Shown here one piece after another: positions 1 through 64,000 of a stretch of DNA of 64,000 nt. The first letter of the stretch is position 1. Each line of letters starts with the position of its first letter. The stretch is from Diospyros lotus (taxonomy: Eukaryota > Streptophyta > Magnoliopsida > Ericales > Ebenaceae), in contig NW_026267104.1 in the NCBI RefSeq assembly GCF_014633365.1, forward strand, positions 4,402,001-4,466,000. The letters are read 5' to 3'. The position numbers and the translations under genes were made by a program. The notes beneath the pieces are model-generated. The model searched no databases. It was not told the DNA's origin and saw nothing but the letters and a program-made list of their open reading frames with translations.

Positions 1-364
1 GAGATGTGGAGCATGAAGAGATTTGTTCATACGCACTAGGCAATATAGAACAAAACAATATATATTTGACCCTATGGTCCATTTCAAGATTATTTATATC
101 TTCTTCACTCCAATTTTTTTCTTCTTCCTTAGATAATGTAAAACCATCCCTAACAAGTTTTCACAAAATATAACTAATTGAAAAAAATGTAGGATTCCAT
201 TCTCATTTTCTAATAGCTATAATTGGTTCCATCAAATAATGGGGGACGGGAGGGAAAAGTTCTCTCAACAATACCATTAGATACATATGAGGCCATTTTA
301 AGATCTTATCCTAGGATTTGAGATTGATGATCACAAATATTGTAAGACCCGCTCTGATATCAAT
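1..364 (-). mobile_element. Internal edge of a minus-strand LTR retrotransposon with its primer-binding site
   Basis: On the minus strand the 12 bases at 362-351 read TGATATCAGAGC, one mismatch from the usual plant initiator-Met tRNA primer-binding site TGGTATCAGAGC. They lie two bases inside the LTR end at 365. This places the interior of a minus-strand LTR retrotransposon to the left, running off the window. Bases 1-345 are AT-rich and show no recognisable protein. What is seen is the PBS and the LTR junction. Whether gag and pol exist further left cannot be judged. Confidence 0.6.
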
Positions 365-1349
365 TGTTGGTCCCTTGACACACACAATAGCCACTCAAGA
401 CAGTGGGTGAATTGAGTGATTAAAAACTTATTGAATCGATTATTTCCTTTTTAAAACTCTTGAGATTTTCTTATACACAAAATACAGTTGTTATAAATAT
501 ATATGTTGTTTGGAAATGATAACAATATAAATACATAAACAACCACGATATAAACACAAGATATGTAGTGGTTCGGTGTATCCAACACCTACTCCACTCT
601 TTCAATGTCAAACTGACACTTGAGGTTCCACTAAAATCACCACTAGGTTTCCACACAAGAGCACCTAGCAAATTTGTACACCCCGAGGTTTCCCCTTAGC
701 TCACCCCGAAAACTAATACAACACAATAATACACCTAGATTACTTGGGCTCTAGGATGCCACTCACAATCCACAATCTAATACAAATAAATCAATCATAT
801 ATCCAACACACTTGGACTACAATGAATATCAATACAAGAACAATATACAAGGCAAAATGAAATGATACAAGTTACCAATAAGAAGAAGACTTCTTCTTTG
901 CCTTGAGGCTCCAATGGATAGATCTTGAAGCTCTTTGGGTCTTGGATTGTTTTGATTGAGTGCTTGAGAGCTTGGGTGTGCTTTAGGAAGATAGAAAATG
1001 GTAGAGCATTAGCCTCATCCAGATTTCTCCTCTTGATATTTATATTGGGGCTTCCAAAACAACTTGCAACGACTCCAAAAATTCGACCGTTGGAGTCTGG
1101 CAGTCGACTGCTCTAACCGACAGTCGACTCCGTGACACCCATAGTCGACTCTTGCTGCCAACAATCGACTGGACAAAACCCACTCTCGGCTACCTCGACT
1201 CTGCATAAACAATGATCAACTATGTCGACTGATGCACATCCATAGTCGATTACCATTTTGACTTGCAGTTGACTGTCCCTCACCGGGAGTCGACTTTCAG
1301 TACAGATTTCAGAAAAATAAGATTTGTTTTGATAATACAATACATAACA
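365..1349 (-). mobile_element. LTR of a minus-strand retrotransposon (probable 5' LTR)
   Basis: The left edge is TGTTGG, read on the minus strand as the LTR end CCAACA directly before the PBS at 351-362. The right edge is less certain. CATAACA ending at 1349 would give a minus-strand start of TGTTATG, matching the TGTT/AACA termini expected. The length would be about 985 bp. I see no long coding frame inside, and the short frames in 471-1358 overlap on both strands without domain content. The superfamily (copia or gypsy) is not determined. The exact right boundary is an inference; the left boundary is well supported. Confidence 0.55.
1091..1300. repeat. Array of degenerate GTCGACT-core repeats inside the LTR
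   Basis: About nine copies of a motif close to AGTCGACT (variants AATCGACT, TGTCGACT, AGTCGATT, AGTTGACT, CCTCGACT) occur at irregular spacings of roughly 20-35 bases. GTCGAC is self-complementary, so the array can be read on either strand. It lies in the 5' (U3) half of the minus-strand LTR, where promoter or enhancer repeats are commonly found. A regulatory role is inference. Confidence 0.6.
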
Positions 1350-4300
1350 TAAATTCATTACAAGATATTTACATTTATTTAGTTTAAATAAATGTCCACA
1401 TTTTCTTTTATTTATATTTTACCTTCTATTCACTTTAATACATAAATGTAAATAACAAAGTACCCCCGTTTGAATTCAATAAAAATATCTAAAAAATCAA
1501 AATCCAAATAGATAAGAAAGTAGATTTTGGGTTTTAGAATAAATTCCGGATTTGACGATTTTAGCACTTCCAAAATATATACTTTCTATTATTTGAAAAA
1601 TTCACTAAAAATTATTTTCACAATAATGAATACTAGCTATGAAAATACCGGGAGTTAATTTTCCAAAAGGAAAACATTTTCTTATATGTTCCATTATAGT
1701 GTGCTAATATTCTACTTAGAATCAAATAACATTTATTGGTGCGGCTGTTTTTTCTTTTACCTACCATTTTTGGGGGCGTGATGAAAACAAATCCCTCTCA
1801 GTTAGCTTTCTTCTACCCACCATTTTTGTGATACTTTTTTGCTTCTTTTGTGGACTCTACTTAGTGTAGAGCAGATTTGTTCTTGGTGAGAAAAGGGAGT
1901 TATATTCAGCCGAGGGAGAGGGGCGATTTTGGGCAGTTTGTGGCCGGTTTTCGTTGGGGCTTTGATGGCCTTATTCTTGTAGTTACCTAAGTGATGATTA
2001 ATTTGTTGCCCAGATCTAAGTCTTGAATGCGATTATTGAGACTATAAGGGATTTTCTTCATATACTTTGTGTATATATTGAATTCTATTTTATCGAATGT
2101 TTGCACTAACTCTTTATTTTTGTAGATTTTCTGCTCACACTTTGTGGTTTGCGCACGTACGTTACCATATAAAACTGGGACTAGTGTATGGCCAGTTTAT
2201 GGCTCAAACTTGCATCTCATGTCTACTTTCCCTCCCCAAAACAAATCCTTCAAAAATGGTGACCAATTAATAGTCTAGTTTAACCATTACATGCACTTAA
2301 AAAAATAAAATAAAATAAAATATAATATAATATTAATTTCTGAGACTTGTATTTTTCTATATTTAAACTTAGAAAGTTATCTTAAATAAGAGAGGAAGAG
2401 GTTTGTACTATTATTTCTTTTTTTCTTTAGTGAAAGAAAAATGTTTAATGCTTCTTAATTATGAGACATTAACATAACTAGTAACTCTATTTGAGATTCA
2501 TAAGATTAAGCAACATTAATGCGTTATTCATATATAGGTCTAAGTACTATATCCCGTTAGATCATCAACATAGAGTCCAAGGATGGCATGGCGATAGAGT
2601 AAGCAAAATTTGTATGTAAATGGAGCGTGAAATGAAGAACACAATGTATATTATATATTGGAAACTAAAATAGCGGGAAGAAAACAAGGTTAGTCCCACT
2701 CACATCTGGGATCTAATTAATCAAGAATTGTAAATGTTGACTAGAAGACAAGTTAACTCTTTAATTGACTATATTAAAAAAAGATCGTGGGTTGATAATT
2801 GCATTTCAATTATGAAAATTTATAATGACAATAAAATTTCGTGATTAGTTAGGAACTCGGATGTATAAATATTTATGGCTATATATATGTTTAGAATCTT
2901 TTTCGATGATGTACTTGTTAAAATTCTAATCAATATTTAAGAAAAACAAAAGTCAATACTAAAGATCTTTTTTAACCTTGAGACGAAGAGAGAGAAGGAA
3001 GCAAGCTCTTAATTTTTCACATCTACTTGTAGGTTTCAAAAATTGGCATTAGGCTTAGGCTTGTATGAAAGGTTGTTTCCAAACCTTTGGTTTAGGTTTA
3101 TGCTTTAATTTCTTGTCGTTTGTATGGTTGGTTGTTAGATTCAATTAAATCAATAAAAACGAAGAACAATAAAGAATAAAAAGACTACAACTACAAGGTT
3201 TATATTAACTTAATGCAAAAATTTAAAAAACATGCTACCATGCTCTTATCCATGCTCGGCCCTTTAAGCATTGTGTCAGTTGTAAGAGTCAGACCTTTCT
3301 TCAGTTATCTTGTACTTGTTTATTAATTAAAATATAGATTAAAAAAAATTAAGATTTAACAAATAATTTTAATATAATATTATTTTGTTCATTTGAACAA
3401 ACCCTACTTGTGTAAATAATAAATTTTAGTCATTTGTTCAAGGCGGCTATGTGAATATTGAGGGAAAAGGATGTAAATTCTATTCATTTTATGTTATCCA
3501 CCTAAATTAAAAGATTTTAAATTATAACATTTGATAAATGAAGTTTAATTTTTATTTTCTAGATAAATTTATTAAAATAAAAATAAGCCATAGGGTTAAA
3601 ATTATTTTTAAATTCATTGTGAGTTATAAATCATAACTTCCAAGTACAGAAATAAACTTTTTTAATTATTACATTTTACATTTTTAATTATTTAAAAAAT
3701 CACAATATTTCAAATTCCGAAATAAAATATTTATTTATATAATAAATCAAATATATATATGTTGTTGGTTAAGGAATATATATATATATATATATAGAAT
3801 ATGTTCTGAACTAATTAAATATTTTGTTGGATTATATTAGTCTCCAAATTTTGGTTTCTACATAAATCTCCCCACTAACCCCAAATGGGTGCTAGGCGTT
3901 TTTGTTCAAAGAATTAAAAATATGTTAATTTTTGTAACCAAAATACATGGTCAATCAATATTAAAATTTTAAAAAACAAAAATATATAAATAACCCTTTA
4001 ACTTTTTGCTTTTGAAGGTAGAGTTCTTCGGCTTATCCTTCCTCCTTTTCCTTAGTGGACTTGCATGGGGTGGCGGGCTTCTGCTGTCTGCTTCGTTTTC
4101 TCCATTTTTAAAGATCAGTTTGCATATATACCTTCATTTATTACATATATATATATATATAATTAACCATGCAATTCTCATTTCCAACATATATAGATTG
4201 TGGAATTAGGAATATGTTAAGCTGTGTAGTTTGTAATAATTAGAAACAACATATATAATCAAATGATGCATTTGAAATTAAGAACTAAAGTTTGGCCAAA

Positions 4301-5043
4301 TTGTCTGACTAATTGCAACCTTTGAAGTAACAGCTGAATTTCTTTCCAACGATAAATCCCCATATAGAGAAACAATTAATTAAAAGAATTCATATATATA
4401 TATATATGTATATATATTCTACGAGATGATAGATTGTTTAAAGAGGAAGAAATTAAAGAACAGTTTTGGTAGGTATTTATTCTAGATTAATTGTAAACCC
4501 GCAACAGACAGCCGGAACAGTCAAAACCATTTTTCCATGCTTTTGTATCCTAAAACTTGTTCAAGGTCAAGGGCTAAATAAATGTATTATTATATGTAAA
4601 CATATATAATTATTTGATAGGAAAATCAAGACGTTATGAAAATTAATGAGCCTAAAAGACCCAATCATGATGAAGCAAATAGAGATCGATGGGTTTGGTT
4701 TCCTTTTGTTCTCTATAAGAAGGTTGAATTAATTGAATATTGGAATCTAAAACGAAGGTACAAATTAAAAATTTTGGTGGAATGGATGAAATTAAGAGGT
4801 CCGTATAACAAATCAATAATAATAATAATAATAATAATCCAGTCAGTAGGCCATTAAGGGAGACATATGCAATTAAGAATTCAGTATAATACGGATGCTA
4901 ATAGTTTAATTACAACAAAATGTGTTTATAAACATTGGCGATGATCATAATTAATATATATGCTTCAACGAAATTGATCAAAGCCCTAAAAACAACAAGA
5001 AGTCACTGATTAGAAAAATTTAAAACAATTAAAAGATCATGAC
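1350..5043. other. Intergenic AT-rich stretch with microsatellites
   Basis: No supported gene. The stretch contains short AT dinucleotide runs (around 3777-3796, 4147-4160 and 4391-4418), a TAAAA/TATAA run near 2300-2330 and an AAT run at 4816-4838. The short frames at 4006-4209 and 4636-4857 end in these simple repeats and show no domain, so I do not call them genes. Confidence 0.6.
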
Positions 5044-5849
5044 ATGATTCGGTTCTCCATGCGGCGCCTGCAAATTCTTGAGAAGAAAATGTGTGAAAGG
5101 CTACGTTTTTACTCCTTGTTTTTGCCATAAAATAGGGCCTACTCATTTTGCCATGATTCACAAGGTTTTTAGTGCCAGTAATGCCTCAAAACTCCTGGCT
5201 CGACTTCTGATAAGTGACCGTTGTGGGGTTGCCATTAATTACAATCTCCTATGAAGTTCAAACTAGGCATTAAGATCTCATTTACGACTGTGTATCCTAT
5301 ATTTTTTTCCTCCAACAAGTTAATTAGGGTCCATTGAAGTATATGATAAAACCCTAAATACATCCTTAATTTCTTTCTGTTTCTTGATTTAATTTGCTAA
5401 TTATGTATGATTTTTTAGGTTATCAATTTGCAAGCTCGTCTAGCTTTCTTGAAGGAATTATAGTTTGCAAACTCTTGTGCAAACTCTCAATATGTTCAAA
5501 ATTGATTTATCTCATAAACTAATTCAAACCCTATTCAAGAATTGAATTTGAGCTTCGTCGTCAATTTTGAACACATTCCATATTGTGAAAATGGATCGCT
5601 ACATGGATGATCCAAACCCTATTAGGAGTTTTGAAAACCCAATCATCCTAAAGGAAAATGTCTTATTTTCTAGTTTCCAATAAGATAATTCTCAACATTA
5701 CCCCATGGATTCAAATTCAGTTCATATGCAAACAAGCAGTAGTAGGTGGTTATTTCGAGACGATATTGATGAACTTGAATTCGTCCAGTTCAACAAAATT
5801 CAACACCGAGCATCAGCGAAATCTAAAGTTATCATCATGGGTGAATTAG
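5044..5849 (+). pseudogene. LBD29/LBD18-like LOB-domain pseudogene
   Basis: The remains of a class I LOB-domain (LBD/ASL) gene. From 5051 the frame reads [14 protein letters not shown] followed by a VFTP..F.CH block and the [12 protein letters not shown] block typical of LBD18/LBD29 proteins. Inactivating changes are visible. The ATG at 5044 is out of frame with the domain. The fourth zinc-block cysteine is Tyr (KGY). A frameshift follows near 5235, and a TAA then interrupts the DLIYDCVSYIF segment. The exon 1 end (CAACAA, then GT, at 5318) and the exon 2 start (AG, then GTTATCAATTTGCAAGC, at 5419) keep the family intron position, but exon 2 stops at 5463. Downstream, 5600-5790 still resembles an LBD18/29 C-terminus (SFENP, LFSSFQ, HMQTSSSRWLF, DDIDELEF). 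It faces the intact LBD16-like gene tail to tail. Family assignment is confident; the exact orthologue is inferred. Confidence 0.85.
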
Positions 5850-7688
5850 ATTATTAATTACTTTGTGAATTATGTAATGATATTGTGCCCCTTGAAAGAT
5901 GCATTTTGAGTTCCATAAATAAGCTAGAAACCCTAGAAATGCTAGAATAAAATAAACCCTATAATTTACTCTCTATTCTATGATTGCTTTTTTAGATCTT
6001 GTGTAACATTAGATCTGCGGTCGGAATGGTAGAGTGTAATTTTCTAAGAAATGAGCTGCAATTATTGTTTATTAACCAAGTTAAATTTAACCCATTTACT
6101 AAACAAACCTATCAAAACACCAACTTAATTGCAGCTTTTTCTTTGTTCTTTCCCTTTTCAAAAACCTAGCAACTTCCATTAGGCAAATAATCTTCCTTAG
6201 TCTTTTGATCCGTTTTCTTTTTTGTTTGTGCACCCAAGGTGCTTGTTACCTAAAATAGGGCTTTAGAAAGATATTTAACTACTACTGTCTATCCAAAAAG
6301 AAAAAAGAAACTACTCAAAGTGAACAATGGAGGATTTGATCGATGTTTCGAAATTAAAGCTGAAGATGCTAATTCTTCTTTGAGCAGCTAGGTGAATATT
6401 TCAATGTTATTCTCAGATGTTGAATTAATAATTCTGTGTAATGATAAAAAAATTATTTTTATGAGTAAAAATAAATTAAGGGTTTACACAATTTTTATAA
6501 TTGTAATGATAAAAAATTTATCAGTTGAATATCAATTTATAATTTATTTTTATTAAAAATTAATATTTTTATGAGTTTATTTGTATTATTGAGCAATATA
6601 TCCATTTTAGTCTATTTACACAATTTATAACTTGGGCCAAGCAAAGGTTTTGACTTGAATTTACCCATCTAGCCCGTTAGCTTGAGCGGGGGGATTGCGG
6701 TTTATAGAGAGGATGTGATGGTTGGGGTTGAAGGCTGTTGTGTATCATGAACTCCTTGATTTTCTTATTATTATTATAGTCTATATTTGCATTAATAGAA
6801 CTGATTTTCATCTGATTTATAATTTTTCAAATAATATATATATCATCAAAATAATGTGAAATGAGATTGTGTAGAATGTATATATTTAGCCAAATTTGTT
6901 TCAGATTAATAGCATCCAAATAGATAATCTTATTCTAATATAAACTTTAATTTGGTTGAATTTTCTGTTTGTAGAACATTACTTTACATTAAAAAAAAAA
7001 GCACCCTTATGATTAGAATGTTCCATAATTATAGAATGTCTCCATTCCATTATTCAATAACATCACTTTTTTTCTATAGGCATTCTGTAAACTTATCATT
7101 TCCCTATATATACATATATAAGGTAATTGAAACAATTAATTTAGCCTTCCTTGCCATCTTCTATTTATCTGGGCCTAGCGTAGCCCAAAATAAATGAAAA
7201 GTGAAACTGGAAAAGTCCAAGCCCTAACAAGAAATGAACTGTATGTAATTGAGCCCTAGCAAGAAATGAACTATATATATATATATATACAAAATAACAT
7301 GATCACTCCTTTATATCCATACATTAATTACAGAACTCACAGGACTGGACTGTCTTTTATCTTCAACAAAAGTGATAAAATCAATTTTCATTACAAAAAT
7401 CTCATTGTTATGTTATTTTTTTAATTAGATTTTTGTTTTTTACAAAAGAATCTGAAAAACCCTTCATCTCCCACACGTTCGCATCTCAAAGTCAAAGTCA
7501 AAAGGGAGGAAAAAGCGCAATATATAGCTGTAGGCTCATGATATAATATATTACTTATACCAAGTTTCCCTATTGTATACACATTATTAAGCCATATTAC
7601 AATATATATATATATATTATTATATTATAGTCTTAATTATCATTGTTAATTACGACATCTGGTTTCAATTAGCAGCGTTTGTGATGAT
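5850..7688. other. Intergenic stretch between LBD pseudogene and LBD gene
   Basis: AT-rich DNA without a supported gene. It contains short TA runs (6836-6845, 7272-7290, 7602-7617). The frame at 6952-7197 is low-complexity and shows no domain. The last few hundred bases before 7688 would include the 3' UTR of the minus-strand LBD gene. Confidence 0.55.
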
Positions 7689-8565
7689 TCAGTTTCTCAT
7701 CATGCTCAGGGCCAATGCGTGAAGCTCACCCAGCTCCAGCTGATGATGATGATCGCTTTGTGAAGCTCCCTTCTTGCTGCTGTAAAATGATGGCAAAAAG
7801 TATTCATCTCTGCTTTCAAACTCTTGATGGATACCCATTTCGCCAATGCTCTGATCCATAGACTCCTGTGAGCCCTGAGATGACACTGACCCCATGTAGC
7901 TTGAACTCGCCGGAAAATATGGCGCCGCCACCATGTTTTCCGGCCACTGGTCTTTTGCACTAATTGAGGCGTCAATCAAGTTTTGCGCCAGCTGGGCCTT
8001 CATTTGTGTCAGTTGGGCTTGCAACCATGCCACCTATAGCCAACACAACACAGCAAACAAAACAAAATCATATATAATTAGTTTACGAAATGAGGATATA
8101 TATTTTCTTTAACTCAAAAGTAATACTATGCAATAAATTCTTCATAAAAAAAATAAATCTTTACATAATGCATGCAGTTCTCTTAGATAATTAGATTGAA
8201 CTTGTTCAACTATATTTATAGAAGAATTCTATAAAAAAAAAAAATATCATTTTTCTTCATAAGTTTGTGAAAGTGAGAACCTGCTGTTGCAAGGCGAAGA
8301 TGTGGGCGACGCAGCCATAGACAGGATCGCTGACTCTGGCCTGAGCTTCGTAGGCGATAGTCAACATCGCCTCCCAGCGATCGGCCGCTGGCACATGGAG
8401 CAACAGCTTGGAGGCGTTGCTGGCGCCGAACACCTTATGAACGGCGGCGAACCGCCCCGCGCCGCCCTGGTCCGGCCGGAAGTAGGGAGCGAAAACGCAG
8501 TCTGGCGCGCATTTCCGGCGCAGGAACTTGCAGGCACCGCAAGGCGAGCCACTTCCACTTGCCAT
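7689..8565 (-). CDS. LBD16-like: LOB-domain transcription factor, LBD16-like (two exons)
   Basis: Plant-specific DNA-binding factor of the class I LBD/ASL family. In the LBD16/18/29 group, members act in the nucleus downstream of auxin response factors in lateral-root initiation (family knowledge). Exon 1 is 8565-8281 (95 codons), the intron is 8280-8034 with GT..AG ends, and exon 2 is 8033-7689 ending in TGA, giving 209 residues. The zinc block C9-X2-C12-X6-C19-X3-C23 is intact, followed by the GAS block ([13 protein letters not shown], about residues 43-55). The leucine-zipper-like segment spans the splice junction (FALQQQ, then [15 protein letters not shown]). The C-terminus ends [15 protein letters not shown], an LBD16-type tail. 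The first exon 2 codon is GTG, so exon 2 is not a separate start. The neighbour at 5044-5849 is a dead relative in the opposite orientation. LBD16 versus LBD17 cannot be settled by eye. Confidence 0.92.
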
Positions 8566-9060
8566 CGGAGAAACAGAGAGAAAACAACAATATAAATTAG
8601 GCGCACGGGGAAACTAGGAAATGGTGCAGAGCAGAAGGATTCAGTTCAGGTGGGGTGGGGAAGCTTTAAGGGGCTTAAAAGAGCGGGCAAAGGTGGTCCG
8701 ACTGTAGGGTTGAATGGGGACATTTGTTTATGGAATTCCTGCTAATTGGAGTGGAGAAATCATTGAATAACTTGTTAAAAAATGGTGAAATTGTTGTCGG
8801 TCGGAGACTCGTATGGGATAGAATGAGTGATTTGAATAATATTTCTCCGCCGAACGCTGCCGCGCCTGGGAACTTGCTGCCGCGCGCCAGCCTCTGCTAT
8901 TTTGTTGCTTTGCCAGATATTTTGCTCTGCAAAGTGATGGAGTCAAACGGAATGACAAAAGCGCCCGTTTCTGTTTTATTTTCTACTGAAGCGCAGAAAG
9001 CAATGAACTATTCTTATATTTTGATCCAAAGATCTAAGAAAGTTCTAGAAAAGTAGCTGA
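8566..9060 (-). promoter_or_regulatory. Upstream region of the LBD16-like gene with one TGTCGG auxin-response-type element
   Basis: Immediately upstream of the LBD start codon. A TGTCGG hexamer, the high-affinity auxin response factor site known from family work, lies on the plus strand at 8795-8800, about 230 bases upstream of the ATG. Only one clear copy was noticed and a hexamer can occur by chance, so its role is a suggestion. Short frames here on both strands have no domain content. Confidence 0.3.
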
Positions 9061-11450
9061 GTTTAACAATGGTGGTAATCATTAGGACAACCGCTTTGGC
9101 TTCCTCCTCAGATTGACCGTAAATAATTGTTCTTACTATATTTTAATATTAGTTAAAATTAAAGTGACGTACCTAATTAATCTAACATACAGTCTTTCAA
9201 AAGGAAAACCTCCAATGAAACAGAAAAGTTATGTATATGGTGTAATTAGATAAATCTTTTATCAAAGAAAAGATATTGTAGGCTTCAAAGCACTCGATTA
9301 ACTTAAAAAATGAAACATGTCAGTCACTGTATAACTCCTCATTATTAATTGACTCTGCAAATGTCATGTCGCTTGACTTGCAAATAGTAGCCTAATACTA
9401 CCTCATTTAAAAAGTGCCCATCTCACTCTTTCGGGAGATCCCTACATCAAGGATGAACACAAAAGGAGTTGGCTGGCTAGTACGATGCTAACTGAACTGT
9501 CCTCTACCCTGTTTGTCCTCTGCCCAAGTTCCAACTCAATACAACTTACTAGGACAAATCAGTGTAAAAAATGAACAAAGATGCTCGCGTCTAAAAACTT
9601 ACTGGCCTATGACGAAAAGGGACAAGCCATGGTACATCCTCTCTTTTAACTTAACTAGTTGTTCTTTTTTTTTTTTTTTTAGATTACGTCCCATTACTTG
9701 CGTCTTCAGCTACCCCGCCCCTAGAGTTATACTAAAGAGGTAAATCAAGGGATGTGCTCAAATAATCAGGGTGATAAACCTAAGCACCACAAATAACTTG
9801 TTCTCTTTTTTTCCTTCTTGATAGTTGTTCCTAGTTGTGACTCGGGCACGGAAAGGACTTTTCCAAAACCCACTAGTCTTAACCCTTTCTTTGCTTGCAC
9901 GACCCATGATCAATGCTATCTAAGCATTTGCCCACTTCATGACATAAAAACCAATCTTCATTTCATATGTACAAAGGAAAGATAAAGGCAGGAAGATACA
10001 CGCATAAAAGTCATACGAGCTTAACAGTTGAAAAAAACCCAACCTGACCTGACCGGATTCCAACTATGCCCTCAATGATTATCCCAATTCCCATTAACTA
10101 TCGTGGACACACCATTGGACTAAGACTTCATACCAAGATTACACCTCAAAGGAGAAGAGAGAGTATTGTATGCCAAACATACCAAAAAAAAAAAAAACTA
10201 AATATAAATAAATGAACTGTTTGGAGAAAAAAACAACAACAATCATTAATATTGCTCATCAAATAAAATACAATCAAATCATTAATATGGAAAAATAAAA
10301 TACAATAGAAAGGTAAAAAGAAGAAGAAAGAGAATATGGCATACCAAATATCATATATGTTTCATGAGTCAAGCAACATGGAGATATCTGATGATCTTGA
10401 AAATATGAAAAATCATGGAAATATAAATATATCAACGTCCAGATCATTCATATTTGACATCCTCATCCTAATCACAACGTGGTCGAATAAAAAGAATAAC
10501 AGTGAAAAGGCAACCGGTAGTGTTACAAAATTGTAGGTTTTCCCTGTATGAAAGATCGTGGGTATTACTGTTTACCAGATTCTCTTTCACTAAACTCCAT
10601 GGAAACCTCTCTCTCTCTCTCTCGCCCGCAGGAAGAGGTTCAGAAATAATATGATAAACGAGGCAATGCATCCATGTAAGAGTCCGGGGGGCAAGAACAT
10701 GGAGGAGGATGAAATCAAAAGAAAGTTCTCTCCAACTAAAATGCAAGAAAGTTCTAGAAGACGAAGAAAGTCCACTTTGTGTAACTTGCGACAAATCATA
10801 AAACTTCTGAATGCCAATTGACAAAAGCACAAGCAGAATTTAGTTTAAAGTTTGGATGTGTAAGCAAGTTGACCTTATTGGTTATTCCAAACAAAATAAC
10901 ATAACAAGATTTAGATGATTGATTGACTAGATAAGAAAATGGTTGCCCAAAGCAAACCAGATAAACCAATAAATCAAAATATTTTAACTAAGTAGTCAGG
11001 GCAGGTTTTGGTAGCAAAAGTAATATTGCTTTTTCGTGACTGGAATGTTAGGGGTTCAAGTTCTATAGAAATTAACAAAAAGGTGAAGGTAGCATAGTAA
11101 TACACTTACATTTGCAAAGTAGGGAGTCTCATGCACTCAGATGCCCTATCTAGACTAAATAGCAGATCACTGTGTGGGGAGGGGACTTCCTTACCTTGGA
11201 GAAGTTCACAAGTCATATGGATTAGTTTCATGGACTTCTGATGTTTCAGTAACCGGTTCCTCATCACAACTAATCTCCACATGAAAACAACCATATTTGA
11301 CATGGTGAAATCTCTTGGCATCCCTCATTATAATTTGCCTCCTAATCAAGTAATGAATTTTAATCATTGCATGACTATCACTCAAACTTTTGAGTTCATT
11401 GTAATTCTGATGGGCATTCTTTCTCCATTTTTCAGAAGATGAAATGATTG
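9061..11450. other. Intergenic stretch between LBD and PPR genes
   Basis: No supported gene. Features seen are a poly-T run at 9665-9680, a poly-A run near 10185-10197, and a CT/GA microsatellite at about 10605-10622. Frames such as 10468-10830 include the microsatellite in translation and are not credible. The last part (about 11330-11450) is the probable 3' UTR of the minus-strand PPR gene. Confidence 0.5.
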
Positions 11451-13316
11451 CTAATTTCTCATGCCAGACAGAATTTCCTCCTCCACTTCATCATCCCCCT
11501 CATAATGAACAAAGCTAACATAATGCTCATAGCCAAATTCTCTCATTTGCTCTTGAAGAGAAGTCCAGACAGCCTGAACTTGTGCGTCCTTGTATCTATT
11601 CTCGGAACTAAAGAAATGTAACTTCTTATCAACTTCAATCGAGGTAAAACCAACACTCTTGTGAAGTCCATTCTCACCAATTTTTAATCTCATCTTCTTC
11701 ACCATATCCCACATTCCAGCATCGCCATAAATATTACTAAGTGAAATGTAAACAGAAGATTTATCAGGCTCTAGAGGAAGGAGTCTCTCAGCCACTTGTT
11801 CTGCTAATTCAACCCGCTTATGAATTCTACATGCGGACAATAGGGCACCCCAGGCACTAGCTCCAGGCTCCCAGGTCATGTCATTTATGAAGGATAAAGC
11901 TTCATCTATTTTCCCAGCCCTACCTAACAGATCTATCATGCATGCAAAATGCTCTGCCATTGGAGTAAGTCCATAATCTCTACTCATGGATTTAAAATAG
12001 GTCCAACCTTCTTCAACTTTTCCAGAATGGCTACAAGCTGACAGAACTGAAACAAATGTAATCGGGTTCGGCAACTGCTTATCTGACCTCATTTGATCAA
12101 AAAGAGCAAGTGCTTCCTCGCAGAGGCCATGCATTCCAAATCCATTGACCATGGCACTCCAAGAAAATACATTTTTGATGGGCATCTCCTTAAAAACTGC
12201 ATAAGCAGGGACAATTGAACCACAGTTAGCATACATGTCAACGAGAGAGGTGTAATTCACTACATCCAACTCAACACCATTCCTTATCATGTAACCATGA
12301 ACACTCTTTCCTTGCTGCAGAGATCCCGTGTGGGAACAAGCAAGAACAATGCTGGCTAGTGTGATTCGATTTGGAACTATTGAATCCCTCAGCATCTGTC
12401 TGAACAAGTTGACAGCTTCCCAAGCCCTGCCATTCTTTGCAAGTCCAGAAATTAACGTAGTCCATAAAACAACATCTTTTCTCGGTACCTCTTTGAATAA
12501 TTTGAGCCCAGCATCCAGCAAGCCTAACTTCAAGTACATATCAAGAAGACATGTCAGTAAATAAATGTTGGAATTGGTGAAGTTTTGTTTTATACAAAAA
12601 GCATGAACAGATTTCCCTTCTTTGCAAGCAGAAATATATCCACAAGCCCGAACCAAACATTCAGATGTAAAGGGATCCAACTGAAAACCAGAGGTTCTCA
12701 TATCGGAAAGCAGCTCAAAAACGTTGGCGGGATTTGGAGACTTAAGATAGCCTTTCATCAAAGCACCCCAAATAACTCCATTCCACTCAGAAACTCCTTC
12801 AAACAGCTTCTGTGCGTCTCCCAAAGAACCCAACTCCGTATACACGCCTATTAGTGCAGGCACAACATAAGGGTCCCTCTCTAGTCCCGATTTAATTGCC
12901 AAACCATGAAGCAAATTTCCATCTTGCAAACGCGATAATCGCACGGACGCCTTGATTGCAAATGTCAAGTTGAAACTGTCGACGGAACAACCAGCGGTGC
13001 GCATATGTCTAAATGACCTTAGAACCTGGGAAAAATCATTGTTTTTGAAGAAGGCTGAGCTTATGGCGTTCCATGAATGGAGGTTCTTGACGGCGATGGA
13101 ATCGGAAGTTTTGGTGGCGAAACGGAAAGAACCCACTTGGACGCAGCAATTGAAGAGCTTGGAACCGCAGAGAAGCGATGGGCGAAGTGCATGGACGGTG
13201 ATCTGGGCGTGTAGTTGCCGGGAGAGAGAGAGCTTGGTGGTTTTTGCAGGATTTTTCGCTGAGTTAGCGGAAGCGTAGTAGTTCACTCCAGCAGCAATGG
13301 AATTGGAACGACGCAT
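11451..13316 (-). CDS. Pentatricopeptide-repeat protein, PLS class with E/E+ C-terminus
   Basis: Probable organelle-targeted RNA-binding protein. PLS-class PPR proteins bind single-stranded organelle transcripts and usually specify C-to-U editing sites (family knowledge). The single uninterrupted frame starts at ATG 13316-13314; the codon just upstream in frame is TTG, so it is not the start. It gives 621 residues ending in TAG. The N-terminal ~60 residues are Ser/Asn/Lys-rich with few acidic residues, compatible with a transit peptide. Tandem PPR motifs follow (for example NAISSAFFKNNDFSQVLRSF, GVIWGALMKGYLKSP, WTTLISGLAKNGRAWEAVNL, SWSAMVNGFGMHGLCEEAL). The C-terminus has an E domain (WGALLSACRIHKRVELAEQ, KSSVYISLSNIYG) and an E+-like tail (GFTSIEVDKKLHFF) but no DYW deaminase domain. 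Such proteins usually recruit the deaminase from a partner. The gene is intronless, typical for the family. The target transcript and organelle cannot be read from sequence. Confidence 0.95.
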   Translation of the reverse strand: MRRSNSIAAGVNYYASANSAKNPAKTTKLSLSRQLHAQITVHALRPSLLCGSKLFNCCVQVGSFRFATKTSDSIAVKNLHSWNAISSAFFKNNDFSQVLRSFRHMRTAGCSVDSFNLTFAIKASVRLSRLQDGNLLHGLAIKSGLERDPYVVPALIGVYTELGSLGDAQKLFEGVSEWNGVIWGALMKGYLKSPNPANVFELLSDMRTSGFQLDPFTSECLVRACGYISACKEGKSVHAFCIKQNFTNSNIYLLTCLLDMYLKLGLLDAGLKLFKEVPRKDVVLWTTLISGLAKNGRAWEAVNLFRQMLRDSIVPNRITLASIVLACSHTGSLQQGKSVHGYMIRNGVELDVVNYTSLVDMYANCGSIVPAYAVFKEMPIKNVFSWSAMVNGFGMHGLCEEALALFDQMRSDKQLPNPITFVSVLSACSHSGKVEEGWTYFKSMSRDYGLTPMAEHFACMIDLLGRAGKIDEALSFINDMTWEPGASAWGALLSACRIHKRVELAEQVAERLLPLEPDKSSVYISLSNIYGDAGMWDMVKKMRLKIGENGLHKSVGFTSIEVDKKLHFFSSENRYKDAQVQAVWTSLQEQMREFGYEHYVSFVHYEGDDEVEEEILSGMRN

Positions 13317-14597
13317 CAACGATTTCTACAACTACCAACCGTCGGCCCAGATTATAAACATGGATAAATTTTTAAAAATATTATAACTTTTTAATTAATG
13401 TAATAAAATTCTACATTTGTTAAATTATTTAAGAAATTACTTGCGCTTCCTTCCCCTCATCATGCCACTTGGAACGTACCTCTTTCGCCGAGTTAAACTC
13501 AAAATATAACAAAACACATTATTTTTAATAAAGAACTATATTCGTCTAATTTTTATTTTTATATAATATTTGGACAAATTTTTAAGTTTTTTAAACTTCT
13601 TATTAATAATAACAAGATACAACAAAACATGATATTTCCAATAATGAGTTTAAGAAAAGTGAAAATTTTAGTATAAGTGTAGAAAGATGATGATAAGAAA
13701 AATAATTTGAGATAAATTAAATCTGCTCGTGTGATATACTGAATTACAATAAGTGTAATAATTTATTAAATAATTTAAAAATTATAATATTTTAAAAAAA
13801 TATTTAAAATATTCTTATAAATTTCTGGACAAACATGAGTTGTAAAATAATGGTTTTTAAGCATTAGGATAATTCATTAACGCATTGCCATCAATTAGAA
13901 TAAGATATTGAAGTGTATTTAATTGAATGATAATGTGAGTTTTTTTTTTTTAATAGAAAGGGTAAGATTAGGCTTGAAAAGAGTATTGGCATTTTATTTT
14001 TTTAGGTTAGACATTTGTAGTTGTAATTATTTTTGAAATTCACAAGACATGTAATTTGTAAAACATTTAAAAAATATAACTAGATAGATTTTTGTAGATG
14101 TTAATGGTAGTATCATTTTCCATTAATATTTAACAAGATATACACAATTATAAAATATTTGATAAATTTAATTAAATCATGTTAAATGGCACTAAAAGTA
14201 TCATTCATTTGTCCACCTCTTAAATTAGACACATTATGGCAAAAACAACACAAATTTTAAAGAGGGGCAACACAAGATTTTCTCTTATCTAACACATTCC
14301 TAATCACTAAACTACTATCTTGAAAGTAGATATACTCAACTAATAATTATTGGTAAAATAGTCACAATGTACTCATTACCAACTATTAATTAAATACACA
14401 TATATTTAGGTATTTTCTATTATTTACATTGAGAAAATAATAAATCTTCTAAGTTCACAAATTTAAATAAAGAGATAATTACATATCAATTTTTAATAAA
14501 TATTAATTATTAAATATTAAAATTGACTAAAAACTAATTCATCTCCAAACTTGTTTCCCATTGGTAAATTGATGTGAGGGTAGAACTGAAATTTAAA
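13317..14597. other. AT-rich intergenic stretch upstream of the PPR gene
   Basis: No gene seen. The first ~150 bases should contain the PPR promoter and 5' UTR; no convincing TATA box was picked out. The rest is AT-rich sequence without recognisable repeats. Confidence 0.5.
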
Positions 14598-15667
14598 GAT
14601 GTCTTTGATTATATTATTTAGAATTTAATTATAAATAATGATTGCCTAGAAAACAAAAATCACCCCACTCCCTTGAAAAATGAATTTTATAGAAAGAAGT
14701 TTTAAATACTTATACCATACACATTTTTTCATAGAAAAATTAAGAGTATTTGATTGCTTTTATAGAAAATATGTGTAATAATTACACATTTTTTATGATA
14801 AACTAGTGGTGAACCCGTGTAATACATGGGAAAGTTTAATTTAAAAATAAAAAATAAACTTGTTATTTTAAATAATTTTAATAGAATTGATAATTATAAT
14901 TTTTTTAATTTTTAATTATTTATCAAAATTTAAGTTTAATTAATTATTCGCTATTCAATATGCTAATGAAAAACACTTTTAATTCAATATGTACTATCAT
15001 TCAATGTGTTAAAGAATAATTAACACATTAAGTAGGTCACTTGACAAAATACTTATAAATTTTTTTATTTATTATATTATATTTATTTATAAATAAATAT
15101 TATAAAATCTATAATATATCCACTCAAAGACGTTTGTTATTTTCTATTTATTATATTATAATTATAAATATAAATTAAAACTCTTAAATATGAATAAGAA
15201 TAAGTTTTTTCAATAATAATAAAATTTAAAAAATATGAATTTTGATTTTTTTCGATCTTAAAAATGTGATACCTTAAATATTAATTAGTATTGAAAAGCT
15301 CTAGTATTTGATAATCTTAAATAATTTTTTATGAATTTGAAATGCAAATCATTAATGTAAGTTTTGGGGGAAGTAAATTTCAAAACAATTGAAATATTTA
15401 AATTATTAATATAAATTATAAAATGTAAATTATTAATGCAATAAGTACTAAATGCAAATCATTAATGCAAGTTTTGGGAAAAATTTTATTATTACTTATT
15501 ATTTTAAAATAATTGAAAGATTTAAATTATTAATGCAAATTACAAAACGTAAATTATTAATGCAATAAGTATTAATTATAAATTATTAATGTAAATTTTG
15601 GAAGAAAATTTCTTTTTTCAAGACTATCATACTTTTATATATATAAAGATATGTGCAATCAAATAAA
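14598..15667. mobile_element. hAT-like MITE interrupted by a Helitron
   Basis: The left part 14598-14802 and right part 15650-15667 together match, along their length, the uninterrupted MITE at 53648-53875. Shared blocks include AGAATTTAATT, GTCTAGAAAACAAAAA (with changes), GAATT..AT.GAAA, TTTTTTATGATAAA, and CAATCAAA at the right terminus. The terminal inverted repeats are diverged here (GATGTCTTTGATTATA on the left, TGCAATCAAATAAAG on the right). The interruption is the Helitron at 14803-15649. The hAT assignment rests on the TGTGTTTGAT-type terminus and is tentative. Confidence 0.75.
14803..15649 (-). mobile_element. Complete non-autonomous Helitron (847 bp)
   Basis: In minus orientation the element starts TCTTTATATATATAAAAG (complement of 15649 downward) and ends CTAG at 14806-14803. 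A 6-bp hairpin precedes the end (CCCGTG 14814-14819, CATGGG 14825-14830, one G-T pair, 5-nt loop), eight bases in from the terminus. It sits between A and T with no target duplication, which are the defining Helitron features (5' TC, 3' CTRR, subterminal hairpin, A-T target). It carries no ORF. The uninterrupted paralogue at 53648-53875 confirms the junction. The interior contains repeated AAATTATTAATGCAA-type units (15330-15600). Confidence 0.9.
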
Positions 15668-15767
15668 GTCAAGATATTATTGTTGAATGCTTTGCGTACA
15701 TCTCTATATGATTTTTTGTTTATAGCATCAATTACAAAAGCTGCCCATATATATATATATATATATA

Positions 15768-15798
15768 TTAGGGAATGCCCGTGATTAAAGGCACGGCG
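15768..15798 (-). other. Helitron 3' terminal hairpin and CTAA end
   Basis: Stem CCGTG (15779-15783) pairs with CACGG (15792-15796) around the loop ATTAAAGG. Eleven bases separate the hairpin from the terminus. The terminal tetranucleotide on the minus strand is CTAA, within the CTRR consensus. The loop and flanks share GTGCCTTTA with the end at 28278, placing both in one family. Confidence 0.8.
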
Positions 15799-16530
15799 TA
15801 AATAATATAAGAATAAATAATATTATTAATATTGTATAATAAAAAATAAAAAAGTTAAATTAAAAAAAATACTTTATAATTTGAATAAATTAAATTAAAA
15901 GTTAAATATCAAACAATATATACCAATTAGTGCTATTGCTACCAATCAAATATAAAAAAAAATAAAATATCAAATATTACTGCCACTGCTGCAAATAGAA
16001 ATTAAAATTAAAATACACACCAATTAGTGTTACTGCTGCCAATCAAATTATAATTACATAAAAAAAATAAACATTATATTGTCATTCACCAAAAAGAGTG
16101 GGTTAAAATTTTACAAAAAGTAGGTTAAACCTTTACAAAATATGTATGCTTTACAAAAAATGTGTCAATAACATGTCTTCAAACATGTGTTTTCCCGAAC
16201 TTCCTCCTCATTACTTTCCAAAAAGTCTTCGTATCAACTTGTATGTATCCCCAATAAGGAACATGCAAAATAATCTGGTAATTTGTGAAATAAAAAAAAA
16301 ATATAGATTAGTACATTTGTTGGAAATATACATATCAAAATATACTTTGAGATTGAAATTACCTTATTACATCCCCATCGAAGCAAGATAGTTGTATTTC
16401 TCCTTTTAAGCTCCATATATTTTTCCATCCAATCCTACAGAAGTCCATATTTCAAATTATTATCAAATTTAAATTTTAAAAAAAATTATATAATTAATAG
16501 AAATAAATCTACATGGTTACTTTTTGAACA

Positions 16531-18072
16531 CTACAACAACACTTCAGGATAAACAATATTTGTAGTAGAATCTAAACAATCTTTAGGAAGCAGAATACTT
16601 ATACGATCAAATAATGTACATCTGGACAATGCCACATATAATTGCCCATGGCTAAACACTGGTATGCGCAAATCAACCCCAACAAATTTCACAGATTGTC
16701 CTTGAGATTTATTAATGGTCAAGGCATATACCAATCAGACTGGAAATTGACGTCTTGTCATTTGAAAAGGCATTTCTGAAGAAGATGGTGCCAAAGATAT
16801 CCTTGGTATGAATGCCAAATTGCCAAACTTTTATCCAGTTAAAATTTGAGATTCAATTATGCGAGTGTCGCACCTAGTAACCATCAATCTTGTACCATTA
16901 CATAGTCCATCTTTCGGTGCAATGTTTCTCAACAATATTATAGGACAACCCACCTTCAACTCTAACTTAAAAGTTGGCAACCCAGGAAGATCCAATGAAT
17001 TTAAATATTCATCAGGATATTTATTTGTAATAGTAGGATCGACTTCATTATCTTCAGACATTTTATCTGCTGCAAGATAAGTATGTAATCTCCTTGGAAA
17101 GATATTCATTGCAGTAGTATTGATGTTACTGACATCATCGTTACGCGTAGACAGAATTGTGCGTTCAGTTAAAAATGTTGGGGTTGACATCTCTATTATG
17201 TTTAAGCGTGGGTAAACTGTAGAGAGTAATTCATTCAAATCTTGACATTTGTGTATTGTTGATGGAAGGTTAACGATTTCTTGAAGATTGGTCCCAATCT
17301 AAAAAAAGTGAAATCAATAAAAAAATAAGAATGAAAACACAATTTATTAATTTAAAATAATCTATATAATATGGCACAAAGGTTATAGTAGTGTTACCTC
17401 CATCAAGAAATTTGCAAAATTAGCATTTTCACGGTCTTCAAGATTCAAGCGCATATTCAAATCCAAAGTTAAGATATGTATATGCTTTCATAGAACAGAG
17501 TGTCTTAATGATGCATTTACAATTTGATCACGAACTCCTTTGGGTATAACTAGTAAGATTTGTCGAAAGTCTCTACCAAGAACAACAGTAATACCCCCAA
17601 ATGGCTTGTCACTATCACAAATATCCCTCAATGTACGATCAACCGCCTCAACATAATGTCTATGTTGCATCGGAACTTCATCCCAAATTATGAGTTTTGT
17701 TTCTCTAAATAACTCAGCTTGTAATAATTGTTTACTAAGCCCACAATTTGAATTTTCCAACACATCTAATGGGATGGAAAATGTTGAATGTACAGTGCGA
17801 CCTCCGACCAGTAACAATGATGCAATTCCAGATGAAGCCACAGTAATAACGATATGCCTAAGGTTGTGACATTTTAATGCTATCGTATTGTACAAAAATG
17901 TTTTCCCTGTTCCAGCACCCCCATTGAGAAAGAAAACAACTCCTTTATTTTGAAAAACTGAAGAAATGATTGTGTTATAAGCATTCCACTGTCCATTGTT
18001 GAGACAATCAATAGAAATTTGTGGATCTGTCTGTTGTGCCTCACTCTGCAATTGTCGATGTTCAAATATCAA
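16531..18072 (-). pseudogene. RepHel PIF1-like helicase domain
   Basis: Frames 18072-17488, 17238-16831 and 16734-16531. The first contains [12 protein letters not shown], Walker A in [42 protein letters not shown], Walker [10 protein letters not shown] and [20 protein letters not shown]. Motif III normally reads GGDFRQ, so the Arg is unusual. The second has the domain connecting to [10 protein letters not shown] and [10 protein letters not shown]. The third has [20 protein letters not shown] and [11 protein letters not shown] gap between 17487 and 17239 contains intron-like sequence. All core helicase motifs are recognisable but are spread over three frames. Confidence 0.85.
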
Positions 18073-18108
18073 TCGATTACCAACTACTGCACTCCAATTT
18101 GTAGTAGA

Positions 18109-19769
18109 TTATGGCATGGGTGGGAAGTCAATTAAACTTTTGTCTGATTCATGAAGCATTTGATTCAAAAGATGAAGACTATAATCTTTAATTTGAGCCT
18201 CAGTTGGGTTAGAAATGGCAAACAATGTACGAATTTTATGTGCAAGATCATCACATGTATGCATTGAGAATTGATTCCATAATGCACATGGATTTAGTGG
18301 AGAGCACTGGGTGAGAATAATACTAAACAATCTCCTCAATTGATATCCAATTTTCATAACTACAACCTCTTTCAAGCATTGTATCCATTCTTCATCATCT
18401 TCTAAAAGCCCCATTGCAACACATGATAATTTAAATGTATCATGCACAACATTATCGACCGTGCGTAAAGACTGAAATGACTTTGGTCCTTTAACAACGG
18501 TTAGTAACAAACGTAGATAAAATCTTTCACCACAATTAGGGCTAGCAAAATACATTCTACCAATTACATATCCCTTTTCTCTTGATTTCCATCTCTTTTC
18601 AGACTTGAGCCAAACATAATGTTGTGGAAATTCTTGATAAGTGAATGGACATTCATCTTTACTGCCAGCACAATATGCAAAGAAGCCAGTAAGAGTTGAC
18701 ATTTGTTGACCAACTCTAGATTGAATCGTTTCTAATGATTCTTCTGGGTTAAAAACAACGCGATGCATTCCAGGTAAATGAAGTGCCAATCGTATAACTG
18801 TTGGCATCTCTGCATGCAAAGGATGACCAAATATTCTCCAAGCAGCTTTTGGAGGGCCAATATACCTTGCATCAAGATATTGTTGAATCTCATTTATCAT
18901 TCCTAACACCATCGTTGTACGATCATAACCCTTATAAATGTACTTATGTATATACTTGACACATCTCATTCCAACACAAACTTCCACATTTATATGACAG
19001 TTGAAAAGTTTAGAAAGATATGCATTGTATGGTACGACATCCCTGTTATCAACTTCTTACCCCCTCACAGTATGTACTTGACCATTATTGCGACGACAAT
19101 AGATAGGGTATCCATCTTGATCCATAGTTATTGTTTCTGTAAAAACTCGAGAGTATCTCTTAGTGCATCTACCATTTTCCATACATGGTGCTTACGGATT
19201 TCGAGCACAACACGGTCCATGTACCATACAACATTTGATAGTTTCAAAAAGCATAGGATCATCTTTTGGGTTTAGAAATTCTGCAGAAACTAATTTGTCT
19301 ACTTGAGCACATGTCCAAATTTTGTCTAGGCCTTTAAGAAATAAAAGTGCATGCATATGATGGAGGCCTTGTTTTTGAAATTCAATTGTAAAAACATGTG
19401 CAACTTTATTTCCAAACACTTTATTTGTTTCTATCACCTTCATCAAACATTTTCTCTTCAACTCAAAAACACAGGCAATTAAATCAGGACGATCAATAGG
19501 TTTTTGATGTGGTAATAATGCTGAAGTAATTTCTGGCCAATTGGGATTTGCAGTCATGGTCAGGAAAATATCTGGGTGTTGGTTGTCTCGCGTGATACCA
19601 TTGAATCTTGAAAATTTTCAAACATATGTCTAGGACTACCAATAAATGAAAATGGCAAAATAAACCTTTGACCAATTTGACCAGGTCGCACATAATCTGG
19701 ATCCATATCCGACAACTCTTGGTAAAACTCAGCTCGAAGTTTCCCTTGGTTAAGCTTGTAGTATGTCAA
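18109..19769 (-). pseudogene. RepHel HUH endonuclease (Rep) domain
   Basis: Three frames in line: 19769-19560, 19557-19192 and 18987-18109. The middle one has TANPNWPEI and the HUH metal-binding motif in GLHHMHALLFL. The last has the catalytic two-tyrosine motif KYIHKYIYKGYD, followed by EIQQYLDARYIGPPKAAWRI and FGHPLHAEMPTVIRLALHLP, all standard for Helitron Rep. The catalytic residues look unaltered although the frame is broken between the HUH and tyrosine motifs (19191-18988). That gap still contains NPSC.ENGRCTK-like coding on the minus strand. Confidence 0.85.
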
Positions 19770-20189
19770 TCGATTTTGCTCAGTTGCAGCCTAAGCATCT
19801 ATCAAAAACTCTTGAAATAGTTTTCCACCTCTCAAAATTGTTGAATACTCTGTGGGTCATTCAAACAAACGATAACTATAAAAATTCATTTGAGTAAATC
19901 GATCAATTAAAGGTCGATCATACTGAACATTCCACAATTTCAGCTCAGGTTTCCATCAAAGCTCACCATATGGAAATAATAGAACATAATGTAATGGCAA
20001 ATATGCTGGGTGACATTCATTAATTTGCATTAACTCATTATTTCCTCGAAAATGTAAGATAATATCTCTCATTCCACTTGCCTCTGTTCCATCACCTGGT
20101 ATTACAATCGCAATCTCATCTGTAGTTGGTAGGTTATACCGACGTCGATCAGTTCTTGAATTGTAATGAAGATGAGCAGGTATATTGTG

Positions 20190-21242
20190 TCATGTCGAGT
20201 CTAATTGATGTAAAATGACATGAGCCTGTCGAAATTTATCTACAAATGCATTGACTTGCAACAAACTATCCTGAATAGTTTTGAGAACATCCATTCTCAA
20301 GATAGGATTTCTACGATTACGAATTTCTAAAGCTGAATCAGGGTCATAGATATATAGTTGAGCATAACTTGCATCCTGCTCTGGTTGTGGTTGTAGCGAT
20401 CCTGTTCGATGTCGCAATTCCCCATGAATTGTGAATGATGTAGGGCCCCTTCCACTGAGTACTCTAGGATCTAATGTAACACCAAGACTCGTAAAAGCAT
20501 TGGCTGCGTTGTACACTTGAGTATAACTTCGAAATGATTTTGATTGATCATTATTCCCATCATACAACGCCTGAAGTGGTGGAGGGGGTGTAATAAGTAA
20601 AGGTAGCATAACATTTCCTTCTAAACAGCAAGTTCCGAATAAGGGACGCTTCATAGATGATTTGGTCAATTTTTCATCCATCCAATGTAAGGCTGAATAA
20701 TAAGGACATAATACATCCATCTTGCCAAGATAATGACGGTAAGAATCTTTGTGTACTCGGACGTCAATTGATGTACTCATAGGCATATCTTCTAATTCAT
20801 CATTCGTATATAAATCTTCTTGAAAAAATTGATTTATAGGAGTAGACCTATGAATATTTGTGTATAAATAAAAATTTGTAAAACAAAATGGTATAAGTAA
20901 AGTATGTATTTCAAGATTATACACAATAGTTTACTGATTCCTTTGCGGAGCCAAAGATGTGATTGGTATAGAAAACGAACATGTAGAATGATGGGTAACC
21001 ATTATTCATTTTTGTGCCGAATAAGAATATTCAGTTATTGTTTCCCACTCCAGGCGAGTGCGATCGCGACGAATTGGTGTTAAAGAAGATTGTCTTGGGT
21101 TAATACATTCCTTTGATCTTTCTCGTTCTCGTCGCAAGCGTTGTCCCAATTAATATGTAGAACATGACTTTTGATTTTTTTCACGTTCTCGTCGTGCACG
21201 TTGGGCCAATGCAGCTTTTGATAACACATTATCATTGTGTGC
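20190..21242 (-). pseudogene. RepHel N-terminal region
   Basis: From 21242, after a TATAG acceptor, the frame reads AHNDNVLSKAALAQRARRERE, the basic N-terminal stretch common to plant Helitron proteins, with a repeated RRERE pattern and internal stops. The frame 20924-20190 then carries the conserved zinc-like and linker region: CPYYSALHWMDEKL, CCLEGNVMLPLL, AFTSLGV, GRGPTSFTIHGELRHRTG and YAQLYIYDPDSALEIR. It ends in a stop at 20190. The assignment rests on these phrases, which are characteristic of plant helitron helicase-like proteins. Confidence 0.8.
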
Positions 21243-22592
21243 CTATAATGAGAATATTTTAGGAGTATGCACTTGTTAGTTTAAAGACACTACCCATCTC
21301 TTTAGTGTGTGATATTTTCTAATTTCCTTTTCACTCTTCTTATTCTTTCCTTAAAAACTTCTTATAAGGAAAATAAAAAATTAAAAAAACTATATTATGT
21401 AGTTTCCTATTTTTTTTTTTATGTTTGTCTCTTATATATTTTCTTCTCTTATTCGTTTTCTTCTCTTTTTAATAGACAAACATATTAAAAATTCAGATTA
21501 ATGCTTACTTTAACATGCTTTAGAAAAATATTTCACATTCAATAAAAATAATTTTGAATAAATATTTGAAAAAAAAACTTTTTAAAAATATACATAAAAA
21601 AGAGTATATGACACTATGTAATTCCTAAAAAAATCTATATGATAATATTCGAAAAAGAAACTTTTAAAACTTGTTGAGAAACCATACCACATGATGTGCT
21701 TTTTTCTTTCCTTTACTAGAAGGGATAGCCTTTTCTTTTTCCTTTTCCTATAATAAAAAATAAGTAGAATATATTTATAAATTATTTTTAAAATGGTAAG
21801 AAAATATATATCCTTACCTCACGAATGCGAATGGTATTAAGGTCACGCTCATCGCGAATAACAACATTAACATTTCTTTCTTGAAGAAATTGAACCTATA
21901 CATACAAACATGTTAGAGTGATAAATAAAATTTTATACACATAAATAAAAAAATTAGTAAAGGGAATTGATATTACGGTTCAGTGTAAGTCTCCATCCAC
22001 CTATAAAGTATGAGGAAAAAAACATTCTATTAGAAGAAAATTAGATATGATAAGTTTTTTTTAAAAAAAAAAAAAATAGGCCTTACATTATAAGAGAGGT
22101 ACTTAAAATTATATGAAGAAAAAAAAAACTTACTTGACTAAAAATAGTGATATTGTCCATAATTGTTGTACTTCAACCTAAAAATGTTTAATTAGCAATA
22201 TCATGTTATTTCCAAATCAGTTGCTATCAAATCAAATAATAAAATTTAATATTTTATTTAAATAAATAACTGTCATGGATGGAAAATACTTAACGGGTTA
22301 TAGTCAAAATGTATTTTAACAATCACATTAAAATGATAAAATTAAAATTGGAGTACAACAATTGTCCAAATTTGAACTCTTATCTTTCCTAGCTGACTTC
22401 AGTTTTATATAAATAAAATTAAAATCAAAATCAAAACCTGATATGAATAATTATCACATAGAAAGTTCAAACATAAATTTAGGCAAAAAAATAAATTTCA
22501 ACAGATAATAATGTCATTTTATAAATAATAATGAATAATTATTTCATACACACACACACACATATATATATATATACACGAACACACATAGT

Positions 22593-22805
22593 TGCGGACA
22601 TGGCAACCGTCGTTCGCTGTCTGCCGCCATGGCTGCGGCCATCAATGGAGGGAACCCTGATTCGGGGTCGAAGAATCTTGTGTTCCCGACAGTGAGTGAT
22701 CGGAAACCCTTGTGTTCCCCCGATCCCCATGGGTCAAGAACTCTTGGTTGGGGAACACGTTTTTTTTATGTTATTTTAATTAAAAAATATTTATTATAAT
22801 AAATG
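22593..22805. repeat. GC-rich dispersed repeat, copy 1 of 3
   Basis: Contains GCCATGGCTGCGGCCATCAA, then a GATTCGGGGTCGAAGAA-type block, CAGTGAGTGATCGG, TGTTCCCCCGATCCCC and finally GGGAACACGTTTTTTTTATG with an AT-rich tail. The same order of blocks returns at 23962-24180 and 29532-29705. It is preceded by CA and TA microsatellites (22549-22577). Nature unknown; it lies only within Helitron DNA. Confidence 0.65.
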
Positions 22806-23519
22806 AATTCTTTTTGAGTAACCAATTTCAATTTACACCATTGGTTTTTTTATATTGTTGGTTTTTTTTATTTAAAAATTTTTAAATGTTATAGTCCATA
22901 ATTATTTTTTTTTAAAAAATAAAGCTTACACTGTTGATAGTCCATAATTTTTTAAAAAATTGATATTTAGAATACTTAATTGATATTTAAAATTAAATAT
23001 TAATTTTTAAAAAAATAAATTTTTAAAAAATTACCACGCATAGAGCATCTTTTGCCGCCCATACATATATATACACATACACATACATGTGCTATATAAA
23101 TATACATGTGAAACTTTATTTGAGATAATACCATTTGACAGAAAACATTAAACATTAGAGAAAGAGAGAGAAGCAAACATTAGATTCCATTTGGAATGAG
23201 CAAATATTAGATTCCAAACATTAAACATTAGATTCCAAACGTAACTCGAATGAGCAACAAACATTAAATATTAAACAACAAACATTATATTGCTTTTGTG
23301 CATACATAAATATTAAACATTAAACAAAGAACAACAAACATTATATAGTCAAACGTAACTCAAATGAGCAAACATTAGATTCCTAAGAACATCAAACATT
23401 AGATTGCTTTCGTGCATACATATAAAATTTAATTCCAAAATTTGTATACATATAATTTCAAAGAACAATTAACATATATGTATGTAAACAACGAACACCA
23501 TCGTTTTTGGCGTACATTA
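22806..23519. other. AT-rich Helitron interior with ATTAAACATTAGATTCCAAA-type short repeats
   Basis: From 23140 to 23400 short units such as AACATTAGATTCC and AACGTAACTC(G/A)AATGAGCAA recur several times at irregular spacing. No gene is supported. Confidence 0.5.
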
Positions 23520-23961
23520 CATACATACACAAAAAGGGCAGGGGCGATGGGAACGGCGAGGCGAGTTGTGCTGTGGCCGGGTGGAGGCGACAATTGGTGT
23601 GAGCAGCTGCAGAGGTGACAGCGGTGGCCGGGTGGGAGCGATGGCGGTTCGAGAGGCCGCAGGGGCGGAGGAGATAGAGAAAGAGAGAATGAGAAGGGAA
23701 GGGATAGAGGCAGAGCAGCCTTCAGTGGATTTGGCACTTTGAGAAAGAGAGAAAAAATAAGGGGCCGAGACAGAAGAGAAAGAGTGTGTGCGTGTGAGGA
23801 TGGGATGATTTTAGGGGGGGGAAACATAGCTTGATCTTAGCCATTGATGAAAAATCAAAACCCATCTCAACCATTGAAAAAATGTCCCCCTCACATTTGT
23901 GTTATACAATTCAAAAACCTTCTTGCTTTATTATATACATATAATATATATACAAACACAT
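23520..23961 (-). mobile_element. GC-rich Helitron segment with a degenerate 5'-end-like terminus
   Basis: A GC-rich stretch (23540-23700) passes into GAGA-rich sequence and then into TCTCAACCATTG..., CTCACATTTGT..., TTCAAAAACC, TTGCTTTATTATATAC. The same sequence of blocks leads to the Helitron 5' ends at 28277 and 34001. Here the terminal bases read TG rather than TC on the minus strand, so it is either a decayed terminus or an internal copy. The frame at 23429-23827 is a low-complexity Ser/Pro/Leu-rich translation and is not a gene. Confidence 0.55.
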
Positions 23962-24180
23962 ATGGCTGCGACAATGACAATCACCGTCCACTGTCGGTCG
24001 TCATGACTGTAACCATCAATTAAGGAAACCCCGATTTGGGGTCGAAAAAACTTGGGTTCACGATAGTGAGTGGTCGAGAACTCTTGTGTTCCCCAACTCC
24101 TATGGGTTAGGAATTCTTGGTCGGAGAACACGTTTTTTTTTTATGTTATTTTAATTAAAAAAGATTTTATTATAATAAAA
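23962..24180. repeat. GC-rich dispersed repeat, copy 2 of 3
   Basis: Same block order as 22593-22805: GGTCGTCATGACTGTAACCA, GATTTGGGGTCGAAAAAAC, AGTGAGTGGTCGAGAAC, GTGTTCCCCAACTCC and GGAGAACACGTTTTTTTTTATG. More diverged from copy 1 by C-to-T type changes. Confidence 0.65.
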
Positions 24181-25636
24181 TAAAAAATGTAGAATTAATA
24201 AAATTAAAAAAAATCTTGAATTAAACTTTGATAGTAAATTAAATATTAAACTTAGTAAATTAAACTTTGATAGTAAAAAAAAAAAATCTCTTATTATAAA
24301 GCAAGAAGAATTTTGACCAATTTCTATTAAATTTTAATATTTGACCAATTTCTATTAACTAATTTCTATTAAACTCAGTAAATTAAATATTCTTTTTGAG
24401 TAAAATAACAAATATTAAATTTATAAAATAATTATTCATTATTATTGATTATTCATTATTATTTATAATTATTCATTATTATTAATATTCATAATATAAT
24501 TATTATTAGTCATTTTATAAACAATTTATAAAATTTTAAATGACGAAAGAAATAAGTATTTTAATTATTTAATATAAATATAAATAATAATATTTTAACA
24601 GATAACAAAGTCACGTCTACTACTGTTGGTGTCTTTTTCTATTTAAAAAATTTCAATTGTGGACTATTGAAAGCAAATGCTAGGTTTAAATAGAAAGCAA
24701 AGGCTAGGTTTAGGTGTTGAACGAATACATTGCATCATTTATAGTAATAATTAATCCCCTCACTCAAGCTTAAAGTATAATTTTATTTACTTGTGATTTC
24801 TCTTTTTTTTTTTATTTAATTAATTTGATGCAATCAATCAGTGGTTATGTCGTGTGGCAGGGATCACTTGGCTTTGATACAGCAAGAAACAAAGAGGATA
24901 AATTTGTTTGAATGACTGACTTATTAAGTGGTAGGATTAATTAATCTGTTGAAAAATTAGAAGATCACGCCCTAAGTGAGTTAATGAAATTTTTAATGAA
25001 TGTGTGTTCTTTCACCATTAAGTGTTAATGATCGATAAAAATATCATTAAGTGTTAATGATATTTTTAGCAAAATATTATTTTTTAGAAATGTTCTCATA
25101 ATATTATGTGTATAATTAAATTATTGAGAGAATATCCATCCTGCTTTGCACACCATTTTATATACAAACACACACAGTAACTATAATTAATTAATTAGAA
25201 ATATCATTAAATGTTCTCATAATTAATTAATTAAATTATTTATTTAATTGACAAATGGCTAGCTTCCGTGAGAAACTTCCAAGACATAGTGAGTGCCTCT
25301 TGCCAGCCCTCAACATATATATAAACACACACAGTAATTATATACACACAATAGATACATACAAACACACACAATCGCGACATTGAAACCATATACACAC
25401 ATTGGATATGCTCACAAACACAAACATAAACACAGTAATATACAAACACACTGATATATATACAAATACACACAGTTGCGTATATACACAGAAACTAAAG
25501 AAATATATACGCACAATGACTATATACATACAAACACACAATGACTATATACATACAAACACAGTTGCGATGGTCTATGGAGCTTCAGCGGTCACGGACA
25601 AACACACAGTCACGATGGAGTTCCAGCGGTTGCGAA
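24181..25636. other. AT-rich Helitron interior and CA/TA microsatellite field
   Basis: 24181-25140 is AT-rich with ATTCATTATTATT units (24430-24500). From 25150 to 25600 short CA- and TA-rich units (ACACACAGTAA.TATA, ACATACAAACACACA) recur, twice next to AGTTGCG. Frames in this region translate simple repeats and are not genes. Confidence 0.55.
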
Positions 25637-25783
25637 CAGGGGCGGATCTAGGAGTAGATCTGGGGGAGGGCTGGCCCCCAGATCCATAACCCATTTCAGC
25701 CCTCCTCCCTTGCAAATCTGGGGGAGGGCTGAATCTTGGGGGGGGTTGCAGCCCGTGCCTGCCCCCCCCTAAATCCGCCCCTG
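25637..25783. mobile_element. hAT MITE (147 bp) with perfect 8-bp target duplication
   Basis: Terminal inverted repeats are CAGGGGCGGATCTAG and CTAAATCCGCCCCTG (one internal mismatch). The flanks are a perfect 8-base duplication GTTGCGAA at 25629-25636 and 25784-25791, the target-site size of hAT transposons. The interior has a palindrome, GATCTGGGGG ... CCCCCAGATC (25657-25684), and runs of G and C. It is non-coding and inserted into Helitron DNA. Confidence 0.9.
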
Positions 25784-26784
25784 GTTGCGAAATATATATA
25801 CACAGTGAGGAGAGAGATAAGGAATGATATATATGAGATGGAGATACACACATATATATATACCTTTGAGCTGGGTTGGCGGGACGTGACGGTAGTGGGC
25901 GGCAAGTGACTGCACTCTCACCCTGCAATTAAAACACAATAAAAACAAATCATAATAAAACTTTTATATTTTTTTTATTTTAGTGAGAGGTTTATACTCG
26001 CCAGTGTACGAGTGCAGTTGTAGTCCAAATTTATATTTATATTTTCTGGATGAATCCAGGTCGTCCACTGAGAGATTTATTTATGGCAAAAGAAAAAGAA
26101 TGTCACACACACGCACACGCATTTGGACAAATTGACAACAAGATTTTTTATGGTTTTGTTTTTAGACAACAGATACTAGAAAATAAAGTAAGGCAAAAAT
26201 TGAAATAAACATTAAAGGTAAAAATATGAATTTGGATAGTGCTTGAGTTAAGACAATTTCAGTACCAACCCGTTGATTCCCAAATTTTAGCATAAAAGAT
26301 TAGCAACATTAATTTAATTTCAGATATGAGAGTTTGTTATTAAATGCAATTAGAGATGATGATAGTTCTAGGTTAAGCAATCCCCATACATGATATGCGG
26401 GATTCTAATTTAAGCAACTACCATAAATCCAATTACAATTAATATACAAAACAACTAAATTAATCATCTGGGTTTGGGTATGATAGCGTTTCCAGTTCTA
26501 GTAACTCTCATACATGGCATGAAAGCTCTAAGTTAGGCTTACGCTCCAATCCAAACCTAGTGATTTTTCAATAATTAATACACACTCATACTGAAATTTA
26601 AATTAATGTTACTTATTTAAAACGCAGCTTTCTTTGGGAATCATTGGCGTTGGACACTGTCCTTGCCTTAACCCAAGATTAGATTTAACTACTCATTTTT
26701 ATTTGAAAGTTAATTGACAGAAATTTAAATGACGTAATTTAAATAACAGAATTTAAATGACAGGAATTAAAATAGAAGAAACTA

Positions 26785-27015
26785 ACCAGCCATTTAGGCG
26801 GTAGATAATTAAAATACAAGAATTAAAATTGCAAGAATTTAAAGGCATAAACTAACCGTCCATTTAGGCGGTGAACAATTAAATGATAAGAATGAAAATT
26901 GCAAGAATTTAAAGGCATAAACTAACCGGCCATTTAGGCGGTGAATAATTAAATGACAAGAATTAAAATTGCAGAAATTTAAAGGCACAAATTAACCGGC
27001 CATTTAGGCGGTGAA
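26785..27015. repeat. Minisatellite with CCATTTAGGCGGT core, four units
   Basis: Units of roughly 60-72 bases carry ACTAACCG(G/T)CCATTTAGGCGGTG followed by AATTAAA..ACAAGAATTAAAATTGCA. Cores lie near 26790, 26855, 26929 and 27000. The homologous array in copy 2 (31315-31480) has three units. Confidence 0.8.
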
Positions 27016-27198
27016 TAATAAAGTAATAATAAATGACATAAGAATTTAAAAGAAGAAAGAAAAAAAAGTAAGATTATAAGAGAAAGTACTAAAGAAAATG
27101 AGAAAGAACAAGAACAATTCTCAAAGAGAGAATTATAAGGAAACAACTAAACTTTTATTCAAGAATAATAATCACACTTACAAATGCAATCAAGTGAT

Positions 27199-27207
27199 CT
27201 ATTTATA
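27199..27207 (-). promoter_or_regulatory. TATA box in 2.1-kb unit copy 1
   Basis: TATAAATAG on the minus strand, a canonical plant TATA box, with 1.2 kb of conserved downstream leader. It is the same in copy 2. It would drive transcription into the body of the Helitron. Confidence 0.5.
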
Positions 27208-27544
27208 GGCCACAAGATGCAATACAAACCACACAATTTCAATTATTCAACTAGACATAATTATATCTAATGGGCACTCACACACTTAAAGTTAAATGGA
27301 TTTTAGCTATAATACACACCTAATATTAAATGAATTTTAGCTAAAATACATACCTAATAAAGCACTCATAAAGTTAAATGGATTTTAGCTATAATATCCA
27401 CCTAATAGTTAAATGGATTTTAGCTAAAAAACACACCTAATAAAGCTCTCACATAAAAAATAAAAATAGATTTCTATAAATTGGTTTTTAATCTTTATTA
27501 GGATTAAAAATAATCCTTGGGCCTTCTCCAAATAATATCTTCCA

Positions 27545-27716
27545 TGGGTTGCTCAAATTGGGCCTTAATTCTTCATGGGCTTGAATTCTTCATGGACTTT
27601 AATTTTTCATGGGCTTGATTTCTTCATAGGTTTGATTTCTTCATAGATTTGATTTCTTCATGGATTTGAATTCTTCATGGACTTGATTTCTTCATGGGCT
27701 TGAATTCTTCATGCCT
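27545..27716. repeat. Minisatellite with TTCTTCATGG(G/A)CTTGAA units, copy 1
   Basis: About nine imperfect 16-18-base units, such as CTTGAATTCTTCATGG and TTTGATTTCTTCATAG, in tandem. The homologous array at 32020-32198 has a different unit order, so the array changed after the duplication. Confidence 0.75.
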
Positions 27717-28032
27717 AAAAAAAAATAATAATTTAATGTTATTAATAAATTATATATTATATATATGTATTACACATGGAACATATATATTAGATTATAT
27801 TATATATATATATTACATGCATGCATATAATGATGTACATGTATTATATATAATTTTATATATTATTATTATTATTATTAAATTTTACTTTAAAATTTCA
27901 TTTCATTCATTTTTCAATTTAAACTTGCATATAATCATAAAATATATATTAATATCTAATTTAAACCATTTTTAAGATCGAAAGAAGGGTATAATTATAA
28001 CAAAATTTTTACAAAATTAACCACTAATCAGC

Positions 28033-28277
28033 AAGGGCGACGATGCAGGGCCTTTGAGAGAGAAAGAGAGAGAGAGAGAATGGGGAAGGCTGGCAGAAAG
28101 TGGGTTTGATAGAGAGGGAGTGGCAGAGAAAAAGAAAAAGAAGATGGAATGTGATGCGTTTGGGGGAGCCACTAATCTCAGTCATCAAATCTTTAGAAAA
28201 TCTATCTCAACCATCCAAAAATATCCTTCTCACATTTGTCTCTCAATTTCAAAAATCATCATCTCTTATTATATAGA
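28033..28277 (-). mobile_element. 5' terminal segment of the large Helitron
   Basis: On the minus strand the element begins TCTATATAATAAGAGATGAT, then TTTTTGAAATTGAGAGAC, CAAATGTGAGAAGG, TGGTTGAGATAG and a GA-rich/CT-rich stretch. The same block order marks the 5' ends at 34001 and (decayed) 23940. Base 28277 is immediately followed by another Helitron's CTAG terminus. Confidence 0.75.
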
Positions 28278-28302
28278 CTAGGGATAACCCTCGCCTAAAG
28301 GC
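28278..28302 (-). other. Helitron 3' terminus (CTAG) and hairpin at the tandem junction
   Basis: Palindrome GCCTAAAGGC at 28293-28302, 11 bases from CTAG. The junction TATATAGA then CTAGGGAT joins one element's 5' end and the next element's 3' end with no spacer. Confidence 0.8.
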
Positions 28303-28389
28303 ACGATGCAACTAAAAAAATTCAAACACTGAATTTGAACGCAAAATAATCAAGCACTGAACTCAGATTCATACCCCTCCACCTCAAAG

Positions 28390-28535
28390 AGCAATGTCGT
28401 CTGCTGTTGCCCCACCATCGTCGCTCTCGATTCGCACCTATCCCGTCGGTCTCCCCTACCCGTCGGCCCCCCGTCGCCGCACCATCGGACCAGATTCGCC
28501 ATCGTACCTATCTCTTCATCTCCTCTGTCATCCCC

Positions 28536-28578
<43 letters not shown>

Positions 28579-28945
28579 CCCACACACACACTCTGTTTAA
28601 AACAACCCACTGCCCAAAGAGCATCATTCGCTGACCGTCGGTCCCCTCACCCCACCACCGCCGCAAGAATCGGCCTGTCGCCCCTCCCTCTATGCTCGCA
28701 CCGCCTCATCCCCACCACTGTAGAGAGCACCACCATCACCCCCCTTCGCCCAGCCATTACCGCTAGCATCGTTGGCCGTTAACCGCCCCCCCAATTTGCA
28801 CCCCTCTCTTCGCCATCGCCCCCCAGCCTTTCACCCTTACCCTTCAACCCCCCGCCATTCGCACCGTCTGTTGTCACCCCCCGCAGGTTGCCCCTCCCAC
28901 TGTCAGCATGTGTGGGTGGGTCTGAGAGAGAAAGAGGGGTAGTGA
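28390..28945. other. C-rich, gene-fragment-like filler inside the second Helitron
   Basis: A C-rich plus strand (CCCCACC, CGTCGGTC, CCGCC) with a CT microsatellite at about 28539-28575 followed by C and CA runs. The overlapping frames are low-complexity and not consistent with one exon. Helitrons often carry captured host exons. No source gene is recognisable here. Confidence 0.4.
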
Positions 28946-29531
28946 GAGAGAAGGCATGATGTAAATAATATTAAAATTAAATATTACAAAACAAATTGTA
29001 AATACTGAAAAAAAAACAAAAATTAAAGTTATTATATACTTATTAAGGTTTTATAATAAAAAAATTACTAAATCTATATAATAAAACACATCAATAAGTG
29101 CTCTAAATTTGAATAAATTAAATTAAAAATTAAATATCAAACAATACATACCAGCCGCCATCAACCATTGATATATATTTAAAATTCATCTCAGCTATTG
29201 ATATATATTTAAAAAACAATAAGTGCCCTAAAGGCATGATGTAAATAATATTAAGATTAGAATATAGTTATAATTTATATGTATTATGTTGTAATAATTT
29301 TATTTGCATTAAACGCTCTACAAAACTCAAATAAAAAACAAACATATAAGATTTATAATGTTCACTAATTTTGTAAATCAAAATATAAGAGCAAGTAAAA
29401 AAAATATAAACACTCAACAAAAAATAGAAATTAAAGTTATTGTATACTTATTAATATTTTGTAATAAAAAAAATTATTAAGTACTCTACAATCTAAACAA
29501 ATTAAATATCAAACAATACATATCACTGTTG
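28946..29531. other. AT-rich Helitron interior with two 3'-end-like relics
   Basis: AAGGCATGATGTAAATAATA occurs at about 28952 and again at 29230 (preceded there by GTGCCCTA). Both are close to the B-element 3' end AAAGGCACGGCGTAAATAATA at 15788. Otherwise AT-rich with no gene. Confidence 0.5.
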
Positions 29532-29705
29532 TTGGTCGCCATGGTCGCGACCATCAATGGGGGGAAGCCCGGTTTGGGGTCAGAGAACCTTGGATTCCCG
29601 ACCGTGAGTGGTCGAGAACCCTTGTATTCTCGAACCTTAGGTTTCCCAACCACGCAATAACTCTTTGATTTTTATATTATTTTAATGAAAAATTATCGTG
29701 TCTAA
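29532..29705. repeat. GC-rich dispersed repeat, copy 3 of 3
   Basis: GGTCGCCATGGTCGCGACCA, GGTTTGGGGTCAGAGAACC, CGTGAGTGGTCGAGAACCC and GTATTCTCGAACC follow the block order of copies 1 and 2. It ends in the same T-rich tail, but the AACACG block is altered. Confidence 0.6.
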
Positions 29706-30444
29706 AATAAAAAATAGAATTAATAAAATAAAATTAGAATTAAAAAAATAAATTATTTCTTTTTGAATATTTGAATATTTAAGTAACTCAATAGGATAGA
29801 TTAACCAAAGATAAATATTTAAGTATCAAAGATTCAACACCTAAAAATAAAAATATTAAATTTTGAATTAAACTTCTTGCGTATTTTTATATCATCATTT
29901 AAATAAAGTTTTACACTAAAATCAGTATTTGATCATTAATGATTTAAAAAAGAGATTTTTATTTTTTTTGGAATTGAATCATTCATGTCAAATTCTAAAT
30001 GTCAAATTCTTATAGAATAAAAGTTACATTGTTGGTGATTTTTTTATTTAAAACTTACATGATATTTCAAAACATATATGATATTTTCAAAATTTTCAAA
30101 GACTTACACCGTTGATATTTAGAATATTTAAAAATTAAGTATTAAATGCTTTAAAAATTAAATTTTAAAAAAAATTAAAAATTTTTAAAAAAATGAAAAA
30201 AAGTCCCTGACCATGTATATTAATTTTTTAAAAAATTTTGGAGTCTCCAACCATCGCTGGTCAGGGGCTATGGGTCCGTCGCTACCAGTGGCCAATCAAT
30301 GTGAGCATCGTCGTTGCCCCTCTACCGTCGCGAGCAGCGTTTGCAATGTCACCCCTCTGCCGCGAGCACTGTCTACAATGCCCCTTCCTCTGCCGCTCGT
30401 ATTGCCTTGCCCTGTCGTCCCCTCCACCATCCATAGACGGTTGC
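29706..30444. other. Helitron interior without genes
   Basis: AT-rich to about 30235, then a GC-rich block (30240-30440) with CCGTCGC and CCATCC words like the filler segments elsewhere in the Helitrons. No domain is recognisable in any frame. Confidence 0.5.
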
Positions 30445-31314
30445 TGACTGCACTCCCACCCTACAATTAAAACACAAAACAAAACACAATAAAAATTTTA
30501 TATTTTTTTTCTTTGTTTAGGTGAGAGGTTTATACTCGTCAGTGTACGAGTGCAGTTGTAGTCCAAATTTAAATTTATATTTTCTGAATGAGTCCAGGTC
30601 GTCCACTGAGAGATTTATTTATGGCAAAATAAAAAGAATGTCACACAAGCACACACGCATTTGGATAAATTGGCAACAAGGTTTTTTATGGTTTTTTAAA
30701 CAACAGATTCTAGGAAATAAATTAAGGTAGTAATTGAAATAAATACTTTAAGTGAGAATATAAAATTGGATAGTACTTAAGTTAAGACAATTTCAGTGCC
30801 AACCCGTTGATTCCCAAATTTTAGCATAAAAGATTAGCAACATTAATTTAATTTCAGATATGAGGGTTTGTTATTAAATGCAATTAGAGATGATGATAGT
30901 TCTAGGTTAAGCAATCCCCATACATGATATGCGGGATTCTAATTTAAGCAACCACCATAAATTCAATTGCAATTAATACACAAAACAACTAAATTAATCA
31001 TCCGGGTTTGGGTATGATAGCGTTTCCAGTTCTAGTAACTCTCATACATGGCATGAAAGCTCTAAGTTAGGCTTACGCTCCAATCCAAACCTAGTGATTT
31101 CTCAATAATTAAGATACACTCATACTGAAATTTAAATTAATGTTACTTATTTAAAGCGCAGCTTTCTTTGGGAATCATTGGCGTTGGACACTGTCCTTGC
31201 CTTAACCCAAGATTAGATTTAGCTACTCATTTCCATTTAAAAGTTAATTGACATGAATTTAAACGACGTAATTTAAATAACAGAATTTAAATGACAAGAA
31301 ATTTTAAAGGCATA

Positions 31315-31480
31315 AACTAACCGGCCATTTAGGCTGTGGATAATTAAATAACAAGAATTAAAATTACAGAAATTTAAAGGCATAAACTAACCGTCCATTT
31401 AGGCGGTGAATAATTAAATGACAAGAATTAAAATTGCAGAAATTTAAAGGCACAAATTAACCGGCCATTTAGGCGGTGAA
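31315..31480. repeat. Minisatellite with CCATTTAGGCGGT core, three units
   Basis: Homologous to 26785-27015 with one unit fewer. Cores lie near 31325, 31394 and 31464; the first has CTGT in place of CGGT. Confidence 0.8.
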
Positions 31481-31662
31481 TAATAAAGTAATAATAAATG
31501 ACATAAGAATTTAAAAGAAGAAAGGAAGGAAGTAAGATCACAAGAGAGAATACTAAAGAAAAGGGGAAAGAACAAGAACAATTCTCAAAGAGAGAATTAT
31601 AAGGAAACAACTAAACTTTGATTCAAGAATAATAATCACACTTACAAATGCAATCAAGTGAT

Positions 31663-31671
31663 CTATTTATA
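31663..31671 (-). promoter_or_regulatory. TATA box in 2.1-kb unit copy 2
   Basis: TATAAATAG on the minus strand with the same surroundings as 27199-27207. Confidence 0.5.
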
Positions 31672-32019
31672 GGCCACAAGATGCAATACAAACCACACAA
31701 TTTCAATTATTCAACTAGACATAATTATATCTAATGGGCACTCACACACTTAAAGTTAAATGGATTTTAGCTATAATACACACCTAATATTAAATGGATT
31801 TTAGCTAAAATACATACCTAATAAAGCATTCATAAAGTTAAATGGATTTTAGCTATAATATCCACCTAATAGTTAAATGGATTTTAGCTAAAAAACACAC
31901 CTAATAAAGCTCTCACATAAAAAATAAAAATAGATTTCTATAAATTGGTTTTTAATCTTCATTAGGATTAAAAATAATCCTTGGGCCTTCTCCAAATAAT
32001 ATCTTCCATGGGTTGCTCA

Positions 32020-32198
32020 AATTGGGCCTTAATTCTTCATGGGCTTGAATTCTTCATGGACTTTAATTTTTCATGGGCTTGATTTCTTCATGGACTTGAA
32101 TTCTTCATGGGCTTGATTTTTCCATGGGTTTGATTTCTTCATGGACTTGAATTCTTCATGGACTTTAAGTCTTCATGGGCTTGAATTCTTCATGCCTA
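32020..32198. repeat. Minisatellite with TTCTTCATGG(G/A)CTTGAA units, copy 2
   Basis: Tandem 16-18-base units homologous to 27545-27716, but with a different order of the AATT/TTTT and GGGC/GGAC variants. Confidence 0.75.
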
Positions 32199-32525
32199 AA
32201 AAAAAAATAAAAATAATTTAATGTTATTAATAAATTATATATTATATATATGTATTACACATGGCACATATATATATATTATATTATATTATATATATAT
32301 TACATGCATGCATATAATGATGTATATGTATTATATATAATTTTATATATTATTATTATTATTATTATTATTAAATTTTACTTTAAAATTTCATTTCATT
32401 CATTTTTCAATTTAAACTTGCATATAACCATAAAATATATATTAATATCTAATTTAAACTATTTTTAAGATCAAAAGAAGGGTATAATTATAACAAAATT
32501 TTTATAAAATTAACCACTAATCAGT

Positions 32526-33439
32526 TGCCGCCCCCCACACTGCCTCTCGAACTACCATCGCCCCTTTGCCAACCGCTCGCAACGCCTCGCCCTTCCTCAC
32601 CGTTGTCGCACCCACCGACCCCCCCACCCACTGTTGTCCTTCCCGTCCCCCCTCACAACCATAAGCCCCCCTACAACCGTCGACCTTCGTTTTTTTCCAC
32701 CACCATCGCACTCGTCGATGGCGTGGGTGGATGGGTCTGTGAGAGAGAGAAAAAAAGAGAGATAGGCACTGAGTGAGAGAGTGGGTGGGTGGGTGGGTGG
32801 GTTTGTGAGAGAGGAAAAGAAAGAGGCACTGAGTGAATGAGTGAATGGGCTTTTATCTCAACCAATCTCGACTATTGATATACATTTAAAATTTATCCCA
32901 GTTATTAAAATCTGTCTCTAATACATTTTCAAAAATCGGTCTTCCTTTATACATTTTATACATTTTCAAGTAGTTATCTCTGGTGCATCAAGGGAAGAGA
33001 CATAGATTGTTCAAATTGTAATACTTACTAAAGAATAAAAGAATAGTGCCAATACAATAAATGGTATTGGAATGACTGTGTTGCTGTCAATCGCATCCAA
33101 ATCTGATAGCCAACACTGCATGAAAAACTATTATCTTTTAATTTATTTTTAGAAGGCACCGCAGTAAAATGGGAATAGAGAAAAAAACCAGGGCTTGGAA
33201 ATTCAGACCAACCCCTTCAAGGAAAACTATTTGTCAAGCAAAACCATTTCACACATTATTATATAAATGATTATTAAATAGATAACTTGGGACCATATCT
33301 TATTCTTATTACTTTCTACGTGTTATTATTTAATAATAATCATTCAGTCATGCTGGCTATTGTCTCTCCCTCGTCCCATCCCATCATTATTCTAATCTTT
33401 AATCTATTTCATTTTTGCTTTTTTCATTATTTTATACTT
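32526..33439. other. C-rich filler, GTGG repeats and a 5'-end-like segment inside the second Helitron
   Basis: 32526-32715 is C-rich with no consistent frame. 32780-32803 is (GTGG)n. 32840-32970 repeats the block order leading to Helitron 5' ends (CTCAACCAATCTCGACTATTG, CATTTTCAAAAATCGGTCTTCC) but lacks the terminal TATATAGA. The rest to 33439 is AT-rich with no gene. Confidence 0.5.
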
Positions 33440-34001
33440 TTATCTTCTTCTGGATGTTGTACCTAAACCGGCCATCACTGTGCTGCTTCCAGAGCTCGTC
33501 CATGGCCTTGATGTCAGCTTCCAGGATGAACTGCACATCGGAGAAGAAGAAGTAGCCTCGCTTCTAGGTCGGCAAGGGAGATGAGAAGGCGTCGGGTTTT
33601 CTCGGCAAAAGAGGTTGAGAGAGATGAGGTCCGCGGAGGAGAGCAGCGCGACGGTGGATGTTGGAGAAAGAGGAGAGGGAGAAGGCAGTGCCGCCACAGG
33701 AGGATTGGGAGAGAGGGGTAGCGGTGGCGGCGATGGTGCGTTTGAGGAAGCAGGGGGAGGAGGCTGAGGGAGGGTGGTAGGAGAGAGAGAGGCAGTGGGT
33801 GGGTCTCTGAACCCTTCTCACTGTGCTACAAAGGCTAGACAGATAGTGCAGTGAGTGGGTGGGCGGGAAAATTTTTGATCTAAAAATCCAATATATTAGA
33901 AATGATCTCAACCATTAAAATGTCTCACTTTTGAGACATTTTCAAAAATCGTTCTATTTTGTTATATAAATTTCAAAAACCATCATCGCTTATTATATAG
34001 A
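33440..34001 (-). mobile_element. 5' terminal segment of the second Helitron
   Basis: A GC-rich block (33460-33800) could be a captured fragment: on the minus strand it is Ser/Pro-rich with no recognised domain. It is followed by CTCAACCATT, TTTCAAAAATCG, TTTCAAAAACCATCATCGC and TTATTATATAGA ending at 34001, the Helitron 5' end. Confidence 0.65.
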
Positions 34002-34029
34002 TATAAATCATCCTCCCTTATTATATAGA
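34002..34029 (-). repeat. Extra 28-base copy of a Helitron 5' terminus
   Basis: The plus strand reads CATCATCGCTTATTATATAGA ending at 34001 and then, after TATAAAT, CATCCTCCCTTATTATATAGA ending at 34029. Both copies end GA followed by T, as a Helitron 5' end should. The second copy has no element body of its own in view. Confidence 0.6.
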
Positions 34030-34089
34030 TATATATAGAATATTAAAAGAATGCACAGAATTTAATGTCTCACCACGCGTAAAAGGGGC

Positions 34090-34774
34090 TACATCTAAGG
34101 CTGCAAATAGCCCAAACTACTAACAGCCCAAAACAAAACACTTAAGGCCCAAACCAAAGCCAGCTACTGAGCTGAACCCTAAGAGAAGATCAACAAAACA
34201 TATCGAAGAAAGCAGCCGCCGACCAGATAGCAACAAAAACGCCACCGTCGCCAGATATCCAGAAACCCGTCGCCGCCCCACTCCGGCATTCATCGCAACA
34301 CCGAATCTCGACCTCGCCGTCACCCCCGAGCAAAGAACCGTCGGCGCCGCAGAGCTTCACCAGGTCTGTAACCGCCGCGCCGCACCTGTCATCATCTACG
34401 GGAAGAAACTACGTCCGACAGCAGATGAGAGAACGAAACAGGGGAACAAGTTGACTGCCGGACCGGAAAACTTAGCCGAAACAACGAATTCGAGCCAAGA
34501 TCCAGCAGAAGATACAGGGAAAAGCCGAAAAAATAGGCCAAACCGCAACCAAGATACCGAACAAGACCCAGGGCGAGACGCCGATCAGGTAACCGTGGGT
34601 GGATCTGCCGATCGGAGAGAGGCGGCGGCCAAGGCCTTAACGGCCGGCGACATCCAGTCCTCTTCCCTATAAAACCTAGAGAGAGAGAGGCTCTCCAAAA
34701 AGTTTTAAGTCTTCTCAGTTTCTATTTGTTATTTTTTTATATGATGTTATTTTTCTCTGCTTTAGGATCTAGCA
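34090..34774 (+). promoter_or_regulatory. USE1 promoter and 5' UTR region
   Basis: Three GCCCAA-type (site II-like) elements occur at about 34109, 34125 and 34146, with an AACCCTAA telo-box-like motif at about 34175. This combination is frequent in housekeeping plant promoters. A 5' UTR intron is possible, with donor AG/GTCTGT near 34361 and acceptor CTGCTTTAG at 34765. Alternatively the TATA-like CCTATAAAACC at about 34667 gives a short 5' UTR. The frame at 34451-34672 has no domain. It begins about 60 bases after the last Helitron terminus, so the Helitron chain ends right at this promoter. Confidence 0.45.
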
Positions 34775-37700
34775 ATGGGGATCAGTAAAACAGAAATAAA
34801 CTTGAGGAGATTGCTTGCAGCTGCACCCAATCAACAAAATCAAGCTAAGCTTTTACATGTATGTCTACAAATCCTTCAAATCAAATTGTTTGTTTGGGAT
34901 TCATGTTTCTCTCCCCCTCCATATGAGCGCGCGCGCATGTTCGGATTGGCATATTGTGTATGCATGTATGGACTTTGGACATTTGCTATACGTTTGGCTC
35001 CCAAAATGATTCAATCTCTGGGATGTATGTATATGTTAATCTTTTCTAAATTTTGTGTTTTCTACTGATCTAGTTCATGCAGGATTCTTTTTTCAGTGTT
35101 GACTTATAACACCTTATTTTATTGCTATTATGGGCTTTTTCCTTTTGATTTGGTAGTGTTATCATGTTTCCGTAGAAATTCATATGAAATTTATGACATA
35201 AGTTATGGCATATTTGCAGTACGTTGCTACTCTAAGAGAACAATTGGAAGAACTGGCTCAAGAGAAAACACCAGAAGGAATACCAAGGTTAGTATGGTTT
35301 TCCCTATTTGTCTTATTTACTTTCTTTCCCATTATGGATCATTAGTGAGGCTACCCTTACAATGCATATGCATTCATGCTATATTTGTCATCTTCTTCCA
35401 ACATTAGTAGATTGTGGAAGGGACTCTACAAACTTATGAAAATATTGAATCACTTCCCAGATATCCTTTTGAAAAACTTCTATTCGGATACTTTATTCAA
35501 CTGGGCTTACTTTAATGTTTGCAATGTCAGATATGAATTATGGAAGAGTCTTGGGGGGTTCTAATGTAGTTCATTTAAAAGTGACAATAGGGGAAGGACA
35601 TTAGGAGATTGTCCATTAGTTTCTGTATTTGAGGTCTTCTGGAGATAGAAACAACTGCTTTGGGGAATTGTGCTAGGCCTTTTGGCATTGCATGCACCAA
35701 CTGTTTTCAAAACAGATGAACAAAAAGCCTATCCAAAAAGTTAAATCCACAGAAGTCTAAATAATTTTTCAGCATAAAACAATATCTGCTGCTGCCAAAA
35801 ATTTAAAAAAAGAAGAAATTTAGGTAGGTAATAAATTCTGAATCATTTCATAAACCAATTTCTCTTTTATCGATACCATTTGATAGTGTGTGTTCGGAGT
35901 GACCTTTCATTTTTCAGGAATCACCTTGTGTAGGGATTTTGAAACATAGTTCTATTTAAGATTTACAGAGTGGTCTTCCATTGTAGTGGAAGTTTTATAA
36001 CTTTCTCCTCTAGTCAAATTCTCAGCAATTACTTAAAAAGATGGTTGGACATGATAATTCTGAATGAATTTCGGTCGCCCAACATCATTTGAACAAGAGT
36101 GGACCAGCTGGTTTTTCTTTGTTTGACAGGCATTGCCACTCTCTTTTGATTGTTACATGAGTGAAACCTGGCTTACTGCTCATAAAACTTTACTGGAGCA
36201 TCTAGTTATGCCAATTCTGATTGTGGATGAAAATTTTTAGTCAAAAGGATAACTTATATTTGCAGATGTGGTTGTATTAACAGCTTGCAGAATTAATATT
36301 TCAGTTAATCAAAATTTTATTTTTTCCATTTGTTTTTGATTTTTCTTGGTTAACTATACAACTCAATCCCACCTAATGGGATTACAGCTTGTGATTGTGG
36401 TTGTTGTTGGTTAACTATCCAAAAGGTTGAGGTAGATATTGGTGTGTGATTTTGATTTTAGCAGTGATATTTCAGTTAACATGTTTTTTTCCTTTTTCCT
36501 TTTAGTTTTGTTGTTTCTTGGCTAGCTTCTGTCAGTGTTGACATATTGATCAGCAGAGATTTGAGAGTAATGATCTGCATTATTCTTTAGTCCCACTTTT
36601 GTTGGTTCAATTCATATGTTAGGACTTTGGAGTTTGGAATAGTTTGCTTCTGAACTACTCACTTTAGTAACATTTTGCACCTCCTGGAATGTTTCTCTAG
36701 AGTTTCAAAAGGACAGCTGAATGACTACTCAGAGAAGATTGAAGCCATTGCTCACAAATCGGCTGTACCTGAGGTGGGTGCATCCTCAGCTTCTTCTGTA
36801 TCTGCAGTCTTACATGTTAAACCAATAACATTATGGTTCTTTTAGGTTTTAGGAGTAGTTCTGGATCAGCTTGGCACTATCTGAAGCTTGTGTCCATTGT
36901 GATTTTTCCATATTCAAGTGCGACATTTTTAACTCAGGAATTTGCTTTTCTGGGTCCACGCTCTTCTTTTTTCTTTTTTCTTCTGTAAATCACCATCTTC
37001 TTTATAGATTGGTCTATTCAAAGGATTTCTCTTCTGGAGATAACTGATGACTTGCTTTAAGTGCTTCTTTTTGCACCCTTGTAACCTAGCTTCTCAATTG
37101 TGTCTTCGCATTAGCTCTTTTTAGTGATAACTTGCAATAACAAGTGCTGGGAAGCCCTGCGATCTATATGTGTGGATGTTTTATATGAAAGCAACTCTGA
37201 ATTGTTTTTTAATGTTTGCTCTTTAGCTATTGGTTGGATTTGGATCTGTTGAAATCTTAGTGCTAAGAGAAACAATTGAAGGAATGCCCTTACCATTGGA
37301 TTTGGCTCTATCCAGTTAGTGTGATGAAATACTTATTATCAATGTGTGAGACAAAGATAATCAACCAGGGCCACACAACTTAGCTTGTAGCAACTTGATG
37401 CTATATATCATATTATCCCAAAGTGTTTTTTTTAAACGTAGCCTTGTCAGATTGTAAAGTTAGATATAAAAGTATGATTTTTGGCGGGCATGCAACTCAT
37501 CTGATTCAGTTTGGAATCTTTGTAACCAAAAAGTGCTTGTACAACTGTATTATGAACTGGTAGCATGCTCACAAATTTGGTGAACTTGCATTCTTAAACT
37601 GTGAATTTAGTGATTCTAAAGATCCTCGGTCTTCTTTTTCTTTTGCATTTATTCTAAAAATGTTTACTTGAAAAAAAAAAACAAATATAATAAACTAAGT

Positions 37701-40700
37701 TCTTCTGATTGTACAGTTTTGGCAGACCCAAATAAAAAGTATTTGTTTATATATATTGGCCATTATATATGAAGAAATATGTTTTCCACCAATTTGAATC
37801 ATATTATTTCATTGTGTGAAAGACCTAATGGCTGATGAGAGTAGAGTTAAAAATAGTGAAATAGTGAGCAAATAGTGCATGATATCAAATTTTATTCACA
37901 TCTTGGAACTTAGAGGAATGAATCCAAAAGATTAGAATTGTTTCTACATTACTTGGTTTCATCTCTTCCCTTTACTTCCTATTTGGTTCCTGCTGTCTAT
38001 TTTCCCCTGTTTTTTGCTCTGATCTTGGAAATGGCATGAAATTTTTACAAGCAAACTGTTGACTCCTGCATACCCCCCCCCCCCCCCCCCCCCCCCCCCA
38101 ACACCCAAAGCCCAACACAAGACACCCCAAAACACACACTATGAAATAACGAACTACAAGAAACAAAAAAAAGGACGTAACCCTCAACCAAAATATCTGA
38201 CTTGATAAATCTTATCTGCTTCTTAAAAATGCATGCTTCTTATATGTGTTCTCACTTTGAACCATTTTTTCCCTTGGGAATCAGTCAACTGCACAAGAAT
38301 CTGAGAAGCCTCCTGCTGTCATTACTGCTGAAGAAACCCCTCCCAAGTCCCATGGAGAAAGTCCAAATCCATCTTCTCCAACATTAAGAAGGAGATTTGT
38401 GTAAGAAATTATGGTTTTCTCTGCACTTCTTTTTCCTTTTTACTTTCAGATAAAAATAGCGTTACCTTTTAATTGGTGAAGTCTATCTCATTTTATGTTT
38501 CATTATTAAATTAAACAGGCCCCAGTCAAAAATTGAAGAAAGACAGCATAATAGCGTTGAGAGTGATAATTCAGCTTCGGTCAAATTGGATTCTGCTGCA
38601 TGGACTCATGTTGAAAAGCACCGGTATTTTCTGCTTTTAGAAATATTGTAGAAGTGACTAAAGTACAGAAAGCAACTGCAATAGATTTGGGTCACTGACT
38701 TTGCACCACCTTTTGGGCTCCTGATGCCTCAATATGTTCTTTCAAGTGCTTCAATGCTTCGTGTATGTCATACTAGTTTTTGTTGCTTCTTTACCCTTTT
38801 ACAGACAGCTACAAGAAAATTTGACAGATGAAATGGTTGTGTTGGCACGGCAACTCAAGGAAAGCAGTCTTGTGATGAGTCAATCCCTCAAAAACACTGA
38901 GAAGGTAAGTTCTGGAATCTACTATGTAAGTTTAGATTACTTATTGTCTTGAGGTATCAACTTATGTGTTTTTGGCTACTCCATATATATCTTGCCTGGC
39001 AATCCTTTCATTGCATATATACGAACACATGATATTGGAAGTTTTTGAATGTACATTAAATAGAAGTAAAAATGCATCTGCAGATTACCAGTTTGATATA
39101 GTCACCCTATTATAATATGTTCTGCGCTCTTCCTCTAAAATTCTTTGCTATTATCTAGAACCATATATATATGTATATAGGTATGTCATGTACCTGGGGG
39201 CATACTGTAATAAATAAAAATAGTGGGAAGAAGACGCTATAAATCATTGTATAGGGGCAGTAGTGAGCTGTGTAGCAGTAGTGAGCTGTGTACTTAGGCG
39301 GTTATTTTGGCAAGAGATGTAGCATGTGAAGGAAGGCTTTAAATTGTGGCCGACCTTATTCTTTGGGCCATTGAGAATTTTGAATGAGAATCTGAATTTC
39401 CCTCTCAATCTACTTCTCCATTTCTCTCCCTATTCTTCTAATTTTTTCCCTCCCCTTTACAAGATCCTTCTCGTTCTTGCTGTGATCTCTACCATTCAGA
39501 AGAGATCAGTTCTTAAAACATTGCTAGATCCTTGCGGATCTAACAATTTGGTATCAGAGCTGAATTCTAGGACTCGCGAGTGACAGAGATGTCAATGGCT
39601 AAGGGCACATGGATGAAAGGATTGGAGGCTCAAGTGTAGCAGTGTGGATCTTCGATGGCAGACTTGCAGGCAAGGGTAGATCAATTGGAGTTGGGATCGG
39701 ATAGGAACCATGAGACGATCATTGCCATGGACAGGAAATTGGATGTGGCGGTAACACATATCTGAGAGGAGCTACAAGGATTTATGGCGATGTTTGCAAG
39801 GCAGCATCAGGTAAGCATTCCACTTGATTTTCCCTCTCGAGAGAGGACAAATCCGATTCTACCTGGACAAGGCCGAATGGATCCTATGATACTAGGGAGA
39901 AGAAGGAATTCGAGGATCACTGAGACGTCAGTTGGGGAAGAAGATCAAGGTGAGCTAGGGGAGGCCAGGTGGGAACGGCGACAGGAAGCGTCAGTAAACC
40001 ACAATCCGCATGGTTTACCCATGTCGAGGTTGGAAATTCCCTTGTTCGATGGGACCAACCCCCGCTGGTGGGTTAGGAGGTGTGACAGGGTGTTCGAGTG
40101 GTATGGAGTGGTAGAAAGGCAAAAGGTAGCAATAGCAGCAACATTTCTTAACGATGCGGGGGACGCTTGGTATCAAGGGTGGTCCAAGGTCTAGGAATTC
40201 TACAAGTAGGAAGAATTTGTAGAAGAATTTTGTGAGAGGTTTGGAGATTGGGGGCTATCTGATGTGGTTGAAGAATTTAATAAAATCAAACAGGTTGGAA
40301 TGCTGATGGAGTACCAACTTAGGTTTGAGGAGTTGAAGGCCTTAATGCTCAACCACAACCCCTTCTTGACCGAGGCTTATTTCGTCTCAAGTTTTATAAG
40401 TGGCTTGAACAAGGAATTTAGACCCCTGGTGAAAGTGCTAAGGCCACGTACCCTCAAGCATGCTGTTGACAATGCTAAACTGCATGAGGTGGAGGTGGAA
40501 GCATTGATGAAGAAGCAACGAGCAGTGAATATGAGTGTTGCCCCAATGAATTCACTGCTTAGCAGGAGTTTTACCAAGGAGTGGGGACGGGGATCCCCAG
40601 GCATGAAGAACTTGGCGCTATTAGCCCCCAACTCCCAAGGAGGGAAAACCATGGAACAGAGGAAACAAGCGGGCCTCTGTTTCAGGTGTGGAGATAAGTA

Positions 40701-43700
40701 CTATGTGGGACATTAATGTAGGATACAACTCTTATGATTAGAAGGGGAGGAAGGGGATTCAGTGGAAGAGGAGGAAACAACACACACACAAAAGAAGAAG
40801 AAGAAGAAGAAGAAGAAGAAGAAGAAGAAGAAGACAATGGTGAGACGTCCCACATGCCTTTACGGGACTCACCAACAGTAAGATAATTAAGGTGGAAGGG
40901 CAAGTGGAGGAGATTAAGCTGATGATTGTTGTAATCACTTGTATTAGATTAGCTTTTAGATTGTCTCGGGAAATTTTTCTGTTGCAAATCAGTGTGTTGC
41001 ATTTGAGTATCACTTGTGTTATTCTAGAAGGCTTGTTTTTAGAAGGGTTAGTTAGTGGTATAGACTGGTTAGTTGGTTGTATCTACTGGATAATTATGTT
41101 ATTATTTACCGCCTCTATGGTGTATAAATAGAGGTCGGGTGAGAGGCATTTTCTATGTCTTGTGCTAAGAAAGAGAGAGGAGTATGCGCAAGGGTAACTT
41201 GAGAGAAAAGAGGGGATATCTTTGTAATCTCAGGTTGGGAAACTCTTATAGTTCTGGGTATAAGGCTGTAGAGAGTTGTGCATGTAATCCTTGAGTTTTT
41301 CGTTCAAGATAGTGAAGATTAGTGTCTCGGACAATCTGGATGTAGGTCTTCTTTAGAAGACTGAATTAGGATAAATTTGGTGGTGTTCTTGTTTTGATTT
41401 CATGTTCTTTATTTTCTGTATTTCATTATTTCTTGTTACTATGAGGATTTGAGAGATTCTGTGGGTGGGTCTTTTGCAAGTGCGAGTGTCATAGAGAGAG
41501 CTGTGCATTTATTCTAGCAATGATCTTAATTGATAGTGGGAGTACCCAGAGTTTCTTGGATGAGAGCATGGCTAGGAGGTTGAGTGCCCCCTGATTCCCA
41601 CTCAACCATTAACAGTGACAGTGGCTAATAGGAATAAGGTGATGAGCAAGTCTGCTTGTGCAGGGTTTTGTTGGGATATGCAGGGAGAGGGATTCGAGGC
41701 CGATTTGAGGCTACTGAAATTAGGAGGATGTGATGTAGTCTTGGGGGTCGATTGGATGGAAAATGTTAGCCCGATTTGTTTTTGACTTTAACAAAATGGA
41801 GGTGACATTTGAGAATGAGGGAAGAAAGGTGACGCTTAGAGGCAACAAGGAGGTGGGGGTATGCAAGATGATTACGGGCAAGGGGTTACAGAGGCTATTC
41901 AAACACAAGATGAACCAAGTGGCTCAGTTGTTCTCTGTTCAGGCCACGGAGGAAGGAGAAGATGAGCTAATTACGGAAGGGGGGGTTCATATTAACCATC
42001 AGAAGTTCATCCCCCATCCAACACTAAGGTACACCTTTCTAATCTACTTAATATACTCCTAATTGAATTTGAGAATTTATTTGTAGAGCCTCAATCTTTA
42101 CCCCCAAACTGAGCCATTGACCACACCATCAACCTAAAACCCCACACAGAACCTGTTAACATTTGTGCCTACCGATACCCTCCTAACCAGAAAATGAAGA
42201 TTGAAAAATTGGTTTAAGGAGATGCTCCACAAATCCCTCATAAGACCCAGTCACAACCCTTTTGCATCCCGAGTGTTGCTGGTAAAAAAAAAAAAAGATG
42301 GTTCCTGACGATTTTGTATTGATCGATTTTGTATTGATTACTGCCAGCTAAACAAAATAACCATCAAAAACAAAATTCCCATCCCACTCATTGATGACCT
42401 GCTAGATGAACTTAAACATGCCATTATCTTTTCTAAATTGGACTTGAGATTTGGATACCATCAAATCTAGATGAACCCAATGGACATTTCCAAAATCGCA
42501 TTTAGAACACACCAGGGCCAATATGAGTTCCTTGTCATGCCCTTTGGGTTAACAAATGCCCCAACCACTTTTCAATCTCTAAATGAACCAGATTTTCGAA
42601 CCATACCTCAGAGATTTTATTCTTGTATTCTTTGATGATATACTTTTATACATCCCAATCTTTGAACTCCACCTAAAACATTTGAGGACTACATTTGAAA
42701 TTCTTAAGATCAACAAGTTGTATATTAAGAGATCAAAGTGTGCCTTTGCACAAGGCTAGGTGGAGTATTTGGGATATATCATATTGAGCCAAGGAGTGAG
42801 TATGGATCTAAAAAAAGTGGTCGCCATGACCAACTGGCCAAGATCGATGATTGTTAAGTCCCTAAGGGGTTTTTTTGGGATTAACCAGTTATTATAAAAG
42901 GTTTGTGAAGGGGTATGGTGGCATAAGTAGGCCACTTACATATTTATTGAAAAAGGATAGCTTTGAGTGGTTTCATAAGGTAGAAATTGATTTTGAGTCG
43001 CTAAAGAGAGCTATGAGTGAGGCCCCAATGCTCGGCCTGCCTGATTTTAGCAAAACATTTGTGGTGGAGACAGATGCTAGTGGAATGGGCATAGGGGCAG
43101 TGCTCATGTAAGAAGGCAGACCCTTAGCATTCATAAGTCAGGCCCCAGCTCCAAAACATATGGGCCTCAGTGTGTACGAAAATGAGTTGTTAGCCGTTAT
43201 TTTTGCAGTGAAAAAATGGAGGCATTATTTGGAGGGAAACTAATTTATTATAAAAACGAATCATGAGAGTTTGAAGTTTCTACTACAACAGAAACTTCAC
43301 ACCCACTTGCAGAGGAAAGGGATGACTAAACTAATGGGCTTGGACTACAAAATACAGTACAAGAAAGGGAAGGAAAACATTGCGACAGATGCCTTGTCTA
43401 GATGCCCTGAAGATGGGACAGTTGCTGCTATCTCAGCCCTAGTTCCAGAGTGGTGTCAAGAGGTGGCTAAGAATTATGAAGGGGACGAGCAGACCAAAAC
43501 TCTTTTGGAACGACTGATAATTGCTCCTGCAAGTAAAGTGGGGTATACGCTGACAAATGGGGTGATAAGATTCAAAGGTAGATTGGTGGTTGGAAACAGC
43601 GTAGAACTGAAGCGTAGGATACTGCAGGCCTTACACGAATCCCCCCTTGGTGGCCACTCCGATATCCAAAATACTTATCACAAGGTGAAGCAACTGTTTA

Positions 43701-45265
43701 GGTGGCCTAAGTTGAAAGAGGAGGTGATGAAGTTTCTCCTCGCATATGATGTGTGCAAGAGATGTAAGTTGAAAGAATTTTGAACGAGAATCTGAATTTC
43801 CCTCTCAATCTACTTCTCCATTTCTCTCCCTATTCTTCTAATTCTTTCCCTCCCTTTTTCAAGATCCTTCTTGTTCTTGCTGTGATCTCTTCCATTCGGA
43901 AGAGATCAGTTCTTAAAACATTGCCAGGTCCTTGCGGATCTGACAAGGTATTAGTTAAGCATTGAATTATATTTATTTACAGTATTTTGTTAAATCTGAC
44001 GAATTACATGTATCTTGCTTCTCTTCTTCTTTCTTTTTACTTTTGTTAAAATTTTTCTGGCATTTAAGCCTCAGGCTACATACTTGAGTAAATCTCACTG
44101 TGCATCACATTTTGTAGCCTAGACTGACATGTTTTTACACCTTTTTGAGGTGGATTGGAGGACTTTTTGTTATGTTTGTCGAATATTGGGCCGATGTAAT
44201 AGGCTGTAGGCCTTGTGTAAATAAAAGCCCACGGATAAGCATAGCTGGAGGAATGTTCCAGCATGCTACCAGACAAGTTGTAAAGCAAGTGGGTGGGATA
44301 ATCGTTTTTAGCCCCCACTTAGGCCATAGATCAGTATAAAAGAAACTGATTTATGCCTACCCCACATGTTGAATGAATTTTGGAAATTAGTTTCCCCCTC
44401 AATTCTCGTTACCTCTCTCTCTCTAATCTCTCAATTTCCCCCTACGTTCTCTTGTGACAGCCATTCTCAAGTGATTGAGAATTCACTTTGTCAGATCAGG
44501 AATCTGACACTTTTTTCTTTTCTCCAGGGCGGGGGAAGTTGGTCTCTTTGAGAACTTGACTTTTTGTTTTTTTAATATATCACATTATAACAAAGGTTTG
44601 AAATTGATGTCAGGCTGATCTTTTTTCTGATAGTTGGACTAATTTTTAAGAAAGATCCATGGTGATTTCTGTTTTTGGATTGCTTGTGCTTCTCAAGGGA
44701 TATATACATATCAAAGCCTACTATAGGGAGCACTTCTTTAAGTTACTGCAGAGAACAGAAAATTGGTAATGTTAGCATTGTGCAAAATTTTGCCACTGCA
44801 GTCTGGGGATGCTATCACCACCTTTCCCATTCAATTTTGCCACAAATATTTTCCCCTCAAAGATGGTAATACATCAGTGCTATGTTCACCTGACCCAATC
44901 ACTGCACCACTAGAAGCAAGACCTCTGACAGCGGCCCTTCAACCTCTTATCATAAATTGACCTTGTTGGTGCCACCAGAAGCACGTTGAAGTGCCTCGTT
45001 GCCGGTGCTGTGCCAATTCCTCGCTTAGCTCGTCTGTCTCCTCATGTATTCATCTATTTCTGATAGCTTACTCGGAACCTGAATGCAGATACTGGATTCA
45101 ACAGAGAAGGCAGTGGAGAATAGCTTGGCGAGCACCGGCCACGCAAATACACGTGCCATGGAAATATACTCAAGGAGCTTCAAGACCACGTGCTTTACGT
45201 GGCTGGTGATACTTCTAATGACGTGTGTATTCATCATGGTGGTGCTTCTCATCCGCGTCACCTAG
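34775..45265 (+). CDS. USE1: USE1-type SNARE (vesicle transport protein), seven exons
   Basis: Tail-anchored SNARE of the ER involved in retrograde Golgi-to-ER fusion (family knowledge). Exons: 34775-34858, 35220-35287, 36701-36773, 38285-38400, 38519-38623, 38805-38904, 45089-45265. All introns have GT and AG borders and the codon phases join, giving 240 residues. The start [18 protein letters not shown] and the [16 protein letters not shown] segment match plant USE1. The SNARE-type helix runs from [17 protein letters not shown] through [17 protein letters not shown] (exons 6-7). A single C-terminal membrane span follows ([20 protein letters not shown]). Intron 6 is 6184 bp because of retrotransposon insertions (39184-43945, 44168-44509), all in intron sequence, so the reading frame is untouched. 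Intron 3 carries a 27-base poly-C tract. Any effect on splicing is inference. Confidence 0.93.
36363..36415. repeat. Possible SINE 3' tail in USE1 intron 2
   Basis: CCCACCTAATGGGATTACAG followed by GTGGTTGTTGTTGG resembles the tail of plant tRNA-derived SINEs. No A and B boxes were found upstream, so this may be a truncated copy or a coincidence. Confidence 0.25.
38073..38099. repeat. Poly-C tract (27 bases) in USE1 intron 3
   Basis: An uninterrupted run of C about 185 bases before the exon 4 acceptor. Its complement is a 27-base G run able to form G-quadruplexes. The exact length is uncertain, because homopolymers of this size are often mis-sequenced. Confidence 0.85.
39184..39545 (+). repeat. 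5' LTR of the gypsy element (362 bp)
   Basis: Starts TGTCATGTACC and ends TCTAACA, three bases before the PBS. Its last 172 bases match 43774-43945. The target duplication AGGTA precedes it. Confidence 0.9.
39784..40726 (+). pseudogene. gag of the gypsy element
   Basis: Frames 39784-40194 and 40264-40716, separated by stops. They contain the retrotransposon gag region ([58 protein letters not shown]) and end in a zinc knuckle ([12 protein letters not shown]) in which a stop replaces the residue before the last Cys. Confidence 0.85.
40786..40834. repeat. CA and GAA microsatellite in gag-pol linker
   Basis: A short ACACAC run followed by about 14 AAG/GAA triplets. Expansion here probably broke the frame. 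Confidence 0.85.
40927..41519 (+). mobile_element. Solo LTR (593 bp) nested in the gypsy element
   Basis: Starts TGTTGTAATCAC and ends ATTCTAGCA, bordered by the perfect 5-base duplication ATGAT (40922-40926 and 41520-41524). Removing it and one ATGAT rejoins the protease frame of the host element (KLMI to LIDSG). It contains a TATA box (TATAAATAG at about 41123) and downstream leader-like sequence, so the plus strand is the likely sense. Superfamily not determined. Confidence 0.9.
41525..41765 (+). pseudogene. Aspartic protease region of the gypsy element
   Basis: Begins [19 protein letters not shown] with the D-S-G active-site motif, directly after the solo LTR, and continues with [10 protein letters not shown] before frameshifting into the linker ([14 protein letters not shown]). 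Confidence 0.75.
42180..43270 (+). pseudogene. Reverse transcriptase and RNase H of the gypsy element
   Basis: RT motifs are scattered over frames: [23 protein letters not shown] and FFDDIL (the YxDD active site). Then [13 protein letters not shown] (42875 onwards), followed by RNase H ([35 protein letters not shown]). Several stops and at least three frameshifts make it non-functional. Confidence 0.85.
43271..43783 (+). pseudogene. RNase H end and integrase zinc domain of the gypsy element
   Basis: [20 protein letters not shown] is the RNase H to integrase linker. [20 protein letters not shown] ... DVCKRCK is the HHCC zinc domain of integrase. The frame then runs straight into LTR sequence; the DDE core is missing. 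Confidence 0.85.
43774..43945 (+). repeat. Truncated 3' LTR of the gypsy element (172 bp)
   Basis: Matches 39374-39545 with about ten differences and ends TCTGACA before the duplicate AGGTA. The left part of the LTR is missing; the junction with integrase shares AGAATTTT. Confidence 0.88.
44168..44509 (+). mobile_element. Solo LTR (342 bp) in USE1 intron 6
   Basis: Starts TGTTATGTTTGTC and ends ATCTGACA, bordered by the 5-base duplication CTTTT (44163-44167 and 44510-44514). The TATA-like TATAAAAG at about 44335 and a CT-rich stretch downstream give plus-strand sense. It is similar in size and 3' architecture (CTCTC, TTCCCCC, TCAGATC..GATCTGACA) to the nearby gypsy LTR, but is a different family member. 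Confidence 0.85.
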
Positions 45266-46385
45266 TTCATGACTTGGGGTGAAAAAGAATCTAGAGGAGC
45301 TCAGTCTTCTTGAATGTTGTGTAAATTAGCCATAATCGAGTCTCAAAAAGTCTTCTCCCGCAATTGGCACGCGCATATGCATATGTGATTTTGATTGTTA
45401 AGCCGAGCAACAAACAGATTTCTTCTACGTTTTGCAAGTCATTGTGCATGTATAAAACTTGGAAAAAGGGTATCTTTAAGAGTTCTGTATATATATATAT
45501 ATCATTTTGTTATATATGCATGAAGTTTTGCGGTGGATGGGTTTTGGGCAATTTTGTTGGTGGTGGTGCCTGCGGCTTGGGCTTGGGTTGGTGAAGTTGG
45601 AAATAGTAATTTGGCAAATGTTAAAATACTAGGGCTTAGTAGTAATTCAATTACATGCTCATTTTCTCCATTTTGTGGGTTTATGTATCATTTTCTTGAT
45701 TCTGCTTAACTTTTTTTAAAAGAAATAAATCATTAAAGTGACTTGTATTATTTACCAAACCCTTTTTAGTAATAATAATTTCTCTTTATTTATCCAAAAC
45801 ATTATTTCTTTTCAAGAATTTTGTAGATTGGCACTCCGACAGATTCTGAAACATTTTAAGCCAATAACGAACGAATAATAGACGGATAATTTATATATAG
45901 TCGAATAAATAACATTAATGTCGCTTTATAGTGGATGTATTAATTTTCCCTTTCTTCATTTCTACATCCAATTAGAACAAACTAACCTTTTTTTTTTTCT
46001 TTAAAAAAAAGCACTTCACGAGACCTACTACACTTAGCGTGGAAGAAAAATGATGATTTAAAAAAAAATTCTTTCTGATAATTATAAGTAACTAAATTGA
46101 TCTTTAAAATATTTTACAAACAAAAAAATTATCTGTTTTTATCAAAACGGATGCTTTAAATTAAATAATTTATTAACACAAGTTATAAAAAAAATGTTAT
46201 TATAGTATCCAAGCTAGGAGAGGACAATTAACTCAATTGAAGCATGAATATACTTTAATTATATATCCTAGTTTCTTTTCATTATAAAGAAATGTGTCAT
46301 TTGTTCTCATGTTCATATACTTGAATATGCTAGTTTTGGAGATCTAGAAATGATACAAAAATAAAAATATATGCAAATTTTTCTC

Positions 46386-46416
46386 TTTTTTTTTTTTTGG
46401 GGGGGGGGGGGGGGGG
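46386..46416. repeat. T13-G18 homopolymer pair
   Basis: Thirteen T followed by eighteen G. One of four G/C tracts of 18 or more bases in this window. Confidence 0.85.
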
Positions 46417-46806
46417 TGTGTTTACCAAAATTATTGAGATCAACAATAGTTTAACCAACCGTCCTTGGGCTGCAAATCAAAGAATTTGGCAAAAAAAAAG
46501 AAAAAGAAAAATCATAAGCAAGTTTAATCCCACACTACAAGGCAATAGAAAAACTAAACAAATTTATAAAATACAAAAAAAAAAAAAGAAAAAGAAAAAT
46601 TGAACAATAAAGAATATTCAGCAACACACAAACACATGTATGTAAACAAATATATAGTTTGATATAAATCGAACAAAGGATAATACAAACTACACAAAAC
46701 AAGCTAATGCAACAAAAAAGTGCACATAATCGAGAACTATAAATATATGGAGTTAGTAAGAAACTTAAAATAAACTCATTACTAGAAAAAGAGTCAATTT
46801 AAAGGA

Positions 46807-46844
46807 CGGGGAGTGGGGGTGGGGGGGGGGGGGGGGGGGGGGGG
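46807..46844. repeat. G-rich tract ending in 24 consecutive G
   Basis: GGGGAGTGGGGGT followed by 24 G. Potential G-quadruplex former. Confidence 0.85.
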
Positions 46845-48205
46845 TTATTTTGAATAACTTTTAAGAATGTGAGGAAAATCACTATAAGTAAAATTAAAAA
46901 TAATTTTGATTATACTTTTTATAGGAAAGTTCTACAAGAATATCATTTCAATATTTTTATACTTTATTTTTCTAATCATAACTAACAATGAAACAATCTT
47001 TTTTCTCTTCTCTCTCAAGACAACCGGTAACTTTACCTGAATAAGTACTTGACTATATATGCTTATCAATAAAAAAAAACAGAATAAGCAAGCATGAAAG
47101 CATTAAATTAATAGCAGTCAATACATAATATATTGTAGTAAGCCTCGGTCAGATCAATTTCGTGCTCCAAGTTTTAGGGTCATTCAATATGGTTAGAGCT
47201 TAATTAGACCTCTTATGCCATGCATTTCTTTTTTTCCAGAAACAAAAACTGAAGGAAAGATTCAACTTATACCAAAAGAAGGAAGAAGAAGAAGAAGAAG
47301 ATGATCTTTGTTGCTAGGTTTGGTCCATCTGTGATATATAGGTTAACAAAATGCTCTTATAGGGCTGCTGCTATATATAATATGCAAATTAACATGAAAT
47401 AAAGCAATGAAATTACTGGGTATAATCCTCATTTAAGCGCCCAGCTTCAAAGCTAAGCGCTACCAGATCTCCAGGGCTAGCTTCCTACAAATTCTTGAAC
47501 CCAATATAAAGCTACCCTTTATTGGAGAACAAATCAGCAATGTAGTTTCAAGCTAAAATCATTGATTAGCACACACATTTTTCCTTTAAATTTCCGAGTT
47601 GGATTACTCAAAAAGCTAGAAAATATATAGTGTTTATCAGCTGATTTGAAGAAAGCAAAAGGGTCAAGCTTTTGAGATGACTTCCTTGTTAAAACAAAGT
47701 ATTTTTTTTTCATTGTTTCTGATATATCTTGTGCAAACTACTAGGGTTTTTCAGGGCTCCCAGTAAGTATTGCTACCATGGAATCACAAGTCGAATGAGT
47801 AAGATGTTTGTGTATCATATATGCGAAATTCATTTTCAGAGAGAAAAATAATGGCTTTGCAGAGAAAACAAAAGGTAATAAATAGATTGCAGGGAGATAC
47901 ACACATATATAGCAGAAGAAGTACACACTTCGAAACCCTAATAATTGATAAAAATATATAGGGTTGAGATGAAGCAGCATAATAATTAACTACCTCAAAA
48001 ATCTGATCCTGGAAAGCGATGATTCACTGCTAGATGTATCTTCCTTCATCCCAACTGCACAACACTTTTCCTTCATGATCTCCCATTAAATGGCGTTTTT
48101 GCATAAGAAACGTTCCGCACAAAATCATACCACGAAGAACTTGTCTCATCATATGTATAAGAAGATACAATATTCTTGTATATATTATATATAGATAAAA
48201 ATAAT

Positions 48206-48769
48206 TTATGGATTGTGGCCAAGCCGTAGCTCCAAATCCAGTCCATCTTCTTCACTTCCACCTCTCATCTCCTGATCCGTATCTTCTTCAAGCAGAACCG
48301 GAGCAAATCGTAGGCTTAAGCTCAAGCGCCAATCATCTCCAGATGGTCTGAAGATTTGTGGGTTTTGACCACTGAATTCATTGCTTGGTCTTGCAGCCGT
48401 TGCCGCCGGAGCAGGAAAATACGTCCGATATCCAACCTCCGATACCGCAGAATTATTATAATAAGGGGCGAGGTGGTTTGAAACTGGCTGCAAGAAGATA
48501 CCTGGATTGGTACAAAACTGTTCATCATGCTTATTATAATTATGACTTGAATGGATCAAAGGTGCGGCAGGCCGAGTTTTGGCTTTATCTTTGCGATGAA
48601 TATTCATGTGGCCGCCCAAAGCCTGCGCCGTGGTGAATCCCCGCTTGCAATACACGCACTCGTAGGACCGGCCCGTGCCGGCCACCTCGCTGTTGTTCGG
48701 CGCCGGCGTCTGATCATCATGTTCTTCTTCTTCGCTTGTCGACAACTCTTCATGAAGATCAGATGCCAT
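48206..48769 (-). CDS. C2H2 zinc-finger protein, TAC1/SUPERMAN type, with EAR repression motif
   Basis: Probable nuclear transcriptional repressor of the single-finger C1-1i (SUPERMAN/TAC1/RABBIT EARS/LATE) group. The start is ATG 48769-48767, since the in-frame codon two places upstream is TTG; 187 residues, intronless. One zinc finger: C38-X2-C41-X12-H54-X3-H58 with the plant-specific QALGGH (49-54) and [10 protein letters not shown] following, closest to TAC1-like proteins. The N-terminus is acidic (TSEEEEHDD). The C-terminus carries LDLELRL (177-183), the EAR motif that recruits TOPLESS-type corepressors. Upstream of the ATG, the 5' leader contains a 25-base poly-C and a CT repeat (minus strand). 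Which member it represents is uncertain; TAC1 and LATE are the nearest by finger sequence. Confidence 0.92.
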
Positions 48770-48801
48770 GTGCAAAAAATTCAGGGCTTGGACTGAAACC
48801 C

Positions 48802-48848
48802 GGGGGGGGGGGGGGGGGGGGGGGGGAGAGAGAGAGAGAGAGAGAGAG
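48802..48848. repeat. Poly-G (25) plus GA repeat in the 5' leader of the zinc-finger gene
   Basis: Plus strand G25 then (AG)n, so on the transcribed minus strand (CT)n-C25 ends about 32 bases before the ATG. Pyrimidine tracts are common in plant 5' UTRs; a C run this long is not. Confidence 0.85.
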
Positions 48849-48849
48849 C

Positions 48850-51800
48850 AATTTAAGGGGGTAGAAATAGTCAGAGTGAGCTTAGTGGTGGTGTAGGGGA
48901 AGGAGACAACAAAGACAAGATCTTAGGACTTTTCTTGATGGACTTGTATCGTTGGCCGGCTTCTAAAGGATCAATTGTTTAATTATTACAGAATAAGGCA
49001 CTTTATATGTGTGAATTAACTACTATGCTGTTCTTATATGTTAATGATCATCATCTGTCTGCCATTAGCTCTATTGTAGCTTTCATTTTACAATCTGAGG
49101 GATAGTACTGCAGTGGCAAAATTGTCAATTTTGCCACAACGTATATTTGATAAATCCATGATTGTTCATATCTGTATAAACTAATTACATGTAGGAACAT
49201 ATCTGTTTATCTTATATATATAGATATTAATTTGCCGATAAAAATTGACAACCAGTACTGTACTTATTGGTTATGGGTCATCTTGTATACTTTTCATATT
49301 ATGGTTAGTAACTCTTGGTAATATAGTCTACGCGTGTTGATATTGTAGCTTTAATTTGGTAAAATGATAAAAGAAAACTCCCAATGCGTGAATGCATCTT
49401 TAAACAATTCTAGTATTGCTACTTTTGTTATCACGACACTGATCTCTCCTCCTAGGCTTTCAGATCAACTTGGGCCATTAAAATTTGCCAATGAGGTGTG
49501 GTGTCTTCCAAACAAAAAACAATTTCTCATGTATTGAGTTGACCCATGCATCCGATTGGTGAGCTGAGGAGAACAAGTGAACAATGAACCACCCTTCTTT
49601 TTTCTAGCATCCAGTGGATATCAAAACATAAGTCTAGAGGAGTATTTTTATTATTTTTTTTACTTTTATTCTTTTTGTCTGAGTTAATCCAGTGGAGAAT
49701 TTACTATTTTGGGGCACTAAGGAAAGATATAGGAAACTTCGTAGCTACCTAGCTAGATAGAATGACCCAAAAAAAAAAAAAGGAGGAGGGTCTTGCAAGT
49801 TGCAAGTTTTGTAGCTTATGTTTGTCCTTTCTTAAACTAAATGCTGCTTTTTACGTGTTTAATAATGGGCACCCACCGTCCTCGCCAAGATTGTTCCAAC
49901 ATCTTCAATTGGTAGTAATTAAGGAACTTAAAAAATTGTGATCGTATATGACGCTCCAAGAAGATTAGGTTAAGCCGATAATTCCGCTTATGATGAAAGA
50001 AGCCATGAGCTCAGATGCATCAAAATCAGTGTGCATGTGTGAAAGAATAATAAATATCCTCATTTGCAACCCCCCCCCAAAAAAAAAAAAAAAAAAAAAG
50101 AAGAAAAGAAAGAAAGAATAAATATCCAACAAAATAATTAATGAAGCTACACACACATATATTTATATTTCTTAGTAATTCACTAGACTTAATTAATGTG
50201 TTATATCCATAACCCACGGATGAAATCTTTAGGAATTAGTTGGAATTTGTGGTAGGGAGAGGAAACGGAAAATATTTGTTAGATATAATTTTATTTTTGT
50301 TTTTATGAAAAATGCTATATATAATTCTAAATGTGACCCAGTTCCGACTAGTATATATATGTTTGGAGAAAAATTCAAAAGAATTCATTGTGTGTATGTA
50401 TATTTCAGGGTTTTTTTTAAAAAAAAAACAATGAAACTACATGTTTAAAATTAAAAGTACATTTGTTTTCTTTTCCTTTGACAAATTCTAATCCTGAATA
50501 TAGAATTAATCTCTATAACAACTACATGTCTAAAATTGCGTAGTACATTTCAAGCCATTAACATAAAAGCTTTAAATTCCCGTTCCCATCACATGTAACT
50601 AATAAGTAGTAAAATTGCATCAATCCATTGTATTTTAATTTGGAGCTTACTTGTCCTGTTATCGACGGCATTAATCACAAGATATAAAGCTGCAATGCTG
50701 ATATTAATTTAGATCTCTCTCTCTCTCTCTCTCTTGCAGGCCAGGGTTATTATTTATTAGAGCTAACCGCCTATTTACATGGAAAATGGCAGCACTGAGA
50801 CATCACATACTTGATTTGTTTTAGTTCTGATACGTAACACAGGTTAACATCAAGCAATATATTATACCAGCACATTATTAGCCACTTCTGTTTGTTAAAT
50901 ATTGGATTCTACTAATGTAATATATAGGAATCCTATACTTTTTTATGTTGTGCATGAATTAATGTATTCTTGCCATGTATTCAAACATTAATGGTTACTG
51001 TTAAATACAACTTACATGTACACGTATTTAGAGTCTTAATTCAAGAAATTTTACTGTTTTAGGAAAGATTAATTTGTCTCTTCATATATATATATATATA
51101 TGCAGTTCTATCATCAATTATCAGATTGTATCTGTCGGAAGATGTACACGCAAATGCTTTAATTATCTTAAAAGAAATTAATTAAATGGGTTGAAGCTGT
51201 GACTGACTGACTAAATATAGATTAATCATTTTAACAAAGCTACATAGGAACAGCAGAAAGAAGAGGTTAGCTTCATAGTCATGGACAAGTAGAAGTAGAT
51301 TAATTGAATAATATGGTCGCGGACGACAACAATATGCAACTGCTACTAAATTTCACCATCTAATAATTGGGTCCTTCTACTTAATTAATTTTACCATCTA
51401 ATTGGGTCCTCCCTCAACTAGCGCCACAAAATTCTTGATTAATGGGCATAAGTGATAAGAAGTCGTCTCTAGAGTCAAATTAAAAAAAAAAGAAAAAGAA
51501 ATGATTATAAAGATCAACTCAAGACTAGACATAAATACTCGCTTTTTATTTAAAATGAGGTAAGGTGAACACAGAACACCTAAAAAAATTTAAGTAAAAT
51601 TGCCATCTCTTATTTAAAAACCCCTCATTTTGCATATCTGTATGTACAACCCAACTTCTTTCCTAAGGCCTAGAAACCTTAATGGAAGACGAACTCCATT
51701 CGGTTCATATATAGATCAACTTGGAGTAAATTCATTTATTTTGAAATTAATTAGTTAGGATTCTTAGGCGGCAAGCTTATCTTTCAAGCCTCTTAAGGTC

Positions 51801-53647
51801 TCCTAATCTTCCATCCAACACCTTATTTTGCCTTGGGCCATCTTAGAATTTCCTAGACTTGGCCTGCATTCCAACAAAATATCAAAAAGTTTTAGGGTAT
51901 TTTTTCCTCGGCCTGTGAAGCTACCAAAATAGCCTCTCCATGTTAGATCCCTACAGATTTTTGTTAATAATCATGTAGGTCCCAGATCATACTGGGATTA
52001 CATTAATTATGAACTTTATTTTATATTAAATTAGGTTAAGATGTATTCATTTTATTGCGAGACATTAAGAAAACTCATAGATAACTAGTGTAAATTAATT
52101 AGTAGGTTAATAGTCAAAAGTTAAATCAATGTAGACCAAATTAGTGTAAGCTCATGTTTTGAAGCCCATAAACTAGTGATAGAGTAATTTGTGAGCATTA
52201 ATTCTATATATTGATGGGCTAGGTCTTCATTCCCTCTCATATACAAGCAAAATCTTAGTCGTGTCTCTCTTTTTCCATTAGGGAGCACTCAAAGCTTGAA
52301 AGAGGAAGGGAAACCGCTACTGCAAGATCTTATTGTGCAAATCTACTGTAAAGGACATGAATTTTAAATTAAGTTTGTCTATAAACTTTAACTCGTGTCG
52401 TGAACTAATATTTTAAGTAATCATAATATTATAGATTCATGAATGTATGCTGATAGATTTTCTACTTCTCTTGCAGTCTATTTGGGCCTGATCGGGGTTT
52501 TACTGATCTTTCGTAAGTTGGAAACGTTACAGGCACAAACTTCAGCGGGTTTAGGATGTTTCTCAAATTTTCTTAAGATTTTTATTTCCTGACAAGGTTT
52601 GCTGTAAGTGCCCGGCCATTTGGAATGGAACCAAAGGTGTATTAAATAAATTAGAACTGCAAAAGAGTGAGGACAAACAATGGTAACCCTGGCTAGCAGT
52701 AATCCAAGTACAAGAGTCAATTAGAATATTTGTACTAAAAGTGCGTTGAGTAAATGTTTAAGGGCCTAGATAGGTTGATTGTCATTTTATTTTGGAAATT
52801 AACATACTTCAAAATGTTATCAAAATTAATTAACTTCTCAAGATTAACTTGTAGAATTGCTCACCAAATGTTTAAGGTAGAAACAATACTTAGCCCTTTA
52901 AGTAGCTCAATTTTAAAACGTAACCAACAGATAATTCTCGATTTATCATAAGAGTTATCAGGTTGGAGAATTTCAGAGATGATATTTCTAAATATATTGA
53001 CCTTTTTATATAAAATCCTTATAAATAAATTAACTAATTCTAAATAATCAATATCTTTTATTGCTCGTTTAAAATATTAAATTGTGCGTTAAAGATTATA
53101 TGGAAGAACCAACCCCGCTCATTCTGATGTCCAAGCAACCAGATGGAGTGAAAGAGGCCTTAAGCGTGTCTCTAGGCACCATCACATGCAGGCATTATCA
53201 CATATGAAAAAAACACATAAATAATCTCTCAAATGAGGAGACTTCTTGTGTGCAGTGTGCACTGGTCTATCTGCTGTTGGTTGGCTGAGTCACCATGATT
53301 AACTTCCCCTCACATTCCTGTCGGGTCGAGGGTGAGGGGCACCCGGGGTGAGCGATTTCACCTTTTGAAACAAAAAAATACATAAACAATTCTAATTAAT
53401 CCATCATGAAGCAATTAATGCGGCAAAGATCCACGGCAGGGTTATAATGGGAGGAGGTGGAGGTTTTAGTTTGCGCGCTATCACTTGCGTCCTTGCTGAA
53501 CTCGCTCCAGGATCATCACGAAAAAGGTAAATCAGGGATATGTCTGAGTCACCAAGATATTTTTTTTTTTTTGAAACTACGTCCACTAGAAGGAGGTGGA
53601 GATTATTTACATCTATATTTGTTAGTGGGACTAAATGTAAACTATTA
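48850..53647. other. Intergenic stretch without supported genes
   Basis: Contains upstream DNA of the zinc-finger gene, a C9-A20 run near 50070-50099, CT microsatellites (50713-50733), a TA run (51087-51101), and a GC-rich patch (53310-53355). 51940-52490 has leader-like features (CTCTC, TTGCAG followed by TCTATTTGG), but no PBS, terminal TG/CA pair or target duplication could be fixed, so I do not call it an LTR. Confidence 0.5.
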
Positions 53648-53875
53648 GGATGTGTTTGATTGTATTACTTAGAATTTAATTTTAGGTAACGATTGTCTAG
53701 AAAACAAAAACTACCTCACCTTCTTGGAAAATGAATTCCATGAAAAGAACTTTTAAATGTTTGTACCATACATATATTTTACATAGAGAAGTTAAAAGTG
53801 TTTAATTGCTTTCATAGAAAATATATGTAATAATTATATATTTTTTATGATAAATGTATACAATCAAACACACTC
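53648..53875. mobile_element. Uninterrupted MITE, paralogue of the split MITE at 14598
   Basis: A perfect 14-base terminal inverted repeat, TGTGTTTGATTGTA at the left and TACAATCAAACACA at the right; about 228 bp, non-coding. It matches 14598-14802 plus 15650-15667 and preserves TTTTTTATGATAAATG across the point where the other copy holds a Helitron. Confidence 0.85.
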
Positions 53876-54201
53876 GTAATGTAATAAATAATGAAGGATA
53901 ATATAATTATATGTTAGGTTATATGAAAATAAAAATGAAAAATAAATACAATATGAATAAAAATAAAAAAAATGATATTTAAAAAAAATAAAAGAGAAAT
54001 AAGTAAATAAAAAAATATAGAGACATTCATATATATAGATATAATTTTTAATATAAAAAATTATTCATTCAAACATAAATATAAATTTCATCATTTATTC
54101 GAGCAAAAGTCCTATTATCCATAAATCATGACTTAATAATTAAAAATAAATAATAAATAAATAAAATAATCAAACATAATATGATTTGTGAAAGTTCATA
54201 A
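53876..54201. other. AT-rich spacer between MITEs
   Basis: A-rich, with AATAAA-type simple sequence. Nothing else seen. Confidence 0.5.
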
Positions 54202-54449
54202 GGGTGGGTTTGATAACATAGAAATTTCATTATTGGATATGGAAAATATCCCATATCTAAGGAATTGGATTCCATTTTTATTGTTTGACGCACTATATTT
54301 TTCATGGAATTGAATTCCATGGTATAATCATTAAAATATCATTTGGCATTTTTTTCATGGAAAATTCCATCTAGCAAGGGAGGTGGTTTTTGTTTTCTAT
54401 GCAACTTGAAAAATGTTTTCTTTTCTAATTAAATGCTATCAAATACACT
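54202..54449. mobile_element. hAT-like MITE, first of a tandem pair
   Basis: Left terminus GGGTGGGTTTGATAACAT and right terminus ATGCTATCAAATACACT form an imperfect inverted repeat. The interior has GAATTGGATTCCAT and GAATTGAATTCCATGG blocks and ATGGAAAATTCCATCTA. The next copy starts within a few bases. Confidence 0.75.
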
Positions 54450-54452
54450 ATA

Positions 54453-54687
54453 AGGATGCGTTTGATAGCATGAAAAGTCCATGAAAAATGTCACATCCAA
54501 GAAATTGAATTCCATATTTGTTATTTAACATACTATATTTTTCATATAATTGAATTTTATGGTACAATCATTAAAGCATAATTTGGCCTATTTTTTATGA
54601 AAAATTCCATCTAAGGGGGTTGTTTTTGTTTTCCATACATATTAAAAAATATTTTCTTTTCCAACTAAATATTATTAAACACACCCT
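54453..54687. mobile_element. hAT-like MITE, second of a tandem pair
   Basis: Left AAGGATGCGTTTGATAGCAT, right ATTATTAAACACACCCT. The interior aligns with the first copy over its whole length (GAAATTGAATTCCAT, TTTTTCATATAATTGAATT, GAAAAATTCCATCTAAGGG). No coding content. Confidence 0.75.
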
Positions 54688-55434
54688 AACTTCATCATCA
54701 TTTTGTCTAGATATATAGATAAGAAGATGGATGATCATTGGTTGTCTCAAATATAGATGGGATGGTGGAACCCAGAAGAGATAGAGAAGATGGAAGAATG
54801 ATGGCGGACAAAATGACAAAACGGTAGAACCACCAAAATATCGAGAAAGTGAAAGGATGAAACGACAATGGTAGATGAAACTCAAGAGCTTTTAATTTTT
54901 CACAAAATGTTGGGATAACAACGAGGTGAGATGAAATTTCATTCATTTCTAACGTGGTGGTCGGGATATGAAATGCATTTTTAATATTTTTTAATATTAC
55001 AAAATAGCTTGAAAATAATTTTAAAATTATAGAAATAGTCCGGAAGCATTTTTTTTGGAGTTTTAGGAGTAGAAAATGTTTTGAAAACGTCGGAACTATA
55101 TTTATAGAAAGGATTTTTATTTAAATAATGTTATTTTTTAAAAAATATTATCATAATAGTATTGAGCTAAATTAATTAATTTAACAAAATAATGACATAT
55201 CGATTCCTAATGTTTAAAGATGCTCATCTGTCCTTTCATTTTAAAATGAAGATGCTATTTTGGTATTTATTTTTAATATAAAATAATATTAAAAATTATG
55301 ACTGATGATGATATCATTAATTATGTGATATTTCCTTGTTAGAGGAGACTAAGAAGATCATGTAAGATCTACATTATAATAAACAAGTGTCAAAATAATA
55401 TTTTTAATACTAAAAATAAGAGTTGTTAATTATT
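54688..55434. other. AT-rich intergenic sequence
   Basis: No gene supported. The overlapping minus frames at 54595-54946 include MITE sequence and have no domain. Confidence 0.5.
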
Positions 55435-57240
55435 ATATCAATTGGGTTTGGAGGCGTCTTTATTTCAATTGGGTTTGGTTTGGTTTGGTTGGGTTTTACC
55501 ATCATTTTATATCTACATCTATATTTATATCTATTTTTTATATAAATAAATACTAAATTTTTGTATTGAGATTTTTTTTAATAAAACGTCTTTTAAAATA
55601 AAGAATAAAAATTAATTATGTTAATAAAATTTAAATTAATAATTTTTAAATAATAACTAATTCTTAAAATGATTTTATTACTTTATTAAAATTTATTTTA
55701 TTTAGAAATTAAAATTTAAATAGTTATTATCAAATGTTACTTAATAAATTATATATATTGCTTGTTGAAAGGTGACGGCCAGTATGTGGTTGATTATTGA
55801 TTCTTTATTTATTTTGTTTATGGAGTTGGTAATAATTTGGTTTGGTTTAAGTTTTTGTCAAAATTATAACCAAACTAAACTTAAATTACTAAAACTAAAA
55901 CTAAATTATTACCCATTGATTTTAAAAATTAAAAATTAAAAATCATAGCCAAACCATTCGGTTTTGGTTTTAATCATAATTTTTTTTAATTTAATCTATA
56001 CTAACAAACAAAGATAAACTTTAAGAGCAATTTTAAAGAATACACTATTTCTAGTGCTAACTTCAATTTAGCGCTGAAGAGCTCTCCAATGAATACATCA
56101 TTTCGATGTTGGACACATTTTTCAATCACCAAATTTGGTGTTATACTATTCACCAACACTAATTTTTTTTTATTTCTAATTTTACCCCTCTTTGTATAAC
56201 TTTAAAATAATTTATTCCTTTTATATCTTTTATCACTTTTATTATATTTGTATATTTTGATTAATAATTAGAAATATAAATTAAATTGTTATAAAAAATA
56301 TATACTGATGTAAATATTTTATTAAGATCTATAAAATGAGTATAATATTGAATATATTTTATAAATACTATGTTAATATAAAATAAACTATTTTTATTTA
56401 TGTATATGAAAGTTTTTTATTTTAATAATTACTTAATAGAAAGAAAATATTCTTAATGCAAAAACTCAATAATATAATAAAAAGCAATAACATTTCTATT
56501 AACTTAATTAAAAATACATGATAAAATAGAAAAAAAATTAAAATAAAAAGAACAACATGGCTTAAAAATAAAATGCTTTCTATTCTTATATTATGCTAAG
56601 TTAAATAAATTAATTAATATTTATAAAATATTCTTTAAAGTTTTTTTTACACCAATTTAGTGTTACATATTGGAGACAATATCTGTTTGTTGTTGAAAAT
56701 TTTGGTATAAAACGCTGTTAGACACCAAATTAGAGTTGGAGTTGGTGTCCAATGTTGGAGTTGTTCTAATAAAATTACCTTCTTCTTGTATAAAGTTACA
56801 AATTAACTTTAAACTTCTTGGATATAATTATTTGATTGATAAAAATAAAATAATTTTAGATTATATATATTTTTATTTGTTAATTACTTTATAAATATTA
56901 AATATTTTATATATTTGTAATGCAGTAGTTAAAAAACTTGTAAAAATGCATTAGTCAATATATATTATGTGTATATATACTATATTAAATAAATAAATAT
57001 CTATTATATATAATATGTATATTCGGTTCGATTTGGTTCGGTTATCCACACATTCGATTCGATTTTGGTTTAGGTTTTAGTTTAGATTTAGTGAAAACCA
57101 TAACCAAACCATATCCATTGAAATAGTGTTTGATTTTTCTTTAAACCAAACCATTATCCAGTCAAACGATTTTTAATCGCGTTGACCGATTCGATTTTAG
57201 TTTGATCCCCATAGTTTCGATTGCAATTGCCATTCCTAAT
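55435..57240. repeat. Field of GGTTTGGTT/AACCAAACC repeats around a possible transposon
   Basis: GGTTTGGTTTGGTTTGGTTG-type words at 55475-55495, again near 55838-55990 on both strands, and GGTTCG/CGATTCGATTTTGGTTT words at 57025-57210. Such words are typical of the ends of some plant DNA transposons. Between them, 56025-56771 has imperfect inverted ends (TTAAGAGCAATTTTAAAG and TGTTGGAGTTGTTCTAA) and may be a non-autonomous element. No transposase was found. Confidence 0.4.
56025..56771. mobile_element. Possible non-autonomous DNA transposon with AGAGCAACTCCAA-type ends
   Basis: Left TTAAGAGCAATTTTAAAG and right TTGGAGTTGTTCTAATAA are imperfect inverted copies of the common plant terminus TTAGAGCAACTCCAA. 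Subterminal CCAATG/CCAACATTGGAG-type words occur on both sides. The AT-rich middle has no ORF. The target duplication (perhaps TAA) is not diagnostic. Confidence 0.4.
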
Positions 57241-57272
57241 GGGTTGTTGATTATTACATTAATAGTTGTTGA

Positions 57273-57625
57273 GTAGGGGCAAATCTAGAAATTTAGGTTG
57301 GGGGTGAAAGTTTTTTGGGAAGGAGAGAGTAAGGGCGAGACCGATTGGGCAAGCGAGCGTGGGGGAGAAGGCGAGAGTCAAGAAACAGCAAGGGCCGAAG
57401 GGCAAGCGAGAGCAAAAGAGGAAGAGAGCGAGGGCGAGCGAGACCAAGAGGGGCTGAGTCCTAGCGAGACCAAGAGAGAGTCAACGAGGACGAGCGAGAG
57501 TAAGAGAGAGGTAAAGAATGAGGGCAAACGCAAGCAGACGAGCAAGAGAGAGGAGGTAGAGAGCGAGAGGTAACGAGGGTGAGCGAGAGCGAGATCGAGA
57601 GAGAAAGGAGAAGAGAAGGGTTTGT
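57273..57625. repeat. Purine-rich (GAGCGAGA)n region after an hAT-like end
   Basis: GGGGCAAATCTAGAAATTTAG at 57276 resembles the left terminus of CAGGGGCGGATCTAG elements (compare 25637). It is followed by about 300 bases of GAG/GCGAG purine repeats. The frame 57298-57573 is a Glu/Ser/Arg low-complexity translation of the repeat and is not a credible gene. No matching right end was found. Confidence 0.5.
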
Positions 57626-58018
57626 CGGCAAGTGGGTTGGGTTGTAGTGGATTTGGGTTATCTTTTACCTTATAAATTTAATTTTTGCTGTGGGCTTACG
57701 TTTAAAGAGAAACCGATTGTGCAATTGTTTTTAGGAGAAAGGGAAAATACAAGTAAAACGAAAAGCAAGCACGTGGCTTAATGCCAGGGCTATTTCTGAT
57801 TCGAGCCCAAAGCAGCAGGGTACAACTACTTGATGCACGATTGGTTTCGTATCCAGTAGTAGCAGGGAAGAGGCAAAATTACATTGGAAACCCGAACGGA
57901 AATTCTCGTACGAAATGTGCATGTGTGAAGAATTGCAACTTTCTACCCCCTCAAACTTTCCGGGAAAGTTCGCTTGTACTATCTATTGCGAAAGAAGAAA
58001 CCGCCACGCCACCGGAGG

Positions 58019-58020
<2 letters not shown>

Positions 58021-58054
<34 letters not shown>
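58021..58054. repeat. GA microsatellite in the presumed 5' leader or promoter of the F-box gene
   Basis: An (AG)n run about 135 bases before the start codon. GA repeats near plant transcription starts are common and can bind GAGA-type factors. Confidence 0.8.
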
Positions 58055-58057
<3 letters not shown>

Positions 58058-58188
58058 GAGATAGTGGGTGTGTGTGTGAAACAGAGTGAATTCACTTTCA
58101 TAGAGAGTGAGAAAATAGATTCATATTGATTGAATGTGCCTATGCGCACAGAAAGAAAGAGAATCGGAGAGAAATTTCAGTAATTGTG

Positions 58189-59144
58189 ATGTCTCCCCCT
58201 CAATCTGGGATTGAGGAAACGGGAAATTATACGCAAACCCTAATCCCGGGCCTCCCGAACGATCTCGCGGGGCTAATTCTAGCGTTCGTTCCGTATTCTC
58301 ACCATGGCCGTCTCAAATCCACCTGCAAATCCTGGAAAATCTTCTTCTCCCGCAAAACCCTAATCTCTTTACGGCAAAAGTACCTCCCTCCCTCTCGCCT
58401 TTCCCACCTCCTCTGCATCTTCCCTCAAGATCCGTCGATCGTCTCCCCTTACCTCTTCGATCCTCACAACCCTCGGGCTTGCTGGTTTCCTCTTCCTCCG
58501 ATGCCCTGTAATCCCCATGTTTATGGCCTCTGCAACTTCACCTCCGTTTCAATCGGCCCCCATCTCTATGTCCTTGGAGGCTCCCTATTCGACACCCGAT
58601 CCTTCCCTCTCGATCGCCCTTCTTCCACATCCTCCGCTTTCCGATTCAACTTCCTTACTTCTTCCTGGGACCGTCTATCACCCATGCTCTCTCCTCGCGG
58701 TAGCTTCGCCTGCGCCACGGTGCCTGATTCCGGCCGGATTCTTGTTGCCGGGGGTGGCTCCCGGCACACCATGTTTGGGGCCGCCGGGAGTAGGATGAGC
58801 TTGGTCGAAATGTATGACGCTCGCAAGGATGAGTGGGTGGCCTTGGATGGGTTGCCCCGATTTCGAGCTGGATGCGTCGGATTCTTTGTTGGAAAAGGGG
58901 AACATGGAGAATTTTGGGTGATGGGGGGATACGGCGAATCGAGGACGGTTTCCGGGGTCTTCCCGGTGGATGAGTATTACAGGGATGCTGTGGTGATGGA
59001 CTTGAACAATGGTGGCAAGTGGAGGGAGCTTGGGGATATGTGGCAGGAAGGGGAAAGGAGGCGCCTTGGGAAAATTGTTGTTGTTGAGGATGATCATTTG
59101 GATACTCCTGGCATTTTCATGCTTGAGGGCACTGATATCTGCAG
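58189..59144 (+). CDS. OR23-like: F-box/kelch-repeat protein, OR23-like, first exon
   Basis: Probable substrate adaptor of an SCF ubiquitin ligase. The start is the ATG at 58189 (MSPPQSGIEE); the open frame extends upstream only to a TTG at 58126. The F-box lies at about residues 19-62 (LIPGLPNDLAGLILAFVP ... CKSWKIFF). Kelch-type segments follow: VSIGPHLYVLGG, GRILVAGGGSR with SLVEMYDARKDEWVALDGL, and RAGCVGFFVG with FWVMGGYG. The sequence fits F-box/kelch protein OR23. The frame runs on to a stop at 59175, but GATATCTGCAG/GTATCT at 59144 is a good donor where the family continues with another ~90 residues. I therefore treat this as exon 1 (318 codons plus two bases). Exon 2 was not found before 64000. 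An LTR element occupies the presumed intron. Alternatively the gene now ends at 59175 as a truncated protein. Confidence 0.85.
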
Positions 59145-60171
59145 GTATCTTCCTACAAACTTTTGGGCTTTCTAGTGTGCTGTTATCTGGTTTCTCTGCA
59201 AGAATAATTGAAAAGTGATATCAGCCGCCAATTTCTCCATTTTAAAGATGTTATAATATCTTATTAAGCTATTTTAATTTTGTTGATCATTTCATTTAAC
59301 CTGAAATGGTGAATCCAAGCAGTAATACATATATGAATGAGTTGTTTTTTGTGATGTTGCATTACATCGGTCAAGGGTAAGAAACCTACTTGTGTTCTTT
59401 TGATTTCAGTGTTGGGTGGTTAGACAAGTATGCCCTCTGATACGTGCTTCATCACACATTTATTTGTAAAGTTGCTTGCTTTTTTATTTTTTTAACTGGA
59501 GCCTTTAAAATTAATATGAATAAATCATTCCTAGTAACTGCAGAAGACGATCATTTGATTTAGTTTGGCAAATTTAGTTACCTTTGATAAGTTCTGACAA
59601 AGATATTACACTATCAACAACCTTTGATTGTCAATCTGTAAGACAGGGTTGCAATGGGTAGGGCATGGGTTGGGGAACACTAACAGCTGCAACCCGTTTA
59701 TAGATCACCCCATCTACCCCTGACCCACTACCATTCAGATCCTGCTTATGACTCATTTAACCCACCGTTGGCAAAATGCACGCCATCCAGCTCAGAGTAT
59801 TTTCTTACCAGAGTATCAGATTTTGCATTATTTCATCAATTTCCCATTTACCTTTTGTCAATTCCAATGAGATTAGCTCAAAACTAGTTTAGCATAAAAT
59901 TTTAAAATATGAACCAGTGTTATTAAAGGCACACCTAGGCGCAAGGAGCATCAAGGTGCACCCTGGGCACTTGAAAGCTTTCCAGGCAGGCGTAGACCAA
60001 AAGGTGCGACAAGGCGCGCCTCAGCCCAAGGCGTGCCTTGGGCTTTTTAGCTATTTTTCAAGGTTTTTATTTCACTGTTTTTACTTTATTTATTTTTTTA
60101 CTATTTAGGGTTTAAATTTATTGTTTCAACTACAAATTTGACAATAAGTAAAAAGGCTCCTACTTCAAATG
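59145..60171 (+). other. Presumed OR23-like intron, proximal part
   Basis: T-rich, intron-like. No exon 2 homology was seen. It contains a GC-rich dispersed sequence at 59925-60050. Confidence 0.5.
59925..60050. repeat. GC-rich AGGCGC/GCGCCT dispersed sequence
   Basis: Words such as CACCTAGGCGCAAGG, AAGGCGCGCCTCAGCCCAAGG and GCGTGCCTTGGGC form short internal inverted and direct repeats (CCTTGGGC/GCCCAAGG). It resembles a dispersed plant repeat. No terminal structure was resolved. Confidence 0.45.
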
Positions 60172-60531
60172 TGTCATGAACCTAGGGTTTGTGATAGGTT
60201 AAAAGAGGAATTGGGGAAGAAAATTAGATTGAAGGAAGGGGAAAATCAGTAGATAGAGGGATTAGATATTAAGAGAAAGAGAGGGAGAAATAGAGAACAA
60301 AAAAGAGAGGAAGAAGAACGAGAGAGGAAGAATGGTAGAGAGAAAGAAATTAGAATTTCAATTCCATAATTTTCAGCATACTCTAACAAACCAATAGCAG
60401 TAGCCTTCTATAGGCATTACAAGCTCAATAGCAGCCCAGCACATGCACCCCATGTGCTTCTAAAATATCTCCTAACTATTATTATAATATTATTACTATA
60501 TTGCCCTTGAATTACTACTTGGGTCATGACA
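60172..60531 (-). repeat. Left LTR (3' LTR of the minus-strand element, 360 bp)
   Basis: TGTCATGA ... TCATGACA, an 8-base terminal inverted repeat. It differs from the right LTR by roughly nine or ten substitutions, mostly transitions, and one 7-base indel. The TATA box is mutated here (complement of CTTCTATAGG). Confidence 0.92.
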
Positions 60532-60543
60532 ATTCCCCCCTTC
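60532..60543 (-). other. Polypurine tract of the LTR element
   Basis: Minus strand GAAGGGGGGAAT directly before the 3' LTR. Confidence 0.85.
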
Positions 60544-60594
60544 CTCGAGAGAGTTGTTGTCCCCAAGAACTTACAACAATTTAGTCATTGCGCC

Positions 60595-62004
60595 TCAACC
60601 AATACCAACTCTCTCTAGCTTGGTTGTTCTTTCTTTTATCATTCCCTTTCTAGGCCGCTTCTTCTTTGTTCTTGGATACTCATCAGCTGAAACAAAAATG
60701 ATAATCAGTGCAATCACAGCTGCATCTTCCTCCAAGGAGTGGCATACCATTTCCCGTGGGTTGGTAATAGCTACCAAATTAAGATAGCTTGTACCCATAG
60801 ATTGAGGATCCAATATGATGCCAAATCCAGTCAATACATCCTCATCTAGTGCCTTCATTGATTTTAGCTGTTTTCGGCCACCGGCAATAGCTATAACTTG
60901 CAGTCCTTCAGCCTTCAATTGATGTTGCTCCTCAACCTCAAAATTTACAGCAACATTGTGTCACATTTTAGGATCAGTGCTACACACCTTCACAACATTA
61001 GAAGATATTTCAGCTACAAATAGGCCATCTTCATAGCAGTTCTCATCATCAATCTGATTTGTAGACTGATAACCCGACTTTGATGCCTCAATGCTGTAAT
61101 TCCTATCATTGTATTGAGGTTCCCCAACAATTAAACCATCTGCCCCTGTCAGTAATTCTGCCACATCTTCGTCTTGTTCATCGGACTTTTTCTGAAGCTC
61201 ACTCTCAACATTTTTCTCCTCCCAATCAGCAACATCTTTTCCCTTTTGTTGGCTGCCATTCCCCTCTATTTGGACTTCTTTTTCAGCAATATTAGATGAT
61301 CCCTCTGCATTGTCTTTCCTATCAATCTGTTCATTACAAGTTCCCTTCGAAGGGTGTAATCCATCACCAATATCATCTCTGATGCTGCCAACATCCTTCT
61401 TGATATTGCTGCCTAATTCAAAATACCCAAGCACATACTCGGAAGTCAATGATGAATCAGTTTCCCACCTTCTTGCCTTCTCCTTCGGCTTCTCCATTTT
61501 AAGAAACTCCTCCTTATTAAAACTTCCACGATAGTCATCAAAGTATTCGGCGGGAAAACTATAATGATACTCTTTAGATAGTATCATTGCAAATTCTTGC
61601 AACTTCTCGCGAAACATTCGACCAAATTCCTTGCACTCCTCATCAAACCCACTGCTGGTTCCTTTGTCCAATTGGTTGATCCCCTTCTTATGTTCCTTGT
61701 TGCTGCCAATTGAAAATGCAGCCTTCTTTGGCTGCCATTGAGGATCCATTCCCACTGAAAATGAAGCATTCTGCTTCATGTATGCACTGCCTCCCCTAGC
61801 TTCATGAGTAGGACACCCCACTGAAAATGCAGCCTTCTTTGGCTGCCATTGATGCTCCATTCCAACTGAAAAGGAAGAATTCTTCTGCTGCAATTGAGAC
61901 TCCAATGGTCTCAGATATGCACTGCCACCCATGGCTGAATTTTCACCAACAACATACTTCGACGGCCAAGGAATGGGAATTATATACCTGCTTCTGTTTT
62001 GCAT
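60595..62004 (-). CDS. Unknown protein encoded by the LTR element, one in-frame TGA
   Basis: Starts at ATG 62004-62002; 470 codons in one frame with a single internal TGA at 60963-60961 and a final TGA at 60597-60595. The first part is 347 residues. It carries a duplicated block: SSFSVGMEHQWQPKKAAFSV and again ASFSVGMDPQWQPKKAAFSI. Next comes a mixed region with FGRMFREKLQEFAMILSKEY, then a long acidic, Gln/Glu/Asp-rich stretch, and after the TGA a segment with GFGIILDPQSMGTSYLNLVA ending in a basic KKKRPRK cluster. I recognise no gag zinc knuckle, protease, RT or integrase. It could be a captured cellular sequence, a highly derived gag, or a novel protein of this element family. Function unknown. 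Confidence 0.6.
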
Positions 62005-63155
62005 GTTGTAGCAGTTCCTAGACTCGTCTCAATTGCAACTCAAGAGTCGGGCACCCACTCCTCTTTGCCTTTCCACTTTGACCCAAGTTAGCCTAAATTT
62101 ACAGCCAAGATCTACCTCTTGTTTCCTTTGCTGACAACCTGCTCTGATCTGCCACTGGATCACCTTCGGATTCCAAAATCACTAGCTTAGGTTGGAAGGC
62201 AACCACAACCGTAGCACACACAGTGTCGATCAAGGCAGCAACGCCCCACAGAACTCTGGTCGGAATTCTCGATCAAAACCACAACACCACAGCCGCGCCT
62301 ACAGGAAGCTTATCGGTATGGTCGGACTGGTCTTCCGGTCTGGGTCATCCGCTTCACCCTCGACAACTCATGCTAGCCTTGGACAGTCACAACCCTCTGG
62401 CTGTCCACGGCACCACCTTCGACAGACTCCTTACTCACTACAATCCTAACCGACTAGCCGAGAATCACCGGTTCCGACGTCGCTCCTTAAGTTTGCTTGG
62501 ATGGTCGAGATCAGCTCTGCTTGCGATCGCTGTGGATTCACGATCGCCTCCCCGCCGACTCCTCTTCCTCACCCAATCACCGACCACGGTTGGAGGACCA
62601 CCACCTCTTTGAGTTCGCCTTGATCGACAAGTCCTGGGAATCGAGTTACGATTGTGGTAGGCTCCGATCGCTCTAATCTGCTTCTCTTCGATGCCTTAAA
62701 TTGTTGTTCAACCAACTTTCTAGCCTAACTTCCTGCCTCGCTCTAATTAGAATTGAGAGAACTGCGTCTTCCTCCTCTGGTTCTACCTACTCACTGGTCG
62801 CGTTTGATAATGGTCGCGACACCTTCCTCGTTTGTGTCCCCCCTGCCTCGTCTTCTCGTATGCGAATTCTAATTATCGCCTAAACCTCCTTTCGCTAGCA
62901 CTCATTGCAACCGATCGCTATGGACCAGCAACCTAACTCACCCCCGACACTGCTATTTGAATTCACTGGACCAGATGCGCGACTTTTGAAACCAGCTCGC
63001 AACTCCAAATCCAACTTTCGTTAATCGCTGGTCTGCTACACTTTCGAAATTCGCCGACCTACGATTAGCTTCCAGAAACGACCAGCTGCTCTGCTCAATC
63101 AATTCCACTGAGAATTGACTACCAAAATTGCACGAATCACAGCCGAAGAACGACC
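62005..63155 (-). other. Leader region of the LTR element between PBS and ORF
   Basis: About 1.15 kb, moderately GC-rich with many CGATCG/TCGCGAC words. Short frames on both strands (for example 62223-62612 and 63168-62953) show no domain. It may hold a packaging or dimerisation signal or an intron. Nothing decisive is seen. Confidence 0.5.
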
Positions 63156-63167
63156 GCTCTGATACCA
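63156..63167 (-). other. Primer-binding site for initiator-Met tRNA
   Basis: Minus strand TGGTATCAGAGC, an exact match to the usual plant LTR-element PBS, two bases from the LTR. Confidence 0.9.
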
Positions 63168-63169
63168 AT

Positions 63170-63536
63170 TGTCACGAACCTAGGGTTTGTGATAGGTTAA
63201 AAGAGGAATTGGGGAAGAAAATCAGATTGAAGGAAGGGGGAAGGGGGAAATCAGTAGATAGAGGGATCAGATATTAAGAGAAAGAGAGGGAGAAATAGAG
63301 AACAGAAAAGAGAGGAAGAAGAACGAGAGAGGAAGAATGGTAGAGAGAAAGAAATTAGAATTTCAATTCCATAATTTTCAGCGTACCCTAACAAACCAAT
63401 AGCAGTAGCCTTATATAGGCATTACAAGCTTAATAGCAGCCCAGCACATGCACCCCATGTGCTTCTAAAATATCTCCTAACTATTATTATAATACTATTA
63501 CTATATTGCCCTTGAATTACTACTTGGGTCATGACA
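63170..63536 (-). repeat. Right LTR (5' LTR of the minus-strand element, 367 bp) with TATA box
   Basis: Mate of 60172-60531. On the minus strand it contains GCCTATATAAGGC (about 63420-63408), an intact TATA box that is mutated in the left copy. The right-hand copy is therefore the better candidate for an active promoter. Confidence 0.92.
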
Positions 63537-63541
63537 AAATG

Positions 63542-64000
63542 CTCCAATTGAATTTGAACTAGATGAAGATGGATAGGGAGAATCGAACAAATTCAAGGCA
63601 TGCAATAACAAAATGCAACATTAAGTCACCAAAACAGCAACCCCCATACTTGCAACCATCTTTCTTAGGCTTCTATATATCACCTATGTTCTCTAGATGC
63701 AAGAGGTGGACAAAAAGGGAAAAAGAAAATTATATTTTCATGGGCCCAAGTTAAATAGTGGCTTTTCCTTAGTTTCCCATCTTCCTTGATTGTGTTTCAT
63801 TTACTTCAACAATGTTTTGTTAAAGCTGTTCAAGTCTTAATTTTCTTAAAGATTATATTATTCTAGTAATAAAAAGTCAAACTGAACTCAATATCCAATG
63901 ATCAACATTCTATTGGCGTGATCAATATTTATAGACACCGTGGAGGCTGAGTTTTCATTATACAAAGAAAGATGCAAATTTAAGTCTAGTATATTGCCTA
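63542..64000. other. Right edge of window, probable OR23-like intron continuation
   Basis: AT-rich, no exon or repeat recognised. The frame 63563-63754 has no domain. Confidence 0.45.

What the first reader, a model, noticed from the sequence alone, without database searches (positions are those of the whole stretch)
60172..63536. LTR element whose only long ORF is neither gag nor pol
Complete structural hallmarks (AAATG duplication, paired LTRs, PBS, PPT) enclose a 470-codon frame with no recognisable retroelement domain. The tail before the PPT still resembles a gypsy polyprotein end. This is either a family with a novel protein or a retrotransposon that captured a host gene. Directly seen: structure and ORF. 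Inference: novelty and capture.
Basis: partly seen in the sequence, partly recalled or inferred. Interest (0 to 1): 0.8.

Follow-up and report, generated by a model that had tools for sequence, protein, structure and literature searches.

The report
Mosaic non-autonomous plant LTR retrotransposon
This is one copy of a large plant family of jumping genes that lacks the enzymes to move by itself; it carries a patchwork protein that is not a standard retrotransposon protein, of which a short part looks kept by natural selection while the rest is swapped between copies, in some relatives for a piece of a plant motor-protein gene.

Summary
The element is real: 3,365 bp, minus strand, LTRs 60172-60531 and 63170-63536, TSD AAATG, iMet-type PBS, PPT. 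The 470-codon frame is interrupted by a TGA at 60961-60963 (347 + 121 codons). No Pfam match above cut-off. It is not unique: its core peptide has at least 150 matches in the host genome (150 of 1134 candidates scored), and 18 of 20 fetched loci are LTR-bounded elements of similar plan. ORFs are mosaics: N-terminal core, variable middle, basic C-terminal tail. In one subfamily the core is fused to the C-terminal half of a Ty3/gypsy capsid; in another the ORF ends in a kinesin motor fragment. The window copy joins 5' and 3' parts that are closest to different copies. The core shows purifying selection (dN/dS about 0.2-0.5); the repeat and middle regions do not. Best reading: a non-autonomous family related to Ty3/gypsy, mobilised in trans and reshuffled by template switching (both inferred), its ORF standing where gag should be, perhaps as a reduced Gag-like adaptor. 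Neither an autonomous partner nor a host homologue of the core was found, but neither search was complete. New variant of a known kind.

The parts
60167..60171 (.). target-site duplication AAATG, left
60172..60531 (-). 3' LTR (element sense), 360 bp
60532..60545 (-). polypurine tract AGGAAGGGGGGAAT
60598..60693 (-). basic C-terminal tail (VSADEYPRTKKKRPRKGMIKERTTKLERVGIG), conserved between subfamilies
60595..60960 (-). second part of the frame, 121 codons and stop; C module
60961..60963 (-). in-frame TGA that interrupts the ORF
61037..61236 (-). stretch without a match in the fetched loci (100-nt steps)
60961..62004 (-). first part of the frame from its first ATG, 347 codons
61459..61668 (-). 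conserved core (residues 121-190 of the frame 62028-60595), the part with the clearest purifying selection
61706..61886 (-). internal repeat, two copies of 70 nt (61706-61775, 61817-61886)
62029..63155 (-). leader between PBS and ORF
63156..63167 (-). primer binding site TGGTATCAGAGC, iMet-tRNA type (assignment recalled)
63170..63536 (-). 5' LTR (element sense), 367 bp
63537..63541 (.). target-site duplication AAATG, right

Best explanation
A copy of a large non-autonomous LTR retrotransposon family related to Ty3/gypsy. Its RNA would be made from the LTR, primed by initiator tRNA-Met, and reverse transcribed and integrated by the proteins of an autonomous gypsy element (inferred; no partner identified). 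The single ORF stands where gag stands. It keeps an N-terminal helical core and a basic C-terminal tail; the stretch between or after them is swapped between subfamilies: half a gypsy capsid, acidic spacers, or a kinesin fragment. Template switching between co-packaged RNAs is the likeliest source of the swaps (inferred from the mosaic). Selection on the core suggests that the protein did something for the element; I propose a reduced Gag-like adaptor, the helix joining the partner's particles and the basic tail binding RNA (inferred, weak). This copy's ORF is broken, so this copy is probably a passive product.
For: LTR, TSD, PBS and PPT. No gag or pol domain. 150 core matches, 150 of 1134 candidates scored; 18 of 20 fetched loci LTR-bounded. 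Core fused to a capsid C-terminal half in P0016, P0013 and L036 and 12 loci that match the fusion over nearly its whole length. Different gag-type N-terminus plus capsid half plus the window's C module in L020 and L021. Kinesin in L011 by Pfam (7e-16) and PDB sequence. Mosaic map. dN/dS of the core 0.23 pooled and about 0.5 by codon model, 2dlnL 38, also without capsid-bearing copies (2dlnL 27). Basic tail in 17 of 20 loci, omega about 0.5, 2dlnL about 9.
Against: No autonomous element with matching LTRs was found, and the only gag-pol inside a family element (L019/L029) is an embedded gypsy with its own PPT and 3' LTR. The ORF is broken here and in several fetched copies. The three kinesin loci lack the tail. 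The C module is only weakly constrained (2dlnL about 5). Structure models are poor outside one helix. The adaptor role has no direct evidence.
Confidence: 0.65

Rival explanations
1. Ordinary deletion derivative (TR-GAG or LARD type): the ORF is leftover coding sequence without function, and LTR, PBS and PPT suffice for mobilisation in trans.
For: The window ORF is broken; repeat and middle regions evolve near neutrality; capsid half retained in one subfamily; most of the 12 fusion loci have stops (10 of 12).
Against: The core is constrained in copies without capsid and many copies keep long open frames (up to 584 aa).
Confidence: 0.25
2. The core is a diverged gag N-terminus, so the ORF is a heavily reduced gag (compatible with the best explanation; its confidence is counted apart).
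For: In P0016 and L036 the core directly precedes the capsid C-terminal half. A gapless 42-column hhalign match to the gag N-terminus at window 39589 onward, P=0.011; 7 and 9 of 1000 shuffles reach the score of the window gag and the L029 gag.
Against: hhalign probability only 3.7%, 19% identity; against single gags P was 0.008, 0.085, 0.36 and 0.3; L020 and L021 N-termini do not match (91 and 202 of 1000 shuffles). Helical stretches may score by chance.
Confidence: 0.4
3. The core is a captured host gene fragment, as the kinesin piece of related copies is.
For: The family does carry a kinesin fragment in 5 loci; the core has no Pfam match.
Against: Protein searches gave 14 relatives on short metagenome contigs and one uncharacterised Diospyros lotus protein, no host family. 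Core matches fetched with enough flank are mostly inside LTR elements (18 of 20). But only 20 loci were checked and the host search is not exhaustive.
Confidence: 0.1

Closest known systems
TR-GAG non-autonomous LTR elements of plants (passages of PMC9784723)
   Same: Two LTRs around one ORF, no pol, mobilised in trans
   Different: TR-GAG elements encode a GAG domain; the window ORF has none that Pfam sees, only relatives carry half a capsid
Bs1 of maize (passages of PMC13317346 and PMC7264820)
   Same: LTR element that carries host gene pieces in a chimeric ORF
   Different: Host capture is shown here only in related copies (kinesin), not in the window copy; the family here is large and has a constrained non-host core
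LARD (large retrotransposon derivatives; recalled, no call)
   Same: Internal region without gag-pol between LTRs
   Different: LARDs are large and have no ORF, as I recall; this one is 3.4 kb with a conserved ORF family
Ty3/gypsy elements of the same genome (window 39374-43946; L019/L029)
   Same: Same PBS type and a similar PPT in L019/L029; the capsid C-half matches that of one subfamily
   Different: They have gag and pol; their gag N-terminus does not clearly match the core

Membership tests
LTR retrotransposon | paired LTRs with TG...CA ends, TSD, PBS next to the 5' LTR, PPT next to the 3' LTR | tested here: met
Ty3/gypsy (Metaviridae) | order of pol domains and RT phylogeny | not testable with these tools
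   the element has no pol; the link rests on the capsid half of relatives and on PBS and PPT type
TR-GAG | ORF with a GAG domain | tested here: not met
   no gag match in Pfam for the window ORF; relatives P0016 and L020 score 14.3 and 14.7 bits against a cut-off of 24.1 for PF03732
TR-GAG | no pol between the LTRs | tested here: met
gene-capturing LTR element (Bs1-like) | host gene sequence inside the element | tested here: inconclusive
   met in L011 and by DNA in 5 loci with the core; not found in the window copy; kinesin donor gene search unanswered
TRIM | total length well under 1 kb and no ORF (recalled) | tested here: not met
   3,365 bp with an ORF

The most novel reading that the evidence does not exclude
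The family has replaced Gag by a new, selected two-part adaptor (a helical core that docks into partner particles and a basic RNA-binding tail), with a free slot into which other sequence, host exons included, can be loaded and copied: a natural swappable-cargo retrotransposon.
Probability: 0.2. Interest if true: 0.75.

Novelty: new variant of a known kind. Interest (0 to 1): 0.5.

Why it matters
Non-autonomous LTR elements are mostly seen as coding-free or as carrying plain gag. A family in which a short core and a basic tail are kept while the rest is exchanged, and in some copies includes a host motor-domain fragment, would let one ask what the least protein is that a parasite of a retrotransposon needs, and how such elements shuffle exons.

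Tried and rejected
Pfam on the ORF parts: only sub-threshold matches, taken as chance. An autonomous version of the family was suspected in L019/L029 and rejected: a second PBS, an own PPT and an own 3' LTR mark an embedded gypsy element. Structure as a guide to fold: mean pLDDT 50 in both models, so no fold search was run. A search with a canonical gag N-terminus, meant for a deep profile, gave 2 proteins, both without the N-terminal region. Searches of the own genome for the kinesin donor, for P0009, for the LTR and for the gag N-terminus did not complete. Paper searches: 'Diospyros', 'LTR retrotransposon', 'non-autonomous' together gave 2 papers, neither on this by title and start of abstract; 'Diospyros lotus', 'retrotransposon', 'genome' gave 29, of which 6 were listed and seen as titles and starts of abstracts. 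Searches were read as listings, apart from passages of PMC13317346, PMC7264820 and PMC9784723.

Rows dropped before counts: L001-L004, L007 and L008 repeat other loci or the window and were left out of the selection and mosaic tables; the codon sets kept only hits over at least 65% of the region, without identical rows; the tail set left out duplicate loci, five second-frame hits and hits above E=1e-4.

Full report
WHAT IS THERE. The element lies at 60172-63536 on the minus strand. LTRs are 60172-60531 (3') and 63170-63536 (5'), 10 mismatches in 360 aligned positions and 7 gap columns, flanked by AAATG on both sides. The PBS reads TGGTATCAGAGC, the PPT AGGAAGGGGGGAAT. At a recalled rate of 1.3e-8 per site and year the LTR divergence would mean roughly 1 million years. 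The frame 62028-60595 is open except for a TGA at 60961-60963: 347 codons from the ATG at 62004, then 121. Pfam gave nothing above cut-off for either part, and PDB nothing for the second part, the only part tried.

RELATIVES IN PROTEIN DATABASES. Two searches gave 4 and 15 relatives, the 15 including the 4. Thirteen show the core, two (P0012, P0015) only the C module. Fourteen come from short contigs of ENA or JGI; one (P0009) is named 'uncharacterized protein LOC127799296, Diospyros lotus'. P0004 has core and basic tail together.

THE HOST GENOME. The window is G000:C16:4402001-4466000 of a genome of 630 Mb in 43 contigs. Size and the step in contig length after C15 agree with Diospyros lotus, 15 chromosomes, 617.66 and 647.31 Mb (abstract of PMC11524226); this is inference and the species was not tested. 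DNA search with the frame: 54 matches, 40 of 1070 candidates scored. Protein search with the 77-aa core: 150 matches, 150 of 1134 candidates scored; by my count from the table 122 of 150 have no stop inside, and the longest open frame is 584 aa. These counts are lower bounds.

ANATOMY OF RELATIVES. I read 20 loci (L009-L028) picked from the matches. In 17 a script found an LTR pair around the ORF, and for L019 the other LTR lies in L029: 18 of 20. L016 and L027 showed none. Apart from L019 (about 7.1 kb with its embedded gypsy), these elements measure 3.0-3.9 kb, limits taken from alignments that are partial in some. Of the 17 plus the window copy, 8 have the exact PBS 12-mer and 10 have changes in it (my reading). 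The ORFs differ in their middles. L022-L025 have a module that contains ARSIDHFMEELEHE. L010, L011 and L018 run in frame into a kinesin P-loop region; Pfam (7e-16) and PDB sequence comparison were run on L011 only, and by DNA the module is shared by 5 loci that also have the core. L020 and L021 have another, gag-type N-terminus, half a capsid and the same C module as the window copy. The basic tail was found at E below 1e-3 in 17 of 20 loci; the three without it are the kinesin ones, whose ORFs end in another lysine-rich stretch. Twelve more loci (L032-L043), fetched because they match the core-plus-capsid protein P0016, carry that fusion; 10 of these 12 have stops inside it. The tail was seen in 10 of 12 at E up to 0.001; these loci are short and may end before it.

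CAPSID LINK. P0016 residues 46-139 are 69% identical over 94 residues to P0018, which carries Pfam PF03732 and PF19259. P0016 itself scores below both cut-offs. In P0016 and L036 the core sits directly before this half, where the gag N-terminus and the N-terminal half of the capsid would be. So the core may be a diverged gag N-terminus. hhalign gave a gapless 42-column alignment to an alignment of four gag N-termini, led by the window gag, P=0.011 but probability only 3.7%; against single gags P was 0.008, 0.085, 0.36 and 0.3. Shuffles that reached the real score: 7, 9, 91 and 202 of 1000. I treat this as a lead, no more.

MOSAIC. In 100-nt steps the window copy is closest to L009, L017 and other core-bearing copies over its 5' ORF part (94-98%), to nothing fetched over window 61037-61236, and to L019-L025 or L031 over the C module (95-99%). 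The kinesin module without its upstream part covers 26 further places in full and 3 in part, beyond the 5 full matches (40 of 208 candidates scored). Template switching between co-packaged RNAs explains this most simply (inferred; described for plant LTR elements in passages of PMC13317346).

SELECTION. Pooled pairwise dN/dS: aa 1-60 0.50 (45 pairs), repeat 0.94 (135), core 0.23 (190), aa 190-267 0.77 (105), C module 0.71 (28). Codon models on fixed trees: core about 0.5 (30 sequences, 2dlnL 38 against omega=1), repeat (20) and middle (15) not different from 1, C module about 0.5-0.7 (9 sequences, 2dlnL about 5). Core without the capsid-bearing copies: about 0.35-0.5 (19 sequences, 2dlnL 27); capsid-bearing copies alone: about 0.5-0.7 (11 sequences, 2dlnL 8). 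Basic tail about 0.5 (28 sequences, 32 codons, 2dlnL about 9). Limits: pairs are not independent, omega and kappa were scanned on a grid, dead copies decay neutrally, and pooled and model figures differ; the direction is the same.

STRUCTURE. AlphaFold gave one helix of fair confidence (118-145 of the 347-aa ORF) and low confidence elsewhere; the model of P0016 was poor throughout.

READING. Shown: a large and diverse family, LTR-bounded where read, without pol of its own in the copies read, with mosaic ORFs, a kinesin fragment in relatives, and protein-level constraint on the core. Inferred: mobilisation in trans by a gypsy element, template switching, and a Gag-adaptor role. Not shown: the partner, the kinesin donor, the origin of the core.

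COMPARISON. It works like TR-GAG elements (passages of PMC9784723) but the defining GAG domain was tested and not met. It resembles Bs1 in carrying host sequence (passages of PMC13317346 and PMC7264820), shown here only for relatives. Hence a new variant of a known kind.

Its fields were scrambled by a formatting slip: the confidence of 0.4 shown there under the best explanation belonged to the rival 'the core is a diverged gag N-terminus'. Mended on recount: the kinesin count (26 full and 3 partial further places, not about 28), and the C-module identity range.

Noticed in passing
window 39374-43946 (+): A decayed Ty3/gypsy element: LTR remnants of 173 nt at 94% identity (39374-39546, 43774-43946), PBS, gag with several stops, and an integrase zinc-binding domain.
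   Followed up: partly
window 40927-41519: What looks like a solo LTR of 593 bp (TG...CA) inside that gypsy element, flanked by ATGAT on both sides.
   Followed up: partly
window 17488-20924 (-): ORFs of a probable decayed Helitron: a PIF1-like helicase (Pfam 2.4e-62) and two neighbouring ORFs without Pfam match that look Helitron-like by eye.
   Followed up: partly
L019 with L029 (G000:C4, about 5716762-5723907): An element of the family with a gypsy gag-pol embedded between leader and C module; it has a second PBS, its own PPT and a 3' LTR, but no 5' LTR copy was seen.
   Followed up: partly
window 58126-59175 (+), 11451-13319 (-), 48206-48775 (-): Ordinary plant genes: F-box/kelch, PPR with E motif, and a C2H2 zinc finger protein.
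   Followed up: no
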